Shown here in pieces: positions 1 through 64,000 of a DNA stretch of 64,000 bases (positions are counted from its first letter, which is position 1; each line of letters opens with the position of its first letter). Source of the DNA: Posidonia oceanica (lineage: Eukaryota; Streptophyta; Magnoliopsida; Alismatales; Posidoniaceae); the NCBI GenBank assembly GCA_037176725.1, contig JAZBRS010000075.1:72108001-72172000 (forward strand). The letters are read 5' to 3'. The notes under the pieces were generated by a model. That model ran no database searches. It saw only the letters and a program-made list of their open reading frames with translations, and had not been told where the DNA came from. Made by a program: the position numbers and the translations under genes.

Positions 1-966
1 TGACCTCTGGGATCTTGGGTTTCTCTGGATTGAGGGTGGAGACTAGGGTTTCTAGATTGGAAACTCTACCTCTTTGAAGATGGAAGCTTAAGATCCTAAA
101 ACCTAAAGAGGATTTTCTCTCTTGAGCTCTCTCCCAACATAGGGTTTTCACCAAGTTGGCCTAGGGGCTCTCTCTAGAAATGACCGGGGGTTCAAACACT
201 GACCCACGGAGTCTATTTATAGACTCCAAGGGGGTGCGGGTGGTTATCACATGGAAATATCTAGAAAATTAGCAGTTACAGCCAGTCGCCGCATGGGTAG
301 GCGACTAAGGCAAGCAACCGCCCAGTCAAACATGGAGAAAACCATAGAAATTTGGTTGACGGGAACCACGATCATTAGTCACCGGTTGGAGTGGCGCCTA
401 ATGGTCAAGGATCGTGGGGAAGACCGAGGCAGTTCCGCAACCGTCTAGTCGCCTATTGAGATGGCGCCTAAAGGTTGAGGGGTTAGTGGGAATTGACCGT
501 GGAAAAGCAACTGTCCGATTCGGTTAACGGAGCCCACGACTGTCAGTCGCTGCTTAGAGTGTCGCCTAGGTTAGTCGCCTGTTGACATGGCACCTATCCT
601 AGTCGCCTCTCCAGCTGGCAACTAGCAACGTCTTTTGCATTTTTAACCCTGTCTTTTAAGTTTGATTCAGAAAACTCGATTAAAAGCCCGTAAAACTTCA
701 GATATCTCATGAAATCATAAAAACATATTCTTTAACTCAAATCTGCCACGGATTTGAGTGAAATAGTGTGCTCAAAGGTACTCAAACTCGCGAGTCAGCT
801 CTGCCACAACTAACGTCCTTGAGCTAAGTAGAATCAAGTGTTGTTTTTAAGCAAGTCACGAAAACTCCAGAAAATGTGTTATTAAAGCCTTAGTTATGTG
901 ATCTGGGTGCCTCAGAAGTTCCTGTCCTCTATGTACTCTGGGAAATGCGAAAATGGGATATCTACA
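1..966 (-). repeat. TE-A 3' LTR (partial)
   Basis: Positions 1 to about 586 repeat 7973-8585 almost base for base. The LTR edge is set at 966 because the plus strand ends in gatatctaca there, equivalent to the verified edge of the TE-B LTR (gatgtctaca), and a purine tract follows on the coding strand. The other edge lies left of the window. It contains a TATA box and about ten AGTCGCC/GGCGCC motif pairs (positions 270-610). Confidence 0.85.
212..221 (-). promoter_or_regulatory. TATA box of TE-A 3' LTR
   Basis: On the minus strand this reads TATAAATAGA. The same box is conserved in all four LTR copies of this family (also 8179-8188, 15134-15143 and 23116-23125). It marks the likely LTR promoter driving gag transcription on the minus strand. 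Confidence 0.65.
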
Positions 967-983
967 GATGCCCTTCCTTGGAG
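967..983 (-). other. TE-A polypurine tract
   Basis: Immediately inside the 3' LTR the minus strand reads CCAAGGAAGGGCATC and then the LTR start TGTAGATATC. This is the expected place and composition for the plus-strand DNA primer. TE-B (GGAGGGGCATC) and TE-E (GGAGGGGCAATC) have close equivalents. Confidence 0.75.
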
Positions 984-3362
984 TTGATCTTGGAACAAGA
1001 TTGAGTCCAAGGTAAGAACAAATGTCCCATTGAGCATTTCCTGAAAGAGGAGCTCCACCTCAAACAATCCGCCACAAGGGATGAAGGAAGATAATAAAAA
1101 AGGAAGAAGGGGTGAACTGACTCGGTGTCGGGAGATTGCCGAACGGCCAAGTGGTTCGATTAATTGCCATCATATTGAAGACTCAGAAATGGAGGGGTCA
1201 AGTCGGGGCTATTTGTCGCAACCGATGTCAAGACCAGGTCAACCATGTAGAGATGTACTTCAACGGGGTAGAAGCTAGGGAGGAAATCGTGGGGCAGGAC
1301 CCCTACACGATCGAAAAGGAGTGCTCTTGTGGCGTCATGATTGAGATTTTACTCGGATTGGAATTGATAGAAGGATTGGTAGGAACTAGGTTGGCTCTAG
1401 GAGAATCACATGTCCTAAGTTTTCTAACACTCTTGAAGAACAATGCTCCGTCCGTGCTCTACTTCCAATGATATGAGAAAATGCATGGATGCATAATTCA
1501 AGCAAACAAATGCAAATGCAACATACGATTTAATGAATGGTCCATATGCTAGGTTAGGCCGGCGGGGTACGGTTGTTCCCAAATCATATGGACATATGCA
1601 AGATGAATGAATGCAATTTGTTGTGGTCAAGTGTTTTCTGTCTTCGAGTGTGACTAGCACTCTCTGGAAAGGACCGTCGTCCCACAACTCGATTTGGCAA
1701 GTAAAGAGGTTCCATGATTAAAGAACCGGGTGAGGGAGTGAACCCTTCCTTTACTAAACTGAGGTTTGCCTCTTAGTCAAAGTGGGTGTGCCTTTGCACA
1801 CTATATGAGCCCCTTAGGCGTGAGCTCATTCTTTATGTTGTAAGCTTTATACCTGCACACTTAACAAAAGATGTTAGTAATCACAGGTGTACCTTTCCCA
1901 GTTCCTAGGGTGATTGACTAAGTTATACTTGTATAGGGGGCAAAGTAATCTCTTAATCAACATGCTTGGGAACTAGGTGGAGGGAATTAGTCTTGGCCTC
2001 AGCAGAGAGATGGAAAATCGGAGCCTAGTAGACGCTGATTGTAAGTCATCCGTAGATGCTCTAAAGATTATTGCGAAAGCAATGTCTTTGTTGGGAAAAA
2101 TGCACCCAAGCCGTGAGACACGCTTGAGTAGGACGTTATCTCCAAATCCGAGGTGAATGATTGTTGCATCACCGGCCAGACTAGTTCTAGTTTTCCTACT
2201 TACTAAGTTTTTACTTGTATGTAGGGTGGATGGTGCTTCTTTTTGGTTGGTTTTCTTGGATTTTTTTCAATTTTTTGAATTTTTAGACTTTCCGATTTTT
2301 TGGTATTTTGGGATTTCTGATTTTGGATTTTGGGTTTTCTGATTTTTTGGTAGTTTTTGGATTTTCTGATTTTTTTTAGTAGTTTTTGGATTGATGAGTG
2401 TAGTCACAACCTTCTTTCTTAAATATTTTGCAGTATTGCCTTATATTATCTAGGGTGAGAGAGCTTTCCCTTCTAACATGCCTAGTCTGTTGAGAACTTA
2501 GAACCTCATACTAGCCTTGGTTTAATTGTTGTTTCCTTCGTTTAATCAGTCCTTGAACTTCTAGGATTTCCTGTCCATGGATTGTGAGTGAGATAGGTGG
2601 AGGAGGTTTGAAGTGCAGTAAGCTCTCGACTTTGGCTTAGGTCTTGAATTCCACTTGCCTTTCCTTGGTTCCTTAACGCGTCTCTCCAGGATTTATGCTT
2701 TAGGTTCATTGACAGCTTTTGCCATATTCCTTTTTCGCTCTTTGGACAGCTCTTTGCTGACCTCTTTCAGTTGGACAGTTTCTTTTACTGTCTCTTTTCA
2801 TTTGTTTCTCACTTGGACAGCTTCTTTGCTGCCTTCTTTCCTCTCTGTTTGGGCAGTTTTTGCTGCCATCTTTTCTAGACACTTTCTAAGTTAATTGGCA
2901 AGCGGTTCGTACCATAAGCCTCTGCTCCAAGCTTGCCTTTCTCTTACCTCCCCGTGCAAGTGTATGTGCAGACAGGACAAGGTTGAGGTTACCCTAGTTG
3001 TTCAGTTCCTCTTCTATTTAGGATGCAACTTTCTTCCTTTGGCTAGGACTTGGTCTTCGGTTCCTTTCTAGAGTTAGGCATGCTAATTAAGGGTGTATGC
3101 ATGTAACTCCCATGGATCTGAAGATGTCTTTAGGTTATTACAACCAGTGGTTGGACTTTCCCTGAGTGTCACTATCTCTGCTTAGGAACCTTAGGTAATA
3201 TTTTGGCAATGTTGCTTAGTACTCTAAGTTGTTAGGTACAGTCCACACTCATCAGTCATTTTTATTTATTTATTAGTCTAACTTAGCATTAGTGATAAAT
3301 AAAAACAAAGTATTGAAAGAAAGTGTCTTATTTACATGTTTTAATTGAATTAACCACTGCCC
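984..3362 (-). other. TE-A 3' untranslated region
   Basis: No coding sequence is recognisable in 2.4 kb; short open frames here are chance. It holds a conserved hairpin (1646-1662), a T-rich stretch of TTTTTGGATTTTCTGA-type units (2250-2395), and a block with repeated cagcttctttgctgcc-type words (2735-2880). Similar T-rich and gctgcc blocks recur at 17340-18000 in TE-B and at 44880-45500 downstream of integrase in TE-E. That suggests TE-A/B derive from an element organised like TE-E that lost pol. Confidence 0.6.
1646..1662. other. Conserved 3' hairpin, TE-A copy
   Basis: Arms GAGTGT and GCACTC flank a five-base loop; five Watson-Crick pairs and one G.T pair form. The same place in TE-B (16737-16753) and three copies in TE-E (34888-34904, 35039-35055, 35151-35167) keep the pairing while the bases vary. 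Confidence 0.5.
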
Positions 3363-6059
3363 TTAGTCGGGTTCAGTGGAACTTTGCACCTCCCTTCCCA
3401 GATGAGGGGGCTTACCTGAGGGGCGACTGCGGAAGTCTGCCCCTGGCGTGTAGTAGTCAGGTGCATGTGGCGCATGTTCTTGTTGTTCTTTTGGTTTGCG
3501 CCCTGTCCTTGCTTTCAGAGGGTCAGAGTCAGACTCATTCTGACCCGTTCCAGGCGGTGTGCCCCTGGTGGCTTTGTTTTGGAGTGAGGCTATCAGATGT
3601 CCTCCTCCTCTTGAAGTGTGGCTGCCGATGTGCTCTGTAGTAACCTCTCCCTCATAACTGTAGTGCTCGTGACTGCCCCTAGTGTGTCCGTTTGTAGAAT
3701 CGGGTGGCTTGGGAGGAGGATCAGCTCTTACTTGGGCTGCTTGGAGACCTTGGCAGAGTGAGCTGAGTGCAGCTTCTGCTTTATACCAGTCTGAATCCAC
3801 GTATTCATTGTAGATGGGCAACTGGTCTTCTTCGGTTAAGCCCTGGAACATTTGAGCGTCCACTGTCTCCTCGTCGGGCCAATCTATGTCAGTGTACTCA
3901 TCATAGATGGGCGACCAGTCACCTTCCATTAAGTTCTGCGGCACATGAGGATTCAGAGTAGGTGTTGAGGGTGCCTTAGGATTAAGGTCCTCTTTGCTTG
4001 ATGGGCTTTGTTCTGAATTTGCCCGTATGCACTGGATGTTTGCAAGCTCAGATCGAGTAGCGGATAAGATGATCTCTGCATCCGCGTGAGCCACTCGATG
4101 GTTGAACAAGGGTTCTTGATGTATCTGTTGTTGTCCTTGTTGGGCTGCCTTTAGTCTTGCTTTGAGCTTAGACCACATGATATCACCCTTGTCATTCAGA
4201 TTGTGTATTTTGTCTTTGACAGTGAAGCATTCTTCAAGGGTGTGCCCATTGTTTTGATGATAAGGGCAGTGCTTGGCCATATTAGCGTTTGGATAGCTTG
4301 GGCTGAGCTCTGGGAGCTGTAGATCTCCACTCTCAACTAGCATCCTGAATGTATCAGAGATTGATTCAGGAAGCGGAGGATAGTTTTGCCTCTGAGGGCC
4401 TTTGTAGCTTCGTGGAGGAGGGACGCTATGATAGTTTCTCTGCCCCTGTTGTTGCCCCTGGTATCTTTGCTGGGCATGTACCGGATAATCAGGTGGCTGT
4501 TGTTGTTGGTGCTGTGTTGGCTGCACTAACCGCCCTTGGTACTGTGCTGGTTGGCTTAGGTATGGCTTTGGCTGATACTAGGTCAGTTGCCCTTTGGCCA
4601 GGAGTGATTGCTCAGACTGGTATTGGCCCTTCTGCTTCTGCTGGACTGAGACTTGTGCCATGTCACCAGTGATCCCTTCGAGCGTATAGCCAGTACCCTT
4701 CTTTTTGCCCCTTCCCTCGAGCTCTAAGAATAGTAGATCCTCTTTGTGACGGAGGATCCTTGCAGCGTGTTCGTGTAGCTGAGGGTATGTTTGGAGGTCA
4801 CTCATTAGTAGCCCTGTTCTGAGTGCTCCTGTAGTGTTTCGGGCGATGATCTTGACAGCTTGGCTTTCAGAAATATAGCATTTGGATCTTGCAGCCATGT
4901 CCCTCCATCTACTTGCAAAAGTAGCAAACTCCTCATCAGGTTTCATCTTTTTAGCAAGGAGGTCGCTCATTGTAGGCTCATGCTGGATGCGATGGACGTA
5001 TTGGCGCAGAAATTTCTCCTGGACCATCTTGAAGTCACTGAGATCATATGCTGTGAGCGTGTTGAACCATCCTAGTGCTTCTCCTTCTAAGCTCTTAAAG
5101 AAGAGGTAGATTATAAGCCCGTTATCATATTGATAGGGTAGAGTGTCCATAGCAAATGTGGCTAGATGGCCTCTTGGATCCTCTATTCCACTGTATTTCC
5201 TCATCTTTGGCATTTTGGCCCCAGGTGGAAGAACAAAATGAGGAAATTTCGACATGTCAAACCTTATCAGTGCTTTAGATGTAACTCCCGCCTTTGTTAG
5301 TGCTTCAGAGATCATTCTCTTGATGTCCTATCCCGACATGGCTTGTTGTCCCTGGTTTAGGTGCCCGTGTGTTTGGTGGTAGGATGGTGATAGAGGGACG
5401 TATGGTATAAAGAAGGGTTGGGTTTGATGTGGAGTGTGGTATGAATGTGTGTTAGTGGGAGGTTGTGGTGATTGTGTTATTCCAGGATACAGGGGTTGGT
5501 ATGATGTCCCGGGATATTGTGGTTGTTGGTAGGTTGTGTATGATGGCATGGTTTGATGCATGGAATGATAGGTAGGTGTTGCGTGGTATTGTGTGAATGA
5601 ATTTTGAGCAGGGAAGTTTGTAGTGGGGTTTAGTGGCGTGGTGCATGTGTATGCGTGAGTGGGCGTGGTTAATGGGTTTTGGTGGTAGTTTGGGAAAGAA
5701 GTTTGGTGGACGGATGAAATTCGTAGGCTCCTAAATGAGGGATGGTGGCATGCCAAAGGTCGATAGATCTCATTAGCCGCTTTCTCAGACAGATAGGAAG
5801 CGGTCGTTGTAGGCACTACTTGGGAGGTTACCTGGGAATTTGTGTGCTCAAACGGGGTACTCCGAGATCGGGAGTAGCTTATTTCTCTTTCTTCTTCACA
5901 AGACCAGCTCATTGCTTGCGAGAAGCTAGGGGTTTCTGGCTCCTCTGCTTGCGGAGTTGAAGCTCTGAATAAGAACCCATTGGGGTCCATGCTTGGTTGC
6001 GCTGTGGAGGTAGAGGTTGAGGCAGATGTCATATTGATATGCTCCTGATAAGCCTCCAT
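3363..6059 (-). pseudogene. gag: TE-A gag (retrotransposon capsid/nucleocapsid), two nonsense codons
   Basis: The frame opens at ATG 6059 and ends at a natural TAA at 3363, about 899 codons, interrupted only by TAG at 5330 and at 4580. The N-terminal 240 residues are rich in Pro, Tyr, Thr and Gln. The central part is a Retrotrans_gag capsid domain, recognisable by FPHFVLPPG, the EGEALGWFNTL block and FASRWRDMAARS. A nucleocapsid-like motif CPYHQNNGHTLEEC follows, then an acidic tail with two copies of a PIYDEY..DW unit. The protein would form the particle shell and bind RNA. Start choice is supported by the matching ATG in TE-B (21062). No protease or pol follows. Identification as gag is firm; the present copy cannot make a full product without readthrough. 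Confidence 0.85.
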
Positions 6060-7453
6060 TATAAGATTGTTTTTTTTTTCTTTTTTTCTTCTTCTTTTTT
6101 TTTCTCTTTTTTTTTTCAGGCTATTTTAGACTATTACAGGAGATTTAAAGGGAAGAAATTTCAGACTCAATATACTAATTAATATAGACTTGATTAAATA
6201 AAGGGAAAAATAAAACAATAAACAGTTACTGTTTTGATGTTTCTGCAACCTGTTAATGGAGATAAATAAATTCTGCAAACAAGGCACACTGAACGAAGCA
6301 TTTCCCTGTAGTCGCCTGTTACTTACGTGACCAAACAAGACGCCGGTTGGCCGGGCGGCTGAACGAGGTGCCTTCTGAACAGGCGGCTCAGAGCCTGTTC
6401 CTCCAGCAAACCAGGTCTGCCTTGGACAGACCGCGCAACACACAGGAAAAAAGGATACAAGTTGCAGACAGATCGCTGTTTTTACTATTTAAGTGGTTAG
6501 TTAGTTAATTAATTAGTTAAACCTGTGTGTTTATACTGAATGGGATTTGTTGGCTTATAGGTACCACCCTTTGACCTTCTTTAGGGTCCACCAAGAGGGC
6601 CTAGATGGCGAGCTTGTCTCTCTAAAGAGGGACCCACCACCTAGGATTCTGTTCTTAAGATCGGCCCTATCCAAACCACAAAACAGTAAATAAACAAAGA
6701 ATATCAAAGTGTAATGTATCTACTAAGGATTATTTTGACTCAAGGAAGAGGAGGAGTCAAAAATAAAACCCTAGAACACCTTGGGTTCTTAATCTAACTA
6801 TCCCGATCAAGTAGAGTATGGGTGAGCGACTTGCACTGGCTCGGGTTCGCTCTACTTGATCGTTTTAGTTAGAGGATGATTTCCTCAAGGAACTTTAACT
6901 TTAATATCAATAAGATAGTTTCCACCTTAAGGGTGGACACAAACAATCCTAAAATCTGAATAAAAACAAAATAATTACAGTGGACAGGGTGTTAGTCAGA
7001 TTTTAAACTACTGCAGATCTAAAAAAAACAACACAGATTACTGGAAATAATAAATGATCTGCAGGGAAATAAATGCCCAGACCCAGTCGCCTGTAAATGG
7101 CACGCCTGTGGTAGTCGCTGTACTAGAGTGCGACTTGCTCAAGCGCCTCTTTACTGGGCGGCTGGAGAGCAAAGTCTTATGTTTTTCAGAACAGTAGTAA
7201 CCTGACCCCCTACGACCCTAGACAAGAGGTTGTCGTTGCCTCAAAGTGCTAACGAGACCTCTTGCCCTAAGATCAAGGTGGTTGGGTTAGAAAAAATTGT
7301 CCTAATGATAGAAAACACTATGGGGGTTTAGGAGTTGTGAAAGACCTAAGCGCAAGGCCTCCTAAACCAAAAATAAAGAAAACAACTAGATCTAAAATGT
7401 AAATGAAGGAAGGAAGGAAAAAAAGCTCACATAGCACAGAGGGTTGGCTAAAG
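6060..7453 (-). other. TE-A leader between primer site and gag
   Basis: Non-coding. Next to the gag start lies a pyrimidine tract on the plus strand (6068-6117), that is, a purine tract on the coding strand. Two clusters of the AGTCGCC motif sit at 6310-6430 and 7083-7165. A block at 6560-6670 and a block at 6800-6930 are shared with TE-B at 21570-21690 and 21820-21950. No upstream ORF of the Ogre ORF1 kind is seen. Confidence 0.6.
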
Positions 7454-7475
7454 CCGAGTCCCACCGTGATCGCTA
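7454..7475 (-). other. TE-A primer binding site
   Basis: Five bases inside the LTR edge the minus strand reads TAGCGATCACGGTGGGACTCGG. TE-B has TGG in place of TAG at the first three bases. The site resembles the 3' end complement of plant tRNA-Arg (TGGCGACTCCGCTGGGGAT type), though only about 14-15 of 21 bases agree, so the primer identity is tentative. Confidence 0.6.
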
Positions 7476-7480
7476 GAGAC

Positions 7481-8585
7481 TGTGGATGGATTTTTGGGGT
7501 GCTTGAGTTGAAGATGCCGGCGCTTCCACAACGTCGACAGCTTTGTTGTGATCGCTACTTGCCTTTGGGTAGACAAGACACCTGGGGGGAGATTGTGAAG
7601 ATGTAGGTCCTCGGACCACTAGATCGATGGCTGGATGTCGTCTAGTGGCTCCCTCGTGTTACGTAAGCGTTTTCCTTTCCTTCAAAACAAATAAAAAGAG
7701 AAGATCTAGATTAGTTGGTGTGTAGTAAATGATAACAAAGAAGAACAGAGAATACTAGAAACAAATAAATCTAATACTAATCGGGGGTTGTTCCCCGCAT
7801 GCATATGATATGGGTCCTATTTTAAGGAATGCGATATGAAATGTAATGAAGAAGATTGGAAGAAGATACTCCCTTCACCCTCATGCTGAATGCAGTGGAG
7901 TGGAAGTGGAGGCACAGTCGGAGCTCCGGCTGGGCTTGAGATCTCTGGGATCGTAGTTGGGATGTAGTGACCTCTGGGATCTTGGGTTTCTCTGGATTGA
8001 GGGTGGAGACTAGGGTTTCTGGATTGGAAACTCTACCTCTTTGAAGGTGGAAGCTTAAGATACTAAAACCTAAAGAGGATTTTCTCTCTTGAGCTCTCTC
8101 CCAACATAGGGTTTTCACTAATTTGGCCTAGGGGCTCTCTCTAGAAATGACCGGGGGTTCAAACACTGACCCACGGAGTCTATTTATAGACTCCAAGGGG
8201 GTGCGGGTGGTTATCACATGGAAATATCTAGAAAATTAGCAGTTACAGCCAGTCGCCGCATGGGTAGGCGACTAAGGCAAGCAACCGCCCAGTCAAACAT
8301 GGAGAAAACCATAGAAATTTGGTTGACGGGAACCACGATCATTAGTCACCGGTTGGAGTGGCGCCTAATGGTCAAGGATCGTGGGGAAGACCGAGGCAGT
8401 TCCGCAACCGTCTAGTCGCCTATTGAGATGGCGCCTAAAGGTTGAGGGGTTAGTGGGAATTGACCGTGGAAAAGCAACTGTCCGATTCGGTTAACGGAGC
8501 CCACGACTGTCAGTCGCTGCTTAGAGTGTCGCCTAGGTTAGTCGCCTGTTGACATAGCGCCTATCCTAGTCGTCTCTCCAGCTGG
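7481..8585 (-). repeat. TE-A 5' LTR, truncated
   Basis: Inner edge tgtggatgg is set by comparison with the TE-B LTRs and the adjacent primer site. The first 1.1 kb of the expected 1.5-1.6 kb is present. At 8585 the match to 1-966 stops inside a motif cluster and unrelated TE-G sequence begins. Confidence 0.85.
8179..8188 (-). promoter_or_regulatory. TATA box of TE-A 5' LTR
   Basis: TATAAATAGA on the minus strand, identical to the other three LTR copies, with the AGTCGCC motif cluster (8250-8580) on its upstream side in the direction of transcription. Confidence 0.65.
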
Positions 8586-9528
8586 GCTTTCACAAGGGCC
8601 CCTCTTTCTTCCCTGGGCTTTTGTGAAAGTTGATTAGAACCTCAAGTTTTGATTTGTATTCTTCCCTCCCCCCTTTCGGTGGTTTGATTGTGTTTGTTGT
8701 GATTGTTATGCGAGAGACCTGATCAATCCTGAGTACGCTGGGCTCTACCTCTACGAGGTAGGGACCTAAGTATATTCGGGTTCCCCCTAACATCCTCAGG
8801 AGTTGAGGTAGCTGGTAGTACCAGAAAGAACAAATATTTACCCATTTTGTGAGGATCCATAGAAATCCCTGGAAAAAAGAAGCCATACCTAAGCCTTAAG
8901 GTACCTTGAGAGCTACGCAGGTTTAAGACACTAATATCAAAGCAAAAACATAAATCAAAACTTTAATCGTTGTCTGAAAGTGTTTCTATGCAGTTCTCTG
9001 TAACAGGGTGTTAGATGCTGGAATCTCTGTGTTTTACGTTAGATGCAAAAGATACCACGTCTAATGCATTCTTTGCTTGGCCGTTTATTTTTAGCTTTTC
9101 TGTGTAGATTGATTTGCAAGGTAGAACATTTGAAAAATAAAAAACAGGATAGTTGCAGTTTTATATTCAGTTTTTACTTTTTAGGAACCTGTATTAAATT
9201 GCAAAGCTTTTGTAATTTCTTTTTTCCATTGTAAACACTATTAACCCTTTCTTTATATAAAAAAAAAGAAAAAAGAAAAAAAAGAAAAAAGAGAGAGGAA
9301 AAAAAAAGAAAAAAAAGGAAAAAAAAAGAGAGGAAAAAGAAACAGAAAAGAAAAAAGAGAGAGGAGAGAAAGAAAAGAAGAAAAACTGGAAAACAAAAAA
9401 TGACAGAGGAATACCGCTGAGGGTGTTGAACGGTGGAAAACTTGCGTCCAACGTTGTACGCTGCATTGTGAGGCGTATTACGCCCTGAAGCAAATTTCAT
9501 CTCATCTTAAAAGTTGCTATGTTGCTGT
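8586..9528 (+). mobile_element. TE-G: leader fragment of an E-like element, target of TE-D
   Basis: This stretch is the reverse complement counterpart of the TE-E leader (about 54140-55080): the same block around the caagggcccct/gaacctcaag sequences, the same purine tract, and the same GCGTCCAACGTTGTACGC palindrome (9444-9461) followed by the gaggcgtattacgccctgaagc block. In TE-E the gag ATG would come just after this point; here the TE-D LTR begins at 9529 instead. So TE-D appears to have inserted beside the gag start of an older E-like element whose remainder lies right of the window. The left junction with TE-A is a rearrangement. The purine tract 9259-9385 is low-complexity A/G and not coding. 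Confidence 0.7.
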
Positions 9529-12500
9529 TGACACCCCTTTTTGACAGGCTGAATCAATTGGAATCTCCTGGTGACTTCTGGATTCAAATCTAGGTCCAAA
9601 CCTATACATTCTTTTCCATCCTTCTCTCCAAAACAAGTCCAAACTTAACCTAGAATTACACCTCTTTTCCAAGCCCAAAAACTATCCAAAAATCATAGGA
9701 AAACTCACCCTTCCCAACTTAGTAAACCCACCAAAAAACCCTCAAAATTTCAAACCAAAACCACTCCCAAAAACCCTAGAAAACGTAGGTAAAACTACCC
9801 TTTTTCTACACCTCAAAACCCTTCCAAAACTTTCCCAAAACCAAACCCAAACCCTAGGTCGAACACTAGAGACCCTAGGCTACACACTCCCCAAATTTCA
9901 CCTCTTTCTAAACCTCTAACCCCTTCATTTCACCAAATTATCCTTTTCTCTCTCTTAGATTATTCTTTTCTCTCTCCTCTCTCTCTCCTGATTATCCTCC
10001 CTCTTTTCACTCCCTTCTCTCTCTTCTTCCTACCTGGTTGTGGGCCCCCCTTGTACATCTATCTCTTCTGAATCTTATTTGTATTTTTATCTTATTTTTA
10101 GCTTTTTCTTTGACTTTCAAAAAATTATTTTCTTTCAACTCCTCCTTTTCTTCTTTACTTCTTCATTTCTCCCTTTTCTTCTTCCTTTCTTCTACTAAAT
10201 CTTCAAAAAACTCTTAAAAACCTTTAAAACTCTAAAACAAAAGGAAAACAAATTAAAATCCTAAAAGAAATAATTTAAGACTTAAACAAACAATTAAAAA
10301 AACAAAAACATAACTAAATCCAATCAAAACTAAAATCAAGAATGCAAGCTAAAAAATGCAAAACAAACAAAAAGAAAATGCTGTAAAATTAGGAAAAAAC
10401 CAAAATGTGATCAAAACAAGCAAAAGTAAAAACCCTGCTAAAAAACAATCAAAAACAAATCCTAAAAGGAAAGAAAACAATTAAAAATGCTAAGTCAAAA
10501 AAAAACTTAACTTAACAATCCTAAAAAGAAACAATTTGAAAACCTAATTAAAAAGGAAAAAACAAACAATCAAAAATCTAAAAGCACTCAATTAAAAAAC
10601 TTAACAAGAAAAAAACTCAACTAAAAAATATTAAAAAAGGACTTAACAAACAAAATCAAAAACAAATCAAAAAAGACTTAAGGAAAAGACTAAAATCAAA
10701 AGCTAAAACTCACCCTAATTAATTTAAAAACAAACTTTAAAGAAATCCTAATTAACATCCCAAAGACAAAACAAGAAAAACTTAACTAAAAACAACTAAA
10801 AATTCTTAACAAACATTTAAACAAAATCAAAAACAATTTAAAGAAAAGAAGACCCTAAAAACCCTAATCAAAACTAAACCCTTTAATCCTAATTAACTAA
10901 TTAAAAAACAACCATTAAAAACCTAATCTAAAAATCCTAACTTAAACAACCACCTTAAAAACATTTTCAAATCTTTTTATTTTTATTTCTATTTTATTTT
11001 TCTTTCCCTTCTTCTCTTCCCTTTCTCCCTTTCTCCCTTTCTTCCTTTCTTTCTATTTTTCTTTCTCTTTTTTCATGGGCCTGGTCTGGCCCATTCCACC
11101 TCTTCCCTCCTTTCTTCTTTCTTTTTTTTCTTTCTTTTTCGCGCAGCCTTGCCCACAGCCCGCACCTTCTTCCTCCTCTTCCCTCCTCCTTCTTCTTCTT
11201 CTTCCTCAGATTTCTCCTGCGCCAGCCATCTTCCTCTCCTCTTCAAAATTCAACTTCCTTCTTCCCTCCCGATCACCATCAGCATCCAGCTCATCCCGAC
11301 CTCTCTCGCATCTCAGCAGGATCTCTGGGGCATTAATTGCCGTCACCTCCGGTCATCCTTCGCTCTGCAAGCAGTAGCCTCCCACTGGTGAAGAATTTGA
11401 ATCCACCGTGCGCTCAGTCCTCCTCTTCAGCCCTGCTTAAAGCCTCGCATCTTCTCCTCCTTCCACGCCTTTTCGTCGTCCAAAGAGAGTGAGAGAATTC
11501 AGAGCAGAAGCCACCCATTCCTCTCCTTCTTCCCCACTGAAAATTCAGCCCTCTTCTTCCTCTTCTTTTCCATCCAAACCAGAGCACCCACACCCAGTAG
11601 AATCACCTCCATTTCTGCCCCCAAATCCACCCAGAAAACCAGCTTCACAGCCCCCATTCCACGACTAAAACCTCCTGAAACCACCCTCCAGTCACCCAAA
11701 ATCCAACTCAGAACCCAACACCTCCACCTCCCAGAATTCCCTACGCCATAGTCCCCAAAATCCTTCCAAACTCCACCACCAAACTCCCCAGAACCCCAGC
11801 TTTCCAACCCATCTGAGCCTTAGCCATCATCTCCCCCGTAGGCCAAGACCTTCACAACAAACACCTACGGCCAACTTCACCAGAAATTCACCCGACGACC
11901 TATCTTCTTCTCCAGGCCACCCTCAGACCCACCTTAGCATCCACACACCTCCACCTAGCAACCAGCAAGTCGCCGGCACCCTCCAACTGATCCAGAGGGC
12001 AGAGAACACCTTCACCCACCTCCTGCTGCCTTCAGTCCACCCACTGAAGCCAAATCCTCCTCCGGTCGTCGAAGCTTTGTTCCAGACGTCCAGCGAGCAC
12101 CGGAGGACTTCACTGAGTCGATCGCAGCACTTCCAAGCCGTAGACAGCACCTGCAACAACCGGACGGACTCCACCGGCACCCACTGAAGCAGCCAATGTC
12201 GGGGGGACGTTCCAGTCCACGAAACAGGTTCTTCTCTTCTCCCTGTAGTTAATCTCCTCCCTCTTCTGCTTCCTAACCCCTCAGATCGGGGTTTCCTCTC
12301 CTCCTTCGCCGGGTCAGCACCGCCGCTGACCCATCTTCTCCGGCGAGCTCCGAGCTCGCCTCGCCACTCCAGCCAGTAGAACCAGCTCCAGGCATCGCCT
12401 GCGAACCGCACAGACTCCAGCAGCTCTCTGGTGCCTTCAGAATGCCCTGCCGACGCGCCGAACGTCCGGTCGACCTCCTCCTGTCCTACAGTTCTCCGTC

Positions 12501-13133
12501 GCCTTCTCTGGTCTGCTCCGGGCATCGTCACGAGCCGTCGAGCATCGTCCGAGCTCCGCCTGCCCCCGGTGAATGTCGCCGACCCCTCCGCGCCTCCTCA
12601 GCCTCCCTCCTCCGCTTTTCCTGGCCACTGGTAGCAGTTGCTACAGTGGCCACTGCGCTGGTTTTTTACTATGCATTTATTTTTCCTTTGCTAAGCTATT
12701 TTGCCATAAATTGCATTTTCAGCTTTTGTTTTTAGTTTATTGCTTTCTGGTCCTGCCTTCGTTTAACATTCATTTAAATCTGAATTTAAATCTTATTAAA
12801 TTGCATGAAAAACTTAAAAAAATGTTTAATTGCATGTTAGTCCTTCTACTGTGTTTTTCTTTTAAGTTTATTTTAGTTTAGGTCCTGTAGTTTTTTATTT
12901 TTGCACTTCAGTCCTCCAGTTAATAATCTCATTTAATATTCTAAGTTTACCTTAGTAAATTGTATTTTTAAACCCTGTCTTTTCCTCTATTTATGTTTTA
13001 GTCCTCCGATCTGTTAATCAATGTATTTATTTTTCATCTTTTCTTACTGCATTGCATTATTTTCCCCATGCATTTTAATTTTTGCACATAGGTCTTTCAT
13101 TTGCATACACAGCATCTGTGTTTTGCATTTTTT

Positions 13134-13500
13134 CCTTATAAAATTGCATTTTAGACCCTGCATGTTTTAAAATTACACATAGGTCCTCTACATGTTATAA
13201 AACTCATTTAAATGCACACTTTTGCTTATAAAATTGCATTTTAGACCCTGTATATTTAAAAATTGCACATAGGTCCTCTATTTGCATTCACAGACCATTT
13301 AAGACCACATTTTTGCTTATAAAATTGCATTTCAACCCCTGCATGTTTCAAAATTGCATGCTAATCCTCCACATGATTTCAAAACTTATCCAAATGCATG
13401 TTTACCTTATAAAATTTCATTTTAAACCCTGCATTTTGCAAAATTGCACTCAGACCCTCCAGTTTTCAAAAATCTTGCATATAAGCCCCTAATTTTCCAA
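13134..13500 (+). repeat. Degenerate 91-bp tandem repeat in TE-D LTR, four units
   Basis: The word cttataaaattgcatttt recurs at about 13134, 13224, 13315 and 13405, each time followed by accctgcatgtt-like and gcacataggtcctc-like words. The spacing of 90-91 bp is regular; the units are clearly diverged. Confidence 0.7.
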
Positions 13501-14315
13501 AATCTTTGCATTTAGGTCCCACTTTTTTCAAAACTTGCACATAGGCTCCCAAGTTTTCTGAAAAGTCATTTTTAGGTCCTTTCTTGCATTCCTGCATGCA
13601 TTTGGCATTTTTTGCATACACTTAAACACACTTAGCTCCCATTTACATGAGAGGACTTGTTTTGCACACCCCTATGACCTCCTTTATACCTAGATCCATT
13701 CTACTCCCCTGTTCTGGCTCCTCTGCCTTGAAGCTGGGATATCTTTTGATCTGGTAGCCGGATTTTCTCAAACAAGCTACCTGGACGACCCTAGCGGAGC
13801 GCTCTTCCACATGATCAAGCATTTCTCAGATCAGGCTTCAGATTCCCAAGGTAAGTCCTTCTGAACTCCTGCACAGCATTCATTTGTACCCCATTTGCAT
13901 TGCAAGCATTGTTTTTGCTTTCTGATTTCTCGAGCATGTAGATTAGGACTCCCTCTTCCTGTCTATCAACTCTATTCCCCATTTCGCGTACTCTTGGCGT
14001 CTTTGTGTTGCGTTTTCCCTGGATTCACTACTAATTGTAACTTTCTTACCCTTTTTCCACGATCCGATCGCATCGCGAGCTTTTGGTAGCGTGCGAGACA
14101 CATTGTGGGACACTTTGGTGGGAAATGGTCGCAGAACAGTGGTAATCCCTCCACTTGCTTCTCTTCCCCTTTGTAGGTCATCACACCTACTTTGCGCGGT
14201 CCTTAAACAGCGTTTGTTCTCATGCTTATGCTGTTTGCCTCCCCTTTGCTTCTCCTGCTCTTTTTCTTTGCATCTGCATCTGTATGGCTTTATCGACGTT
14301 TTATCTCGCTTGTTT

Positions 14316-14459
14316 TGGCACCGTTTTGCATGCCCGCTTTCCTTTTGGCACCGTTTTGCGTGCCCGCTTTGCTTTTGGCACCGTTTTGCGTGCCCGCTTT
14401 GTCTTTGGCACCATTTTGCATGCCTGCTTTGCTTTTGGCGCCGTTTCGTGTGCCGCTCT
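14316..14459 (+). repeat. 30-bp hairpin repeat in TE-D LTR, left half (split by TE-B)
   Basis: Five units of about 30 bp have the core GGCACCGTTTTGCGTGCC, whose ends GGCAC and GTGCC can pair. The array is broken at 14459 by TE-B and resumes at 24031 with the same core (tctcgcaccgttttgcgtgc), running to about 24190 in more diverged units. Confidence 0.8.
14455..14459 (+). other. Target site duplication of TE-B, left copy
   Basis: The five bases gctct precede the LTR edge at 14460 and recur directly after the other edge at 24031-24035. This is the 5-bp duplication expected for gypsy integrase and proves both TE-B ends. Confidence 0.95.
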
Positions 14460-15133
14460 TGTGGATGGATTTTTGGGGTGTTGAAGATGAAGATGCCGGC
14501 GCTTCCACGACGTCGACAGCTTTTGTTATGATCGCCACTCGCCTTTGGGTAGACAAGACACCTGGGTGGAGATTGTGAAGATGTGGGTCCTTGGACCACT
14601 AGATCGACGGCTAGATGTCGTCTAGCGGCCTCCTCGTGCTACGCAAGCGTTTTCTTTTCCCTTCAAAACAAATGAAAATCAAAGATCTAGATTAGTTCGT
14701 GTAGTAACTGTTAATAAAAAAAACAAACGAAGAACAATATTAACAAACGAATCTAATACTAATCGGGGGTTGTTCCCCGCATGCATATGCTATGGGTCCT
14801 ATTTTAATGAATGCAATGTGAGATGTAATAAGAAAGATTGGAAGAAGATACTCCCTTCACCCTCGTGCTGTTTGCAGTGGAGTAGAAGTGGAGGCACGGT
14901 CGGAGCTCCGGCTAGGCTCGAGATCTCTGGGATCGTAGTTGAGGTTGTAGTGATCTCTGGGATCTTGGGTTTCTCTGGATTGAGGATGGAGACTAGAGTT
15001 TCTGGTTTGGAAGCTCTAGCTGTTTGAAGGTGGAAGCTCAAAACCCTGAAACCTATAGAAGATTTCTTTCTGACCTGACTAAGGGGGCTCTCTCTCCAAG
15101 AATGACCGGGGTGTCAAACACTGACCCACGGGG

Positions 15134-15143
15134 TCTATTTATA
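15134..15143 (-). promoter_or_regulatory. TATA box of TE-B 3' LTR
   Basis: TATAAATAGA on the minus strand in tttataaatagacccc context, conserved with the other LTRs of the family. Confidence 0.65.
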
Positions 15144-15214
15144 AACTCCAAGGGGTGTAGGGACGGTTGGAGTTCAAAAAGTTATAGAAAAGTGGCAGTT
15201 AGTTTGAGTTGCCG

Positions 15215-15695
15215 GTTGGGGTGGCGCCTAAACCTAGCAACCGCTTGGTCAAAGTGTGGGAAGACCCGGGAATGAGGCCACGATAGCTAGTCACCGATTG
15301 AAGTGGCGCTTAACAGTTGGGGTGATCGTGTGAAATAACTGTGGAAAAGCGGTTCAAAGGAGGCCACGATTGTTAGTCGCCTCATGGAGTGGTGCCTAAT
15401 GGTCAAGTATCGTGGGGAAGACCGTGGCAGTTCCACAACCGTCTAGTCGCCTGTTGAGATGGCGCCTAAAGGTTGAGGGGTTAGTGGGAATTGACTGTGG
15501 AAAAGTAACTGCCAGAGCGGTTATGACTATTAGTCGCCCCTTTGGTCGATGCCTAGTTCAGTCGCCTGATGATGTGGCGCCTAGGTGGGTCACCTCCTCA
15601 GTTGGCTACAAGGTAGCTCGCCTGTTGGAAGGACATCTGTCTTAGTCGCCTCCTTAAATGGCGCCTAGGATGGTCGCCTCCTCAGCTGGCAACTA
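15215..15695 (-). repeat. AGTCGCC/GGCGCC motif cluster in TE-B LTR
   Basis: About a dozen imperfect inverted pairs of the form AGTCGCC, 8-9 bases, GGCGCCTA lie upstream of the TATA box in the direction of transcription. The arms would pair except for one constant mismatch. The cluster is present in all LTR copies of the family and again in the leaders (6310, 7083, 21320, 22110). Confidence 0.7.
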
Positions 15696-16049
15696 ATAAG
15701 CTTAGGTCATTTCCAGCCCTATTTTCCAGGTTTTGGCCAGAGAAACAAGATAGAAGGCCGGGAAACTACAGATAGTCTATGAAATCAAGAAGGCATCTCT
15801 GTTAACTCAAATCTGCCACGAATCTGAGTAGAAATAAAGGATATTCAGGGTACTCGGACTTGGCACAAGTCTGAGTGAGTTGGCTCTGCCACAGCTAACA
15901 ACCTGAGTCAAGGTAGGATCAAGTGATGCTTGAAGAAATCAAGGAAGATCTGGAAAATGTGTTGTTAAGCCTTAGACATGGGATCTTTGGTGCCTCAGAA
16001 GTCCCTGTCCTCTACGAACTCTGGGAAATGCGAAAATGGGATGTCTACA

Positions 16050-16066
16050 GATGCCCCTCCTTGGAG
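16050..16066 (-). other. TE-B polypurine tract
   Basis: The minus strand reads TCCAAGGAGGGGCATC directly before the 3' LTR start TGTAGACATC. Confidence 0.8.
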
Positions 16067-18480
16067 TTGATCTTGGAACAAGATCGAGTCCAAGGTAAGA
16101 ACGATGTCCCATTGAGCATTTCTTGAAAAGGGGAGCTCCACCTCAAAAAATCCGCCACAAGGGATGAAGGAAGCTAATAAAAAAAGAAGAAGGGGTGAAC
16201 GAACTCGGTGTCGGGAGATTGCCGAACGACCGGGTGGTTCGATTAATTACCGTCATATTGAAGACTCAGGCATGGAGGGGTCAAGTCGGTTTCGAAACTA
16301 TGTGTCGCAGCCGATGTCGAGACCTGTCAACCATGTAGAGATGTACTTCAACGGGGCAGAAGCTAGGGAGAGAACCGCGGGGCGTAACCCTTACACGATC
16401 GAAAAGGAGTGCTCTTGTGGCGTAATGTTTGAGATTTTACTTGGATTGGAATTGATAGAAGGATTGGTAGGAACTGGGTTGGTTCTAGGAGAATCACATG
16501 TCCTAAGGGTTTCTAACACTCTTGAAGAACATTTGGCTCTGTCCGTGCTCCACTTCCAATGATATGAGAAAATGCATGGATGCATGATTCAAGCAAACAA
16601 ATGCAAATGCAACATACAATGCAATGAATGGTCCATATGCTAGGTTAGGCCGGTGGGGTACGGTTGGTCCCAAACCATATGGACATATGCAAAATGAATG
16701 AATGCAATTCATTGTGGTCAAGTGTTTTCCGTCCTCGAGTGTGACCAGTACTCTCGGGAAAGGACCATCGTCCCACAGCTCGATTTGGCAAATAAAGGAG
16801 TTCTATGATTAAATAACCAAGTGAGGGAGTGAACCCTTCCTTTGCCAAACCGGGGTTTGCCTTTTAGTCAAAGTGGGTGTGCCTTTGCACACTATATGAG
16901 CCCCTTAGGCGTGAGCTCATTCTTTACGTTGTAAGCTTTATACCTGCACACTTAACAAAAGATGTTAGTAATCACAGGTGAACCTTTCCCAGTTCCTAGG
17001 GCGATTGACTAAGTTATACTTGTGTATGAGATAAAGTAATCTCTTAATCAATACTACTTGAGAACTAGGTGGAGGGAATTAGTCTTGGCCTCAGCTGAGA
17101 GATGGAAAATCGGAGCCCAGTAGACGCCGATTGTGAGTCATCCGTAGATGCTCTAAAGATTATTGCAGAAGCAATGTCTTTGTTGAGAAAACGCACCCAA
17201 GCCGTGAGACACGCTTGAGTAGGACACTATCTCTAAATTCGAGATGAATGATTGTTGCATCACCGCCCAGACTAATTCCCGTTTTCCTACTTTCTAAGTT
17301 TTCACTTGTATGTAGGGTGGATGGTGCTTCTTTTGGTTGGTTTTCTTGGATTTTCTAATTTTTTGATTCTTTGGTGTTTTTGATTTTATGATTTTTTTGG
17401 TAGTTTTTGGATTTTCTAATTTTTGGATTTTGGGATTTTCTAATTTTGGTAGTTTTGGATTTTCTGATTTTTTGGATTTTCTAATTTTTTTTAGTAGTTT
17501 TTGGATTGATGAGTGCAGTCACAACCTTCTACTCATAGCTTTTGCAGCATTGCCTGGTATTATCTAGGGTGAGAGAGCTTTCTCTTCTAACATGCCTAGT
17601 CTGTTGAGAACTCAGAACCTCATACTAGCATTGGTTTGATTGTTGTTTCCCTCATTTAATTAGTTCCTGAACTTCTAGGATTCTCAGTCCTTTGTCTGTG
17701 AGTGAGATAGGTGGAGGAGGCTTGAAGTGCAGTAAGCTCTCGACTTTGGCTTAGGTCTTGAATTCCACTTGCCTTTCCTTGGTTCCTTAACGTGTCTTTC
17801 TAGGATTTATGCTTTAGACACATAGATAGCTTTTGCCATGTTCTTTTTCCGCTCTTTGGACAGCTCTTTGCTGACCTCTTTTAGTTGGACAGTTTCTTTT
17901 ACTGTCTCTTTTCATTTGTTCCTCACTTGGACAGCTTCTTTGCTGCCTTCTTTCCTCTATATTTGGGCAATTTTTGCTGCTATCTTTTTTAGACGCTTTC
18001 TAAGTTATTTGGCAAGCGGTTCGTACCATAAGCCTCTACTCCAAGCTTGCCTTTCTCTTACCTCCCCGTGCAAGTGTATGTGCAGACAGCACAAGGTTGA
18101 GGTTACCCTATTTGTTCAGTTCCTTTTCTATTTAGGACACAACTTTCTTCCTTTGGTTAGGACCTGGTCTTTAATTCTTTCTAGACTTTGGCATGCTAAT
18201 TAAGGGTGTACTGTATGTAACTCCCACGGATCTGAAGATGTCTTCAGGCTGTCACAACCAGTGGTTGGACCTTCCCTAGGTGTTACGCTCTCTGTTTGGG
18301 AAACCTTAGGTAATATTTTGGTAGTTCTGCTTAGTACTCTAAGTTATTAGGTAGAGTCCACACTCATCAATCATTTTTGTATTTATTTTTATAGTCTAAC
18401 TTAGCAGTAGTGATAAATAAAAGCAGAGTACTGAAAGAAAGTGTCTTATTTACAAGTTTTACTTAAATTAACCACTGCCC
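16067..18480 (-). other. TE-B 3' untranslated region
   Basis: Non-coding and alignable with TE-A 984-3362 over its length. It holds the conserved hairpin (16737-16753), the T-rich ttttggattttctaatttt stretch (17335-17505) and the gctgcc-word block (17840-18000). Confidence 0.65.
16737..16753. other. Conserved 3' hairpin, TE-B copy
   Basis: Arms GAGTGT and GTACTC around a five-base loop, four Watson-Crick pairs and two G.T pairs next to the loop. It is the equivalent of 1646-1662. Confidence 0.45.
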
Positions 18481-21062
18481 TCAGTCGGGTTCAGTGGAAC
18501 TTTGCATCTCCCTTCCCAAATGAGGGGGCTTAGCTGAGGGGCGACTGTGGAAGTCTGCCCCTGGCGTTAAGTTGTCAGGTGCTTGTGGCGCATGTTCTTG
18601 TCATTCTTTTGGTTTGCGCCCTGTCCTTGCTTTTAGAGGGTCAGAGTCGGACTCATTCTGACCCATTCCAGGCGATGTGCCCCTGGTGGCTTTGTCTCGG
18701 AGTGAGGCTATCAGATGTCCTCCTCTTGAAGTGTGGTTGCCGATGTGCTCTGTAGTAACCTCTCCTTGACCATAGTGCTCATGACTGCCCCTAGTGTGTC
18801 CTCTTGTAGGATCGGGCAATTTGGGAAGAGGATCAGCTCTTGCTTGGGCTACTTGGAGAGCTTGGTAGAGTGAGCTGAGTGCAGCTTCTGCTTTATACCA
18901 GTCTGAATCCGCATATTCATTTTAGATGGGCAACTGGTCTTCTTCTGTAAAGCCTTGGAGTACATGGGAATCAAGGTCCCCTTTGTTGGACGGGCTCTGC
19001 TCTAGATCTATTGGTATGCACTGGATGGATGCGAACTCAGCCCGAGCAACTGATAAGATGATCTCTACATCTGCATGATCTACTCGGTAGTTGAACAAGG
19101 GCTCTTGATGTATCTGCATCACTTGTTGGTCCCCTTGTTGAGCCGCCTTTAGTTTGGCTTTGAGCTCAGACCACATGATCTCACCCTTGTCGTTAAGATT
19201 GTGTATCTTGTCTTTGACATTGAAGCATTCTTCAAGGGTGTGCCCATTGTTTTGATGATAAGAGTAGTACTTGGACATATCAGCATTGGGATAACTCGGA
19301 CTGGGCTCTGGGAGCTGCAGATCTCCACTCTCAACTAGCATCCTGAATGTATCAGAGATTGATTCAGGAAGTGGAGGATAGTTTTGCCTCTGAGGGCCTT
19401 TGTAGCTTCGTGGAGGAGGAACCTGGTGGTAGTTCCCCTGCCCTTGTTGTTGCCCCTGGTGTGCATTGCCCATCCATCCTCGCTGGGCATGTACCAGGTA
19501 ATCAGGAAGCTGTCGTTGTTGGTGCTGCGCTGGCTGCACTAACTGTCCCTGGTACTGCGCAGGTTGGCTTGGATACTGCTCCGGTTGATTTCTGGCCAAA
19601 AAGGATTGGGGCTTCCCTTGCGCCTTCTGCTTTTGTTGAATTGAGACCTGGGCCATGTCTCCAGTGATCCCTTCGAGCGTATAGCCAGCGCCCTTCTTTT
19701 TGCCCCTTCCTCGAGCTCTAAGAATGGTAGGTCCTCTTTGTGACGGAGGATCCTTGCAGTGTGTTCGTGTAGCTGAGGGTATGTTTGGAGGTCACTCATC
19801 AGTAGCCCTGTTCTGAGTGCTCTTGTAGCGTTTCGGGCAATGATCTCGATTGTTTGGCTTTCAGGAATATAGCATTTAGATCTTGCTGCCATATCTCTCC
19901 ATCTACTTGCAAAAGTGGCGAACTCCTCATTAGGTTTCATCTTTTCAGCGAGGAGGTCGCTCATTGTAGGCTCGTGCTGGATGCGATGGACATATTGGCG
20001 CAGAAATTTCTCCTGGACCATCTTGAAGTCACTGAGATCATATGCTGTGAGCGTGTTGAACCATCCCAGTGCTTCTCCTTCCAAGCTTTTGAAGAAGAGA
20101 TAGATTATAAGCCCGTTGTCGTATTGATAGGGCAGAGCATTCATGGCAAATGTGGCTAGATGGCCCCTTGGATCCTCTGTTCCACTGTATTTCCTCATTT
20201 TTGGCATTTTGAGTCCAGGTGGAAGAACAAAATGAGGAAATTTCGGTGTGTCAAACCCTATCGGTGCTTTGGATGTAACTCCCGCCTTTGTTAGTGCTTC
20301 GGCGATCATCCTTTTGAGATCTGTCCCTGGTATGGCATATTGTCCCTGGTTTAGGTGCCCATGTGTTTGGTGGAAGGGTGGTGATAGAGGGTCGTATGGT
20401 GGAAAGAAGGGTTGGGTTTGATGTGGAGTGTAGTATGATTGTGTGTTAGCGGGAGGTTGTGGTGAGTGTGTTATTTCAGGATACTGGGGTTGGTATGATG
20501 TCCCAGGATATCGTGGTTGTTGGTAGTTCGTGTATGATGGCATGGTTTGCTGCATGGAAGGATAGGTTTGTACTGTGTGGTATGGTGTGAATGAATTTTG
20601 AGTAGGGAAGTATGGAGTGGGGTTTAGTGGCATGGTGCATGTGTAGGCGTGAGTGGGTGTGGTTAATGGGTTTTGGTAGTAGTTTGGGAAAGAAGTTTGG
20701 TGGACGGATGAGGTTTGTAGGCTCCTAAATGAGGGATGGTGGTGTGCCAAAGGTCGATAGATCTCATTAGCCGCTTCCTCAGATTGATAGGGAGCGATCG
20801 TTGTAGGCACTACCTGGGAGGTCACCCCGGGAATTGTATGCTCAAACGGAGTACTCCGAGGTCGGGAGTGGCTTATTTCTCTTTCTTCTTCAATTGATCG
20901 GCCCATCGCTTGTGAGAAATTAGGGGTCTCTGGCTCCTCTGTTTGTGAAGTTGAAGCTCTGAATAAGAACCCATGTGGGCCTTGACTTTGTTGCGCCATG
21001 GAGGTAGAGGCGGAGGCAGAGGTCATGTTGATGTGCTCGCGATTTTGTTGATAAGCTTCCAT
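18481..21062 (-). pseudogene. gag: TE-B gag, one frameshift and one nonsense codon
   Basis: ATG at 21062 opens a 507-codon frame that includes the variable N-terminus and the whole Retrotrans_gag domain (FPHFVLPPG, KSLEGEALGWFNTLTAYDL, FASRWRDMAARSKCY). One base is missing near 19707 compared with TE-A (cccttcctcg against cccttccctcg), so the rest continues in another frame from about 19705: CYSYHQNNGHTLEEC-like nucleocapsid (here with YYSYHQNNGH, the first Cys lost), acidic tail with a single PIYNEY unit, TAA at 18924, and the end at TGA 18481. TE-A has two PIYDEY units, so the tail varies in repeat number. Role as for TE-A gag. Confidence 0.85.
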
Positions 21063-22414
21063 TGCAAGATTGTGTTTTTCTTTTTTTTTTTTCTTTGCTT
21101 TTCTTTTCTCTTTTTTTTTGCTCTTTTTTCTTTCTTTTTTTTTCTAGACTATTACAGGAGAAAAAAAAAGAAATTACAGACTTAATGAACACTAATTACT
21201 ATAGACTCGATAGAATGTGAAAAAAATGTAACAGAAATGGTAACAGTCTGTGCTTGTAATCCTGTAATTAGCAGTGTGCCTAATCCCTGCAAACAATGCA
21301 CTGAATCGTAATCCCCTTATAGTGGCCTATATTACAGGCGACCTGGTAAGTCGCCTATTTAGAAGGCGGCTTATCGAGGTGCCTCCTGAACCGGCAGCTT
21401 TGCCCCTGGTTCAGACAGCAAACTGGGTCTGTCTTGGACAGGCCATGCAACAGTGAAGAAGGAAAACGAGCAGGTTTCAAGCAATGCGTTGCTTTTACTT
21501 GTTTAGGTGTTTAATTAATGGATTGATTAATTAAACCTGCATGGGTCACAAGCAACTGGGATTGGTTGGCTTTAAGGTACTCCTCCTTGACCTTCGCTAG
21601 GGTCCACTAAGAGGGACCTAAGTGGGGGGCTTGTCTCTCTAAAGAGGGACCCTCCACCTAGGATTCTGTCCTTAGGCTCGGCACTTAACAAACCATAAAG
21701 CGATAAAACACAGAGTACTGAGGTGTAAAGTGTCTACCAAGTTCCACTATTGGCTCAGAGAGAGAGAGAAGCCAATAACGATACTTGGGACACCTTGAGA
21801 TCTTGATCTAGCTATTGCAGCTAAAACTGAGTATGGGAGAGCGACTTGCGCTGGCCTGGGTTCGCTCAGATTAACCGTTCTAGCTAGAGGAAGACTTCCT
21901 CAAGGGACTTCCACTTTAATACCAAACAATTAGTTTCCACCTTAAGGGTGGACACAAGCAAAGCTAGAAACCGTTAAAAAACTAGAAGACAGTGGACATG
22001 GAAAGTTGTTTTTAATTTTTTTTCTTCTTATGCTACTGCAGATCTAAAAACACAACACAAAGTACAGGAAAAAACAACAAAGGTCTGCAGTAAAAAAACG
22101 GACTACGGAAGTCGCCTGTATAAGCGGCGTCTATGGCAGTCGCCCTTTGGAGGAGCGGTTAGGACAGACGCTTCTGGGACAAGCGGCTAGTAGCACAGTG
22201 TTCTAACCTCAGTAAAACGGTCCCAGCTATTGGAGCTTGGGTTTTTACTGATGTCAGAAACAGAAGAAGAGAGAAAAAAAAACGAGAAAAGGTTTGGGAT
22301 ATCGTGAAAACCTAAGCGTACAATTACCCGAACCCGGAAAACTACTCCTAGATCTATGAGAATAATGGAAAGGAAGGAAGGAAGTGACTTACGTAGCACA
22401 GGGGTTGGCTAAAG
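21063..22414 (-). other. TE-B leader between primer site and gag
   Basis: Non-coding, colinear with the TE-A leader. It has a purine tract on the coding strand just before gag (21076-21146 as pyrimidines on plus) and AGTCGCC motif clusters at 21320-21420 and 22110-22195. Confidence 0.6.
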
Positions 22415-22436
22415 CCGAGTCCCACCGTGATCGCCA
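22415..22436 (-). other. TE-B primer binding site
   Basis: The minus strand reads TGGCGATCACGGTGGGACTC after a five-base spacer (gtctc) from the LTR end. It begins with TGG as required by the CCA end of tRNA and partly matches tRNA-Arg. TE-E has the same first 13 bases, so both families may use the same primer. Confidence 0.7.
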
Positions 22437-22441
22437 GAGAC

Positions 22442-24030
22442 TATGGATGGATTTTTGAGGTGTTGAAGATGAAGATGCCGGCGCTTCCACGACGTCGACA
22501 GCTTTTGTTGTGATCGCCACTCGCCTTTGGGTAGACAAGACACCTGGGGGGAGATTGTGAAGATGTGGGTCCTCGGACCACTAGATCGACGGTTGGATGT
22601 CGTCTAGCGGCCTTCTCGTGCTACGCAAGTGTTTTCCTTTCCCTTCAAAACAAATGAAAATCAAAGATCTAGATTAGTTTGTGTAGTAACTGTTAATAAA
22701 AAAAACAAACGAAGAACAATATTAACAAACGAATCTAATACTAACCGGGGGTTGTTCCCCGCATGCATATGCTATGGGTCCTATTTTAATGAATGCAATG
22801 TGAGATGTAATAAGAAAGATTGGAAGAAGATACTCCCTTCACCCTCGTGATGTTTGCAGTGGAGTAGAAGTGGAGGCACGATCGGAGCTCCGGCTAGGCT
22901 CGAGATCTCTGGGATCGTAGTTGAGGTTGTAGTGATCTTTGGGATCTTGGGTTTCTCTGGATTGAGGGTGGAGACTAGAGTTTCTGGTTTGGAAGCTCTA
23001 GCTGTTTGAAGGTGGAAGCTCAAAACCCTGAAACCTATAGAAGATTTCTTTCTGACCTGACTAAGGGGGCTCTCTCTCCAAGAATGACCGGGGTGTCAAA
23101 CACTGACCCACGGGGTCTATTTATAAACTCCAAGGGGTGTAGGGACGGTTGGAGTTCAGAAAGTTATAAAAAAGTGGCAGTTAGTTTGAGTTGCCGGTTG
23201 GGGTGGCGCCTAAACCTAGCAACCGCTTGGTCAAAGTGTGGGAAGACCCGGGAATGAGGCCATGATAGCTAGTCACCGATTGAAGTGGCGCTTAACAGTT
23301 GGGGTGATCGTGTGAAATAACTGTGGAAAAGCAGTTCAAAGGAGGCCACGATTGTTAGTCGCCTCATGGGGTGGCGCCTAATGGTCAAGGATCGTGGAGA
23401 AGACCGTGGCAGTTCCACAACCGTCTAGTCGCCTGTTGAGATGGCGCCTAAAGGTTGAGGGTTAGTGGGAATTGACTGTGGAAAAGCAACTGCCAGAGCG
23501 GTTATGACTGTTAGTCGCCCCTTTGGTCGATGCCTAGTTCAGTCGCCTGATGATGTGGAGCCTAGGTGGGTCACCTCCTCAGTTGGCTACAAGGTAGCTC
23601 GCCTGTTGGAAGGACATCTGTCTTAGTCGCCTCCTTAAATGGCGCCTAGGATGGTCGCCTCCTCAGCTGGCAACTAATAAGCTTAGGTCATTTCCAGCCC
23701 TATTTTCCAGGTTTTGGCCAGAGAAACAAGATAGAAGGCCGGGAAACTACAGATAGTCTATGAAATCAAGAAGGCATCTCTGTTAACTCAAATCTGCCAC
23801 GAATCTGAGTAGAAATAAAGGATATTCAGGGTACTCGGACTTGGCACAAGTCTGAGTGAGTTGGCTCTGCCACAGCTAACAACCTGAGTCAAGGTAGGAT
23901 CAAGTGATGCTTGAAGAAATCAAGGAAGATCTGGAAAATGTGTTGTTAAGCCTTAGACATGGGATCTTCGGTGCCTCAAAAGTCCCTATCCTCTACGAAC
24001 TCTGGGAAATGCGAAAATGGGATGTCTACA
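22442..24030 (-). repeat. TE-B 5' LTR
   Basis: It pairs with 14460-16049 at about 98 % identity. The inner edge reads tatggatgg (one substitution from tgtggatgg). The outer edge gatgtctaca is followed by the gctct TSD. Confidence 0.95.
23116..23125 (-). promoter_or_regulatory. TATA box of TE-B 5' LTR
   Basis: TATAAATAGA on the minus strand; this copy would drive transcription of the element, since it lies in the 5' LTR upstream of primer site and gag. Confidence 0.7.
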
Positions 24031-24908
24031 GCTCTATTTTCTCGCACCGTTTTGCGTGCTCTCCTTGTTTTGGCACCGTTTCGCGTGCTGCTCTTCTTTT
24101 TCGCACCGTTTCGGGTGCCGCTTTTGTTTCTTGCATCGTTTTGCGTGCCGATATTGTTTTCTTGCACCGTTTCACATGCCGCTTCCGTTTCTCGCATTAT
24201 TTTGCATGTTTTATGCTGTTTTCTTCTGCATGTCGCCTGCATTGCTTGGTTCTACCGCTGTTTTGCTTTTTCGCTTGCATTTGCATATAGGTCAGTGATG
24301 CTTATTGCCTGGAGTTCTCACGAGTCAGGTTTTGCCTGGTTCGGAACACAGACAGCGTTGCTGAGCGCTTAGGCTGCACGTTTACTTTCCTACATTGCAT
24401 TCCACAACTTAGAGTACACCTTTGAGCATTCATTCAGGCATTCATTGGTATTTAGGCATTCAAACCTGCATTTCCCTGAGTTTGCGAGCATAAGCCTAGA
24501 AAGACCGATTCTCGGGCGTGTCGGGGGTGCCTAACACCTTCCCCGCATGTAACAGGAGTCCTTGCCTAGTCTTTTGGCCCGTAATGACCATATTGCCCTT
24601 ATCCTAGGCATGAGTCATATCATTTGCATTTGTTTTCCTTTGCATTGCTTTGCATTGCACCCTTTGCTTTGTTTTGCATGTTCATTCACGCATTTCCCCG
24701 ATTTTCCTTGTCTCCCGATATAATAGATACGGTGGCGACTCTGAATTGTCTTGTCTTCTTCTTTTCTTATCTTTTCTCCTCTGTTTCAAGTGTTTTCGAG
24801 TTGAGCCTTCCTCCTCGGACATAGCCGCTTATAGTGAGCCTGATTCCGATCGGTGCACGCGAGCTTTTGGTAGTGTGTATGGACGATCTGAACACTGGGA
24901 TTACTACA
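24031..24908 (+). repeat. TE-D 5' LTR, second part
   Basis: After the right TSD copy of TE-B (24031-24035) the 30-bp hairpin array continues to about 24190. The block at 24470-24560 (cgggcgtgtcgggggtgcctaac and accttccccgcatg words) is typical of the R/U5 end of Ogre/Tat LTRs. I place the LTR end at 24908 (tactaca) because a good primer site follows. An alternative end is near 24730, where tggcgactct occurs. Confidence 0.6.
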
Positions 24909-24909
24909 G

Positions 24910-24928
24910 TGGTGACTTTGCTGGGGAT
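24910..24928 (+). other. TE-D primer binding site (tRNA-Arg type)
   Basis: TGGTGACTTTGCTGGGGAT agrees with the plant tRNA-Arg complement TGGCGACTCCGCTGGGGAT at 16 of 19 bases and follows a tactaca LTR end by one base. A shorter competing match, tggcgactct, sits at 24733-24742. Confidence 0.65.
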
Positions 24929-26235
24929 GCTAGACTCCGACTTTTGTTTTTGGCTTTTCGCTCGCCCGCTTTCGCAGTTTTGCTTGCCTTTGTTTGCCTC
25001 TTTGCTTGTTTTGGTCGCTCTTCTGTGCAAAATCCTAGCGAGTCGCCTCGTAGTTACTCTGCTTAAGTTTTGCACATCCTCTGCCTTGGTTTTTGCTCTG
25101 TCTTGCTCTACTTTGTTTCTATTGCTTGTTTACTTGCTTATTTCCTTGCTTCTGCTCTTATTTGCTTTACAGCTTACCTGCCTTTACTTTCTTTATCTCA
25201 TTTGCTTATTATTGCTTTATTTCCTGTACAATGCATGACTACATACTTGTTTGGCAACAATACATGCTTTTTGAGTGATGAATGCTTTCTTTTACACATT
25301 TGCTATGTCACTACACACGCACATGCCCTGTATATATGCTTTTTGATGTGATGGATGCTTCCTCTTCACTATCATGCTCACAAACACTCGCACATGCCAT
25401 GCACTTGCCTTTTGCAATGTTGTGTGTTGTTTGCCTGCTATATTTGGTTGATTTTCTTCCCTTTTGCACATGCCATGCCTAGGATAGTAGAGATTGTTTG
25501 CTCTCCCTGTGGTTAACTAAAAAGGCAAGTAAAAAGAACTTCTAGGAGCAACTAGAGACTTCAAACAATCCTGCACCCCCTTGGGTTAATAAAATGCGCA
25601 AGATAAAAAACTTTAAGCATTTGCATAAGCATCATATAGGGCATGCATTCTTCTCATCTGAGTCCACCTACTAGTCTGTGAAGGATGGTTCCGACCTCTT
25701 GTTCCATCGCTTTTGGTGTGGGCCAAGTCAGTCGGTCTGTCCCCCCTTTGTTCAGGGGTCGTGTTGGTGTAGTGGAGTGTACTGCCCATGCTTTGGCAAG
25801 GTCAGGGCCACCAATGCACCACCCTGTTATTTCCTCAGCTCTGGCTAGGAGTTCGACAGGGAGCCTACTTTTTCTGACCTGAGTTGGTAACCCGTACACT
25901 TGGGGATACCCGAAGTAGATTGCTTACTAGGATACACTAGATAGGTGAGGGGGGCATACTAGAAAGCATACATATCATTCATGCCATCTAACTTAACGCA
26001 TTTGCATCTGTCTTTTAGATTCTAATACCTGTTTGTCTCTGTTTATGTCAGCAGTGATCGGTAAGCGAGTTCCCCTTGCTGGAGCTTGAGTACCGTCCCT
26101 TTCTGACACCCTTGTTGCGACATTGTTCGCGACCATTCCCCTTCTAAGCTATCCGCCTTTGCGACGATAGCTCCTATTAGGAATCGCCATTTGCATACCC
26201 GTCGCAGCCCTATTCTCACGTGCTCTAGGTCAGCG
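24929..26235 (+). other. TE-D leader
   Basis: T-rich then mixed sequence with no recognisable protein. Open frames at 24900-25480 are Leu/Phe-rich products of ttgctttg-type simple sequence. No ORF1 is recognised. The 25650-25960 part is GC-richer and unassigned. Confidence 0.5.
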
Positions 26236-28607
26236 ATGGCCCAGTACGTCATTGAGCCTCTCTTTACTCTTGTCATGGAGGGTGTTTCCGCTCCGGCCCC
26301 TCCGGTTGCTCCTTCTGTTCCTTTTGTTCCCCCCTCCGAGGATTTCCTCCCCTGACGCCTCTGGTATCTCAGTACATCCTGGGACACTAGCAAGCTACTC
26401 TTTCTCTGGATCCGGTCGCCGAGTCTATCTTGATAACCGTTACTCGCGTTTCGGAGATGCCATTGCCCCCTCCTTCCCAGGGATACGTCGCCTTTGACAT
26501 CCCTCCTACCGCTGCTGTGACTTTTACTATAGCACCTACTCCTCCCGGACAGTCTGTGTCTGTGGCATTTGCTTCTCAATCTTCGCTAGCACTGCACTTC
26601 AGCATTCCCACTGATGGAACGCCTGAGGCTCAGTACCAGCACCTGATGGAGCTTGCCCAGAGACTGCAGGGCATGGCTCTATCAGTTCGTCCCTCTTGTA
26701 CTCCTGTCGCTCCTGAGGTTCCTTTGAGGCTAGTTCCTGCATTTCATGCATCTACCTCTACAACTCTGCCTCGACCATCGTCCCAACTGCTCACGGTTTC
26801 GACGATGGGGGCCCGTTTACCGCCTCCTTCTGCACAATACTTAGCACAGCATGCTCCTCTTCCCCCTGATGGTCAGTCCTTTGGGCTGGCTGGAGCCCAG
26901 TACACCACTGGCTCGCTGTTTGGCACCTCGCCTGTACAGCAATTGGTGCTCCAGCATCCTACCCCTCCCACAGCACAGCATGTCATCTACCCTCCTCCCT
27001 TGCATTAGGCCCAGAACCTTGCATACATCCCTGCATACACAGTTCCCCAGCATGGATACGCCGGCCATCGCGTTGCTCCACCAGGCGACGCTATGGTAGA
27101 TCCGGAGGAGCACTTAGGTGCGACCCATTCGGCGTATGCACTCACTACCCCTGCCGATCCCTCTCCTATGGTAGCAAATCCAGACCCCATCAACAACCGG
27201 ATGGACGTCTTGGAGAAGGCACTATGACTAGTGCAGGGTACTGAGCACCAGACCTACCAATTCCGAGACCTCTGCTGCTTTCCAGAGGCGATACTCCCTT
27301 CAAAGTTCAAAATCCCGGACTTCGACAAGTACAATGGTAGGGGCTGCCCCGTAGCACACCTGAAGGCGTATTGCGGTAATCTCGCTCAGCTTCAGGCTGA
27401 TGAGAGGTTGCTGATCCGCCTGTTCCAGAAGAGCTTGACTGGGTCGGCACTCAAGTGGTTCACATCGCTTGATATGTCAGCCATCAAGACTTGGAACGAC
27501 CTCAGTCAGGCGTTCCTGGAACAATACTCCTTCAACCTCGATCTATTCCCAAAGCGGGCGGACTTGATCGCAATCAAGCAGAATCCCAGTGAGCCGTTCG
27601 GGGAGTACGTTGGCTGCTGGTGTGCCCTTGCTTCACAGGTTCAAGATAGACCCTCTGACGAGGAGTCTATTGAGATCGTTATCAAAGGGGCGCAGCCATC
27701 TCTTGGGGCTCTACTTAGCATCCAACTAGTCACTACTTTTGCAGCACTCATCCGAGCTGGAGCGCGCGTGGAGAGTTCTTTGCGGAGTGGCAACTTCCCG
27801 GCTCTCTCTGCGTTCGCTAAGCAGGCCGCGATCAACAGTAACAGTGTCAACAGCAGTACCTCCAACAACAACAGCGGTAGCAGCAACAACCGTCCCAAGA
27901 AGAAAGACTCGTCGAAGATCGCTGTTGCATTCGTCGACTCTCCTGCTGTGCCTGTTCACTTGCCGTCTCGGCCTGCCCTAGCTTAGATGGTGTATGCTCC
28001 TACACCTAGGAATCCACCCACACCACAGATCACTACCACCGCTAGACTGGTCTACCCCGCTGCACCGGTTCAGCAAGGCTCATACCAGAGGCAAAGATGG
28101 CCACCCACTGAAAAGCGGAAGTTCGCCCCACTGGTGGAACTGCTCACAGCCATCTTGCCGAAGGTTGCATCGCTCCTGAAGTTCCCTGAGGTTCGCTCAC
28201 CCCCAAATCCGTTGCCGCATTGGTTTAAGGCGAACCTCTTTTGCAATTTCCATCGAAGTGTCGGGCATTCGACGGATAATTGCTACTCCCTGCGGAATGC
28301 AATTCAGGACCTAATCGAATCGAGAACGATTGTGATTGACACGCACGAGGCATCCACTCAAGCACACACACATGCATCAGCTCATTCAGCTGTTCCCCCT
28401 CATTTTGGCATCATCCACCAACCTCTATCGGAGCACACTTATCCGGGAGGGGTGGGAACCTCAGGCATTCACTCTGTCTTCCCTTCTGGGCCTACTACCT
28501 CTGTGGTAGACCCTTCTGATTTTATTTCTGATATCTTTGAGCCTTTCCCTGTTAATCTCTATCTCGCGGCAGTTGCCGGCTCCGAATCGGCAGTTCACAT
28601 GATCTGA
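26236..28607 (+). pseudogene. gag: TE-D gag, decayed
   Basis: The likely start is ATG 26236 in good context (gcgATGGcc). A frameshift near 26350 moves to the frame that then carries all of gag and protease, broken by TAG 26388, TAG 27006, TGA 27225, TAG 27984 and TGA 28605. The N-terminal part is Pro-rich. The Retrotrans_gag capsid domain lies at 27290-27770 (KIPDFDKYNG, KSLTGSALKWFTSLD, WNDLSQAFLEQY). A Ser/Asn-rich linker follows, then the nucleocapsid-type motif CNFHRSVGHSTDNC (28240-28282). The role would be particle assembly and RNA binding. The sequence differs clearly from the gag of TE-A, B and E, so TE-D belongs to another Tat/Ogre lineage. Confidence 0.82.
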
Positions 28608-30449
28608 CCGTGTGCCAGGCCGGGGCGCCCCTTCGTGCCCCCTGCTATGCTTCCTCAGGCTCAACCCCCTGCGCATCTCCTAGCTAGGGCCCAGCCTAGA
28701 TCCCCTGTCCACCTTTTAGGGCGGCCTCAGCTAGAATCCCCTATACATCTTCTAGGCAGACCTCAGCCTGCCCCTGCCTTTCCACCCCAACAATCTTACC
28801 ATTTAGATAGATCTCAATATCCAGTAGGTCCCCCTGTAACCCCTCCTGTGCTCGCAGCACATGCTCCTGTGCTTATTGATTTAACCTTGGACACCCATCG
28901 CGTCCCTTACAGCTACGCCACAGAAATGTGTGCGGAAGTAACGCGATCAGGGAGGGTCTATAGATCCCCAGCACCGGCAGTTAGGCCAAACCGTCCTGAA
29001 CCTGCTATGCCCCCACCCTCTAACCAACCCATAGCAGATCCGACCCCTAGCCTACCCATAGTAAGCCAAATCCCTGCCCAACCTGTAGCGGCCCAATCTC
29101 CTGTGACTACCCCTCTAGAGCTTGCCAAAACTACTCCTCCTGCTGCTAAGAAAAACCAACCCAAAGCTGACATAACCTCTCAACTTAAGAAGGTCAAAGC
29201 CGACATTTCCATTTGGGACCTGATCCACACCTCTGCCGAACACCGCGAGGCTTTTCTTCGCATGTTCCAAGCCGCCCGTGTGTCCCAGTCTATTGAGCCT
29301 TCAGCTTTGGAAAGCATGGTGGGGATGATTGCGGAGCCCCAGGTCATCTCTTTTACGAGTGATGAGCTGCCTCCGGTGGGGATTAATCACAATCAACCCT
29401 TGTTCGTCACAGTTCAGTTCAAAAACTTTCGCATTCCTCTAACACTGGTTGATAACGGGTCAAGCCTTAACGTCTGCCCCTTGCGTACTGCAACAAAGCT
29501 CAGATTCAAAGCCGAGGATATCACACCAGCCGTGAAAGGAATGACAACTTTTGACAACACCCACCATGATGCTCTGGGGATCCTGATTATTCCTCTTGCC
29601 ATTGGCCCGGTCGTGTTCGATGTAGAATTCTATGTCGTCGACTTGAAGCCAAACTTCAATTTTCTGCTTGGGCACCCTTGGCTCCACATGCATCAGGCCA
29701 TTCCCTCGACCCTCCATCGAATGATAAAGTACCGTCACGACGATGATGTCATTGTCGTCATGGCGGAGAACTTTGAGAATGAGCGGATCGAGGCAGTCTC
29801 CCCCGTCTCTTCACAAACTATCCCTTTTGACCCCAAGACTTCCGAAGCCTTCTATCACGTTAATCGGTGTGTGCCGGTTAACTTCATTTCTGATCTTGAA
29901 CGCGCCAACTCCTTGGCCGTTCACAACAACCCCTTTCGAATGATCGAGAATGTATGTCACAGGTGGGGTTACATAAAGGGTACACCGCTCGGGCGTCACG
30001 GCCAGGGGATCGCAGAGCCGATCGTAGCGGTGGAGTAGAGGAAATCTAAAGGCCTCGGTTATGAGCCCAAGCCCAACGAAGATCATTGCTTTCAGCTGAA
30101 GGATCTGGAGCCAGCCATCCCCAGAGACCTCACTAACTTCACCAGTGCAGGAGTTCAAGGATCAACAGATGATCAAGCCGCGGTGCCGACAGAAGAATGG
30201 GTCTGCAGTGAGGACTACTACTCGGATGAGGAGAAGTCTGGCACAGTAGAGGCAGTCCCAACTGGCAGCAAGGCTTTGGTCAGCACAGAGGCACCACACC
30301 ACATCTGCATCACAAGCACAAGCAGCAGCGGCAGCTCAGAAGTCAGAGACACTCCTTCAGGCTCAATCAGGCAGGTTACCTGTGGTCGCAGTCGCATCAG
30401 TACCGCTATCACTCTCTCTGGAGGGACAGTTTGTGAATTCAGGCGGTAG
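28608..30449 (+). pseudogene. pro: TE-D retropepsin-like protease with G-patch-like region, decayed
   Basis: It continues the gag frame. A Pro-rich spacer precedes an aspartic protease domain at about 29380-29750, with the active-site segment LVDNGSSLNVCP and the flap/second-turn motifs FLLGHPWLH. The catalytic triplet reads DNG rather than DTG or DSG; such DNG proteases occur in Ogre/Tat elements. A Gly-rich segment follows (WGYIKGTPLGRHGQG, then KGLGYEP) resembling the G-patch found after the protease in related elements, broken by TAG at 30036. The frame then runs acidic and Ser/Thr-rich to a stop near 30447. It would cleave the polyprotein. Confidence in protease is good, in G-patch moderate. 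Confidence 0.75.
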
Positions 30450-31488
30450 CGCGATTCGGCCCACTTCAGTAGCCGCATCACCGAGAATGCAGCCGGCGCA
30501 GTCCACCTCACAACCTCCTGCCGCAAAATAGCAACTTTCGTGGCAGGCCCCCATGGCGTCCGAGGCCGCACTCTCACAGTCACAACCAGATGCAGAGGAC
30601 CAGTTGAGCACCATAGTTTCCCAGCCTTTGGGCCCTCAGAAGAGCACCTCTGCCTGCCCTCTAACTGCAACAGTGACCCTGGTAGCATACCCATCTGCAG
30701 CCCCGCTGATTAGTCTATTTGGATCTCCGATGTTGAAGCTACCGCAATCAGGTGCGCCCGTGAGCCAGACAATGCAAATACCAAGGGCGGCAATCCATCT
30801 AGTAGCTGGGCCAGAGCCGCAGGCCCTCGGCGCCTACTATGTCGACTCACCCTCGGATGAGGAGGAAGGAGTGGCAATAGAAGCCCAGGTCGATTCATGG
30901 ATGTCCGACTTAGAGTTACTTTATCAGGAACAGCTCAGGTCGATAGTAGAAGACCTGGCAGAGCACCAAGCTGCAGAAAGGAAAGGGAAAGCTGTGGGTA
31001 CGGACCCTCCTCTGCACAAAGATCATGCCTCTATCATGGTCCTGGAAGAAGACTCAGCAGTACCGGACTCCCCTAGACCGGATGAGCTCATTACTCTCCA
31101 ACCAGAAGGTGGGTCTAGGTGGTTTGTGCAGCACATGCCTCACTCAGGCAGTGTAGCAAGCGGCAGTGCCCAGATCAGCCGCCAGTCCGGAATACCCTCC
31201 ACAAGCACACTAGAAGACTCAGAGGAGGAAGCACTAGTAGTCCAAGCAGCAACAGTAGCAGAGCATAAAGCAGAATCAGTAACAGAATCATCAGCAGCCT
31301 CAGTAGCATGGCCATCAGCAGCATCAGTGACAAAATCAGTAAGGCCATCAGCAGCATCAGTGACAAAATCAGTAAGGCCATCAGCAGCATCAGCAGAGCA
31401 CTCAGCAGAATCAGTCAGGCCAGAGCAGACAGAAGGAGTTACCAGGACGGAGGTCGTGCACTGAGGTTAAAAGAATACTCGAGTAAGC
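30450..31488 (+). pseudogene. TE-D protease-RT linker region, low-complexity
   Basis: An open stretch (30553-31464) in another frame encodes an acidic, Ser/Ala/Val-rich polypeptide without a recognised domain. Its C-terminal end carries three to four copies of an SAASVTKSVRP unit encoded by a 33-bp tandem DNA repeat (31300-31420). The frame change relative to protease and RT shows indels on both sides. Probably the interdomain linker of the polyprotein rather than a separate gene. Confidence 0.55.
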
Positions 31489-32536
31489 GTGACCATCCTG
31501 AAGCATCACCAGGGCCAAGCAGCGGAACATATACACTCTTTCGACATCACAAATCCTTCTTTTGAGAAAGAGATCCTCTCAGAACTTATTGCTTATGGAG
31601 AGGAGGATGATACGGGCGAGGACGAGATTGACGAATCATTGCCCGAGTTCCGGCCCTATGATAACGACCCAAAAGCCCCCAACCTCCATGTTGAAGAAGA
31701 AATAGAGGTTGTTAACATCGGCACAGCTGAGGAAGTCAGAGAAGTCCACATCAGTGCCCAGCTGTCCCTCCAGGCTCGAGTAGAGTTCATCGCATTCTTA
31801 AAAGAATATGCGGATGTCTTCGCTGGAGTTACGAAGATATGGTTGGCCTTGACATAGAGATAGTGGTGCACAATCTATCCCTGGATCCAGATGCCAAGCC
31901 AGTAAAGCAGAAGCTGAGAAGATGGCGACCGCAGTGGCTGCTTATGATCAAAGAAGAAATCATGAAACAGCACAGAGTCAATTTCCTCAAGGTCGTCCTT
32001 TATCCTAAGTGGCTGGCAAACATTGTACCTGTGCCCAAAAAAGATGGCCGTGTCCGGATCTGCATCGACTATAGGGACCTGAACAAGGTGAGTCCTAAGG
32101 ACGACTTCCCATTGCCTCACATTGACATCCTAGTCGACAATACAGTGGGCCACAAGATGCTCTCCTTCATGGACGGCTTTTCCGGATATAACCAGATCAA
32201 AATGGCAGAAGAAGACATGGAAAAGACTTCATTCATCACCCCTTGGGGGGTATTCTGCTACCAAGTTATGTCGTTCGGACTGAAGAATGCTGGTGCAACC
32301 TATCAGAGGGCCATGACTGCACTGTTTCACGACCTCATGCACCAAGAAGAGGAGGTCTATGTAGACGACATGATTGCCAAAACCAAAGAGCCTGAAGATC
32401 ATCTTTTCTGTCTTAAGAAGCTCTTTACCCGTCTACGAAAGTACAAGCTGCGCCTGAACCCCAACAAGTGTGTATCGGGGTGTCTTCTGTTAACTGCTAG
32501 GCTACATTGTTAGCCAAAGGGGGATTGAAGTAGACC
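31489..32536 (+). pseudogene. pol: TE-D reverse transcriptase
   Basis: A pre-RT segment (31690-31850: NIGTAEEVREVHI, ISAQLSLQ) precedes the RT domain (31900-32520). Visible motifs are KPVKQKLRR, VPKKDGRVRICIDYRDLN, DDFPLPHIDILVDN, FMDGFSGYNQI, TSFITPWGVFCYQVMSFGL, NAGATYQR and the catalytic VYVDDM. The two Asp of the DD pair are kept. Frame changes occur around 31850 and 32490, so the copy is dead. It would copy element RNA into DNA, primed by tRNA. Confidence 0.9.
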
Positions 32537-33251
32537 CGATGAAGGCTAAAGCCATTGTGGATATGCCACCCCCTCGGACTGGAAAGGAGGTCAGAGGCCT
32601 GCTTGGGCGTTTACAATACATCAGTCGCTTCATTGCACAGCTTACGCCCATCTGCGAGCCCATATTCAAGCTCCTGAAGAAGAACGCGCAGATTCATTGG
32701 AGCAAGGAGTGTCAGGCTGCATTTGCCAAGATCAAGTAGCTATTGATTAAGCCTCCTGTCTTGGTTCCCCCCACTCCAGGGAGACCTTACTTCTCTACCT
32801 TTCTACCACGCAGCATTCCATGGGCGCCGTCTTGAGCCAACATGATGAATCTGGTAGAAAGGAGCGTGCCATTTACTACCTGAGCAAGAAGTTCAATGAA
32901 TGCAAAGCCAGGTACAACACAATAGAGAAGACCTGCCTATCCCTTGTCTGGGCTGCACAGAAACTAAGGCACTACATGATGGCATACCCAGTTCAGCTCT
33001 TGTGCCGGTATGATCCTATCAAGTTCCTCTTTCAAAAACTGGCCATGGTAGGCAGATGTGCTAAGTGGCAGGTGCTACTGTCTCAGTACGACATCACCTT
33101 TGTCACTCAGAAGTCTATGAAGGGCCAAGCTATGGCAGACCATCTTGCTGATCTCCCATTGCCCGAATATCAGCCACTCCAGACGCAGTTCCCAGATGAA
33201 GACATTCTATTTGCAATGGAGGACTTTGAAGACAAAGACCCTGAAGATTAG
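32537..33251 (+). pseudogene. pol: TE-D RT connection and first RNase H (gypsy-type)
   Basis: After EVDPMKAKAIV the connection segment (GLLGRLQYISRFI) leads through a TAG (32737) and a frame change near 32800 into the gypsy RNase H: SQHDESGRKERAIYYLSKKF, TIEKTCLSLVWAAQKLRHYM and MADHLADLPLPEY. A TAG at 33249 separates it from the next domain. In Tat elements this first RNase H is known to be degenerate while a second one is active. Confidence 0.8.
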
Positions 33252-33737
33252 GAGCAATGGAAGTTATACTTTGATAGTGCTGTGAACAAGAAAGGCCGAG
33301 GCGTAGGCACAGTGTTGACAATGCCTCAGGGACAAATGATTTCCTTCTCTAGGAAGCTGACCTTCAGATGCACCAACAATGAGGCAGAGTACAAGGCTTG
33401 CATCCTAGGACTGAATGTCGCCCTCGAGCACGAGGTGCAAAAGCTGTTGGTGCATGGCGATGCTATGCTGGTAATCTCTCAAGTCAATGGCGAGTGGAAG
33501 ACGAAAGATCCAAAGCTACTGCCATATCATGAACACCTGCTGAAGCTGATAGAGCAATTTGCGAGCATTCGCTTCACATACATGAACCGAGCGAGGAACG
33601 CATATGCAGATGCGTTAGCAACCTTGGCGTCCTGGCTCAGCATACCTGAAGACAGCACAGTGGATGTATCTGTTACTCGCATTGAGCAGCCTGCACACTG
33701 TATGAGCATTGAAGAGGCAGATCTAATAGCAGAGGAG
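33252..33737 (+). pseudogene. pol: TE-D second RNase H (archaeal-type), cut by TE-E
   Basis: Domain begins WKLYFDSAV and continues with NNEAEYKACILGL, VHGDAMLVISQV and NAYADALATLA, so the four acidic catalytic residues D-E-D-D are all present. A second, archaeal-type RNase H is the hallmark of the Tat clade. The frame ends at the TE-E junction at 33738. About 90 codons that normally link this domain to integrase are missing on both sides of TE-E. Confidence 0.85.
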
Positions 33738-34241
33738 CAGCGTATAACGTTATAAGCGGGAGAACTCGCGTATAACGACCTCCGAGGCATAATTGCCAGG
33801 ATCAAAGAAGATTCTCCAATTAAGGAGTCCTTAAGTGTGATTAAACTCGACTTTGATGGCTTTGACCGGTCAACAGGTTCTAAAGATGGCAAAAACACAA
33901 TTTTTGGATTAGGCCAAATATGGAAAGCTTTGACTGACTGGGTTGCCACGTTGGACGCTGCAGAGCCAGCGGCCAACGTTAGCCACTGGAAAACCAGCGG
34001 CCAATGTTGTACGCGGTCAATTCAGCAGACAATACTCTTAATTAGTTTGCCTTTCAAATTTAGTCAAGACGTGAAGAACACTCAGGTTGCCAACATTTGG
34101 GGCTTAAAAGGTATAGCATTTTGAATTTTAGAGGGACATTTAGTTCAAGCGAGATTCAAAAATGGATGGAGGGCCTCTAAGAGCGATGTAATGCAAGGGA
34201 CTATCCTAACATGAAGGGAGTGCCAAAACGTGGTATCTACA
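33738..34241 (-). repeat. TE-E 3' LTR, truncated
   Basis: Matches 56652-57155 base for base in length (504 bp). The inner edge is ggtatctaca at 34241. The left break falls inside the 3' arm of a 12-bp hairpin present in the intact LTR (56635-56662). The open frame 33837-34124 here is not a gene because it recurs in the other LTR. Confidence 0.92.
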
Positions 34242-34258
34242 GATTGCCCCTCCTTGAA
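34242..34258 (-). other. TE-E polypurine tract
   Basis: The minus strand reads TTCAAGGAGGGGCAATC followed by the LTR start TGTAGATACC, an exact fit to the polypurine tracts of Tat/Ogre elements. Confidence 0.85.
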
Positions 34259-34424
34259 GATGGCTTCGGCACGAAGCTATCTACAAGGCGAGACGATACC
34301 CCCATGTGGCGCTACCTGGGGGTCGTAAATGAAATCCAATGCCTGCTGCCACCAGACTTGGACGGGACACAAAGAGGGTCGGCTAAAGAAACATGGCCAA
34401 GGGATTGCCCAAGGGGAACAAACT
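34259..34424 (-). other. Spacer next to TE-E polypurine tract
   Basis: Non-coding; no feature recognised besides ccaaggg/cccaagg words that resemble the following array. Confidence 0.4.
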
Positions 34425-34625
34425 AACGACATGCCACGGGGAAGACCCGTGGGGGTCAAGCTAAAGGACACTGCAGCGGGAAAGACCTGCGGGGGGCAAA
34501 CTAAAAGACATGCTATGGGGGTGGCCCGTAAAGGTCAAACTAAAAGACATGCTGCGGGAATGGCCCGCAGGGGTCAAGCTAAAGGACACTGCCCTGGGGA
34601 AGACCCGTGGGGGTCAAACTAAAAG
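34425..34625. repeat. TE-E hairpin array 1, five units of about 38 bp
   Basis: Units share ggggtcaagctaaaggacatg-like spacers and differ in a stem region. Unit 1 has CCACGGG with CCCGTGG, unit 3 TATGGG with CCCGTA, unit 4 CTGCGGG with CCCGCAG. Arms remain complementary although bases differ. Confidence 0.7.
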
Positions 34626-34859
34626 GATGGATAGCTAATGATTCCGACGACCACTCAATGCGAATGCAGTATAATGCGAATGCAGTACAATGCGCTATGC
34701 ATGGATGCGTGCTGACGGGAATGCAAAAGGGGTCATGATATGCAATGCATGACCCTAGGTAATGAGGTTCCTCCATCATCGTCGGCTTTAATTTGTATAC
34801 CGGGTTGGCTCAGGAATTTTTCTCACCACCCAAGGCGGACTGACACATGCGTGAATGCA

Positions 34860-35220
34860 ATTTGTCATGATCAGGTGCCCTTTCGTCGAGTGTAGCCTAC
34901 ACTCTCCAGGTGACCGTCGTCTCATGATACGTGGATTGGTGAGTGAGAGGTCCATGATGCTCCTAGGCAATAGGGGAAACGACTTCTTCTCTGCCGACCA
35001 CGTTGGCTCGATTCGTCACAATTAGGTGTCCTTTCATCGAATGTTGCCTACATTCTCGACAGTGACCGTCATCTCGTGACCCGAAATCAATGAACAATGA
35101 GTCCATCGATACCGTTGGCGTTATTTATCAGAATCAAGTGTCCTTTCAATGAATGTTGCCTACATTCTCGGTGGGGACCATCATCTTCTGACCCGGGAGT
35201 TAGTGAACAAGGGGTTCACT
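34860..35220. repeat. TE-E triplicated 3' hairpin block (about 110-140 bp units)
   Basis: Three copies of a block gtgtcctttc, hairpin, gaccgtcatct, then a gttggc-type end. The hairpins are at 34888-34904 (GAGTGTA and TACACTC), 35039-35055 and 35151-35167 (both GAATGT with ACATTC). The same block occurs once in TE-A and TE-B. The stretch 34626-34859 before it holds nothing recognised. Confidence 0.7.
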
Positions 35221-35239
35221 AATACCGTTGGCTTTGCTT

Positions 35240-36075
35240 TGTTGACTCGGTCATGCTCCAGGGGTCTTTCTACTGGTTGGTTTTGCTTTGTTTGTCCAGT
35301 TGTGCTCTGGGGTTGCTTTGTTTGTCTGGTCATGCTTTGGGGTTTGCTTTGTATGTCCGGTTGTGCTCCGGGGCTTGCTTTGTATGTCCGGTTGTGCTCC
35401 AGGGCTTGCTTTGTATGTCCGGTTGTGCTCCGGGGTACTTGCTTTTGATTGACTTGCTTTGTTTGTCCGGCTGTGCTCCGGGGTTTGCTTTGTTTGTCCG
35501 GTCATGCTCAGGGGTTTGTTTGTATCTCCGGTTGTGCTGCAGGGCTTGCTTTGTATGGTAGGTTTGCTTTGTTGTTCTGGTTGTGCTTCGGGGTCTTTCC
35601 TTGGTAGGTTTGCTTTGGTGTCCTAGTTATGCTCCGGGGATCTTTCTTTGATTGGTTTGCTTTTTATCCCGGTTGTGCTTCGGGGATCTTTCCTTCGTAG
35701 GTTTGCTTTGTTATCTCGGTTATGCTCCGGGGATCTTTGCTTTGGTGTCCTGGTTATGCTCTGAAGTTGCTTTGTTTGTCCGGTCATGCTCTGAGGTTTG
35801 CTTTGTATGTCCGGTTGTGCTCCGGGGCTTGCTTTGATTGACTTGCTTTGTTTGTCCGGTTGTGCTTCGGGGTTGCTTTGTTTGTCCGGTCATGCTCCGG
35901 GGTTTGCTTTGTATGTCTGGTTGTGCTCCGGGGATCTTTCTTTGATTGGTTTGCTTTGTTATCCCGATTGTGCTTCGGGGATTTTTCCTTGGTAGGTTTG
36001 CTTTGTTATCTCGGTTATGCTCTGGGGATCTTTGCTTTGGTGTCCCGGTTATGCTCCGGGGATCTTTCTGATTGA
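35240..36075. repeat. TE-E hairpin array 2, about 25 units of 27-50 bp
   Basis: The unit is TGCTTTGT(TT)GTCCGGTTGTGCTCCGGGG with variable length. The CCGG-type arms flank tt(a/g)tgct. Variants include CCAG/CTGG (35298), CCCGG/CCGGG (36040) and CCCGA/TCGGG (35963). Open frames across it (35149-36075) are repeat artefacts giving Leu/Cys-rich products. Confidence 0.8.
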
Positions 36076-36079
36076 TTTG

Positions 36080-36690
36080 CCGAGGGGATTACCCAAGGGA
36101 GGCAGAAAATAAAAAAACCTGACATGCCTAGGGGAAGACCCAAGGGAGTCGAAAATAAAAACTTGACGTGCCTAAGGGAAGACCCTAGGGAGTCGAAAAT
36201 AAAAACTTGACGTGCCTAGGGGAAGACCCTAGGGAGTCGAAAATAACAGCATGACGTGCCTAGGGGAAGACCCAAAGGAGTCGAAAATAAAAACTTGACG
36301 CGCCTAGGGGAAGACCCTAGGGAGTCGAAAATAAAAGCAGGATGTGCCTAGGGGAAGACCCTAAGGAGTCGAAAATAGCAGCATGACGTGTCTGGGGGAA
36401 GACCTAGGGAGTCAGAAATAAAAATTTGACGTGCCTAGGGGAAGACCCTAGGGAGTCAAAAATAAAAACTTGACGTGCCTAGGGGAAGAACTTAGGGAGT
36501 CGAAAATAAAAACTTGACGTGCCTAGGGGAAGACCCTAGGGAGTCGAAAATAACAACAGGACATGCCTAGGGGAAGACCCTAGGGAGTCGAAAATAGTAG
36601 CATGACGTGCCTAGGGGAAGACCCTAGGGAGTCGAAAATTACAGCAGGACGTGCCTAGGGGAAGACCCTAGGGAGTCGAAAAGGATACTC
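36080..36690. repeat. TE-E hairpin array 3, about 14 units of 44-45 bp
   Basis: The unit is gtcgaaaataaaaacttgac, gtgcctaggg, gaagaccctaggga. Each unit contains CCTAGGG and CCCTAGG separated by GAAGA, a near-perfect 7-bp stem. Units are well conserved, suggesting recent amplification. Confidence 0.9.
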
Positions 36691-36759
36691 TTTGGCTTAG
36701 CTTGCTTGTTGACCCAGTGTGCTCCGGGTTTCTTTTCTGCTCTCAATTCTGCTTTGCCT

Positions 36760-36960
36760 TGTTGGACGCTTGATTCTCAGTGTTCAACGTTGGACGCTTA
36801 AAGCATCGCGGCTAACGTTGGACGGCATTACGGCCGCGTATAACGTCGCGAGACAGGCTGCTGTCCTTCCTGTTTGGGCATCACCGTTTTGGCAGTAAAT
36901 TCCCAATCTTCCCTGGATTTCCATTTTGATGATGCTCCACGGCCTATATTAGACCTCCTA
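36760..36960 (+). promoter_or_regulatory. Palindrome cluster and TATA-like box upstream of PMD gene i
   Basis: Copies of the E palindrome (caacgttggacgc, ctaacgttggacg, gcgtataacg) lie at 36770-36855. A weak TATA-like tatatta is at 36945-36951, about 90 bp before the start codon. The same layout precedes genes ii and iii and the LTR promoter. Confidence 0.5.
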
Positions 36961-37038
36961 TTGGCTTGGATCTCGTAGTTCAAACATCTATCTTCCTTCC
37001 CTTATTGATTTTGCTTGCTAGGGCTTCTGCTTCTCCTC

Positions 37039-38388
37039 ATGGATTTGAATGATATCCCACGACACGCTTTCCAGGTGGCCGTCTTCTCCTCTCCTTCTGA
37101 CATGAAGCAGCTCCGGCTAGAGGCCATACCCAACCATTTGGCGAACCTGTTGGTGCATGAGAAGGTACTCCCCGTTTGCATCTTTTCCACATATTCCCAT
37201 TCTCGTACTTCTGCTGATTTTTCTTTACTTCATAGCCTCTATCTTCTGCCAACAACGATCGGGACTCGAAAGCCTATCAGTTGGACTGGGTTCAACAATT
37301 CCGTTCTTGGCTTTGAAGAAGTACCGAGAATGCTTGGAGGAGGTTGGTCTCTGTCAGGCCCTTCGCTAGTTGCGGCAACCTGTTGACTGGAAGGCACTCT
37401 TCGGCCTCTATGGGCTGTGGAATCCCTTGACCCATACAATCTTTTCTTCTGCTGGGGAATTGACCATTCTCTTGGAGGAGGTGAGCACCCTCCTAAGTAC
37501 TTGGCATGCCGATCCATCCATTTACTGCAGGGATGCCTACCTTCTGCCGATCGGGGTGGTAGGCTCTTTTTCACTCCTAAAGTGCATCTTCGGCTCCGTT
37601 GTTGTCCTAGAGGATCTGGTGCTGGATGGCTGTATCAAACTCTCCTCTCTGTGGAAATTTTTCTATAAACAGCGTGACAGCATCCGCTCCGAAGTATCTT
37701 GCTTGGAATGTGTCTTCATCCTGATCGGGGGATTGGTGCTCTTTCCAAATGAAGCTTTGACTATTAGTGCCTACCACGCCGAACTCATGTGCATCTACGT
37801 GCGCAACCTAGAGAAGTGTTTGAGTCAGTTTATTTTGGCTTTTACCATCCGGGGCCTATCCAGTGCTTGCCTCGGGGGGCCATTCTTTGGCTCGTCGTTC
37901 CTTGTTCTGCGCTGGCTGGAGAGCACTTTCTTCTGCTTGCTTTTGATGCTAGCCTTCCCTTGGAGGAGCTTATTCGCCGTTTTTGCGCTTGCGAGGTCAA
38001 GTCCCAGACGGACTCCTTCAATCGCCCCTCGTCTTTCAAGACAGTATCTGACCCAGAGTATTTCTTGACACTAACTGGGGCGACCAAATTTGTTAGGTAC
38101 AACCCTCAGTGTTGCTTCTTGATGCTGGGGACTCCTCGGGCAATACCTCCCTTGCCGCGCTTCTCTGATATGATTCTTCCGCGTTTGAGGGACACTCCTG
38201 GGGACATCATCCAGGTCTTCTATCAGACTGGTATTTGGGATGGGAAGGGGTGAAACTGAGTCCTTTCTGCATGGGAGAACTTGAATGCGGATCGTGAAGC
38301 CATCTCTCTTGCAACTTATGACGCTTGGTACGAGGGCGTGCGTCCTAAATTGTTCATTGAATTTCCTTCAAAAGGACAGAAGATGTAA
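37039..38388 (+). pseudogene. PMD-type gene i, antisense in TE-E, decayed
   Basis: Exon 1 is 37039-37164 (42 codons from ATG, MDLNDIPRHAF), donor gtactc. A phase-0 intron runs to the acceptor tacttcatag at 37235, and exon 2 starts at 37236. Exon 2 is broken by a TGA at 37314, TAG at 37367 and at least two frame changes (near 37315 and 37800-38000), ending at TAA 38386-38388, with aataaa at 38412. The product is homologous to gene iii over its length: ELTILLEEVSTLL, CVFILIGGLVLFPN, AYHAELMCIYVRNLEK, GPFFGSSFLVLRWLE, and KFVRYNPQCCFLML. This resembles the plant mobile domain (aminotransferase-like PMD) superfamily. Function in the element is unknown. It lies on the strand opposite to gag-pol, which explains how its intron survives retrotransposition. 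Confidence 0.65.
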
Positions 38389-38489
38389 TTAGAAATGTAT
38401 CCCTTATCATCAATAAAATTTATTTCGTCTCTTTGGTACATAATGAATGAATTTGTATGAATTGAATGAGAATATCAAATTCAGAACAC

Positions 38490-38669
38490 TTCCCTGAACT
38501 TAAAGCGTTGTACGCCCAACTTGGAGCGTCCAATGTTATACGCTAGAAATCCAGCAGCTAACATTTTAACTCGCAAAACGTTGGATGTCAGCATTCATGC
38601 GTATAATGTCTTTTCTTCCCGAGGCGTTGGACGCTAGGATTCACGTGTATAACGTTAAAAGGTATAAAA
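38490..38669 (+). promoter_or_regulatory. Palindrome cluster and TATA box upstream of PMD gene ii
   Basis: Palindromes gcgtccaatgttatacgc (38521), gttggatgtc, gcgtataatgtc, gcgttggacgc and cgtgtataacgtt are followed at 38663-38669 by a clear TATAAAA, 99 bp upstream of the ATG at 38768. A cacgtg core (G-box) lies at 38643-38648. Confidence 0.6.
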
Positions 38670-38767
38670 CCCTCGTCCTACGCCACAGGCGGCTATCAGG
38701 CCTCTTTCTTCTCTTCTTCTCTGGCGACAGCGATCTATCGGCGGGCTTTTCATCCCCTCCGGTGATC

Positions 38768-41700
38768 ATGGAGCGTCAAATCAGCCACTTCTACACAAGA
38801 GCAGCGAAACAGGCGCGGATTGGGCCCTCCCCCTTCGACGAACCGGCGGTGGAGGCGGCGGCTAGAGCTGCTACCGCACGGGGGACAGCGGCGGGGGCGG
38901 CGGGAGACGTGGCAGGCGGCGGGGAGGCCGGGGTGGCTGTTCCGGCAGCGGGAGGGCCTGTTCCAGCAGCTGTAGTGGCTGGGCTGGCGGCTCTGGTGCC
39001 CAGGTCGGTTGCTACGGTGGCCGTGGAGGCCAAGGCGGGCGTGGCGGACGTGGTGGGGGCTGGTGGTGTTGCGGCGATGCTCGGGGTGACGTCTAGTGGT
39101 GATGCCGTGGCTACGTGGGCGGAGACGAGGGCTGCCGTGGGTGGTTCTACGAAAACCGAGGCGGCGGTGACGGCTAGTGAGGCCATCGTAGGGGAGAGTT
39201 CTGGCTCCGGGGAGGCCGGAGAGTCGACAGCAGAGGCGGTCCACAGTGCGAGTACGTCCTTCAGCTTGGGGGATTCCAAGGAGACGGTCTCAGAGGCGAG
39301 ACCTAAGGTCGGTCCAGACGAGGCGGGGCCCTCGAAGGTGCCCGAGGTGCGGTCGGTCGACCCCCTCCTTGAACAGTTTGGGGAGGACGACAGCTGGTGG
39401 CGAAACATGGTGGATTTCGTCCGACGGGAGGCGAAGGGTGTCGCGAGGGATCCCCTGGATTACTGGCGGGAGGCGATCCCCAGAGACGAGGTGCAGGCAT
39501 CGAGATCGCGCAGGGACGTGTCCCGATCAGAGTACGCCACTGCCACACTGGCCTCCAAAGGGCAGGTATACATTTTCCACTATTTTTTCGTTTATTTTGG
39601 TAAATTATTTCATCCGGGCTGATAATTTTCCTATTTACTTGTAGAGTCGAGCACCGGCTGTGACCCACTGCTACTGGGGTCAGGTCCGCCGGTCCTACGC
39701 CTTGTTGGCTTCTTTCCAGCAGGAGCGTCTGCATCGAATGGGGTTTAGGCGTTTTTTGTCCATCCCGGACTTTCCCCTCCGTCCGATGTTTCTAGTGGCG
39801 GTGGTAGAGCAGTGGAACTTTTGGACGAGCTCGATCGTGACCCGGGCAGGCGAGTTTGTCCTCTCACTTGAGGACATGGCGCAGTTGACTGGTCTTCGGG
39901 TTATAGGCAGGCCAGTGACAGGGAGAGTGCGCCCGAGCTACTCAGTTTTGGCGCAGGAGCTCGTGGGGTGCCAGTTAGCCATGAGCGGGGAGCAGCTCGT
40001 GGTGATTACCTCTGCGGTCCACCGGGTGAGTGAGCTACCAGAGACAGTTGAGGGACTAGGCGTGGAGGCTGACCAGCAGTTGTGGGCCTTCCTCTTGGTG
40101 CTGTTCGGAAAGGTGCTCTTCTCGCACTCCTCCTCGAAGCTCTCGGCGTGGTTTTTTCCCCTTCTAGCGGACCTGGAGCGTGTGGGAGAGTATGCTTGGG
40201 GTGCGGCGAGCTTGGCGCAACTGTACTCCACCTTGTTTCGCTTCACCGACGGCAATTCTTGCTAGCTGGGCGGGAACCTGCCTTTCCTTCAGGTAAATTT
40301 GCATATTTAAGCTTGTATTGAATATTATATTCCTGCTAATAGACTTTCTTGTTTTGCTTGCAGATGTGGGCATGGGACCATTTTGTTTTTCTGCAGCCTG
40401 CCCCTCCTCCAGTTCCTCCTTCCGGTGTCCCCTTTCCTAGGGGACTATTTTGGGCTGTTGCTGAGCAAGCCCTCGAGCCTACTGATGACAACCGCTATGT
40501 CGGTTGTCTACTTTTTGAGCTTATTGTCCTGGCTCAGGTAACTTTTAATTTCAGCTTCTGTTTATTTGTTTATGCTGCTTACTGACATGTATTGCTCTTT
40601 TCAGGTGGCTTGGCGTCCTTATGCCGAGGGAGAGCACGCAGACGTCCCCGAGATTGCCCGTGATCGGGCCATTTTCGACCGGGACGTATGGATCCACTAC
40701 TGGAACCACTGCCATTTCCAGCAGATCAGCAGCGCGGTACGGCAGCTAGGGCGTCTGTAGGCTCGGACTTCTCCTCCTCCTCATTGGGTTTGGCAAGAGA
40801 CACGCAGCGGGGGCAGCCGTGCTCGCCACTGGGTAGACGTCTACGGCCCACAGCTTCTGGACTGGGCCCGTCATGGTTTCCCTGCTTCGACGGACGCTTC
40901 AGAGGAGGATGAGGTGGACTGGACTGCGTGGATAGAATGGGAGTTTTCGTCTCTGATGATCTTCCACTGGTCCCACTTCCTTGGGCGTAGGAACCTTCCT
41001 TTGGGGGACACCGATCCCGGGGAGGCAGTGGTTTCTCGTGCAGCCCTGTTGGAGGAGGTTCAGTCTCCTCGCGCCCAGCTAGAGATAGCGGTGAGCTTTT
41101 GAATTGCATTTTGTATATTGTTAATTCAATTTGGCTAATTGGCTTTCTTTCTTTTTGCAGCTCAAGACAGCCGATGAGTGGACTCAGCAGGAGCGCCATT
41201 TGACCCAGCGGCTCTTCACTTTGACCGGGGAGATTGATCATCTACGGGCCTTCGCTTCTCAGGTATATTTTCACAGATAGCTTTTGTTGTTTGGATATGA
41301 ATCGTGATTTGACTTGGATCTTCCTTTTCAGCCTTCGACCAGCAGTGCTCCACCTCCAGACCGCTCAGAGGAGATTTCCCACCTCCAGGAGAAGGTAAAT
41401 ATGCTTTCATTTCGTTTCTGCTTTTGAAAACCCCTTGGTACTAACACCATTGCTTGCAGGTCACTTATCTAGAGGGCGAGCTGAGGGAGTGGGCTGGTGA
41501 CTTCATAGCCGCCAGCTCGGTTAGGAGGTTAGAGGAACTTGAGGGGACAGTCGCTGCTAGGAGTGCTCGGGTCCAGGAACTGGAGCATGGCTGATAGGGA
41601 CGCTGAGATTGCCCAGTCTCAGGCGGTATAATTTAATTTGATGCTTCTTCATGCCCTTTATGTCCTTGCTCGTATCTGACATTTGGATTGTTTCCCTCCT

Positions 41701-41973
41701 CAGAGCATGGCGGAGACTATTTCCCAGCTTGAGTTCGAGCTGGGGCACTACCGGAGGTTCGCCTTTACTGCCAGTGTTAGGCTTGGGGTGTCTGTTCCTC
41801 CTGTGTCGAGCCGTCGGTCGGGTAGCCACTCCTGGTTTGTTTCCAAGGCCCTGTTAGGTGCTTTAGTTCGACAGTCGCCTCGTCCCCCTACTGCCCCTTC
41901 TCCGGCTCCTGCTCCTACTCCTGCTTTAGTTTCTGCTCCAGCTCCTGAGGGTGAGGGAGAGAGTGCTCCCTAG
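38768..41973 (+). pseudogene. PMD gene ii: eight-exon plant mobile domain gene, antisense in TE-E
   Basis: By canonical GT/AG borders the exons are 38768-39565, 39645-40292, 40364-40537, 40605-41090, 41161-41262, 41332-41394, 41460-41625 and 41704-41973. All introns are phase 0 and 65-79 nt. The protein would have about 900 residues: MERQISHFYTRAAKQ start, a long Ala/Gly/Val-rich region, then the PMD (GFRRFLSIPDF, LSLEDMAQLTGLRVIGRPV, WAFLLVLFGKVLF, YAWGAASLAQLYSTLFR, LPFLQMWAWDHF, VAWRPYAEGEH), a coiled-coil-like tail (exons 5-8) and a Pro/Ala end. Breaks are TAG at 40263 and 40758 and one extra base in exon 7 (166 nt). PMD proteins include the MAIN/MAIL family of host silencing factors and many transposon-borne copies. 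The role here is unknown. Few lesions imply recent loss. Confidence 0.75.
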
Positions 41974-42799
41974 CTTTTTGTACTTCAGGGGTATGCCTCG
42001 GTGACTTTGTAGAACAATTGTACATTTTGAAATGATATATATTTCTGCACACTTAGTAAACTTGTCAAATACTTCTTTTAAATTACCTTTCCCAAAGCTA
42101 AAGTGAACTTAAGTGACCAATATGGTAAAATAATGGCCCTTAATTCAAATTAACTTGAAACCAGCATATTGAAGTGAAATAGTACGTAAATGACATAGTT
42201 ATATGGAAAGATTTCACCTGGGAGCTTAAGAACTGAATTTTGAAGTCATCGTTGCCTTAACGAGCTGTTAACTTGATGAAACGAGCAACCAGCAATTCCG
42301 ACTAGCCTGGATGTCCGAAAAATATGAAACCAACGCTCGCACGTGTATTTCAACTTAGTTAAGCCTCTGGAATGGGCAAAACGGGCGAATGCAACTCAAT
42401 CACGGATCAGAGGGCGATCCAGCCAAGTTCAGTGACTTAAGTCACTGATAAAACGTTATATGCCTCGGATGGCGCGGCCAACGTTATCCGCTTCAACTTC
42501 TGTGTCCAATGCTGGTGGCTGCTGTAAACATTATACGCCTCAGATGGCGCGGCTAACGTTGGATGTGCAGAGTCTCGCGTACAACGAAGCGAGCCCAAAA
42601 AATTTTCTTTCCTTTCCTGTTCTTGGCTAATCTTTCGGAATACTTGCGAAATTTTCTCAATGTCCGCGTGAAAGATTTCCGACGATCCTCCTGTGCTTAT
42701 AAAGACTTGGCTACTCCTTTGATTTTTCATGCATACATGCTCTTTTCCCTTTCCACTGATTTCTTCCTTATTTTTGCTTCTTCCTTCTTTTTTGCTTTC
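41974..42799 (+). promoter_or_regulatory. Spacer with palindrome cluster and TATA box upstream of PMD gene iii
   Basis: 41974-42440 is AT-rich with nothing recognised beyond a likely 3' flank of gene ii. At 42450-42592 lie palindromes (aacgttatatgcc, ccaacgttatccgc, aacattatacgcc, taacgttggatg, cgcgtacaacg) with a twice-repeated cctcggatggcgcggc word. TATAAAG follows at 42698-42704, 96 bp before the ATG at 42800. Confidence 0.55.
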
Positions 42800-44152
42800 A
42801 TGGCTTCTAGTTCAGTCCCCAATGTCTTCATGCACAACAAGAAGGGGGTCGTAAAACCTTTGGAAGAGATTGAAGGGCATATGATGTCCCTTATCAAGAT
42901 GGGAAAGGTATGATCTTCTTCATTAGTCCCTTCACACTCTTTTTGTTCCTCATGCTTCTGAACTTCTTTGCAGGAAATTCTCAACTTCACCAAGACACCT
43001 TGCTTTGACAGTGATTTTCCCTACTACTCCACTTGGATGAAGGATTTTGTGCTCTGGGCTCGGGAGAAGAAATCTATTTTGGCCCGTACGTGCTTTGATG
43101 GACTTCTGGATTTGTTGGGCACAAACTTGGATTGGCCCCTACTTCACGCCTAATGCGCCTTCTGGAGTCCTAAGACTCATACTTTCTTCTTTGGGGGTTG
43201 TGAGGCAACAATCCTAGTGGAGGATGTTCACAGCTTGCTTGGTGTAACTCAAATTGGAGCGGCCCGGCCAGATATTGACTTCCCATTGCCATACGGAATA
43301 GCGGATATGCAAACATATATAGACCGTATCTTCACCCTTCCGCCTACCTTCCCAGTGATCAGAGGTCGTAGACTCAAATTGGTGCATTTGTACTTCAGCT
43401 TCCGGTGGATTGAGGAATCTGCCTTTCAGGATCAGCTGTTGGTGTGTCTGCATTTACTGATTGGAGGCCTCACTTTATTTGTCACCAAGGATTTCTCCTT
43501 GGATGTCTACCATACTGAGTTTTTGATAGGCCTTACTGAGCATTTCTGGTGCTCTCCTTCAGTGGCCATTCTTGCTGCCACATATCTTGGCCTGACCAGT
43601 GTTTCCACAAGAGGGGACTTTGTAGGCTCTCCTTTCCTTCTTTCCAAGTGGCTGCAGGTCCATTTCCCGAGGCTTGGGCCCGTGAAGACAGATTTGATTG
43701 AGGAAAGGGTTTGCACTTTGTCTGCTGCCCCTATTGATATTTCTGCGCCTTCCACGTCCCTTTCCCATAAGCAACAGGCACGAGGTTCTTCAGTTGAGTT
43801 GGAGCTGATAGGGCCCACCCACTTTGTAGTATACAACTCCCATCGTTGCTTTGAGATGGTGGGGTAGAAGAAAGGGGTGCCGCCTCGGCTGAACTTTATT
43901 CCTCGTATTCGGGTTCGGGAGTGCAGTCTTCCATCTGATGTAGTAATGGTGTACTACATTCGGGCTCTCTGGTCGTCTCTGGACCGCCATGATGATTCGG
44001 AGGGGCCATTAACTGCTCCTTCCTACCTACCACGGGAGGATGCGCATTGGAAGTGGTATTCGAAGCTACTGCCCAAACTCGAGGAGTGGGTTGAAGCGAC
44101 AGGCGTGCTGCGCAGAAAAGGAAGAAGATGGTTAGATAGGCAATCATTGTAA
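42800..44152 (+). pseudogene. PMD-type gene iii, antisense in TE-E, two nonsense codons
   Basis: Exon 1 42800-42907 (36 codons, MASSSVPNVFMHNKKG) ends at gtatga. A 66-nt intron ends ctttgcag at 42973. Exon 2 42974-44152 keeps one frame and is broken only by TAA 43151 and TAG 43865. Total about 429 codons. Segments shared with gene i: CEATILVEDVHSLLGV, LLVCLHLLIGGLTLFV, YHTEFLIGLTEHFW, GSPFLLSKWLQVHFP, THFVVYNSHRCFEM. The exon-1/exon-2 layout and phase are the same as in gene i, so the two are paralogues on either side of gene ii. The family is PMD-like; enzymatic activity is not expected from anything seen. Expression from its own TATA box is plausible. Confidence 0.65.
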
Positions 44153-45869
44153 TTTTGATTTTTGGGGACCATGTATCTTCTCCAGGGAATATATATATAT
44201 TTCATTTTCATCCTTATTCATGTGTTTTGAATTATTCTGAATTTAGAAATACTCCTTCGTGACTTTGATGTTTGCTCAAAAGCCTTCTGCCCAACAATCT
44301 GCAGTTTAAGTTACAGTTAAAACGTAAGACGCTCAAACTGGCACTTATAATGTAAGACGCAGAATATCCAGCGTCCAACATCCCCGTGTTGATCGTTATA
44401 CGCTTCAGATGGCACGTCTAACGTTGGACGCTGATATTTGCTCATTTAACGCTCCTGGGCTGTTTTCTTACATTACCCTAGCAAATTTGTTAGTCCATCT
44501 AGGGGTATGATTGCCCCTAGTCCAAAGTGCCTTCCGGAAACTCAGAAACATTTTTAACATTGTGAAATTAGCATGGTCACAAGACACTTGGTAACAATCT
44601 ATATAATGCATACTTTAAGCAAACCTAATGCTATGACTGGGAAAGAAATTAAGAGAAACTTAGATTTTGAATAACAAGTATTGGCCTCAGCTTTGTTGTC
44701 TAAAGATGATATGCCAAACGAGGGACTGTCTCTTCTTGAGATCCCAGTCTTAGCTCGTAGGCGAATACCAAGCGACCGTCCTGAATAGGAGGGGTTGGGT
44801 ACGATGCGGAGTCGTAAATTGTCCTAGATTTCGCATTATTGGCCTTTACTTGTTATTAGTTTCATGAGATGATGTTGGTTGGGTAAATTTTACCCTATTC
44901 ACTATTTTTGGATTTTTTATTTATCATTTTTTTTTGGATTTTTTATTTTATCATTTTTTTTTTGGATTTTTGGCTTTATCATTTTTTTTGGATTTTTGGC
45001 TTTATCATTTTTTGGATTTTCGATTTTATCATTTTTTTGGATTTTTGATTTTATCATTTTTTAGATTTTTGATTTTATCATTTTTTGGATTTTTTATTTT
45101 TTGGGGAGATGAAGAATCCTCCGGGAAGTTGGGAAAACTTGGGACCTCATGGTTGGAAAACCTTGACAGTTTGGTCCCTTGTGCATCCTAGAGTCAGAGA
45201 ATATCACGAGCTTATTTTGGCACCTAACTGCCCCTAGACCTAGGCCTCTACCCTTTGCCTCTATGTGTTCAGTGCAGGATGTGGGTAGAACGAAAGTCCA
45301 TGCCCTATCCTAAGATGTTGGCTGAAGATTTGAAGCCTAAACCCCTCCTAGTTCAAGGTTGATTCCTACTGCGTTTAGTATTCCCCAGCTTTCCAGTTTT
45401 TGACTCTTGGATAGCTTCTTTGCTGCCGTCTTTCCCACACTCTTTCTTTTCCTTGCTCATGGATAGCTTCTTTGCTGCCTTCTTTTCTGACCCTTTTTGC
45501 TTTTTTTTTTTTGGTATTTTGGCAAGTAGTCTCACCCCTTCTGAGTGCTCGGTCAATTGATACTTGTTCTTTGACGAATCGAGACACTCTTTCATTTGGT
45601 ACACTCCCCTCTTTTCTGTGCTTCTAGGTTTTGGCCTTATATGCCTACCCAATTTGTACTAGGGTAACGCGCCTGACTCGAGGGTTGTGTGGGGACTTGT
45701 TATTCATGAACTGGGAGGGGGCTTCTTATGATTTGCCTCTATCTCAGTGTAGGACCATTTCCTTTCCCTCTCCCACAAGGTGTTTGTGGGGTGAGGCTAA
45801 GGCAAGATTCCTAGGCTTCAACAGCAGAGGGCCCTTGAGTACGGGTAGTCTAATGGCTCAGTGTGCATA
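44153..45869 (-). other. TE-E spacer between integrase and the antisense genes
   Basis: Non-coding. It holds an E-palindrome cluster (44320-44460), a T-rich tract of tttttggattttttattttatca-type units (44880-45100), and the gcttctttgctgcc words (45410-45500) shared with the TE-A/B 3' regions. The antisense gene cluster ends here and gag-pol ends at 45870, so the two transcription units converge. Confidence 0.55.
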
Positions 45870-47008
45870 TCAAGGGTAGTACCTTTTGAGGTACAGTGCA
45901 TTCCAAGGGTATTCAAGCCTCGCGCCATCCTCTCTGGCCAAACAGTAGGCATTGCCTGGATATGCCTCAACCACCAAGTACGGTCCTTCCCAATTTGGTC
46001 TCAGTTTCGCATGCTTGCGAGGAAGGATTTCTTTAAGCACCCATTCACCAATATTGAATTTACGTTCAATTACTTTCTTCTTATATGCTCTTGCAAGTTG
46101 TTCTTGGTAGAGCCGTGCATGCTCAGCTGCTTGCAATCGCTTCTCATCTAGCAAATCCAATTGTAGACTTAATAATTGCCTCTTATCATCGGCAGTTATC
46201 TCATTGTCGAGTTGTATCCTGGATGAGTGGATCATGACCTCAAATGGGACTACCGTCTCCATACCATAAGTAAGTGCAAACGGGGTTTGGCCCGTAGGCG
46301 TTCTTATGGAGGTTCGATAGGCCCACAAGGTATCAATTAGCTTATCTGTCCAATCATGTCCCTTGGCCCCTACCGTTTTCTTAAGGATTTGGATTAATGT
46401 TTTATTAGTAGCTTCAACTTGCCCATTACCTTGGGGGTAATATGGCGATGAATGATGGAAATCGATCTTAAACTTCTTACAGAGCTTTTTGAAGTCTTGG
46501 GATATGAAGATTGCGCCATTGTCTGCTACCAATTTCTTTGGGATCTCAAACCTTGAGATGATATTCATCCGCACGAACTTGCAAAGATTTGAAGCTTTGA
46601 TTTCAGTGAATGCCCACTGGTGAAGTACTCAGTGGCTGTGAGGATGAACCTATTCTGCTTTTCGGTGTCGAATGGTCCGACGACATCAAATGCCCACATA
46701 GAGAAGGGCCACACTGCTTGGGTCGGATTCAATTCTGATGTTGGCGCATGTATTCTGTCTGCATGGATCTGGCACTGCCTACACCTTCTTACTTTGTTTG
46801 CGCAATCTGCCTCCATTGTGGACCAGTAGTATCCTCTGCGCAATATCATTTTTGCCATGAATTGAGAACTGATGTGTCCTCCACATAAGCCTTCGTGCAT
46901 TTCTCCGATGATAACTTCGACCTCCTCATAAGTGACACAGCGTAGCTCTATTCCGCTGAAGGACCTTTTGAAAAGGACCCCGGCTCTCATGAAGTATCTT
47001 GTAGCCAT
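45870..47008 (-). pseudogene. pol: TE-E integrase
   Basis: The zinc-binding HHCC region (EMHEGLCGGH ... VRRCRQCQIH) is followed by the catalytic core with FDVVGPF, ADNGAIF, the YYPQGNGQVEATNK segment supplying the final Glu, and a C-terminal part (FNIGEWVLKEI, KLRPNWEGPYLV) ending YLKRYYP at a natural stop. The D, D and E residues are present. A frame change near 46570 splits the domain, so this copy is inactive. It would insert element DNA with 5-bp target duplications. Confidence 0.9.
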
Positions 47009-47074
47009 CCTCTGGACTGCCTCCTTGTCTTGTGAAGTTTCGTAGTCGGGGAAGATCTCTTCTTGATTGAAGTT

Positions 47075-47641
47075 CTAGATGTCAAAGAACCATGGGTTCC
47101 CGTCATCCTCTATGTTGTAGCAAACTTCAAACATGCCTACTCTTGGTTCCCTAACTTTTTGTTTAAGCTCCACGGCCCATGGCTCAGTTGAGTCAATGGC
47201 AGGTGTCCCGTGTTGCTGAACCATTATGGTTTGCTCCCGGATGTTGATGGGGAACTCGATTGAGGAAGCCAGCGAAGCAAGAGCATCCGCTAGGAGGTTA
47301 TGACTCCGGAGGGTGTGGACGTACACCACTTGCTGAAACTGTGCCAATAGGAGGCGTGCCATGCCCTTGTATTCTTCTAGCTTTGGGTTGAGGGTTCTAT
47401 ACTTGTTCAGAATTTGTCTTAGAACCAACTGGGAGTCTCCGATGAGTTTCAACCGCCTTGCCCCTAGCTCCAGTGCTAGGCATAGTCCGAGGATCAAGGC
47501 CTCGTATTCTGCGACATTGTTGGTATTTGCGGTGAAGTTTAACTATACAGCTCGAGGAATGAGAACTCCCTCCGGAGTGAGAAGTGCTACCTTGATGCTT
47601 GCCCCTTGTCTGTTGAGTGCTCCATCAAAGTAGAGAGTCCA
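47075..47641 (-). pseudogene. pol: TE-E second RNase H (archaeal-type)
   Basis: WTLYFDGALN, (A)EYEALILGLCLALE, LIGDSQLVLRQI and LLADALASLAS carry the full D-E-D-D set. TAG at 47545 interrupts it and TAG at 47077 follows. It would remove RNA from the RNA-DNA hybrid. Presence of this domain places TE-E in the Tat clade. Confidence 0.85.
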
Positions 47642-48343
47642 TTGTTGAGTGGGAGACTCGGTGGCTTGTATTTCCAATATCTCCTCATCGGGGAAGTCTG
47701 TCCGGACTGGTTGATAATCTTCTATTGGTAGTTCTGCTAGGTGATCTGCAATGTCTTGCCCCTTGACTGCCTTCTGGGACACATATTGCAAGTCGAATTC
47801 AGTGAGGAGAAGTGGCCATCTTGTCAACCTTCCAGAGAGGGTTGGCTTTTCGAACATATACTTGATTGGGTCCATTTTGGCAATGTAACAGACTTTATGG
47901 GCTAGGAAGTAGTGTCTCAACTTTTGAGATGCCCATACCAAGGTCAAGCAGTGCTTTTCTATGGATGTATATTTCCCTTCATAACCAAGGAAAGTTCTAC
48001 TCAGATAGTAGATAGCCTTTTCCTTCTTTCCATCCTCATCATGCTGAGCTAACACTACCCCTATTGATGATGCAGTGGCTGCCACATAGAGTAGCAAAGT
48101 CTTCCCTGGCACAGGCGCTGATAAGACTGGGGGAGACATGAGATATGCTTTGAGTTCATCGAAAGCTTCCTGGCATTTCTCATCCTAGGTGAATTCCTTT
48201 CCTCCTTTCAGTAATTCATAAAATGGCTTACATTGATCTGCATGTTGTGAGATGAATCTCCTGATGAATTGTAAGCGGCCAATAAGTCCTCTGAGTTCCT
48301 TGATGTTTCTGGGCGGAGGCATCTGTGCTATTGCTCTGGCCTT
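47642..48343 (-). pseudogene. pol: TE-E RT connection and first RNase H, degenerate
   Basis: After the connection segment (IKELRGLIGRLQFIRRF, TAG 48187) comes the gypsy RNase H: LLLYVAATASSIGVVLAQ, YTSIEKHCLTLVWASQKL, QDIADHLAELPIEDY. The first catalytic Asp, normally in a YxDAS context, is replaced (YVAATA). This agrees with known decay of this domain in Tat elements. Confidence 0.75.
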
Positions 48344-49372
48344 CTATGGGTCCACCTCGATTCCTCTTTTGCTGATGATGAAGCCTAGTAGCTTCCTGGC
48401 AGTTACCCCAAACATGCATTTCTTTGGGTTCATTTTCAGCTGATATTGCGTTGCTCTGCTCAGTACCCTTCTCAGTGCCTCAAAGTGTACCTCCCTTGTT
48501 CTTGATTTGACCAAGATGTCATCAACATACACTTCCATGCAATCGTGCAACATGTCATGGAAGATGGCCATCATCGCTCTCTGATATGTTGCACCGGCAT
48601 TCTTGAGACTGAATGGCATGACTACATAGCAGTATGTCCCCCATGGTGTGATGAACGATGTCTTCTCTTGGTCCTCCTCTGCCTGCTTAATCTGGTTGTA
48701 GTCGGAGAAATCATCCATGAAAGATAGCATCTCAAATCCTGCTGTATTGTCCACTAGCAAATCAATATGTGGCAAAGGGAAGTCATCTTTGGGACAGGCG
48801 GCATTGAAGTTGCGATAGTTAATGCAAACCCGAACTTTCCCGTCCTTTTTGGCCACTAGTACTATATTTGAGACCTAGCTGAGGTACACAACCACTCTGA
48901 TGAATTTTGCTTTGTGGAGCTTGTCAATTTCTTCTTTGACTTTGAGGGCGAGTTCTGGCCTTAGTCGCCTCAGCTTCTACTTGACAGGCTTGGTTCCAGA
49001 GTTTAGTGGAAGCAGGTGTTCCACTAGGGCTGAGTGCAGTCCAGGCATATCCTCGTATTTGAAGGCCAGCACATCCACAAACTCTTTCAAGATTTGGATC
49101 ATTTCCTCCCTCTCTTCTGGGCTCAGGCTTGCACTTATGAGTATTGGTTTTGGCTCTTCAGTGGTTCCCAGGTTGACCTCCACGGTCTCCTCTTCAGCTG
49201 TCTTGGTTTGCTCATCATATTTGTCCATGAGGTGCTTAAGGAGGTCGGAGTCTGCCTCTTGATCTTCTTTCTCATCACTGCAGCTCACCACCTCATATGC
49301 TTCTATTCCTGCACACTTCTCAAACTTATCAAATTCTTCTACCAGGAAGACCATGTTAGCAGTAGCCAGTTC
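48344..49372 (-). pseudogene. pol: TE-E reverse transcriptase
   Basis: A pre-RT segment (VNLGTTEEPKPILIS, LHSALVEHLLPLNSG) leads via TAG 48979 and TAG 48877 into the RT core: VAKKDGKVRVCINYRNFN, DDFPLPHIDLLVDN, FMDDFSDYNQI, TSFITPWGTYCYVVMPF, NAGATYQRAM and the catalytic VYVDDILVK. The frame is otherwise uninterrupted from 49372 to the integrase. It lies in a different frame from gag-protease (see the candidate intron). Confidence 0.9.
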
Positions 49373-49505
49373 CTAAGGCAATGCCTTCGTGTATTGACAC
49401 ACGTGCACAGTTTTGGAAGCGGTGGTCGAAGTTGACCGCGAGCTGCTAGAACTAACATAGTGATCCTCTCCCTTATTGAAAACAAAAAGCAAATTACTTT
49501 TATTC

Positions 49506-49578
49506 CTAGGAAATGAAAACAATGCAGAATTAAACAAAGTTTTATTTACAACATCTAGAGGGATGCCCCTAGAGTTAC
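49506..49578 (-). other. Candidate 73-nt intron joining gag-pro to pol
   Basis: On the minus strand GTAACT at 49578 and a pyrimidine-rich TTTCATTTCCTAG ending at 49506 bound 73 nt. Removing 73 nt converts the gag-protease frame into exactly the frame used by RT, RNase H and the first part of integrase. Ogre elements are known for a spliced intron between protease and RT. Two nonsense codons just before the donor (TAG 49607, TGA 49586) weaken the case in this copy. Confidence 0.45.
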
Positions 49579-50672
49579 CTCCATCAGTAGAGGTAGGCGC
49601 CTCTCTAGGCGGGCTCGTCAGGATTGACGTTCCAATCATCTTCGAGAAGCTCATAGTCGGCCCCTAGATCGGGGTCAATTTCAGGTCTCTGAGGTTGTAG
49701 CCCTTCAGAGAGATCAGCCGTGAGGCGGCGAACCTTGTCTACGAGTCGTTGTGACTTTCGTAGAACTTGCCCCGGCCTTTGCTCCAAGGAAGAAGAGATA
49801 TCCAGAGCTGGAGGAGGCGGAGGCTTGGAAGCGGCAGTGCCGGAAGAAGAGGGAGAAGCAGAAAGAGGCGGCCAATCCGGAGGTTCAGGGGCCACGGCGT
49901 CGGAAGAAGAGGGCGAAGAAGAAAGAAATGGCCGATCCGGAGGTTCGGGGGCTGGTGCACCTAACAGTGGTGGCGATGATGTTGCAGTCTGACCTTCGTG
50001 AGGTTTTGTTGGCAACTCTTTTGCAGTCTGACCCTCGTGGGGTTTTGCTGCGATAGTCTGGCCTTCATGTGGCTTTGCTGTCAACTCTCTTGCAGTCTGA
50101 CCTTCGTGAGGTTTTGCTGGCAATTCAAGTGTTTGGAATAATCCGGAAATGTTTACGTCGGCTGTGTCCTCTTCACTTTAGAGAGTATGTTTGGTTGATT
50201 GCGCCAAAATAATATTTGCCAGGGGGATGAATTTGGATCGAATATCCCTACACTGGTAAAATGTCCTTGTAGATTCCTACTTCTGTTCCCTTCCTTCTCT
50301 GTCACAAGCCTTCACTGGCTCCTTCATTCCCTTCCCTTCTGGGCCTAAGCCCTGGCCCTTCTTGTAGCCAATTCTTCTCATGATTACCCACCCTACATTC
50401 ATGGATGGTCCTTTGTTTTTGGAGGGTTATTTCTTCTTGTGGAATAGCCTAGGCCTAGCCCACTTGTCCCTTAGCTCGACCATAGATACTATATTCTTGC
50501 CTTTTTCGGCCCAGGTCAGTTTTTCTCGCACACTGAACTGGTGCGGCAGGTATATCACATTCGCCTCTGCTTCTTGGCCTGGTATGTCTCCTGCTATTTT
50601 GATGATTTTCCCATTGTATGGGAATTTCAGACATTGGTGCCGAGGAGATGATACTCCTTTTAGACTGTCTAG
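49579..50672 (-). pseudogene. TE-E protease-RT linker
   Basis: The gag-protease frame continues after protease 2 (LDSLKGVSS and QCLKFPYNGK just downstream of the TAG at 50675). A segment at 50123-49605 then has four KPHEGQT repeats, a Pro/Ser-rich stretch and an acidic end. The DNA repeat behind KPHEGQT is a 36-45 bp tandem unit (49980-50120). It is an interdomain linker with no enzymatic motif. Confidence 0.55.
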
Positions 50673-51257
50673 CTATTGTCTCCCCAAGATGATCTGACAT
50701 GGAACATTGACGTCTATGATGATTAATTGGGTTAGAACCTGAGCTGGTCCTATCCCTATCTTTGTGGTCCACTTGCCGTGCGCTTTTCTCTTGCTGTCAT
50801 CATACTCGGCAATCGTCATGTCAATGGGGGTTAGGGAGGCCTCATTCACGCCCAAGGCTCGTATTGTATTCAACGAGCATATGTTCATTGATGCACCAGT
50901 ATCTATGAGCACTTCAGAAATTAAGTGATTGTTTATAGAAATGGTTACATTCAATGGAGCTTTTCTCCTCTCTATTGGTGCCAACTCGCTATTAGCAAAA
51001 GTAATGATTGGTTCTACAAAGGCTGCTGTAGTTATGATGTGGAGTTCCTCTGCTGCCATGTCTGGGGCAACTTGGGCCTTCTCTAGCACTTCTAGCAGAG
51101 CTTTCCGGTGTTCATTGGAGCTGTTTATGAGGTCATAGATCGAGATCTTGGCCTGCGTCTTCTTTAATTGCTCTAGGATGTCATATTCCGCCGACCCGGG
51201 TCCCACTTCAGGTCTGACCGGCTCTGCTTGCTCTGCTGGGGGCATGATTCGATTTGA
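50673..51257 (-). pseudogene. pro: TE-E retropepsin domain 2
   Basis: LEQLKKTQAKISIYDLINSS precedes a protease fold: LNVTISINNHLISE, active-site VLIDTGASMNIC, and IDVNVPCQIILGRQ. The DTG triad is intact. The frame is the same as gag, bounded by TAG 51260 and TAG 50675. This is the protease that occupies the usual place before RT in Tat/Ogre elements (the KADISIWDLI-like segment of TE-D is the counterpart of AKISIYDLI). Confidence 0.8.
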
Positions 51258-51662
51258 CTACCTCCCTCCTCCAATGATGGGCGCAATAGCCTCGTTTCCT
51301 TTAGATGCTCCCTTCTTGAGTGGCCAAGCGAAGATGGACTCCTTCCGTGTGGATCCGCCAAGCTCTAGTGGTTTTGTGGTCCTAGCTTGCTGTTCTATTG
51401 GCACTCGGAAGATTGGGAAGGATGGAGTAGTAGTGCTCCAGAGTATTGAGGTGCTGAGGGCCGGCAATTGGCTTGATGGTAGCCTTGCAGCTTCGAAGAT
51501 TGGGGAGACTGGTGGCGAGAGCAACTTGAGCTCCCATAGTGGTGATTTTCACCATGGCAGACGTTGTGTCTCCTCCTCCTCCCGAAGGGTTGCGATTTAT
51601 GGCTCTGGCATCTTGAATGTGCATAGAATCTCTGGTCGGTTGGCTGGAATACTGACAACCAC
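51258..51662 (-). pseudogene. Spacer between the two TE-E protease domains
   Basis: Continues the gag-protease frame with several stop codons and a Ser/Pro/Thr-rich readable stretch (51524-51260). No domain recognised. Confidence 0.45.
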
Positions 51663-52319
51663 TCATTTGTATTTGAATTTTAGCAATTGGTGAATTGAAG
51701 ATGCCACAGCCCCGACCTCTGCTAGCCAAGACCTTCCTAGGATGAGTGGCTCCAGGACTTCCTCTTTCATGATGATCACCGAAGTGATACTGGTCAAAGG
51801 ACCAACTGTGATTTCCATGGGGATTGTCCCTAATGCCAATTTTTCTTTCTTATCAAACCCCGTGCACATAAAGGGAGTTCTATCCAGCTCGCCCTTATTT
51901 AGCCCCAAGCTCCAGAGTGTGGAGAGAGAACTGAGGCTTCGGCTTGCTCCAGTGTCAACCAGTACTCCTTGCAGCACGTTATCATTAATTCCCACTGTGA
52001 TGACCAGTGGCAACTCCTGCTTGTGCGCGGGTGGAAGTTCTGAATCCTTGAAGACTATGTTTTCTCGTTCAAATTGCTGATTGGCTTTTTGAACCTGGCT
52101 TTCTTCCTCCGTGTCTTCTTGTGGCTCCTCCACTACTGCGGTGAGGTTGAACTGGCTAAGGAGCTCCTTTACTGTTAATCCTTCATCCGCCTCACTATCC
52201 CAGTCATCATCTGAGATTGTCTCCCATTGTTCGGCTTGATTATCCCAGTCTTCTTTTATTTCAACATGGCTGTCCCAATCCTCTGATGGATTAGGGAGCT
52301 GTTCGTCCTGGAATGCCAT
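51663..52319 (-). pseudogene. pro: TE-E retropepsin domain 1
   Basis: An acidic N-terminus (EDWDSHVEIKEDWDNQ) leads to LPLVITVGINDNVLQG, active-site VLVDTGASRSLSSL, GTIPMEITVGPLTS, and the second turn EPLILGRSWLAEVGAV. The DTG triad is intact. It shares the fold but little sequence with domain 2, so TE-E encodes two retropepsin-like domains in one frame. Whether both cleave is unknown. It ends at TGA 51665. Confidence 0.8.
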
Positions 52320-52352
52320 GACTTGATGCTTGGGGAGAGGGTTGCTGTAGAC

Positions 52353-54119
52353 CTACTGGGACGTCCCTGCCTGCTTTCTTTGTTTGGCTCTTTTGACCAG
52401 GACATCCCATTCAAGCACATCCACCTCCACCATGTTATAGATTATGTCCTGGAAGGTCCAGCAGTCATTAATGTTGTGACCATGCATTCTATGGAACGGG
52501 CAGTATTTGTTCCGGTCACAATTTGGCAATTCAAGTCTGACTGGCGGGAATTCGAGCGCTTTTGCTTCCTCCAGTTCTATGAATATGTTGGCCAGTGTGA
52601 CCGGTAGAGAAGGGTAATGGTCTCTTTTCCCCTTTCTGCGTGGCACTGGAGGGGGAACATTATGATAACCTCTCCCATTCCCAGTGTTGTTGGGGGGATT
52701 TTGGTTGTTGGCTTGGCTGTTTTGATTGCCCCTAGTCCATTGCGGCCGGGGAGTGTTCCACATTGGGCGGATTTGTTGCTGAGGAGGAGGATTATTCCAT
52801 GCTGGCTGCTGCTGAGGAGGGCAGCTCCATGTTTGCTGTTGCTAAGGAGGAGGGTGGCTCCATGTTGGCTGCTGAGGAGGAGGGTGGCTCCATGTTGGCT
52901 GCTGTGAAGCCAGTATAGCCCTTTGATCGAATGGCCTGGGGGCGGGGCTCATCTTATTGACGACCCCGGTCACTCCCTCTATTACTTGTGCTTTCCGGCT
53001 TTTCTTTGGCTCCTCCATGAATTCATGCAAGTTTTCTTTAACGGAGGCCACCACTTCATATAAAGCCGTAACATTGGGGCAGTAAGCATTCACTAGCCCC
53101 TTCTTCATTGGTCCAGTTGTGTTTGCAATGAGGGTTTGGACCACTTGTCTCTCTGGAATGGTCAGTCCTGATTTGGCTGCCATTTTCCGCCATCTGTTGG
53201 CGAATGTAACCCAGCTTTCGCCTTGCTTCATGACCTCCTTGCTTAGGTCGTGGAAGGTTGGCTTTGGATCTATCTTGTGCTGGTACTTTGTAAGGAAGCT
53301 CTCTCTGATCTTATCAAAGCTACTGAGGTCTTCCTTAGAGGCCGACTCCATTTGGAACCACACCAAGTGACTGAGTAGGTTGGTGGTTCCATTGAACTTG
53401 GGAGTCTTGGGGTACTTGAAACCTGGAGGTAATCTAAATAGGGGGAACCGGCTCATGTCAAAGTTTGCCGGTGCCAGGATATGCACCCCTAATGCACTGA
53501 GCATTTTCCTCATCTCATCCAAATTTGTTATCCCGGTTGATGGGGTCGGGACATGTGAATTGAAGGACGGATGGTTCTGCTGCTGATGGAGGTAGCCGTT
53601 GCAGAAATGTTGAGGCGCGACTTGCTCGTATCGTGAGGGAGATGCCTGGTGATAATGATGATCCGGCTGAGGCGGATTGTCTGCCGGGGGTGGTCGGGGA
53701 TGTCTCAGATAGACTCCTTCCTTGTACTCGTCATGTGGCATGTAATTATGTTCTTGAATCAAGGGGTTGGCCCTTGAGTTATATGCTCCGTTGAGCGATG
53801 TGCCTTGTACTGGGTGGTTTGTGTCCGGCGGTGGGTTGCCATCTAGTCCCTGGTATAGATCTTCAGGGGGATGGTTCGCAACTGGCCTTCGTTGTCCTTC
53901 ACCGAGGTGGGGTGGCTGCTGGAGATTGTTTAGACATGGCCTCGTTTGGGCAGTTGTCTCTTCGTTTAAGAACTGGTACATGGCTCTGTACTGGATTGAA
54001 TCCGGATCTAAAACTTCTCCGGTGATTGGGTGGTAGATTGTAGGCTCCTCTCCCGAGGTACTTGCGGAGTCTGACCTCTCTCTTTCTGGTTGATCAGCTT
54101 CATGGATTTGATTTATCAT
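52353..54119 (-). pseudogene. gag: TE-E gag, nonsense-interrupted
   Basis: ATG 54119 (MINQIHEADQPERER) opens 425 codons to TAG 52844; the same frame then runs to TAG 52355. The N-terminal half is Pro/His/Gln-rich. The capsid domain has FPLFRLPPGFKYPKTPKFNG and WVTFANRWRKMAAKSGL, but compared with TE-A/B about 26-30 residues around the conserved LEG..WF segment are missing in frame, which probably disables the capsid. The C-terminal part has repeated WSHPPPQQP units and the nucleocapsid motif CPFHRMHGHNINDC. Resemblance to TE-A/B gag is clear; TE-A/B are its closest relatives in the window. Confidence 0.82.
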
Positions 54120-55704
54120 TGCTGCAGCTTTTGATAATGAGAATTGGCTTCAGGGCGTAATACGCCTCAGGGTAAGGCGTATAACGTTGGACGCAAGATG
54201 TCAGGCGTTCAACGTCCCCAGTTATATTTCCTCCAACTCTTTCCCTGTCTTCTCTTTCTTTTCTTTTTTTTTCTCTCAGCCTTTCACTCTCTCTTTTTTT
54301 TCTTCAGATTTTTGCTTTTCTTTGATTTTTTCCTTTTCCTTTTTTTTTCTATTCTTTTTCTGCTTTTTCTCTTTTTTGCTTTTCTTCTTTTCCTTTTTTT
54401 TTGTTTTTGTTTTTTTTTTGAAGGGTTACAAGTGCGAAGAAAGGGAAATTATAAGAACTTTTAATACAGGTTCCTAAAAAAAAGAAAGTAAACAATAAAT
54501 AGAGTTTCCCCTAACTGATATTGTTACTGTTTGGGTTTTTCAAAGTCTTCCCTGCCAAACAAATCACACCAAGGAGCTAAAGTATAACAGCCACACAGAG
54601 AATGTGTTAGACGCTTAATCTGCTGCGTACAACGTTATACGCAGGGATTTTAACGGCCAACACCCCGTTTCAGAGAACTGCACAGCAACACTTTCAAACA
54701 GCGATTTAAGATTTTAATTTTGGTTTTCGCTTTGAGATTAGTGTTTTAAACCTGCTGTAGCTCTCTGGGTTCCTTAAGGCTTAGGTATGGCTTTTTTTTT
54801 CGGATTTTCTAAGGCTCTTCACAAGATGGGTGAATATGATTGGTACTACCCCCTACCTCAACTCCTGAGGATGCTAGGGGGAGCCTGAATACACTTAGGT
54901 CCCTACCCCATAGAGGTAGAGCTCAGCCTACCTGGGATTGATCGGGTCACTCACGTATGTATACACAAAGAAATAAACAAACCACCGAAAGGGGGAGGGA
55001 GGAATACAAGTCAAGGCTTGAGGTTCTAATTATCTTTCACTAAAAGGCCAAGGAAGAAGGAGGGCCCCTAGCAAAAGACAATGATAATACAAGTACATTT
55101 TCTAAGCCCCTTGCAACAGAGGTGCTTGGGACCTAGATGGTTGGTTATATAACCCAAGGAATGACACAAACAATTTAGTTCCCAATGAGGGCCATGCAAG
55201 TCATACAAAAAGATGTGATTTTTTTTTTTTGTTAATTTTTTTTGCAAAGCACCCAAAGGAACTGAAGTTCCGATCCCTACGGCAAAGCCGATCACCTCAC
55301 ACCTCAGTTCTTTGGGCCAGTTATAACAAAGAAAACTAAAAGAAATTTTAAAACAGAAGGGTTCCTGTTCAGTGGTCGTTAGACGCAGATATTGCAGCGT
55401 CCAATGTTAGACGTGCCAGATCACGTGTATAATATACTGACAGTATTTTTTCAGAAAAACAGTTATTTTTTACAGATCACCCCTACGCCCGAGAATCCAG
55501 AGAGAAGGGGGAGGTGATTTCAGTTAATGACACGAAGAAAACAAACCAAAAGAAAATCACGATGCCTCAAAACACTACGAGGAATTTCATCGCTTTTCTA
55601 AATTATACAAGAAAATAAGAAACTAAAATTTAACTAAGAATGTTTGTTAGTGAAGGAGGAAAAAGAAAGAAAGGATTACTTACCTTGGACGGGGGCACTT
55701 TTAG
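54120..55704 (-). other. TE-E leader
   Basis: Non-coding. Palindromes lie at 54155-54215 (including gcgtataacgttggacgc at 54178-54195), 54605-54660 and 55375-55440. A long pyrimidine tract on plus (54238-54420) is a purine tract on the coding strand just before gag. The part 54770-55080 is the counterpart of TE-G. Confidence 0.65.
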
Positions 55705-55724
55705 CCGTCCTACCGTGATCGCCA
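55705..55724 (-). other. TE-E primer binding site
   Basis: The minus strand reads TGGCGATCACGGTAGGACGG, three bases inside the LTR end. The first 13 bases equal the TE-B site, so TE-A/B and TE-E probably share a primer tRNA (tRNA-Arg-like, imperfect). Confidence 0.7.
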
Positions 55725-56560
55725 GACTGTGGATATGGGGTTTTGGGAGAGGGAGGAGAAGATGGTGATGAAAGCGATGGCGAGATGGATGGTTCCCGGG
55801 GACGAAGAATGCCTCTTTTGGCTCCCTCTTTTGCTCGCCCTATCTTCTCTTCCTCGAGGTTCCCCTTCTTTGTATCCGACTCCGTCACTCCACGTGTGAT
55901 GGAATCGGTGTGATCGCCACTCTCGGCTCACTTTCGCCGGCCCTCAAGACGCCTTTGGGGAGATGTGATGTGGTTGCGGGTTTAGCTACCTTGGGACAAC
56001 GCCAGCATTGCCTAAGGGTGCCCGTGCTTGGTAAGTTCTTTCTTCCTTCTTCCTCCTTGTATGACAAACGTTAGCGAAGCAAAAGCAAGACAATATAGAA
56101 ATGGATTAATATGTGTAGCAATCTATCCAGAATTAGTAAAAAAGAAAGCAAAGGAAACGTGGTGAAATACGTACCCGAGGGGTTTGATCCCCCCAGTTGC
56201 AATATGAAGGAGATGTATGCCTAGTTAACAGTATATGATCTTGGAATAAAAAAAATGCTTGACTATGCTATGGAATTAAACAAATAATGATAGAAATAAA
56301 GAAAGAAATGTATGAAACAGAGTTCCCTTCTGTCTATGCACAAGGTGCAAACCATGTTAGCATGAAGCCAACAACGGCAAAATGATCCTCTAGCTAGCTC
56401 TCAGACCCTTTTCTTTCAAAAAAACTTCTCTTTTCACTCTAAGTCCTTGAGGAGCTCACTTCTCTAAGATTTTTAATCTCAAGAGTATGTGAATTCCAAA
56501 AGCTTCTTAGCTCTTTTCCTCTCTCCAAAATCCGACCCTGAACACTGTGGGAGATATCCA

Positions 56561-56570
56561 TGCTTTTATA
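56561..56570 (-). promoter_or_regulatory. TATA box of TE-E 5' LTR
   Basis: TATAAAAGCA on the minus strand. Palindromic motifs occupy the 65-400 bp upstream (56635-56960). Confidence 0.65.
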
Positions 56571-56634
56571 GAAGTAAGGGAGGAACAAAAAAGGACACAA
56601 ATGCCAAGTCAGCAGAGTTTCCTGTTTCAGAAGT

Positions 56635-56662
56635 GTTATACGCTGGAAAACCAGCGTATAAC
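56635..56662. other. Perfect 12-bp hairpin in TE-E LTR
   Basis: Arms GTTATACGCTGG and CCAGCGTATAAC pair fully around an AAAA loop. The 3' arm is where the truncated LTR at 33738 begins. Confidence 0.85.
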
Positions 56663-57155
56663 GTTATAAGCGGGAGAACTCGCGTATAATGACCTCCGAG
56701 GCATAATTGCCAGGATCAAAGAAGATTCTCCAATTAAGGAGTCCTTAAGTGTGATTAAACTCGACTTTGATGGCTTTGACCGGTCAACAGGTTCTAAAGA
56801 TGGCAAAAACACAATTTTTGGATTAGGCCAAATATGGAAAGCTTTGACTGACTGGGTTGCCACGTTGGACGCTGCAGAGCCAGCGGCCAACGTTAGCCAC
56901 TGGAAAACCAGCGGCCAACGTTGTACGTGGTCAATTCAGCGGACAGCATCCTTAATCAGTTTGCCTTTCAAATTTGGTCAAGACGTGAAGAACACTCAGG
57001 TTGCCAACATTTGGGGCTTAAAAGGTATATCATTTTGAATTTGAGAGGGACATTTAGCTCAAGCGAGATTCAGAAATGGATGGAGGGTCTCTAAGAGCGA
57101 TCTAATGTAAGGGACTATCCTAACATGAAGGGAGTGCCAAAACGGGGTATCTACA

Positions 57156-58174
57156 ACGGCGTCCTCCTAGCCAAGAAGATAATGCTACAAGGATACTACT
57201 GCATGACTATGGAAGCTGACTACTGCTGATTCGTGCACAGGTGCCATAACTGCCAGGTGCATGGCAACTTTATTCGGCCGCCCCCTCAAGAACTGCATAG
57301 TATGTCGTCGCCATGGCCCTTCTCCACCTGGGGGATTGATGTCATTGGCGCCATCCACCCTCCAGCTTCTAATGGTCATTGTTACATTCTGGTAGCGATT
57401 GATTACTTCACCAAGTGGGTGGAAGCGACCTCTTACAAAACGGTGACTGCCATGGCTACGGAAAAGTTCATCAGAAACAATATCATAGCCCAGTACGGGG
57501 TCCCACATGCAATCATATCTGACTATGGCACGAATTTCATTGCTAAGAGGATCGAAGACTATCTGTAGAACTTCAGTATCAAACACCACAGATCCTTGCC
57601 TTACCGGCCATAGATGAACGGTACAGTGGAGTCTGCCAACAAAAATCTGGTCAAAATCCTAAAGAAGATGGCGGAAACTCATAAGGACTGGCATGACAAG
57701 CTTCCTTACGCACTCTGGGTGTATAGGACATCTGTCCGGACTTCAACAGGTGCCACCCCATACTCTCTAGTGTATGGCATGGAGCCGATGTTGCCTATCG
57801 AGGTAGAGATCCCCTCATTGCAGATCCTATGCGAAGCTGAGTTGGAAGAAGCAGAATGGGTTGAAGACCGCTGCATCCAACTGAATCTGATTGATGAGCA
57901 CAGGCTGCAAGCTATGCATAATGCTCACTGCTACCAAAAGAGGATGGCCAGGTCTTACTTGAAGAAAGTTCAGCCAAGAGGCTTCCAGACAGGGGACCTT
58001 GTTCTACGTGCCATTCACTTGCCTGACAGTCGAGGGAAATTCCGACCTAATTGGTGTGGCCCCTTTGTAGTCAAGCAAGTCTTTTCAGGCGGCGCTATAA
58101 CTCTTGAGGATATGGATCAAGTCGAGCAGTCTGAGCCCATCAACCTCTGCTACCTCAAGAAGTACTATCAGTAG
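57156..58174 (+). pseudogene. pol: TE-D integrase (continuation of TE-D pol after TE-E)
   Basis: The first codons (GVLLAKKIMLQGYYCMTMEAD) belong to the region just before the integrase zinc finger; the HRCHNCQVHG half of the finger follows a TGA at 57227, and the His pair is lost with the deleted stretch. The catalytic core shows WGIDVIGAIHPP, YFTKWVEA, SDYGTNF (D for the usual N in DNG), and MNGTVESANKN with the last Glu. TAG at 57566 and 57611 interrupt it. The C-terminal half is intact to YLKKYYQ at 58174. It would integrate TE-D. Confidence 0.9.
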
Positions 58175-59748
58175 CCCAAGGCGGCCCCGTTGCAGACGCT
58201 TCCTCCCACCTATACATTTGCATTCTCACTCCTTACATTCTCATCCTACCTGCATCTCTTTTTTTGTCTTCTACCTCTATTCCTGTACATTTGCTTATGC
58301 TTCTTCTGTCTTTCCCTTATACATCCTTATCACACTTCACCCTCTCCATACACCATCTTTCTTTTTCAAATCATCATCGTCATCTTTTCAAATCATGTCC
58401 TCTATCACATTTCATCTTCTCCATGCATCATCTTTTTTTCAAATCATCATCGTCATCCTCTTGAACCACGCATTCCATTTTCTGCCCAGTGATGAAAATC
58501 GGAAGTGCTTGCTTGCTCTGGAAGGAAGCCACCCTGCCTCACCTGGCACTACTTAGATGCTTTAGCTAGTGAGGGAGCCACCATCAATCAGGACAGGCGA
58601 ACTGCCTAAACTCGAAAGGACATACACCTCTGAGGGACAAAAAATGCTAGGATGTGAGTTCAAAAGGTGAGAATAGACATCTAGGCTTGGGCACATCAAA
58701 AGGAACAGAAGACGAAGACAGAAGCCAGCCCTAGAGATAGGGGTGTGCAGTCTAACCCTACTCCTTCAGCTCATCACATAGCAGACCCAAAGCCCACATC
58801 CATTACAACCCAAACACCCTTCTTTCTACCTCCAAAATGGGGATAGCAAAAGCCTGTGAAAAAAAAGAGAGGAAAAGAAATCAAACAAGCAAAAAAAAAA
58901 AGAGAAGAAAAACAAAAAAGGAGAAAAAAGCAAGCAAAAAAAAGGGGGGAAAAAGAAAAAAAAGAGTTAGACAAGAATCAGCCCGAAAATACAGGCAATA
59001 TCATTCCCTCGTACCTTACAAGAAATCCAAGGGTGTAAGCCTACAAAGGTCCACCACCTCCCCTCCAAAAACAAACACTTGCCATCTCCTAGCCAGGGGC
59101 AGAGAAAGCCTGCACACCCATGAGGGAGAAATAAAAAATGAGAGCAGAAAGAGTAGGTGTAGGCCCTGAGAGTTTGGCAAGTAACCTGTTCTCACCACAC
59201 CACCACTTGTATACTGCCAACACCCGTCCCGGAGTGCCACCAGCAAGCTAAGAGTCTACGTAGGGCCCAGTGAGTCAGGGACCACTCCCTTCCTCTGCAG
59301 TAGGCACCAAAGCACTCCGTATGCTGAGGGCACCAAAGCATACTAATCATCTCTTAAGCATGTCAACCTGCATCATGCATCATGCATACTTGCATCTCCA
59401 ATCATCCCTTCCTTCTTCTCAATCATCCCGCTCTGCAACTTGCCTCGACTCTGAGACAGTACTTCTTGCCAAGCACGCGTTGACGCCGCTCGAGCTGCGC
59501 TGGTCCAGATCTCCTGCCAGTCCTCGCTCCTGTGTCAGCAAGACTACTACAGAATTTCCTTTGCTTAGGTCTGCTTAGCTACTTTATTCTGATATTAACT
59601 GCTAAACATTATTGAACTGCTCTATCAGCCTCAGACTCTGCTTTCTATTAAAGATTATATGCCTGTGTGATCTGACTATCTGCAACATTGATAACAGGTA
59701 CCTTAAAGCATCTGCAGCATCCGCTTGTACCCATCTGCAGCCTGCGCC
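58175..59748 (+). other. TE-D region between integrase and the DUF7745 gene
   Basis: Non-coding. 58190-58480 has degenerate repeats of a tttcaaatcatcatcgtcatc-type unit. 58848-58978 is a purine tract (aaaaaaagagaggaaaagaa). No promoter stands out. Possible acceptor sites (gataacag at 59697, catctgcag at 59740) lie just before the DUF7745 start. Confidence 0.5.
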
Positions 59749-60951
59749 ATGGGTTATCCGACTCTTGAAACCCCAGTACACTGTTCTAAAGCCCTACGGG
59801 GTTGGATTGGCAAGCTTACTCAGGAAGACTGCGAGAAGCTGCGCCTCTGGGGCATACCTACAAAACTGCTAAAGGCGGCTGATGTCGAAGTAAGCCATCA
59901 CCTTCTATGCACTGCCGCAAGATTCTGGAAGCCGGTGCACCAAGTCTTCCGCTTCGGAAGGACTGAACTGACACCAACTCTGGAGGAGGTGCGCCGCATC
60001 AGTGGCTTCTCCTGGCTGATGGGACCGCCTATTTTCATGAGGCGCGACAAGTACTTAGCGGTCCTCTGCAAGCTATCTGGGCTATCTACTGACAGGTGCC
60101 AGCAAAGACTGATCTACAGCAGCGGCCCCACGCCCATGCTATGCCTGCACTACTTTGATGAGATCATAGACAAGCGCGCTGAACTCGGAGATGATCTATG
60201 GCTTCGGGGATTTGTCACCCGATTTCTGGGAGAGCTGATATTCACTCATGGCCGGATGACAGTCGCAAAAGAAATTGCTGAAATCGCATTTGCTGTGGTG
60301 ACTAGGCAGATAGACCTGGCACCAGTCGTCTTGGCTGAAACATACTGCGGACTGGAGCGCATCTCCCACCGCTGCCGCCACTTCCACGGTTGCGGAGTGC
60401 TAGTACAGATCTGGCTGGCTGCACACCTTGAGCTAAACTTACTGCACCTCCGGGGCCATGCTATCGAAGCAAACTGCAACAGCAGCTACGCTAGGACAAT
60501 CAAGAAAGTCCCTGAAGAATACAAGAAGCTATCTGAGCTGATAGACGACACCGTCACATGGCGCATCATCCCATCTGCGGTTGAGCCTTTTACCATCTTC
60601 TTCGATACCTGCGAGGCGCGACTCGTGGTGCTGCCAGGATTTACCGGAGGCATGGAGTATCACTCCATCTGGGTCATGCGGCAGTTCAGCCTCCAGCAGG
60701 GTGCTTTCATAAACAGCACAGTCCCAAGGCTCCTTCAAGCATATCCTTATGATTCAACATCTGCTACCACTAAGCTGGCTGATCTTATGCAGCATGGAGT
60801 GCGTTCTACTGACCTTGCATCTGCACAAGGCTTGGGATGCACTCCCGAATATCTGATGGAGGTACAAGCATTCTGGCCTATCAATGAGATACCTCCTGCC
60901 GCTCCTCAGTTCCCTGACTCCAGAAAGGCAAAGAAAGCCTGGACCGACTAG
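59749..60951 (+). CDS. DUF7745-domain protein carried by TE-D, intact
   Basis: An uninterrupted frame of 400 codons from ATG 59749 in strong context (gcgccATGGg); an in-frame ATG at 59725 would add eight residues. Recognisable parts are the N-terminal LTQEDCEKLRLWG and FWKPVHQVFRFGRTELTPTLEE segment, the DLWLRGFVTRFLGELIF helix block, and LAETYCGLERISHRCRHFHGCG followed by LVQIWLAAHL. These match the plant DUF7745 family, often found beside Ogre/Tat pol genes. Biochemical function is unknown. It is in sense orientation downstream of integrase and would need splicing or its own promoter. No stop or frameshift has hit it, in contrast to the heavily broken TE-D gag-pol. The predicted product is hydrophilic without a signal peptide. 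Confidence 0.78.
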   Translation: MGYPTLETPVHCSKALRGWIGKLTQEDCEKLRLWGIPTKLLKAADVEVSHHLLCTAARFWKPVHQVFRFGRTELTPTLEEVRRISGFSWLMGPPIFMRRDKYLAVLCKLSGLSTDRCQQRLIYSSGPTPMLCLHYFDEIIDKRAELGDDLWLRGFVTRFLGELIFTHGRMTVAKEIAEIAFAVVTRQIDLAPVVLAETYCGLERISHRCRHFHGCGVLVQIWLAAHLELNLLHLRGHAIEANCNSSYARTIKKVPEEYKKLSELIDDTVTWRIIPSAVEPFTIFFDTCEARLVVLPGFTGGMEYHSIWVMRQFSLQQGAFINSTVPRLLQAYPYDSTSATTKLADLMQHGVRSTDLASAQGLGCTPEYLMEVQAFWPINEIPPAAPQFPDSRKAKKAWTD

Positions 60952-61548
60952 AGCGTCCATGTAACTGCCTGCTTATCTTATGTTGTAAACTTTTGGCCTG
61001 CCACAGGCATGTAATCAAGTTCAATCAATACAAAGGCATTCTGAGCCACCTGTTTGCATTCCAAGTCTGCTACAAGTGCATGCATGATCATATCAATCAT
61101 ATCTGCAGGGCCCCTGGCTAGACTTGCTACCGAACACCGCAGGAAAGTCCTCATCAATCAACCCAAGTGCTGACCCATGACATCTGAGCAAGCAAAGCTG
61201 CCGGGCACCGTCATCTAGATCTTCATCAGTGGGTTGGCACCCCCAACTGCCCGACGATAGGTCCGTCAACCTGTCATCCTTGGCTGGCACCCCCAACTAC
61301 CCGGCGATAGGTCTGTCATCTTGTCATCATCGGGCAGGTACCCCAAACTACTCGTCTAGCAAACACGACAGTTTTGTCTTCATCCTCTGCTTTTGCTGCC
61401 TAAGATGCGCTGGCCAACCCCTAGCATCATCCTGATACCAGGGGCATCTTTTGATCGCCCCTTGGTATCATTCTCTCTCTCTTTCCCTCATGATATTCCT
61501 GGTATCATGAGATGATTCGCCCTCACGAAACCCATTCACTTGCCGGTC
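60952..61548 (+). other. TE-D 3' region before the main array
   Basis: Non-coding. Two to three early units (gataggtccgtcaacctgtcatc at 61256, gataggtctgtcatcttgtcatc at 61306) resemble the following array. Tggtatcat words occur at 61430-61510. Confidence 0.55.
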
Positions 61549-62010
61549 GATAAGTCCGATATCTTATCATCTCTTTTCCTTTGCCGGTCGATAAGTCTGA
61601 TATCTTATCATTCCTTCACCTTTCTTTGCCGGTCGATAAGTCCGATATCTTATCATTCTATTCTTTTATTTATTTACCGGCCGATAAGTCCGATATCTTA
61701 TCATTTCTTTCCCTTTGCTGGCCGATAAGTCCGATATCTTATCATCTCTTTCCCTTTGCTGGCCGATAAGTCCGATATCTTATCATTCTATTCTTTTATT
61801 CATTTACCGGCCGATAAGTCCGATATCTTATCATCTCTTTCCCTTTGCCGGCCGATAAGTCCGATATCTTATCATTCCTCCATCCCCTCTTTGCCAGCCG
61901 ATAAGTCCGATATCTTATCATTCTATTCTTTTATTCATTTGCCGGTCGATAAGTCCGATATCTTATCATCCCTTTCCCTTTGTCGGCCGATAAGTCCAAT
62001 AACTTATCAA
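61549..62010. repeat. TE-D hairpin array, type 1 units (GATAAG..CTTATC)
   Basis: About eleven units of 39-50 bp each contain gataagtccgatatcttatc, whose ends GATAAG and CTTATC are complementary, separated by pyrimidine-rich ctctttccctttgccggc. A further copy stands alone at 63179. Confidence 0.92.
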
Positions 62011-62014
62011 TCTT

Positions 62015-62127
62015 TTTCTTATCAATCTCTTTCAATCAATCAATCACTCTTTCCCTTATCAATCAATCAATCAATCACTCTTTTCCTTATCAATCAATCA
62101 ATCAATCAATCAATCACTCTTTTTCTT

Positions 62128-62159
<32 letters not shown>

Positions 62160-62160
62160 C
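62015..62160 (+). repeat. (ATCA)n microsatellite
   Basis: Runs of atcaatcaatca interrupted by ctctttttcttatc. It has probably grown out of the atcttatcaatc end of a type 1 unit. Confidence 0.95.
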
Positions 62161-62164
62161 TGCT

Positions 62165-63198
62165 CTTTCCGGTTGATAGGACCGTAAACTATCATATTGG
62201 GCTGATATCCAAAACTATCCCACAGTTGTGTTATACGACTGACATCCAGTAACTGTCCCTCGTAATTGCACCTTCCGGTTGATAGGGCCGTAAACTATCA
62301 TTCTCTGGCTGATGATCCAAAACTCATCTTTAGCTGATATCCAAAACTATCACTTACAATTACGTTATACGGCTGATATCCAGTAACTATCCCTTGCAAT
62401 TGCTCTTTCCGGTTGATAGAATCGTAAACTATTGCTCCTGGTTGATAGGACCGTAAACTATCGCTCCCGGTTGATAGGCCCGTAAACTATCGCTTCCGGT
62501 TGATAGGACCGTAAACTATCACTTGTAATTGCATTATACGGCTGATAACCAGTAACTATCCCTCATGATTGCACCTTCTGGTTGATAGGACCGTAAACTA
62601 TCGCTCCCAGTTGATAGGTCTGTAAACTATCGCTTTCGGTTGATAGGCCCGTAAACTATCGCTCCCGGTTGATAGGCTTGTAAACTATCGCTTTCGGTTG
62701 ATAGGACCGTAAACTATCGCTGCGCCAATCATATTATACGGCTGATATCCAGTAACTATCACTGGCAAATGCCCTTTTTGGTTGATAGGACCGTAAACTA
62801 TCGCTCCCGGTTGATAGGCCTGTAAACTATCGCTCTCGGTTGATAGGCCCGTAAACTATCGCTTCTGGTTGATAGGACCGTAAACTATCATTCTCTGGCA
62901 TTTGCGTTATATGGCTGATAACCGGTAACTATCACTCATGGATTGTGCTTCCGGTTGATAGGATCGTAAACTATCGCTCCCGGTTGATAGGCCCGTAAAC
63001 TATCGCTTCCGGTTGATAGGACCGTAAACTATCCCGCATAATCATATTTTATGGCTGATATCCAGTAACTATCACTCACAACTGCACCCTCTGGTTGATA
63101 GGTCCATGAACTATCGCTTCCGGTTGATAGGTCCGTAAACTATCGCTTTCGGTTGATAGGACCGTAAACTATCCGGCTGATAAGTCTGACATCTTATC
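62165..63198. repeat. TE-D hairpin array, type 2 (GATAG..CTATC) and type 3 (GATA..TATC) units
   Basis: About 21 units of 28-29 bp have the core ggttgataggaccgtaaactatc, interspersed with about nine units having ggctgatatccagtaactatc. The arms pair in nearly all units. Special variants keep pairing: GACA/TGTC at 62232 and GATGA/TCATC at 62304. The array closes with a type 1 unit at 63177. Confidence 0.92.
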
Positions 63199-63718
63199 AC
63201 CCTCTTCGTGCGACTTTGTCCTAGGAAGGCAAAGTCCCGCATCCCCTTGCGATAGGAGAGTCGGCCCCTCTCCCCTCGCGCTCCTTTTCGCTAGCTTGCT
63301 CCCCGAATGGGGACAAGTTGTACTTTTCTTTCTCGCCTTGTCGCACAAGTTTGGCCTGCCTGCCGAATCTTTGTGCCACATTGCGTTTCTCTTTTAGCAT
63401 TCTTCTTTCGCATCATCTTTGCACTTTCTTTTCTGGCACTGCATACTAGTCCAGCATCATCATCATCTTGTGCTGCATCAGCATTCTTAGCTGTACTAAC
63501 TTTTGCACTAACATTTGCATTGCATTTGCATTAACATGCGTTGCATTCATTGCATCTCATCCATCTGCACCTGCACTTTGCATTGCGGCAATGAGCTACA
63601 ACTTTCGGTGCGTCCGCCGAATAAGTAACTCATGCCAATAGCAATCTTCTGCTCCCGTCGGTCAGATGGGGTGTCTTGTCAACCCTGAGCAGCGGCCTCG
63701 CTTCGCTTGACCTCGCTC
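63199..63718 (+). other. TE-D 3' end spacer
   Basis: Non-coding; mixed sequence with gcattgcatt words. Nothing else recognised. Confidence 0.5.
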
Positions 63719-63734
63719 AGAGAGGGGCATCTAT
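63719..63734 (+). other. TE-D polypurine tract
   Basis: AGAGAGGGGCATCTAT directly before the LTR start TGACACCCC, similar in its GGGGCATCT core to the tracts of TE-A, B and E. Confidence 0.8.
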
Positions 63735-64000
63735 TGACACCCCATTTTGATAGGCTGAATCAATTGGAATCTCCTGGTGATTTCTGGATCCAAATCTAAG
63801 TCCAAACCTACACATTCTTTTCCATCCTTCTCTCCAAAACAAGCCCAAACTTAACCTAGAATTACACCCCTTTCCCAAGCCCAAAAACTACCCAAAAATC
63901 ATTGGAAAATTCACCCTTCCCAACTTAGTAAACCCACCAAAAAACCCTCAAAATTTCAAACCAAAACCACTCCCAAAAATCCTAGAAAACCTAGGTAAAA
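63735..64000 (+). repeat. TE-D 3' LTR, first 266 bp
   Basis: Colinear with 9529-9794 with about 14 substitutions and no obvious indel; the remainder lies beyond the window. Confidence 0.93.

Follow-up and report, generated by a model that had tools for sequence, protein, structure and literature searches.

The window, a 64,000-nucleotide stretch of Posidonia oceanica DNA, carries at positions 33738-57155 of its minus strand a Tat-lineage Ty3/gypsy element that we call TE-E. Its gag-protease-RT-RNase H-second RNase H-integrase region (45870-54149, minus strand) is broken in several frames. Pfam domains placed RT_RNaseH at 47543-48184, RVT_3 at 47075-47542 (1.6e-15) and then Integrase_H2C2; a second RNase H in this place marks the Tat lineage. 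The 5' LTR (55827-57155, minus strand) spans ~1.33-1.43 kb with an uncertain inner end, its extent being taken from the alignment in an older relative, locus L036. The 3' LTR (33738-34241, minus strand) is 96.4% identical to 56652-57155 and is truncated to its first 504 bp, the full length being ~1.3-1.4 kb as estimated from L036. No target-site duplication of TE-E was seen, and no tRNA-Arg primer site could be assigned with confidence in its leader. In the PMD-bearing host element within the window, the LTR is followed by TGGTGACTTTGCTGGGGA, a sequence of presumed primer-site type. TE-E is a member of a family of Ogre-like Tat elements that is abundant in the P. oceanica genome.

Three accessory genes, i, ii and iii, lie between integrase and the polypurine tract on the plus strand, antisense to gag-pol on the minus strand, and are separated from the polypurine tract by minisatellites of 31-bp and 44-bp units (35283-36690). 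Gene i has exons at 37039-37164 and 37236-38388; gene ii (38768-41973) has eight, at 38768-39565, 39645-40292, 40364-40537, 40605-41090, 41161-41262, 41332-41394, 41460-41625 and 41704-41973; gene iii has exons at 42800-42907 and 42974-44152. This arrangement agreed with the first-pass annotation, as did the intron counts of one, seven and one, all nine introns having GT/AG borders; introns 1-6 of gene ii were all phase 0. The antisense introns would read CT..AC in the genomic RNA and would not be spliced from it, so the earlier argument that they can be kept through retrotransposition because the genes are antisense holds. The description of all three as PMD genes held for gene ii only. With membership of PMD family PF10536 defined as a score over the curated cut-off of 34.9 bits, exon 2 of gene ii matched at 87.4 bits (1.4e-24) and supplies the PMD extra ORF common in Ogre elements, whereas the pieces of gene iii (31.8 bits, 1.1e-7) and gene i (15.7 bits, E 0.0086) were PMD-like but below the cut-off, as was an open relative of gene i in L036 (29.2 bits). 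Genes i and iii are paralogues, as had been proposed, because iii matched i at E=5e-17.

All three genes are disabled in the TE-E copy: gene i by stops and frameshifts, gene ii by TAG at 40263, TAG at 40758 and a frame break in exon 7, and gene iii by in-frame TAA at 43151 and TAG at 43865. Among 7995 protein-database candidates scored, in which plants were suspected to be thinly represented, no homologue of gene ii was found at E 1e-3. Two stretches in viral contigs fitted a gene iii pattern, neither being a relative, and solved structures yielded no relative and one chance match (E 0.34). Fold prediction of the PMD ORF of the host element gave a pLDDT of 36 and was uninterpretable. Eight scanned pieces of the three genes, taken in gene ii from exons other than 3 and 5-8, had no match at E 0.1 to Transposase_28 (PF04195), the domain of Retand-type antisense ORFs.

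Twenty further copies were fetched from the same 2.96-Gb genome, namely the ten best other matches to gene ii and ranks 2-11 of the matches to gene iii. All three genes adjoined integrase in the same order and orientation in 15 of the 20; the remaining five had deletions or insertions. Since the copies were chosen by their match to ii or iii, counts per query are fairer: gene i and gene iii were each present in nine of the ten copies chosen via ii, and gene i in eight and full gene ii in seven of the ten chosen via iii. Exon 1 of gene ii aligned partly (28-50%) in 4 of the 15 three-gene copies. For each intron 17-19 copies could be aligned, and 14-19 of them retained GT..AG. A MULE-borne PMD gene of the P. 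oceanica genome has an intron at the position of intron 2 of gene ii and in the same phase, so the sequence may plausibly have come from a MULE or from a PMD gene of the host. The whole block might then be a nested or captured piece, from a Mutator-like element or from host genes, with no function in the retrotransposon. We consider this very improbable. The order is common to most copies, no LTR, terminal inverted repeat or other terminus of its own was found around the block, and the purifying selection on its genes would already make the idea wrong unless every copy of the block were recent and a parent family lacking it existed.

That selection was read from the older substitutions. Variation shared among the fetched copies consisted nearly entirely of transitions in the genes and mostly of transitions in the gaps, which fits a burst followed by methylation decay; within-family codon-position counts therefore carry little signal, and within-family dN/dS, an estimate proposed in the first-pass annotation, was dropped. 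Comparison with the older L036 was informative for gene i. For its exon 2, in the window and 17 fetched copies, dN was 0.11-0.13 and dS was 1.8-3.0 in 15 and saturated in three, giving a dN/dS of 0.04-0.07, about 0.05. Differences fixed between subfamilies fell at third positions in 11 of 14 cases in exon 2 of gene i, 13 of 17 in gene iii and 19 of 36 in gene ii; in exon 1 of gene i, none of three did. The excess in gene ii (P 0.012) rested on exon 1 (17 of 29), exons 2-6 contributing 2 of 7. The older substitutions show purifying selection, strongest on gene i and weakest on gene ii.

Palindromic arrays were common to the gaps of the gene block. Upstream of the TATA box of each of four predicted promoters (the LTR and genes i, ii and iii), an 18-bp palindrome (GCGTMYAACGTTRKACGC) recurred in an array with a 28-bp register. 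In the 5' LTR, arrays were located at 56633-56692 and 56862-56928, the nearer one ~60 bp upstream of TATAAAA (~56570), and in the 3' LTR at 33740-33778 and 33948-34014. The array upstream of gene i (36759-36846) contained six half-sites, with the TATA box at -94 from the ATG; position 36760, given as the start of the feature in the first-pass annotation, falls in this first promoter array and not in a gene. For gene ii the array was at 38505-38655 and the TATA box at -105, and for gene iii at 42453-42587 and -102. Exon 1 of gene i could be aligned in 17 copies, all of which had the TATA box and 16 the array; for gene ii, 17 copies had the array in 17 and the TATA box in 16; for gene iii, all 19 copies had both. 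A further array was found downstream of gene iii before integrase (44322-44431), and half-sites in the leader (54155-55692) at 54155-54215, 54604-54642 and 55376-55414, with a weak one at 55682, all without a known promoter. No such array was present in the PMD-bearing host element within the window, and the minisatellites at 35283-36690 had no half-sites at <=2 mismatches.

The 7821 bp of TE-E noncoding DNA contained 40 half-sites at <=1 mismatch, compared with a mean of 0.185 and a maximum of 2 in 200 dinucleotide shuffles. The 14189 bp of genes and gag-pol contained none, and shuffles gave 0.15, so this is not a depletion. The array geometry was 21/7/28 bp. Across 18 units the half-sites were 74% identical, partly by unit selection, and the 10-bp spacers only 32%, which is near-random; spacing is thus kept without spacer sequence. 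Compared with L036, 142 of 167 half-site positions were identical versus 594 of 866 others (Fisher P 5e-6), and for the array after gene iii the counts were 46 of 51 and 236 of 328. The LTR comparison alone was weak (P 0.08), and one comparison, of 54536-55069 with 8595-9137, ran contrary, with 20 of 29 identical in half-sites and 398 of 502 elsewhere. In total, the palindromes were better conserved than their surroundings in four of five comparisons. A rule making every minisatellite of these elements a dyad was rejected: of 16 units hand-picked from 80 rows, only three outperformed their shuffles (P<0.05), and one of the three was itself a unit of the TE-E LTR array.

Two alternatives bear directly on the arrays. 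One is that they are silencing targets or sources, through hairpin small RNAs or CpG-rich boxes, retained or propagated as by-products of repeat turnover with no benefit to the element. The boxes are indeed CpG-rich, transitions predominate among the differences between copies in the gaps as well, and excerpts of PMC5311732 describe Sirevirus palindromes as small-RNA hotspots. Arm complementarity, however, was 0.714 versus 0.717 when the 18 pairs were permuted; because the arms do not covary, no hairpin is kept, and the RNA hairpin reading was rejected. The half-sites also exceeded their surroundings in conservation against L036 despite being CpG-rich, and their place upstream of the TATA box is fixed. 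We regard the silencing explanation as unlikely. The other alternative is that a host transcription factor binds the arrays through an ACGT- or MYB-like core; the arrays would be enhancers collected for the LTR and accessory promoters, the PMD proteins having unrelated work, e.g. on RNA or chromatin. An array followed by a TATA box is an order typical of promoters, and the otherwise unrelated LTR of a second Tat-like family bears the same palindrome on a 29-bp register. In excerpts of PMC2829016, the palindromes of Sireviruses correspond to PLACE entries for stress-factor sites. Yet the register, 28 or 29 bp according to family, hardly varies within a family; for the site of a plant factor, a palindrome of 18 bp is long; and only one half-site at <=1 mismatch occurred in ~98 kb (~88 kb distinct) of other loci of the genome, exclusive of ordinary host genes (L001-L008 and L029-L035). 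A host transcription factor would fit the arrays as well as a factor of the element would, and we hold this explanation to be credible, though short of even probability.

Components of this organization have been described one at a time. According to excerpts of Neumann et al. 2019 (PMC6317226), PMD genes occur in 57% of Ogre elements, which share with TE-E the Tat lineage, the extra RNase H that separates the first from integrase and the PMD extra ORF. TE-E differs in having three antisense genes with nine introns, diverged and sub-threshold genes i and iii, and promoter arrays; gene clusters are unmentioned in those excerpts. The portions of PMC7264820 and PMC11963269 consulted describe in Grande, RIRE2 and Retand antisense ORFs between pol and the 3' LTR with tandem repeats nearby, and a known promoter of its own for gene23 of Grande, but mention no operator arrays; Retand ORFs carry Transposase_28 instead of PMD, and introns go unmentioned in PMC11963269. 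Excerpts of Bousios et al. 2010 (PMC2829016) report palindromic boxes in Sireviruses, located in the LTR upstream of its TATA box and a second time upstream of an accessory, env-like gene, but these are Ty1/copia elements with a mostly CGG-CCG core and the gene in sense, and no fixed 28/29-bp register is described there, as against 28 bp in TE-E. TE-E thus has the Sirevirus-type promoter-box layout, and its gypsy pol order excludes it from the Sireviruses. The first-pass annotation had placed the cluster beyond what was described. Because PMD genes in Ogre are common in print, what is new is the arrangement, in which three intron-bearing genes are wired jointly; PMD in Ogre, antisense ORFs in Tat and palindromes upstream of an LTR TATA box are known singly, and their combination, apparently an internal regulon, is new.

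At the level of genomic DNA, the gene structure, the order across copies, purifying selection, the array-TATA-ATG layout and the conservation of the palindromes are demonstrated. One palindrome before all three genes and the main promoter suggests that the element may run its own small control circuit. Our preferred reading, which we hold at slightly better than even confidence, is that TE-E carries a selected three-gene antisense cassette, each gene under a predicted RNA polymerase II promoter of its own, and that the arrays tie this cassette to the LTR as an internal regulon. The arrays would be candidate binding sites of one sequence-specific, probably dimeric, DNA-binding factor, which would link accessory-gene expression to LTR promoter activity. 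We know of no demonstrated DNA binding by PMD proteins; most likely they would work inside the nucleus on the chromatin of the element itself, either directly or via a partner, so that host silencing does not close its promoters. Only tentatively do we propose that at least one TE-E PMD protein itself binds the 28-bp arrays and activates or de-silences the LTR and its own promoters, a possible but doubtful scheme in which the second, 29-bp Tat-like family would free-ride or compete.

Such a self-contained anti-silencing regulon would be convergent with VANDAL/VANC, in which, according to excerpts of PMC5735166 and PMC10398659, a short motif is likewise repeated in the noncoding DNA of an element encoding candidate regulators. 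VANDAL, however, is a DNA transposon, its motif YAGTATTAY is non-palindromic and VANC is a proven binder, the TE-E PMD proteins being candidate ones. Excerpts of PMC7156037 and PMC8616336 describe MAIN and MAIL1 as PMD proteins affecting TE expression and propose TE-borne PMD proteins as counter-silencing; unlike the TE-E genes, MAIN and MAIL1 are host genes and silence TEs rather than promote them. Our results bear on the roles of the extra antisense genes in plant gypsy elements and on the molecular action of PMD proteins, for which the palindrome array that precedes both the LTR promoter and each of three selected accessory genes defines a candidate target. If a PMD protein binds the array, the retrotransposon would encode and read its own switch, and this would help to make sense of the PMD domains found in silencing proteins of the host, MAIN and MAIL1 among them.

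The retrotransposon TE-E, a Tat-lineage Ty3/gypsy element on the minus strand (33738-57155), is nested in a second Tat element on the plus strand, whose pol runs to about 33.7 kb and whose integrase resumes at 57.16 kb. The host pol apparently lacks a stretch at this site, judged against what we take to be the usual Tat layout. Pfam matches in TE-E followed the order protease, RT, RNase H, second RNase H, and integrase, and its gag piece had no Pfam match. Two consecutive protease-like pieces on the minus strand each matched gag-asp_proteas, at 1.1e-6 for 51663-52352 and at 1.6e-5, below the cut-off, for the second piece (50673-51257). The LTR copies had 504 bp in common at 96.4% identity; the left copy was shortened, and the LTR of L036, a copy of an older relative, aligned to 55827-57155 of the window. 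No target-site duplication of TE-E was seen in the window. The protease ORF of the host element (28608-30038, plus strand) matched G-patch weakly, at an E of 0.002 that did not reach the cut-off. The host element also carries an open 414-codon PMD/DUF7745 ORF (59707-60951, plus strand; PMD 4.1e-12, DUF7745 9.1e-11), which is in sense with its own pol, whereas the genes of TE-E are antisense. Two minisatellites were built of dyad-containing units, CCTAGGG-N5-CCCTAGG with a 44-bp period at 36078-36682 (P 0.008 against shuffled units) and GATAAG-N8-CTTATC with a 41-bp period at 61540-62018 (P 0.045).

Between the integrase and the polypurine tract of TE-E, genes i, ii, and iii lie on the plus strand with two, eight, and two exons respectively. 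All nine introns (65-79 bp) had GT..AG borders, retained in 14-19 of 17-19 aligned copies per intron, and introns 1-6 of gene ii were in phase 0. The first-pass annotation, which had described three antisense, intron-bearing genes of the plant mobile domain (PMD) type, was right in its observation and largely right in its reading. Gene ii was assigned to PMD (1.4e-24 in exon 2). The other two were PMD-like: for gene iii one piece reached 1.1e-7, its 31.8 bits falling below the cut-off of 34.9, and for gene i the value was 0.0086, also in one piece. Genes i and iii are paralogues, with one match of 186 residues at 31% (E 5e-17) and another of 60 at 37%. All three genes were disrupted in the window copy.

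The genome (2.96 Gb, 80 contigs) was searched with the DNA of two exons. Exon 2 of gene ii was found in at least 40 places, of which 39 lay outside the window and matched at 93-94% (the best 40 of 4579 first-look candidates), and exon 2 of gene iii likewise in at least 40 (the window and 39 at 96-97%, the best 40 of 5765). Twenty copies were fetched, comprising the ten best non-window matches of gene ii and ranks 2-11 of those of gene iii. In 15 of the 20, all three genes were arranged and oriented alike, and gene iii was followed by the integrase end; exon 1 of gene ii was only partly aligned in four of these (L009, L011, L015, and L018). The gene block was interrupted in the other five (L012, L013, L020, L023, and L026). 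A search around the block for LTRs of its own, an alternative raised in the first-pass annotation, gave no terminal repeats.

Within the genes, variation common to the burst copies consisted nearly entirely of transitions and was uninformative on selection. In L036 the frame of gene i was still open, gene ii was lost, and directly behind gene i stood the final 338 bp of gene iii in another frame; on its reverse complement (6293-7715), gene i into the gene iii end formed a 400-codon open frame. Comparing exon 2 of gene i in the window and 17 fetched copies with L036 gave a dN of 0.11-0.13, with dS at 1.8-3.0 in 15 sequences and saturated in three, and a dN/dS of 0.04-0.07 for the 15 unsaturated ones. 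For the end of gene iii (104 codons), again compared with L036, pS was 0.37 and pN 0.14. Differences fixed between a subfamily (L010 and L017) and the remaining copies were also counted by codon position. Third positions accounted for 11 of 14 in exon 2 of gene i (P 0.0007), 13 of 17 in exon 2 of gene iii (P 0.0003), and 19 of 36 in exons 1-6 of gene ii (P 0.012), the last signal being due to exon 1 (17/29, with 2/7 in exons 2-6). In exon 1, gene i had none of three at third positions and gene iii had no differences.

Beyond these genes, the new part is an array common to the predicted promoters of TE-E. The half-site ACGTTRKACGC was found in alternating orientation upstream of genes i, ii, and iii, in the gap behind gene iii, in both LTRs, and in the leader, and was absent from 34242-35282 and the minisatellites. 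Back-to-back half-sites overlap by four bases to form an 18-bp palindrome, GCGTMYAACGTTRKACGC, and the most frequent distances were 21 (+-), 7 (-+), and 28. The noncoding DNA of TE-E (7821 bp, both LTR copies included and minisatellites excluded) held 40 half-sites at no more than one mismatch, where shuffled sequence averaged 0.185. The genes with their introns and gag-pol (14189 bp together) held none, which is not a depletion since shuffles gave 0.15; one half-site at two mismatches lay in gene iii. The host and other elements (31058 bp) held two against a shuffle mean of 0.4, the host element in the window having scattered single half-sites and no array. A general repeat finder recovered the same arrays as sequence common to the gaps. 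Among 18 facing units, picked by half-site match and spacing, half-sites were 74% identical and spacers 32%, indicating that spacer length was kept and spacer sequence was not. Hairpins were also considered as the conserved feature; the arms were tested for covariation and had none, so hairpins were rejected as the thing kept.

In the predicted promoters, half-sites lay upstream of a TATA word: for gene i, half-site starts at -280 to -203 and TATA at -94; for gene ii, half-sites at -263 to -123 and TATA at -105; for gene iii, -347 to -223 and -102; and in the LTR, half-sites at 228-284 and 464-513, TATAAAA at 586, and a second TATA-like word at 1059. Among copies with exon 1 aligned, TATA and array were present in 17/17 and 16/17 for gene i, 16/17 and 17/17 for gene ii, and 19/19 and 19/19 for gene iii. 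No promoter could be named for the array behind gene iii (44322-44431) or for those of the leader. Between TE-E and L036, identity at half-sites versus elsewhere was 49/58 versus 168/271 upstream of gene i, 46/51 versus 236/328 behind gene iii, and 47/58 versus 190/267 in the LTR (P 0.08 alone), summing to 142/167 versus 594/866 (P 5e-6). Against the window's left fragment, one stretch gave 36/40 versus 35/61, and the other ran opposite to the trend (20/29 versus 398/502). A leader fragment from an older TE-E relative was seen at 8586-9510, with an exact palindrome at 9444; as a query it matched at least 39 other genome places at 84-89% identity, among the matches listed (6463 first-look candidates).

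The palindrome was also found in a second family. The copy L013 was interrupted by an apparent 3.4-kb LTR of another Tat-like family (reverse complement 5213-8591), with ends related to the LTR of the host element. This LTR held seven clusters of the palindrome at distances of 22/7/29 (a 29-bp register), with 23 half-sites at no more than one mismatch (mean of shuffles, 0.07), and its four short BLAST matches to the TE-E LTR were located at the arrays.

A PMD gene borne by a Mutator-like element (MULE) of this genome has an intron at the position and phase of intron 2 of gene ii, at LQ|[MI]WAW[DE]H. Its borders were GT..AG in two loci, L002 and L006; a third, L004, had an AA acceptor. This common intron suggests that gene ii would have come from an intron-bearing PMD gene and not from a processed transcript. 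On contig C62 (about 0.37-1.86 Mb), many PMD matches, most with open frames, recurred every 25.4 kb or so; in the one unit read (L029-L031), a MULE transposase (1.3e-16) adjoined a PMD exon (6.5e-44), and the contig apparently holds a tandem array of this unit.

In the parts of the published literature covered here, 57% of Ogre elements were reported to contain PMD and 23% of Retand elements Transposase_28 (Neumann et al. 2019, PMC6317226), and PMD-bearing Gypsy consensus sequences in 10 species, or 40 without that study's filter (PMC9289625). Antisense coding regions were described in all recently active Retand clusters (Vicient 2025, PMC11963269), and Vicient and Casacuberta (2020, PMC7264820) listed antisense ORFs to which no function is known, among them one that has a promoter of its own. 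Within the portions of open-licence PMC literature consulted, neither a gypsy element with such palindrome arrays nor a counterpart of the three-gene antisense PMD cluster was found. In Sireviruses, palindromic boxes precede both the TATA of the LTR and the env-like gene (Bousios et al. 2010, PMC2829016), VANC and its motifs have been described (Hosaka 2017, PMC5735166; Sasaki 2023, PMC10398659), and TE-borne PMD has been proposed to act in counter-silencing (PMC8616336). A putative switch acting at the arrays may be encoded by TE-E itself, an idea we consider less likely than not.
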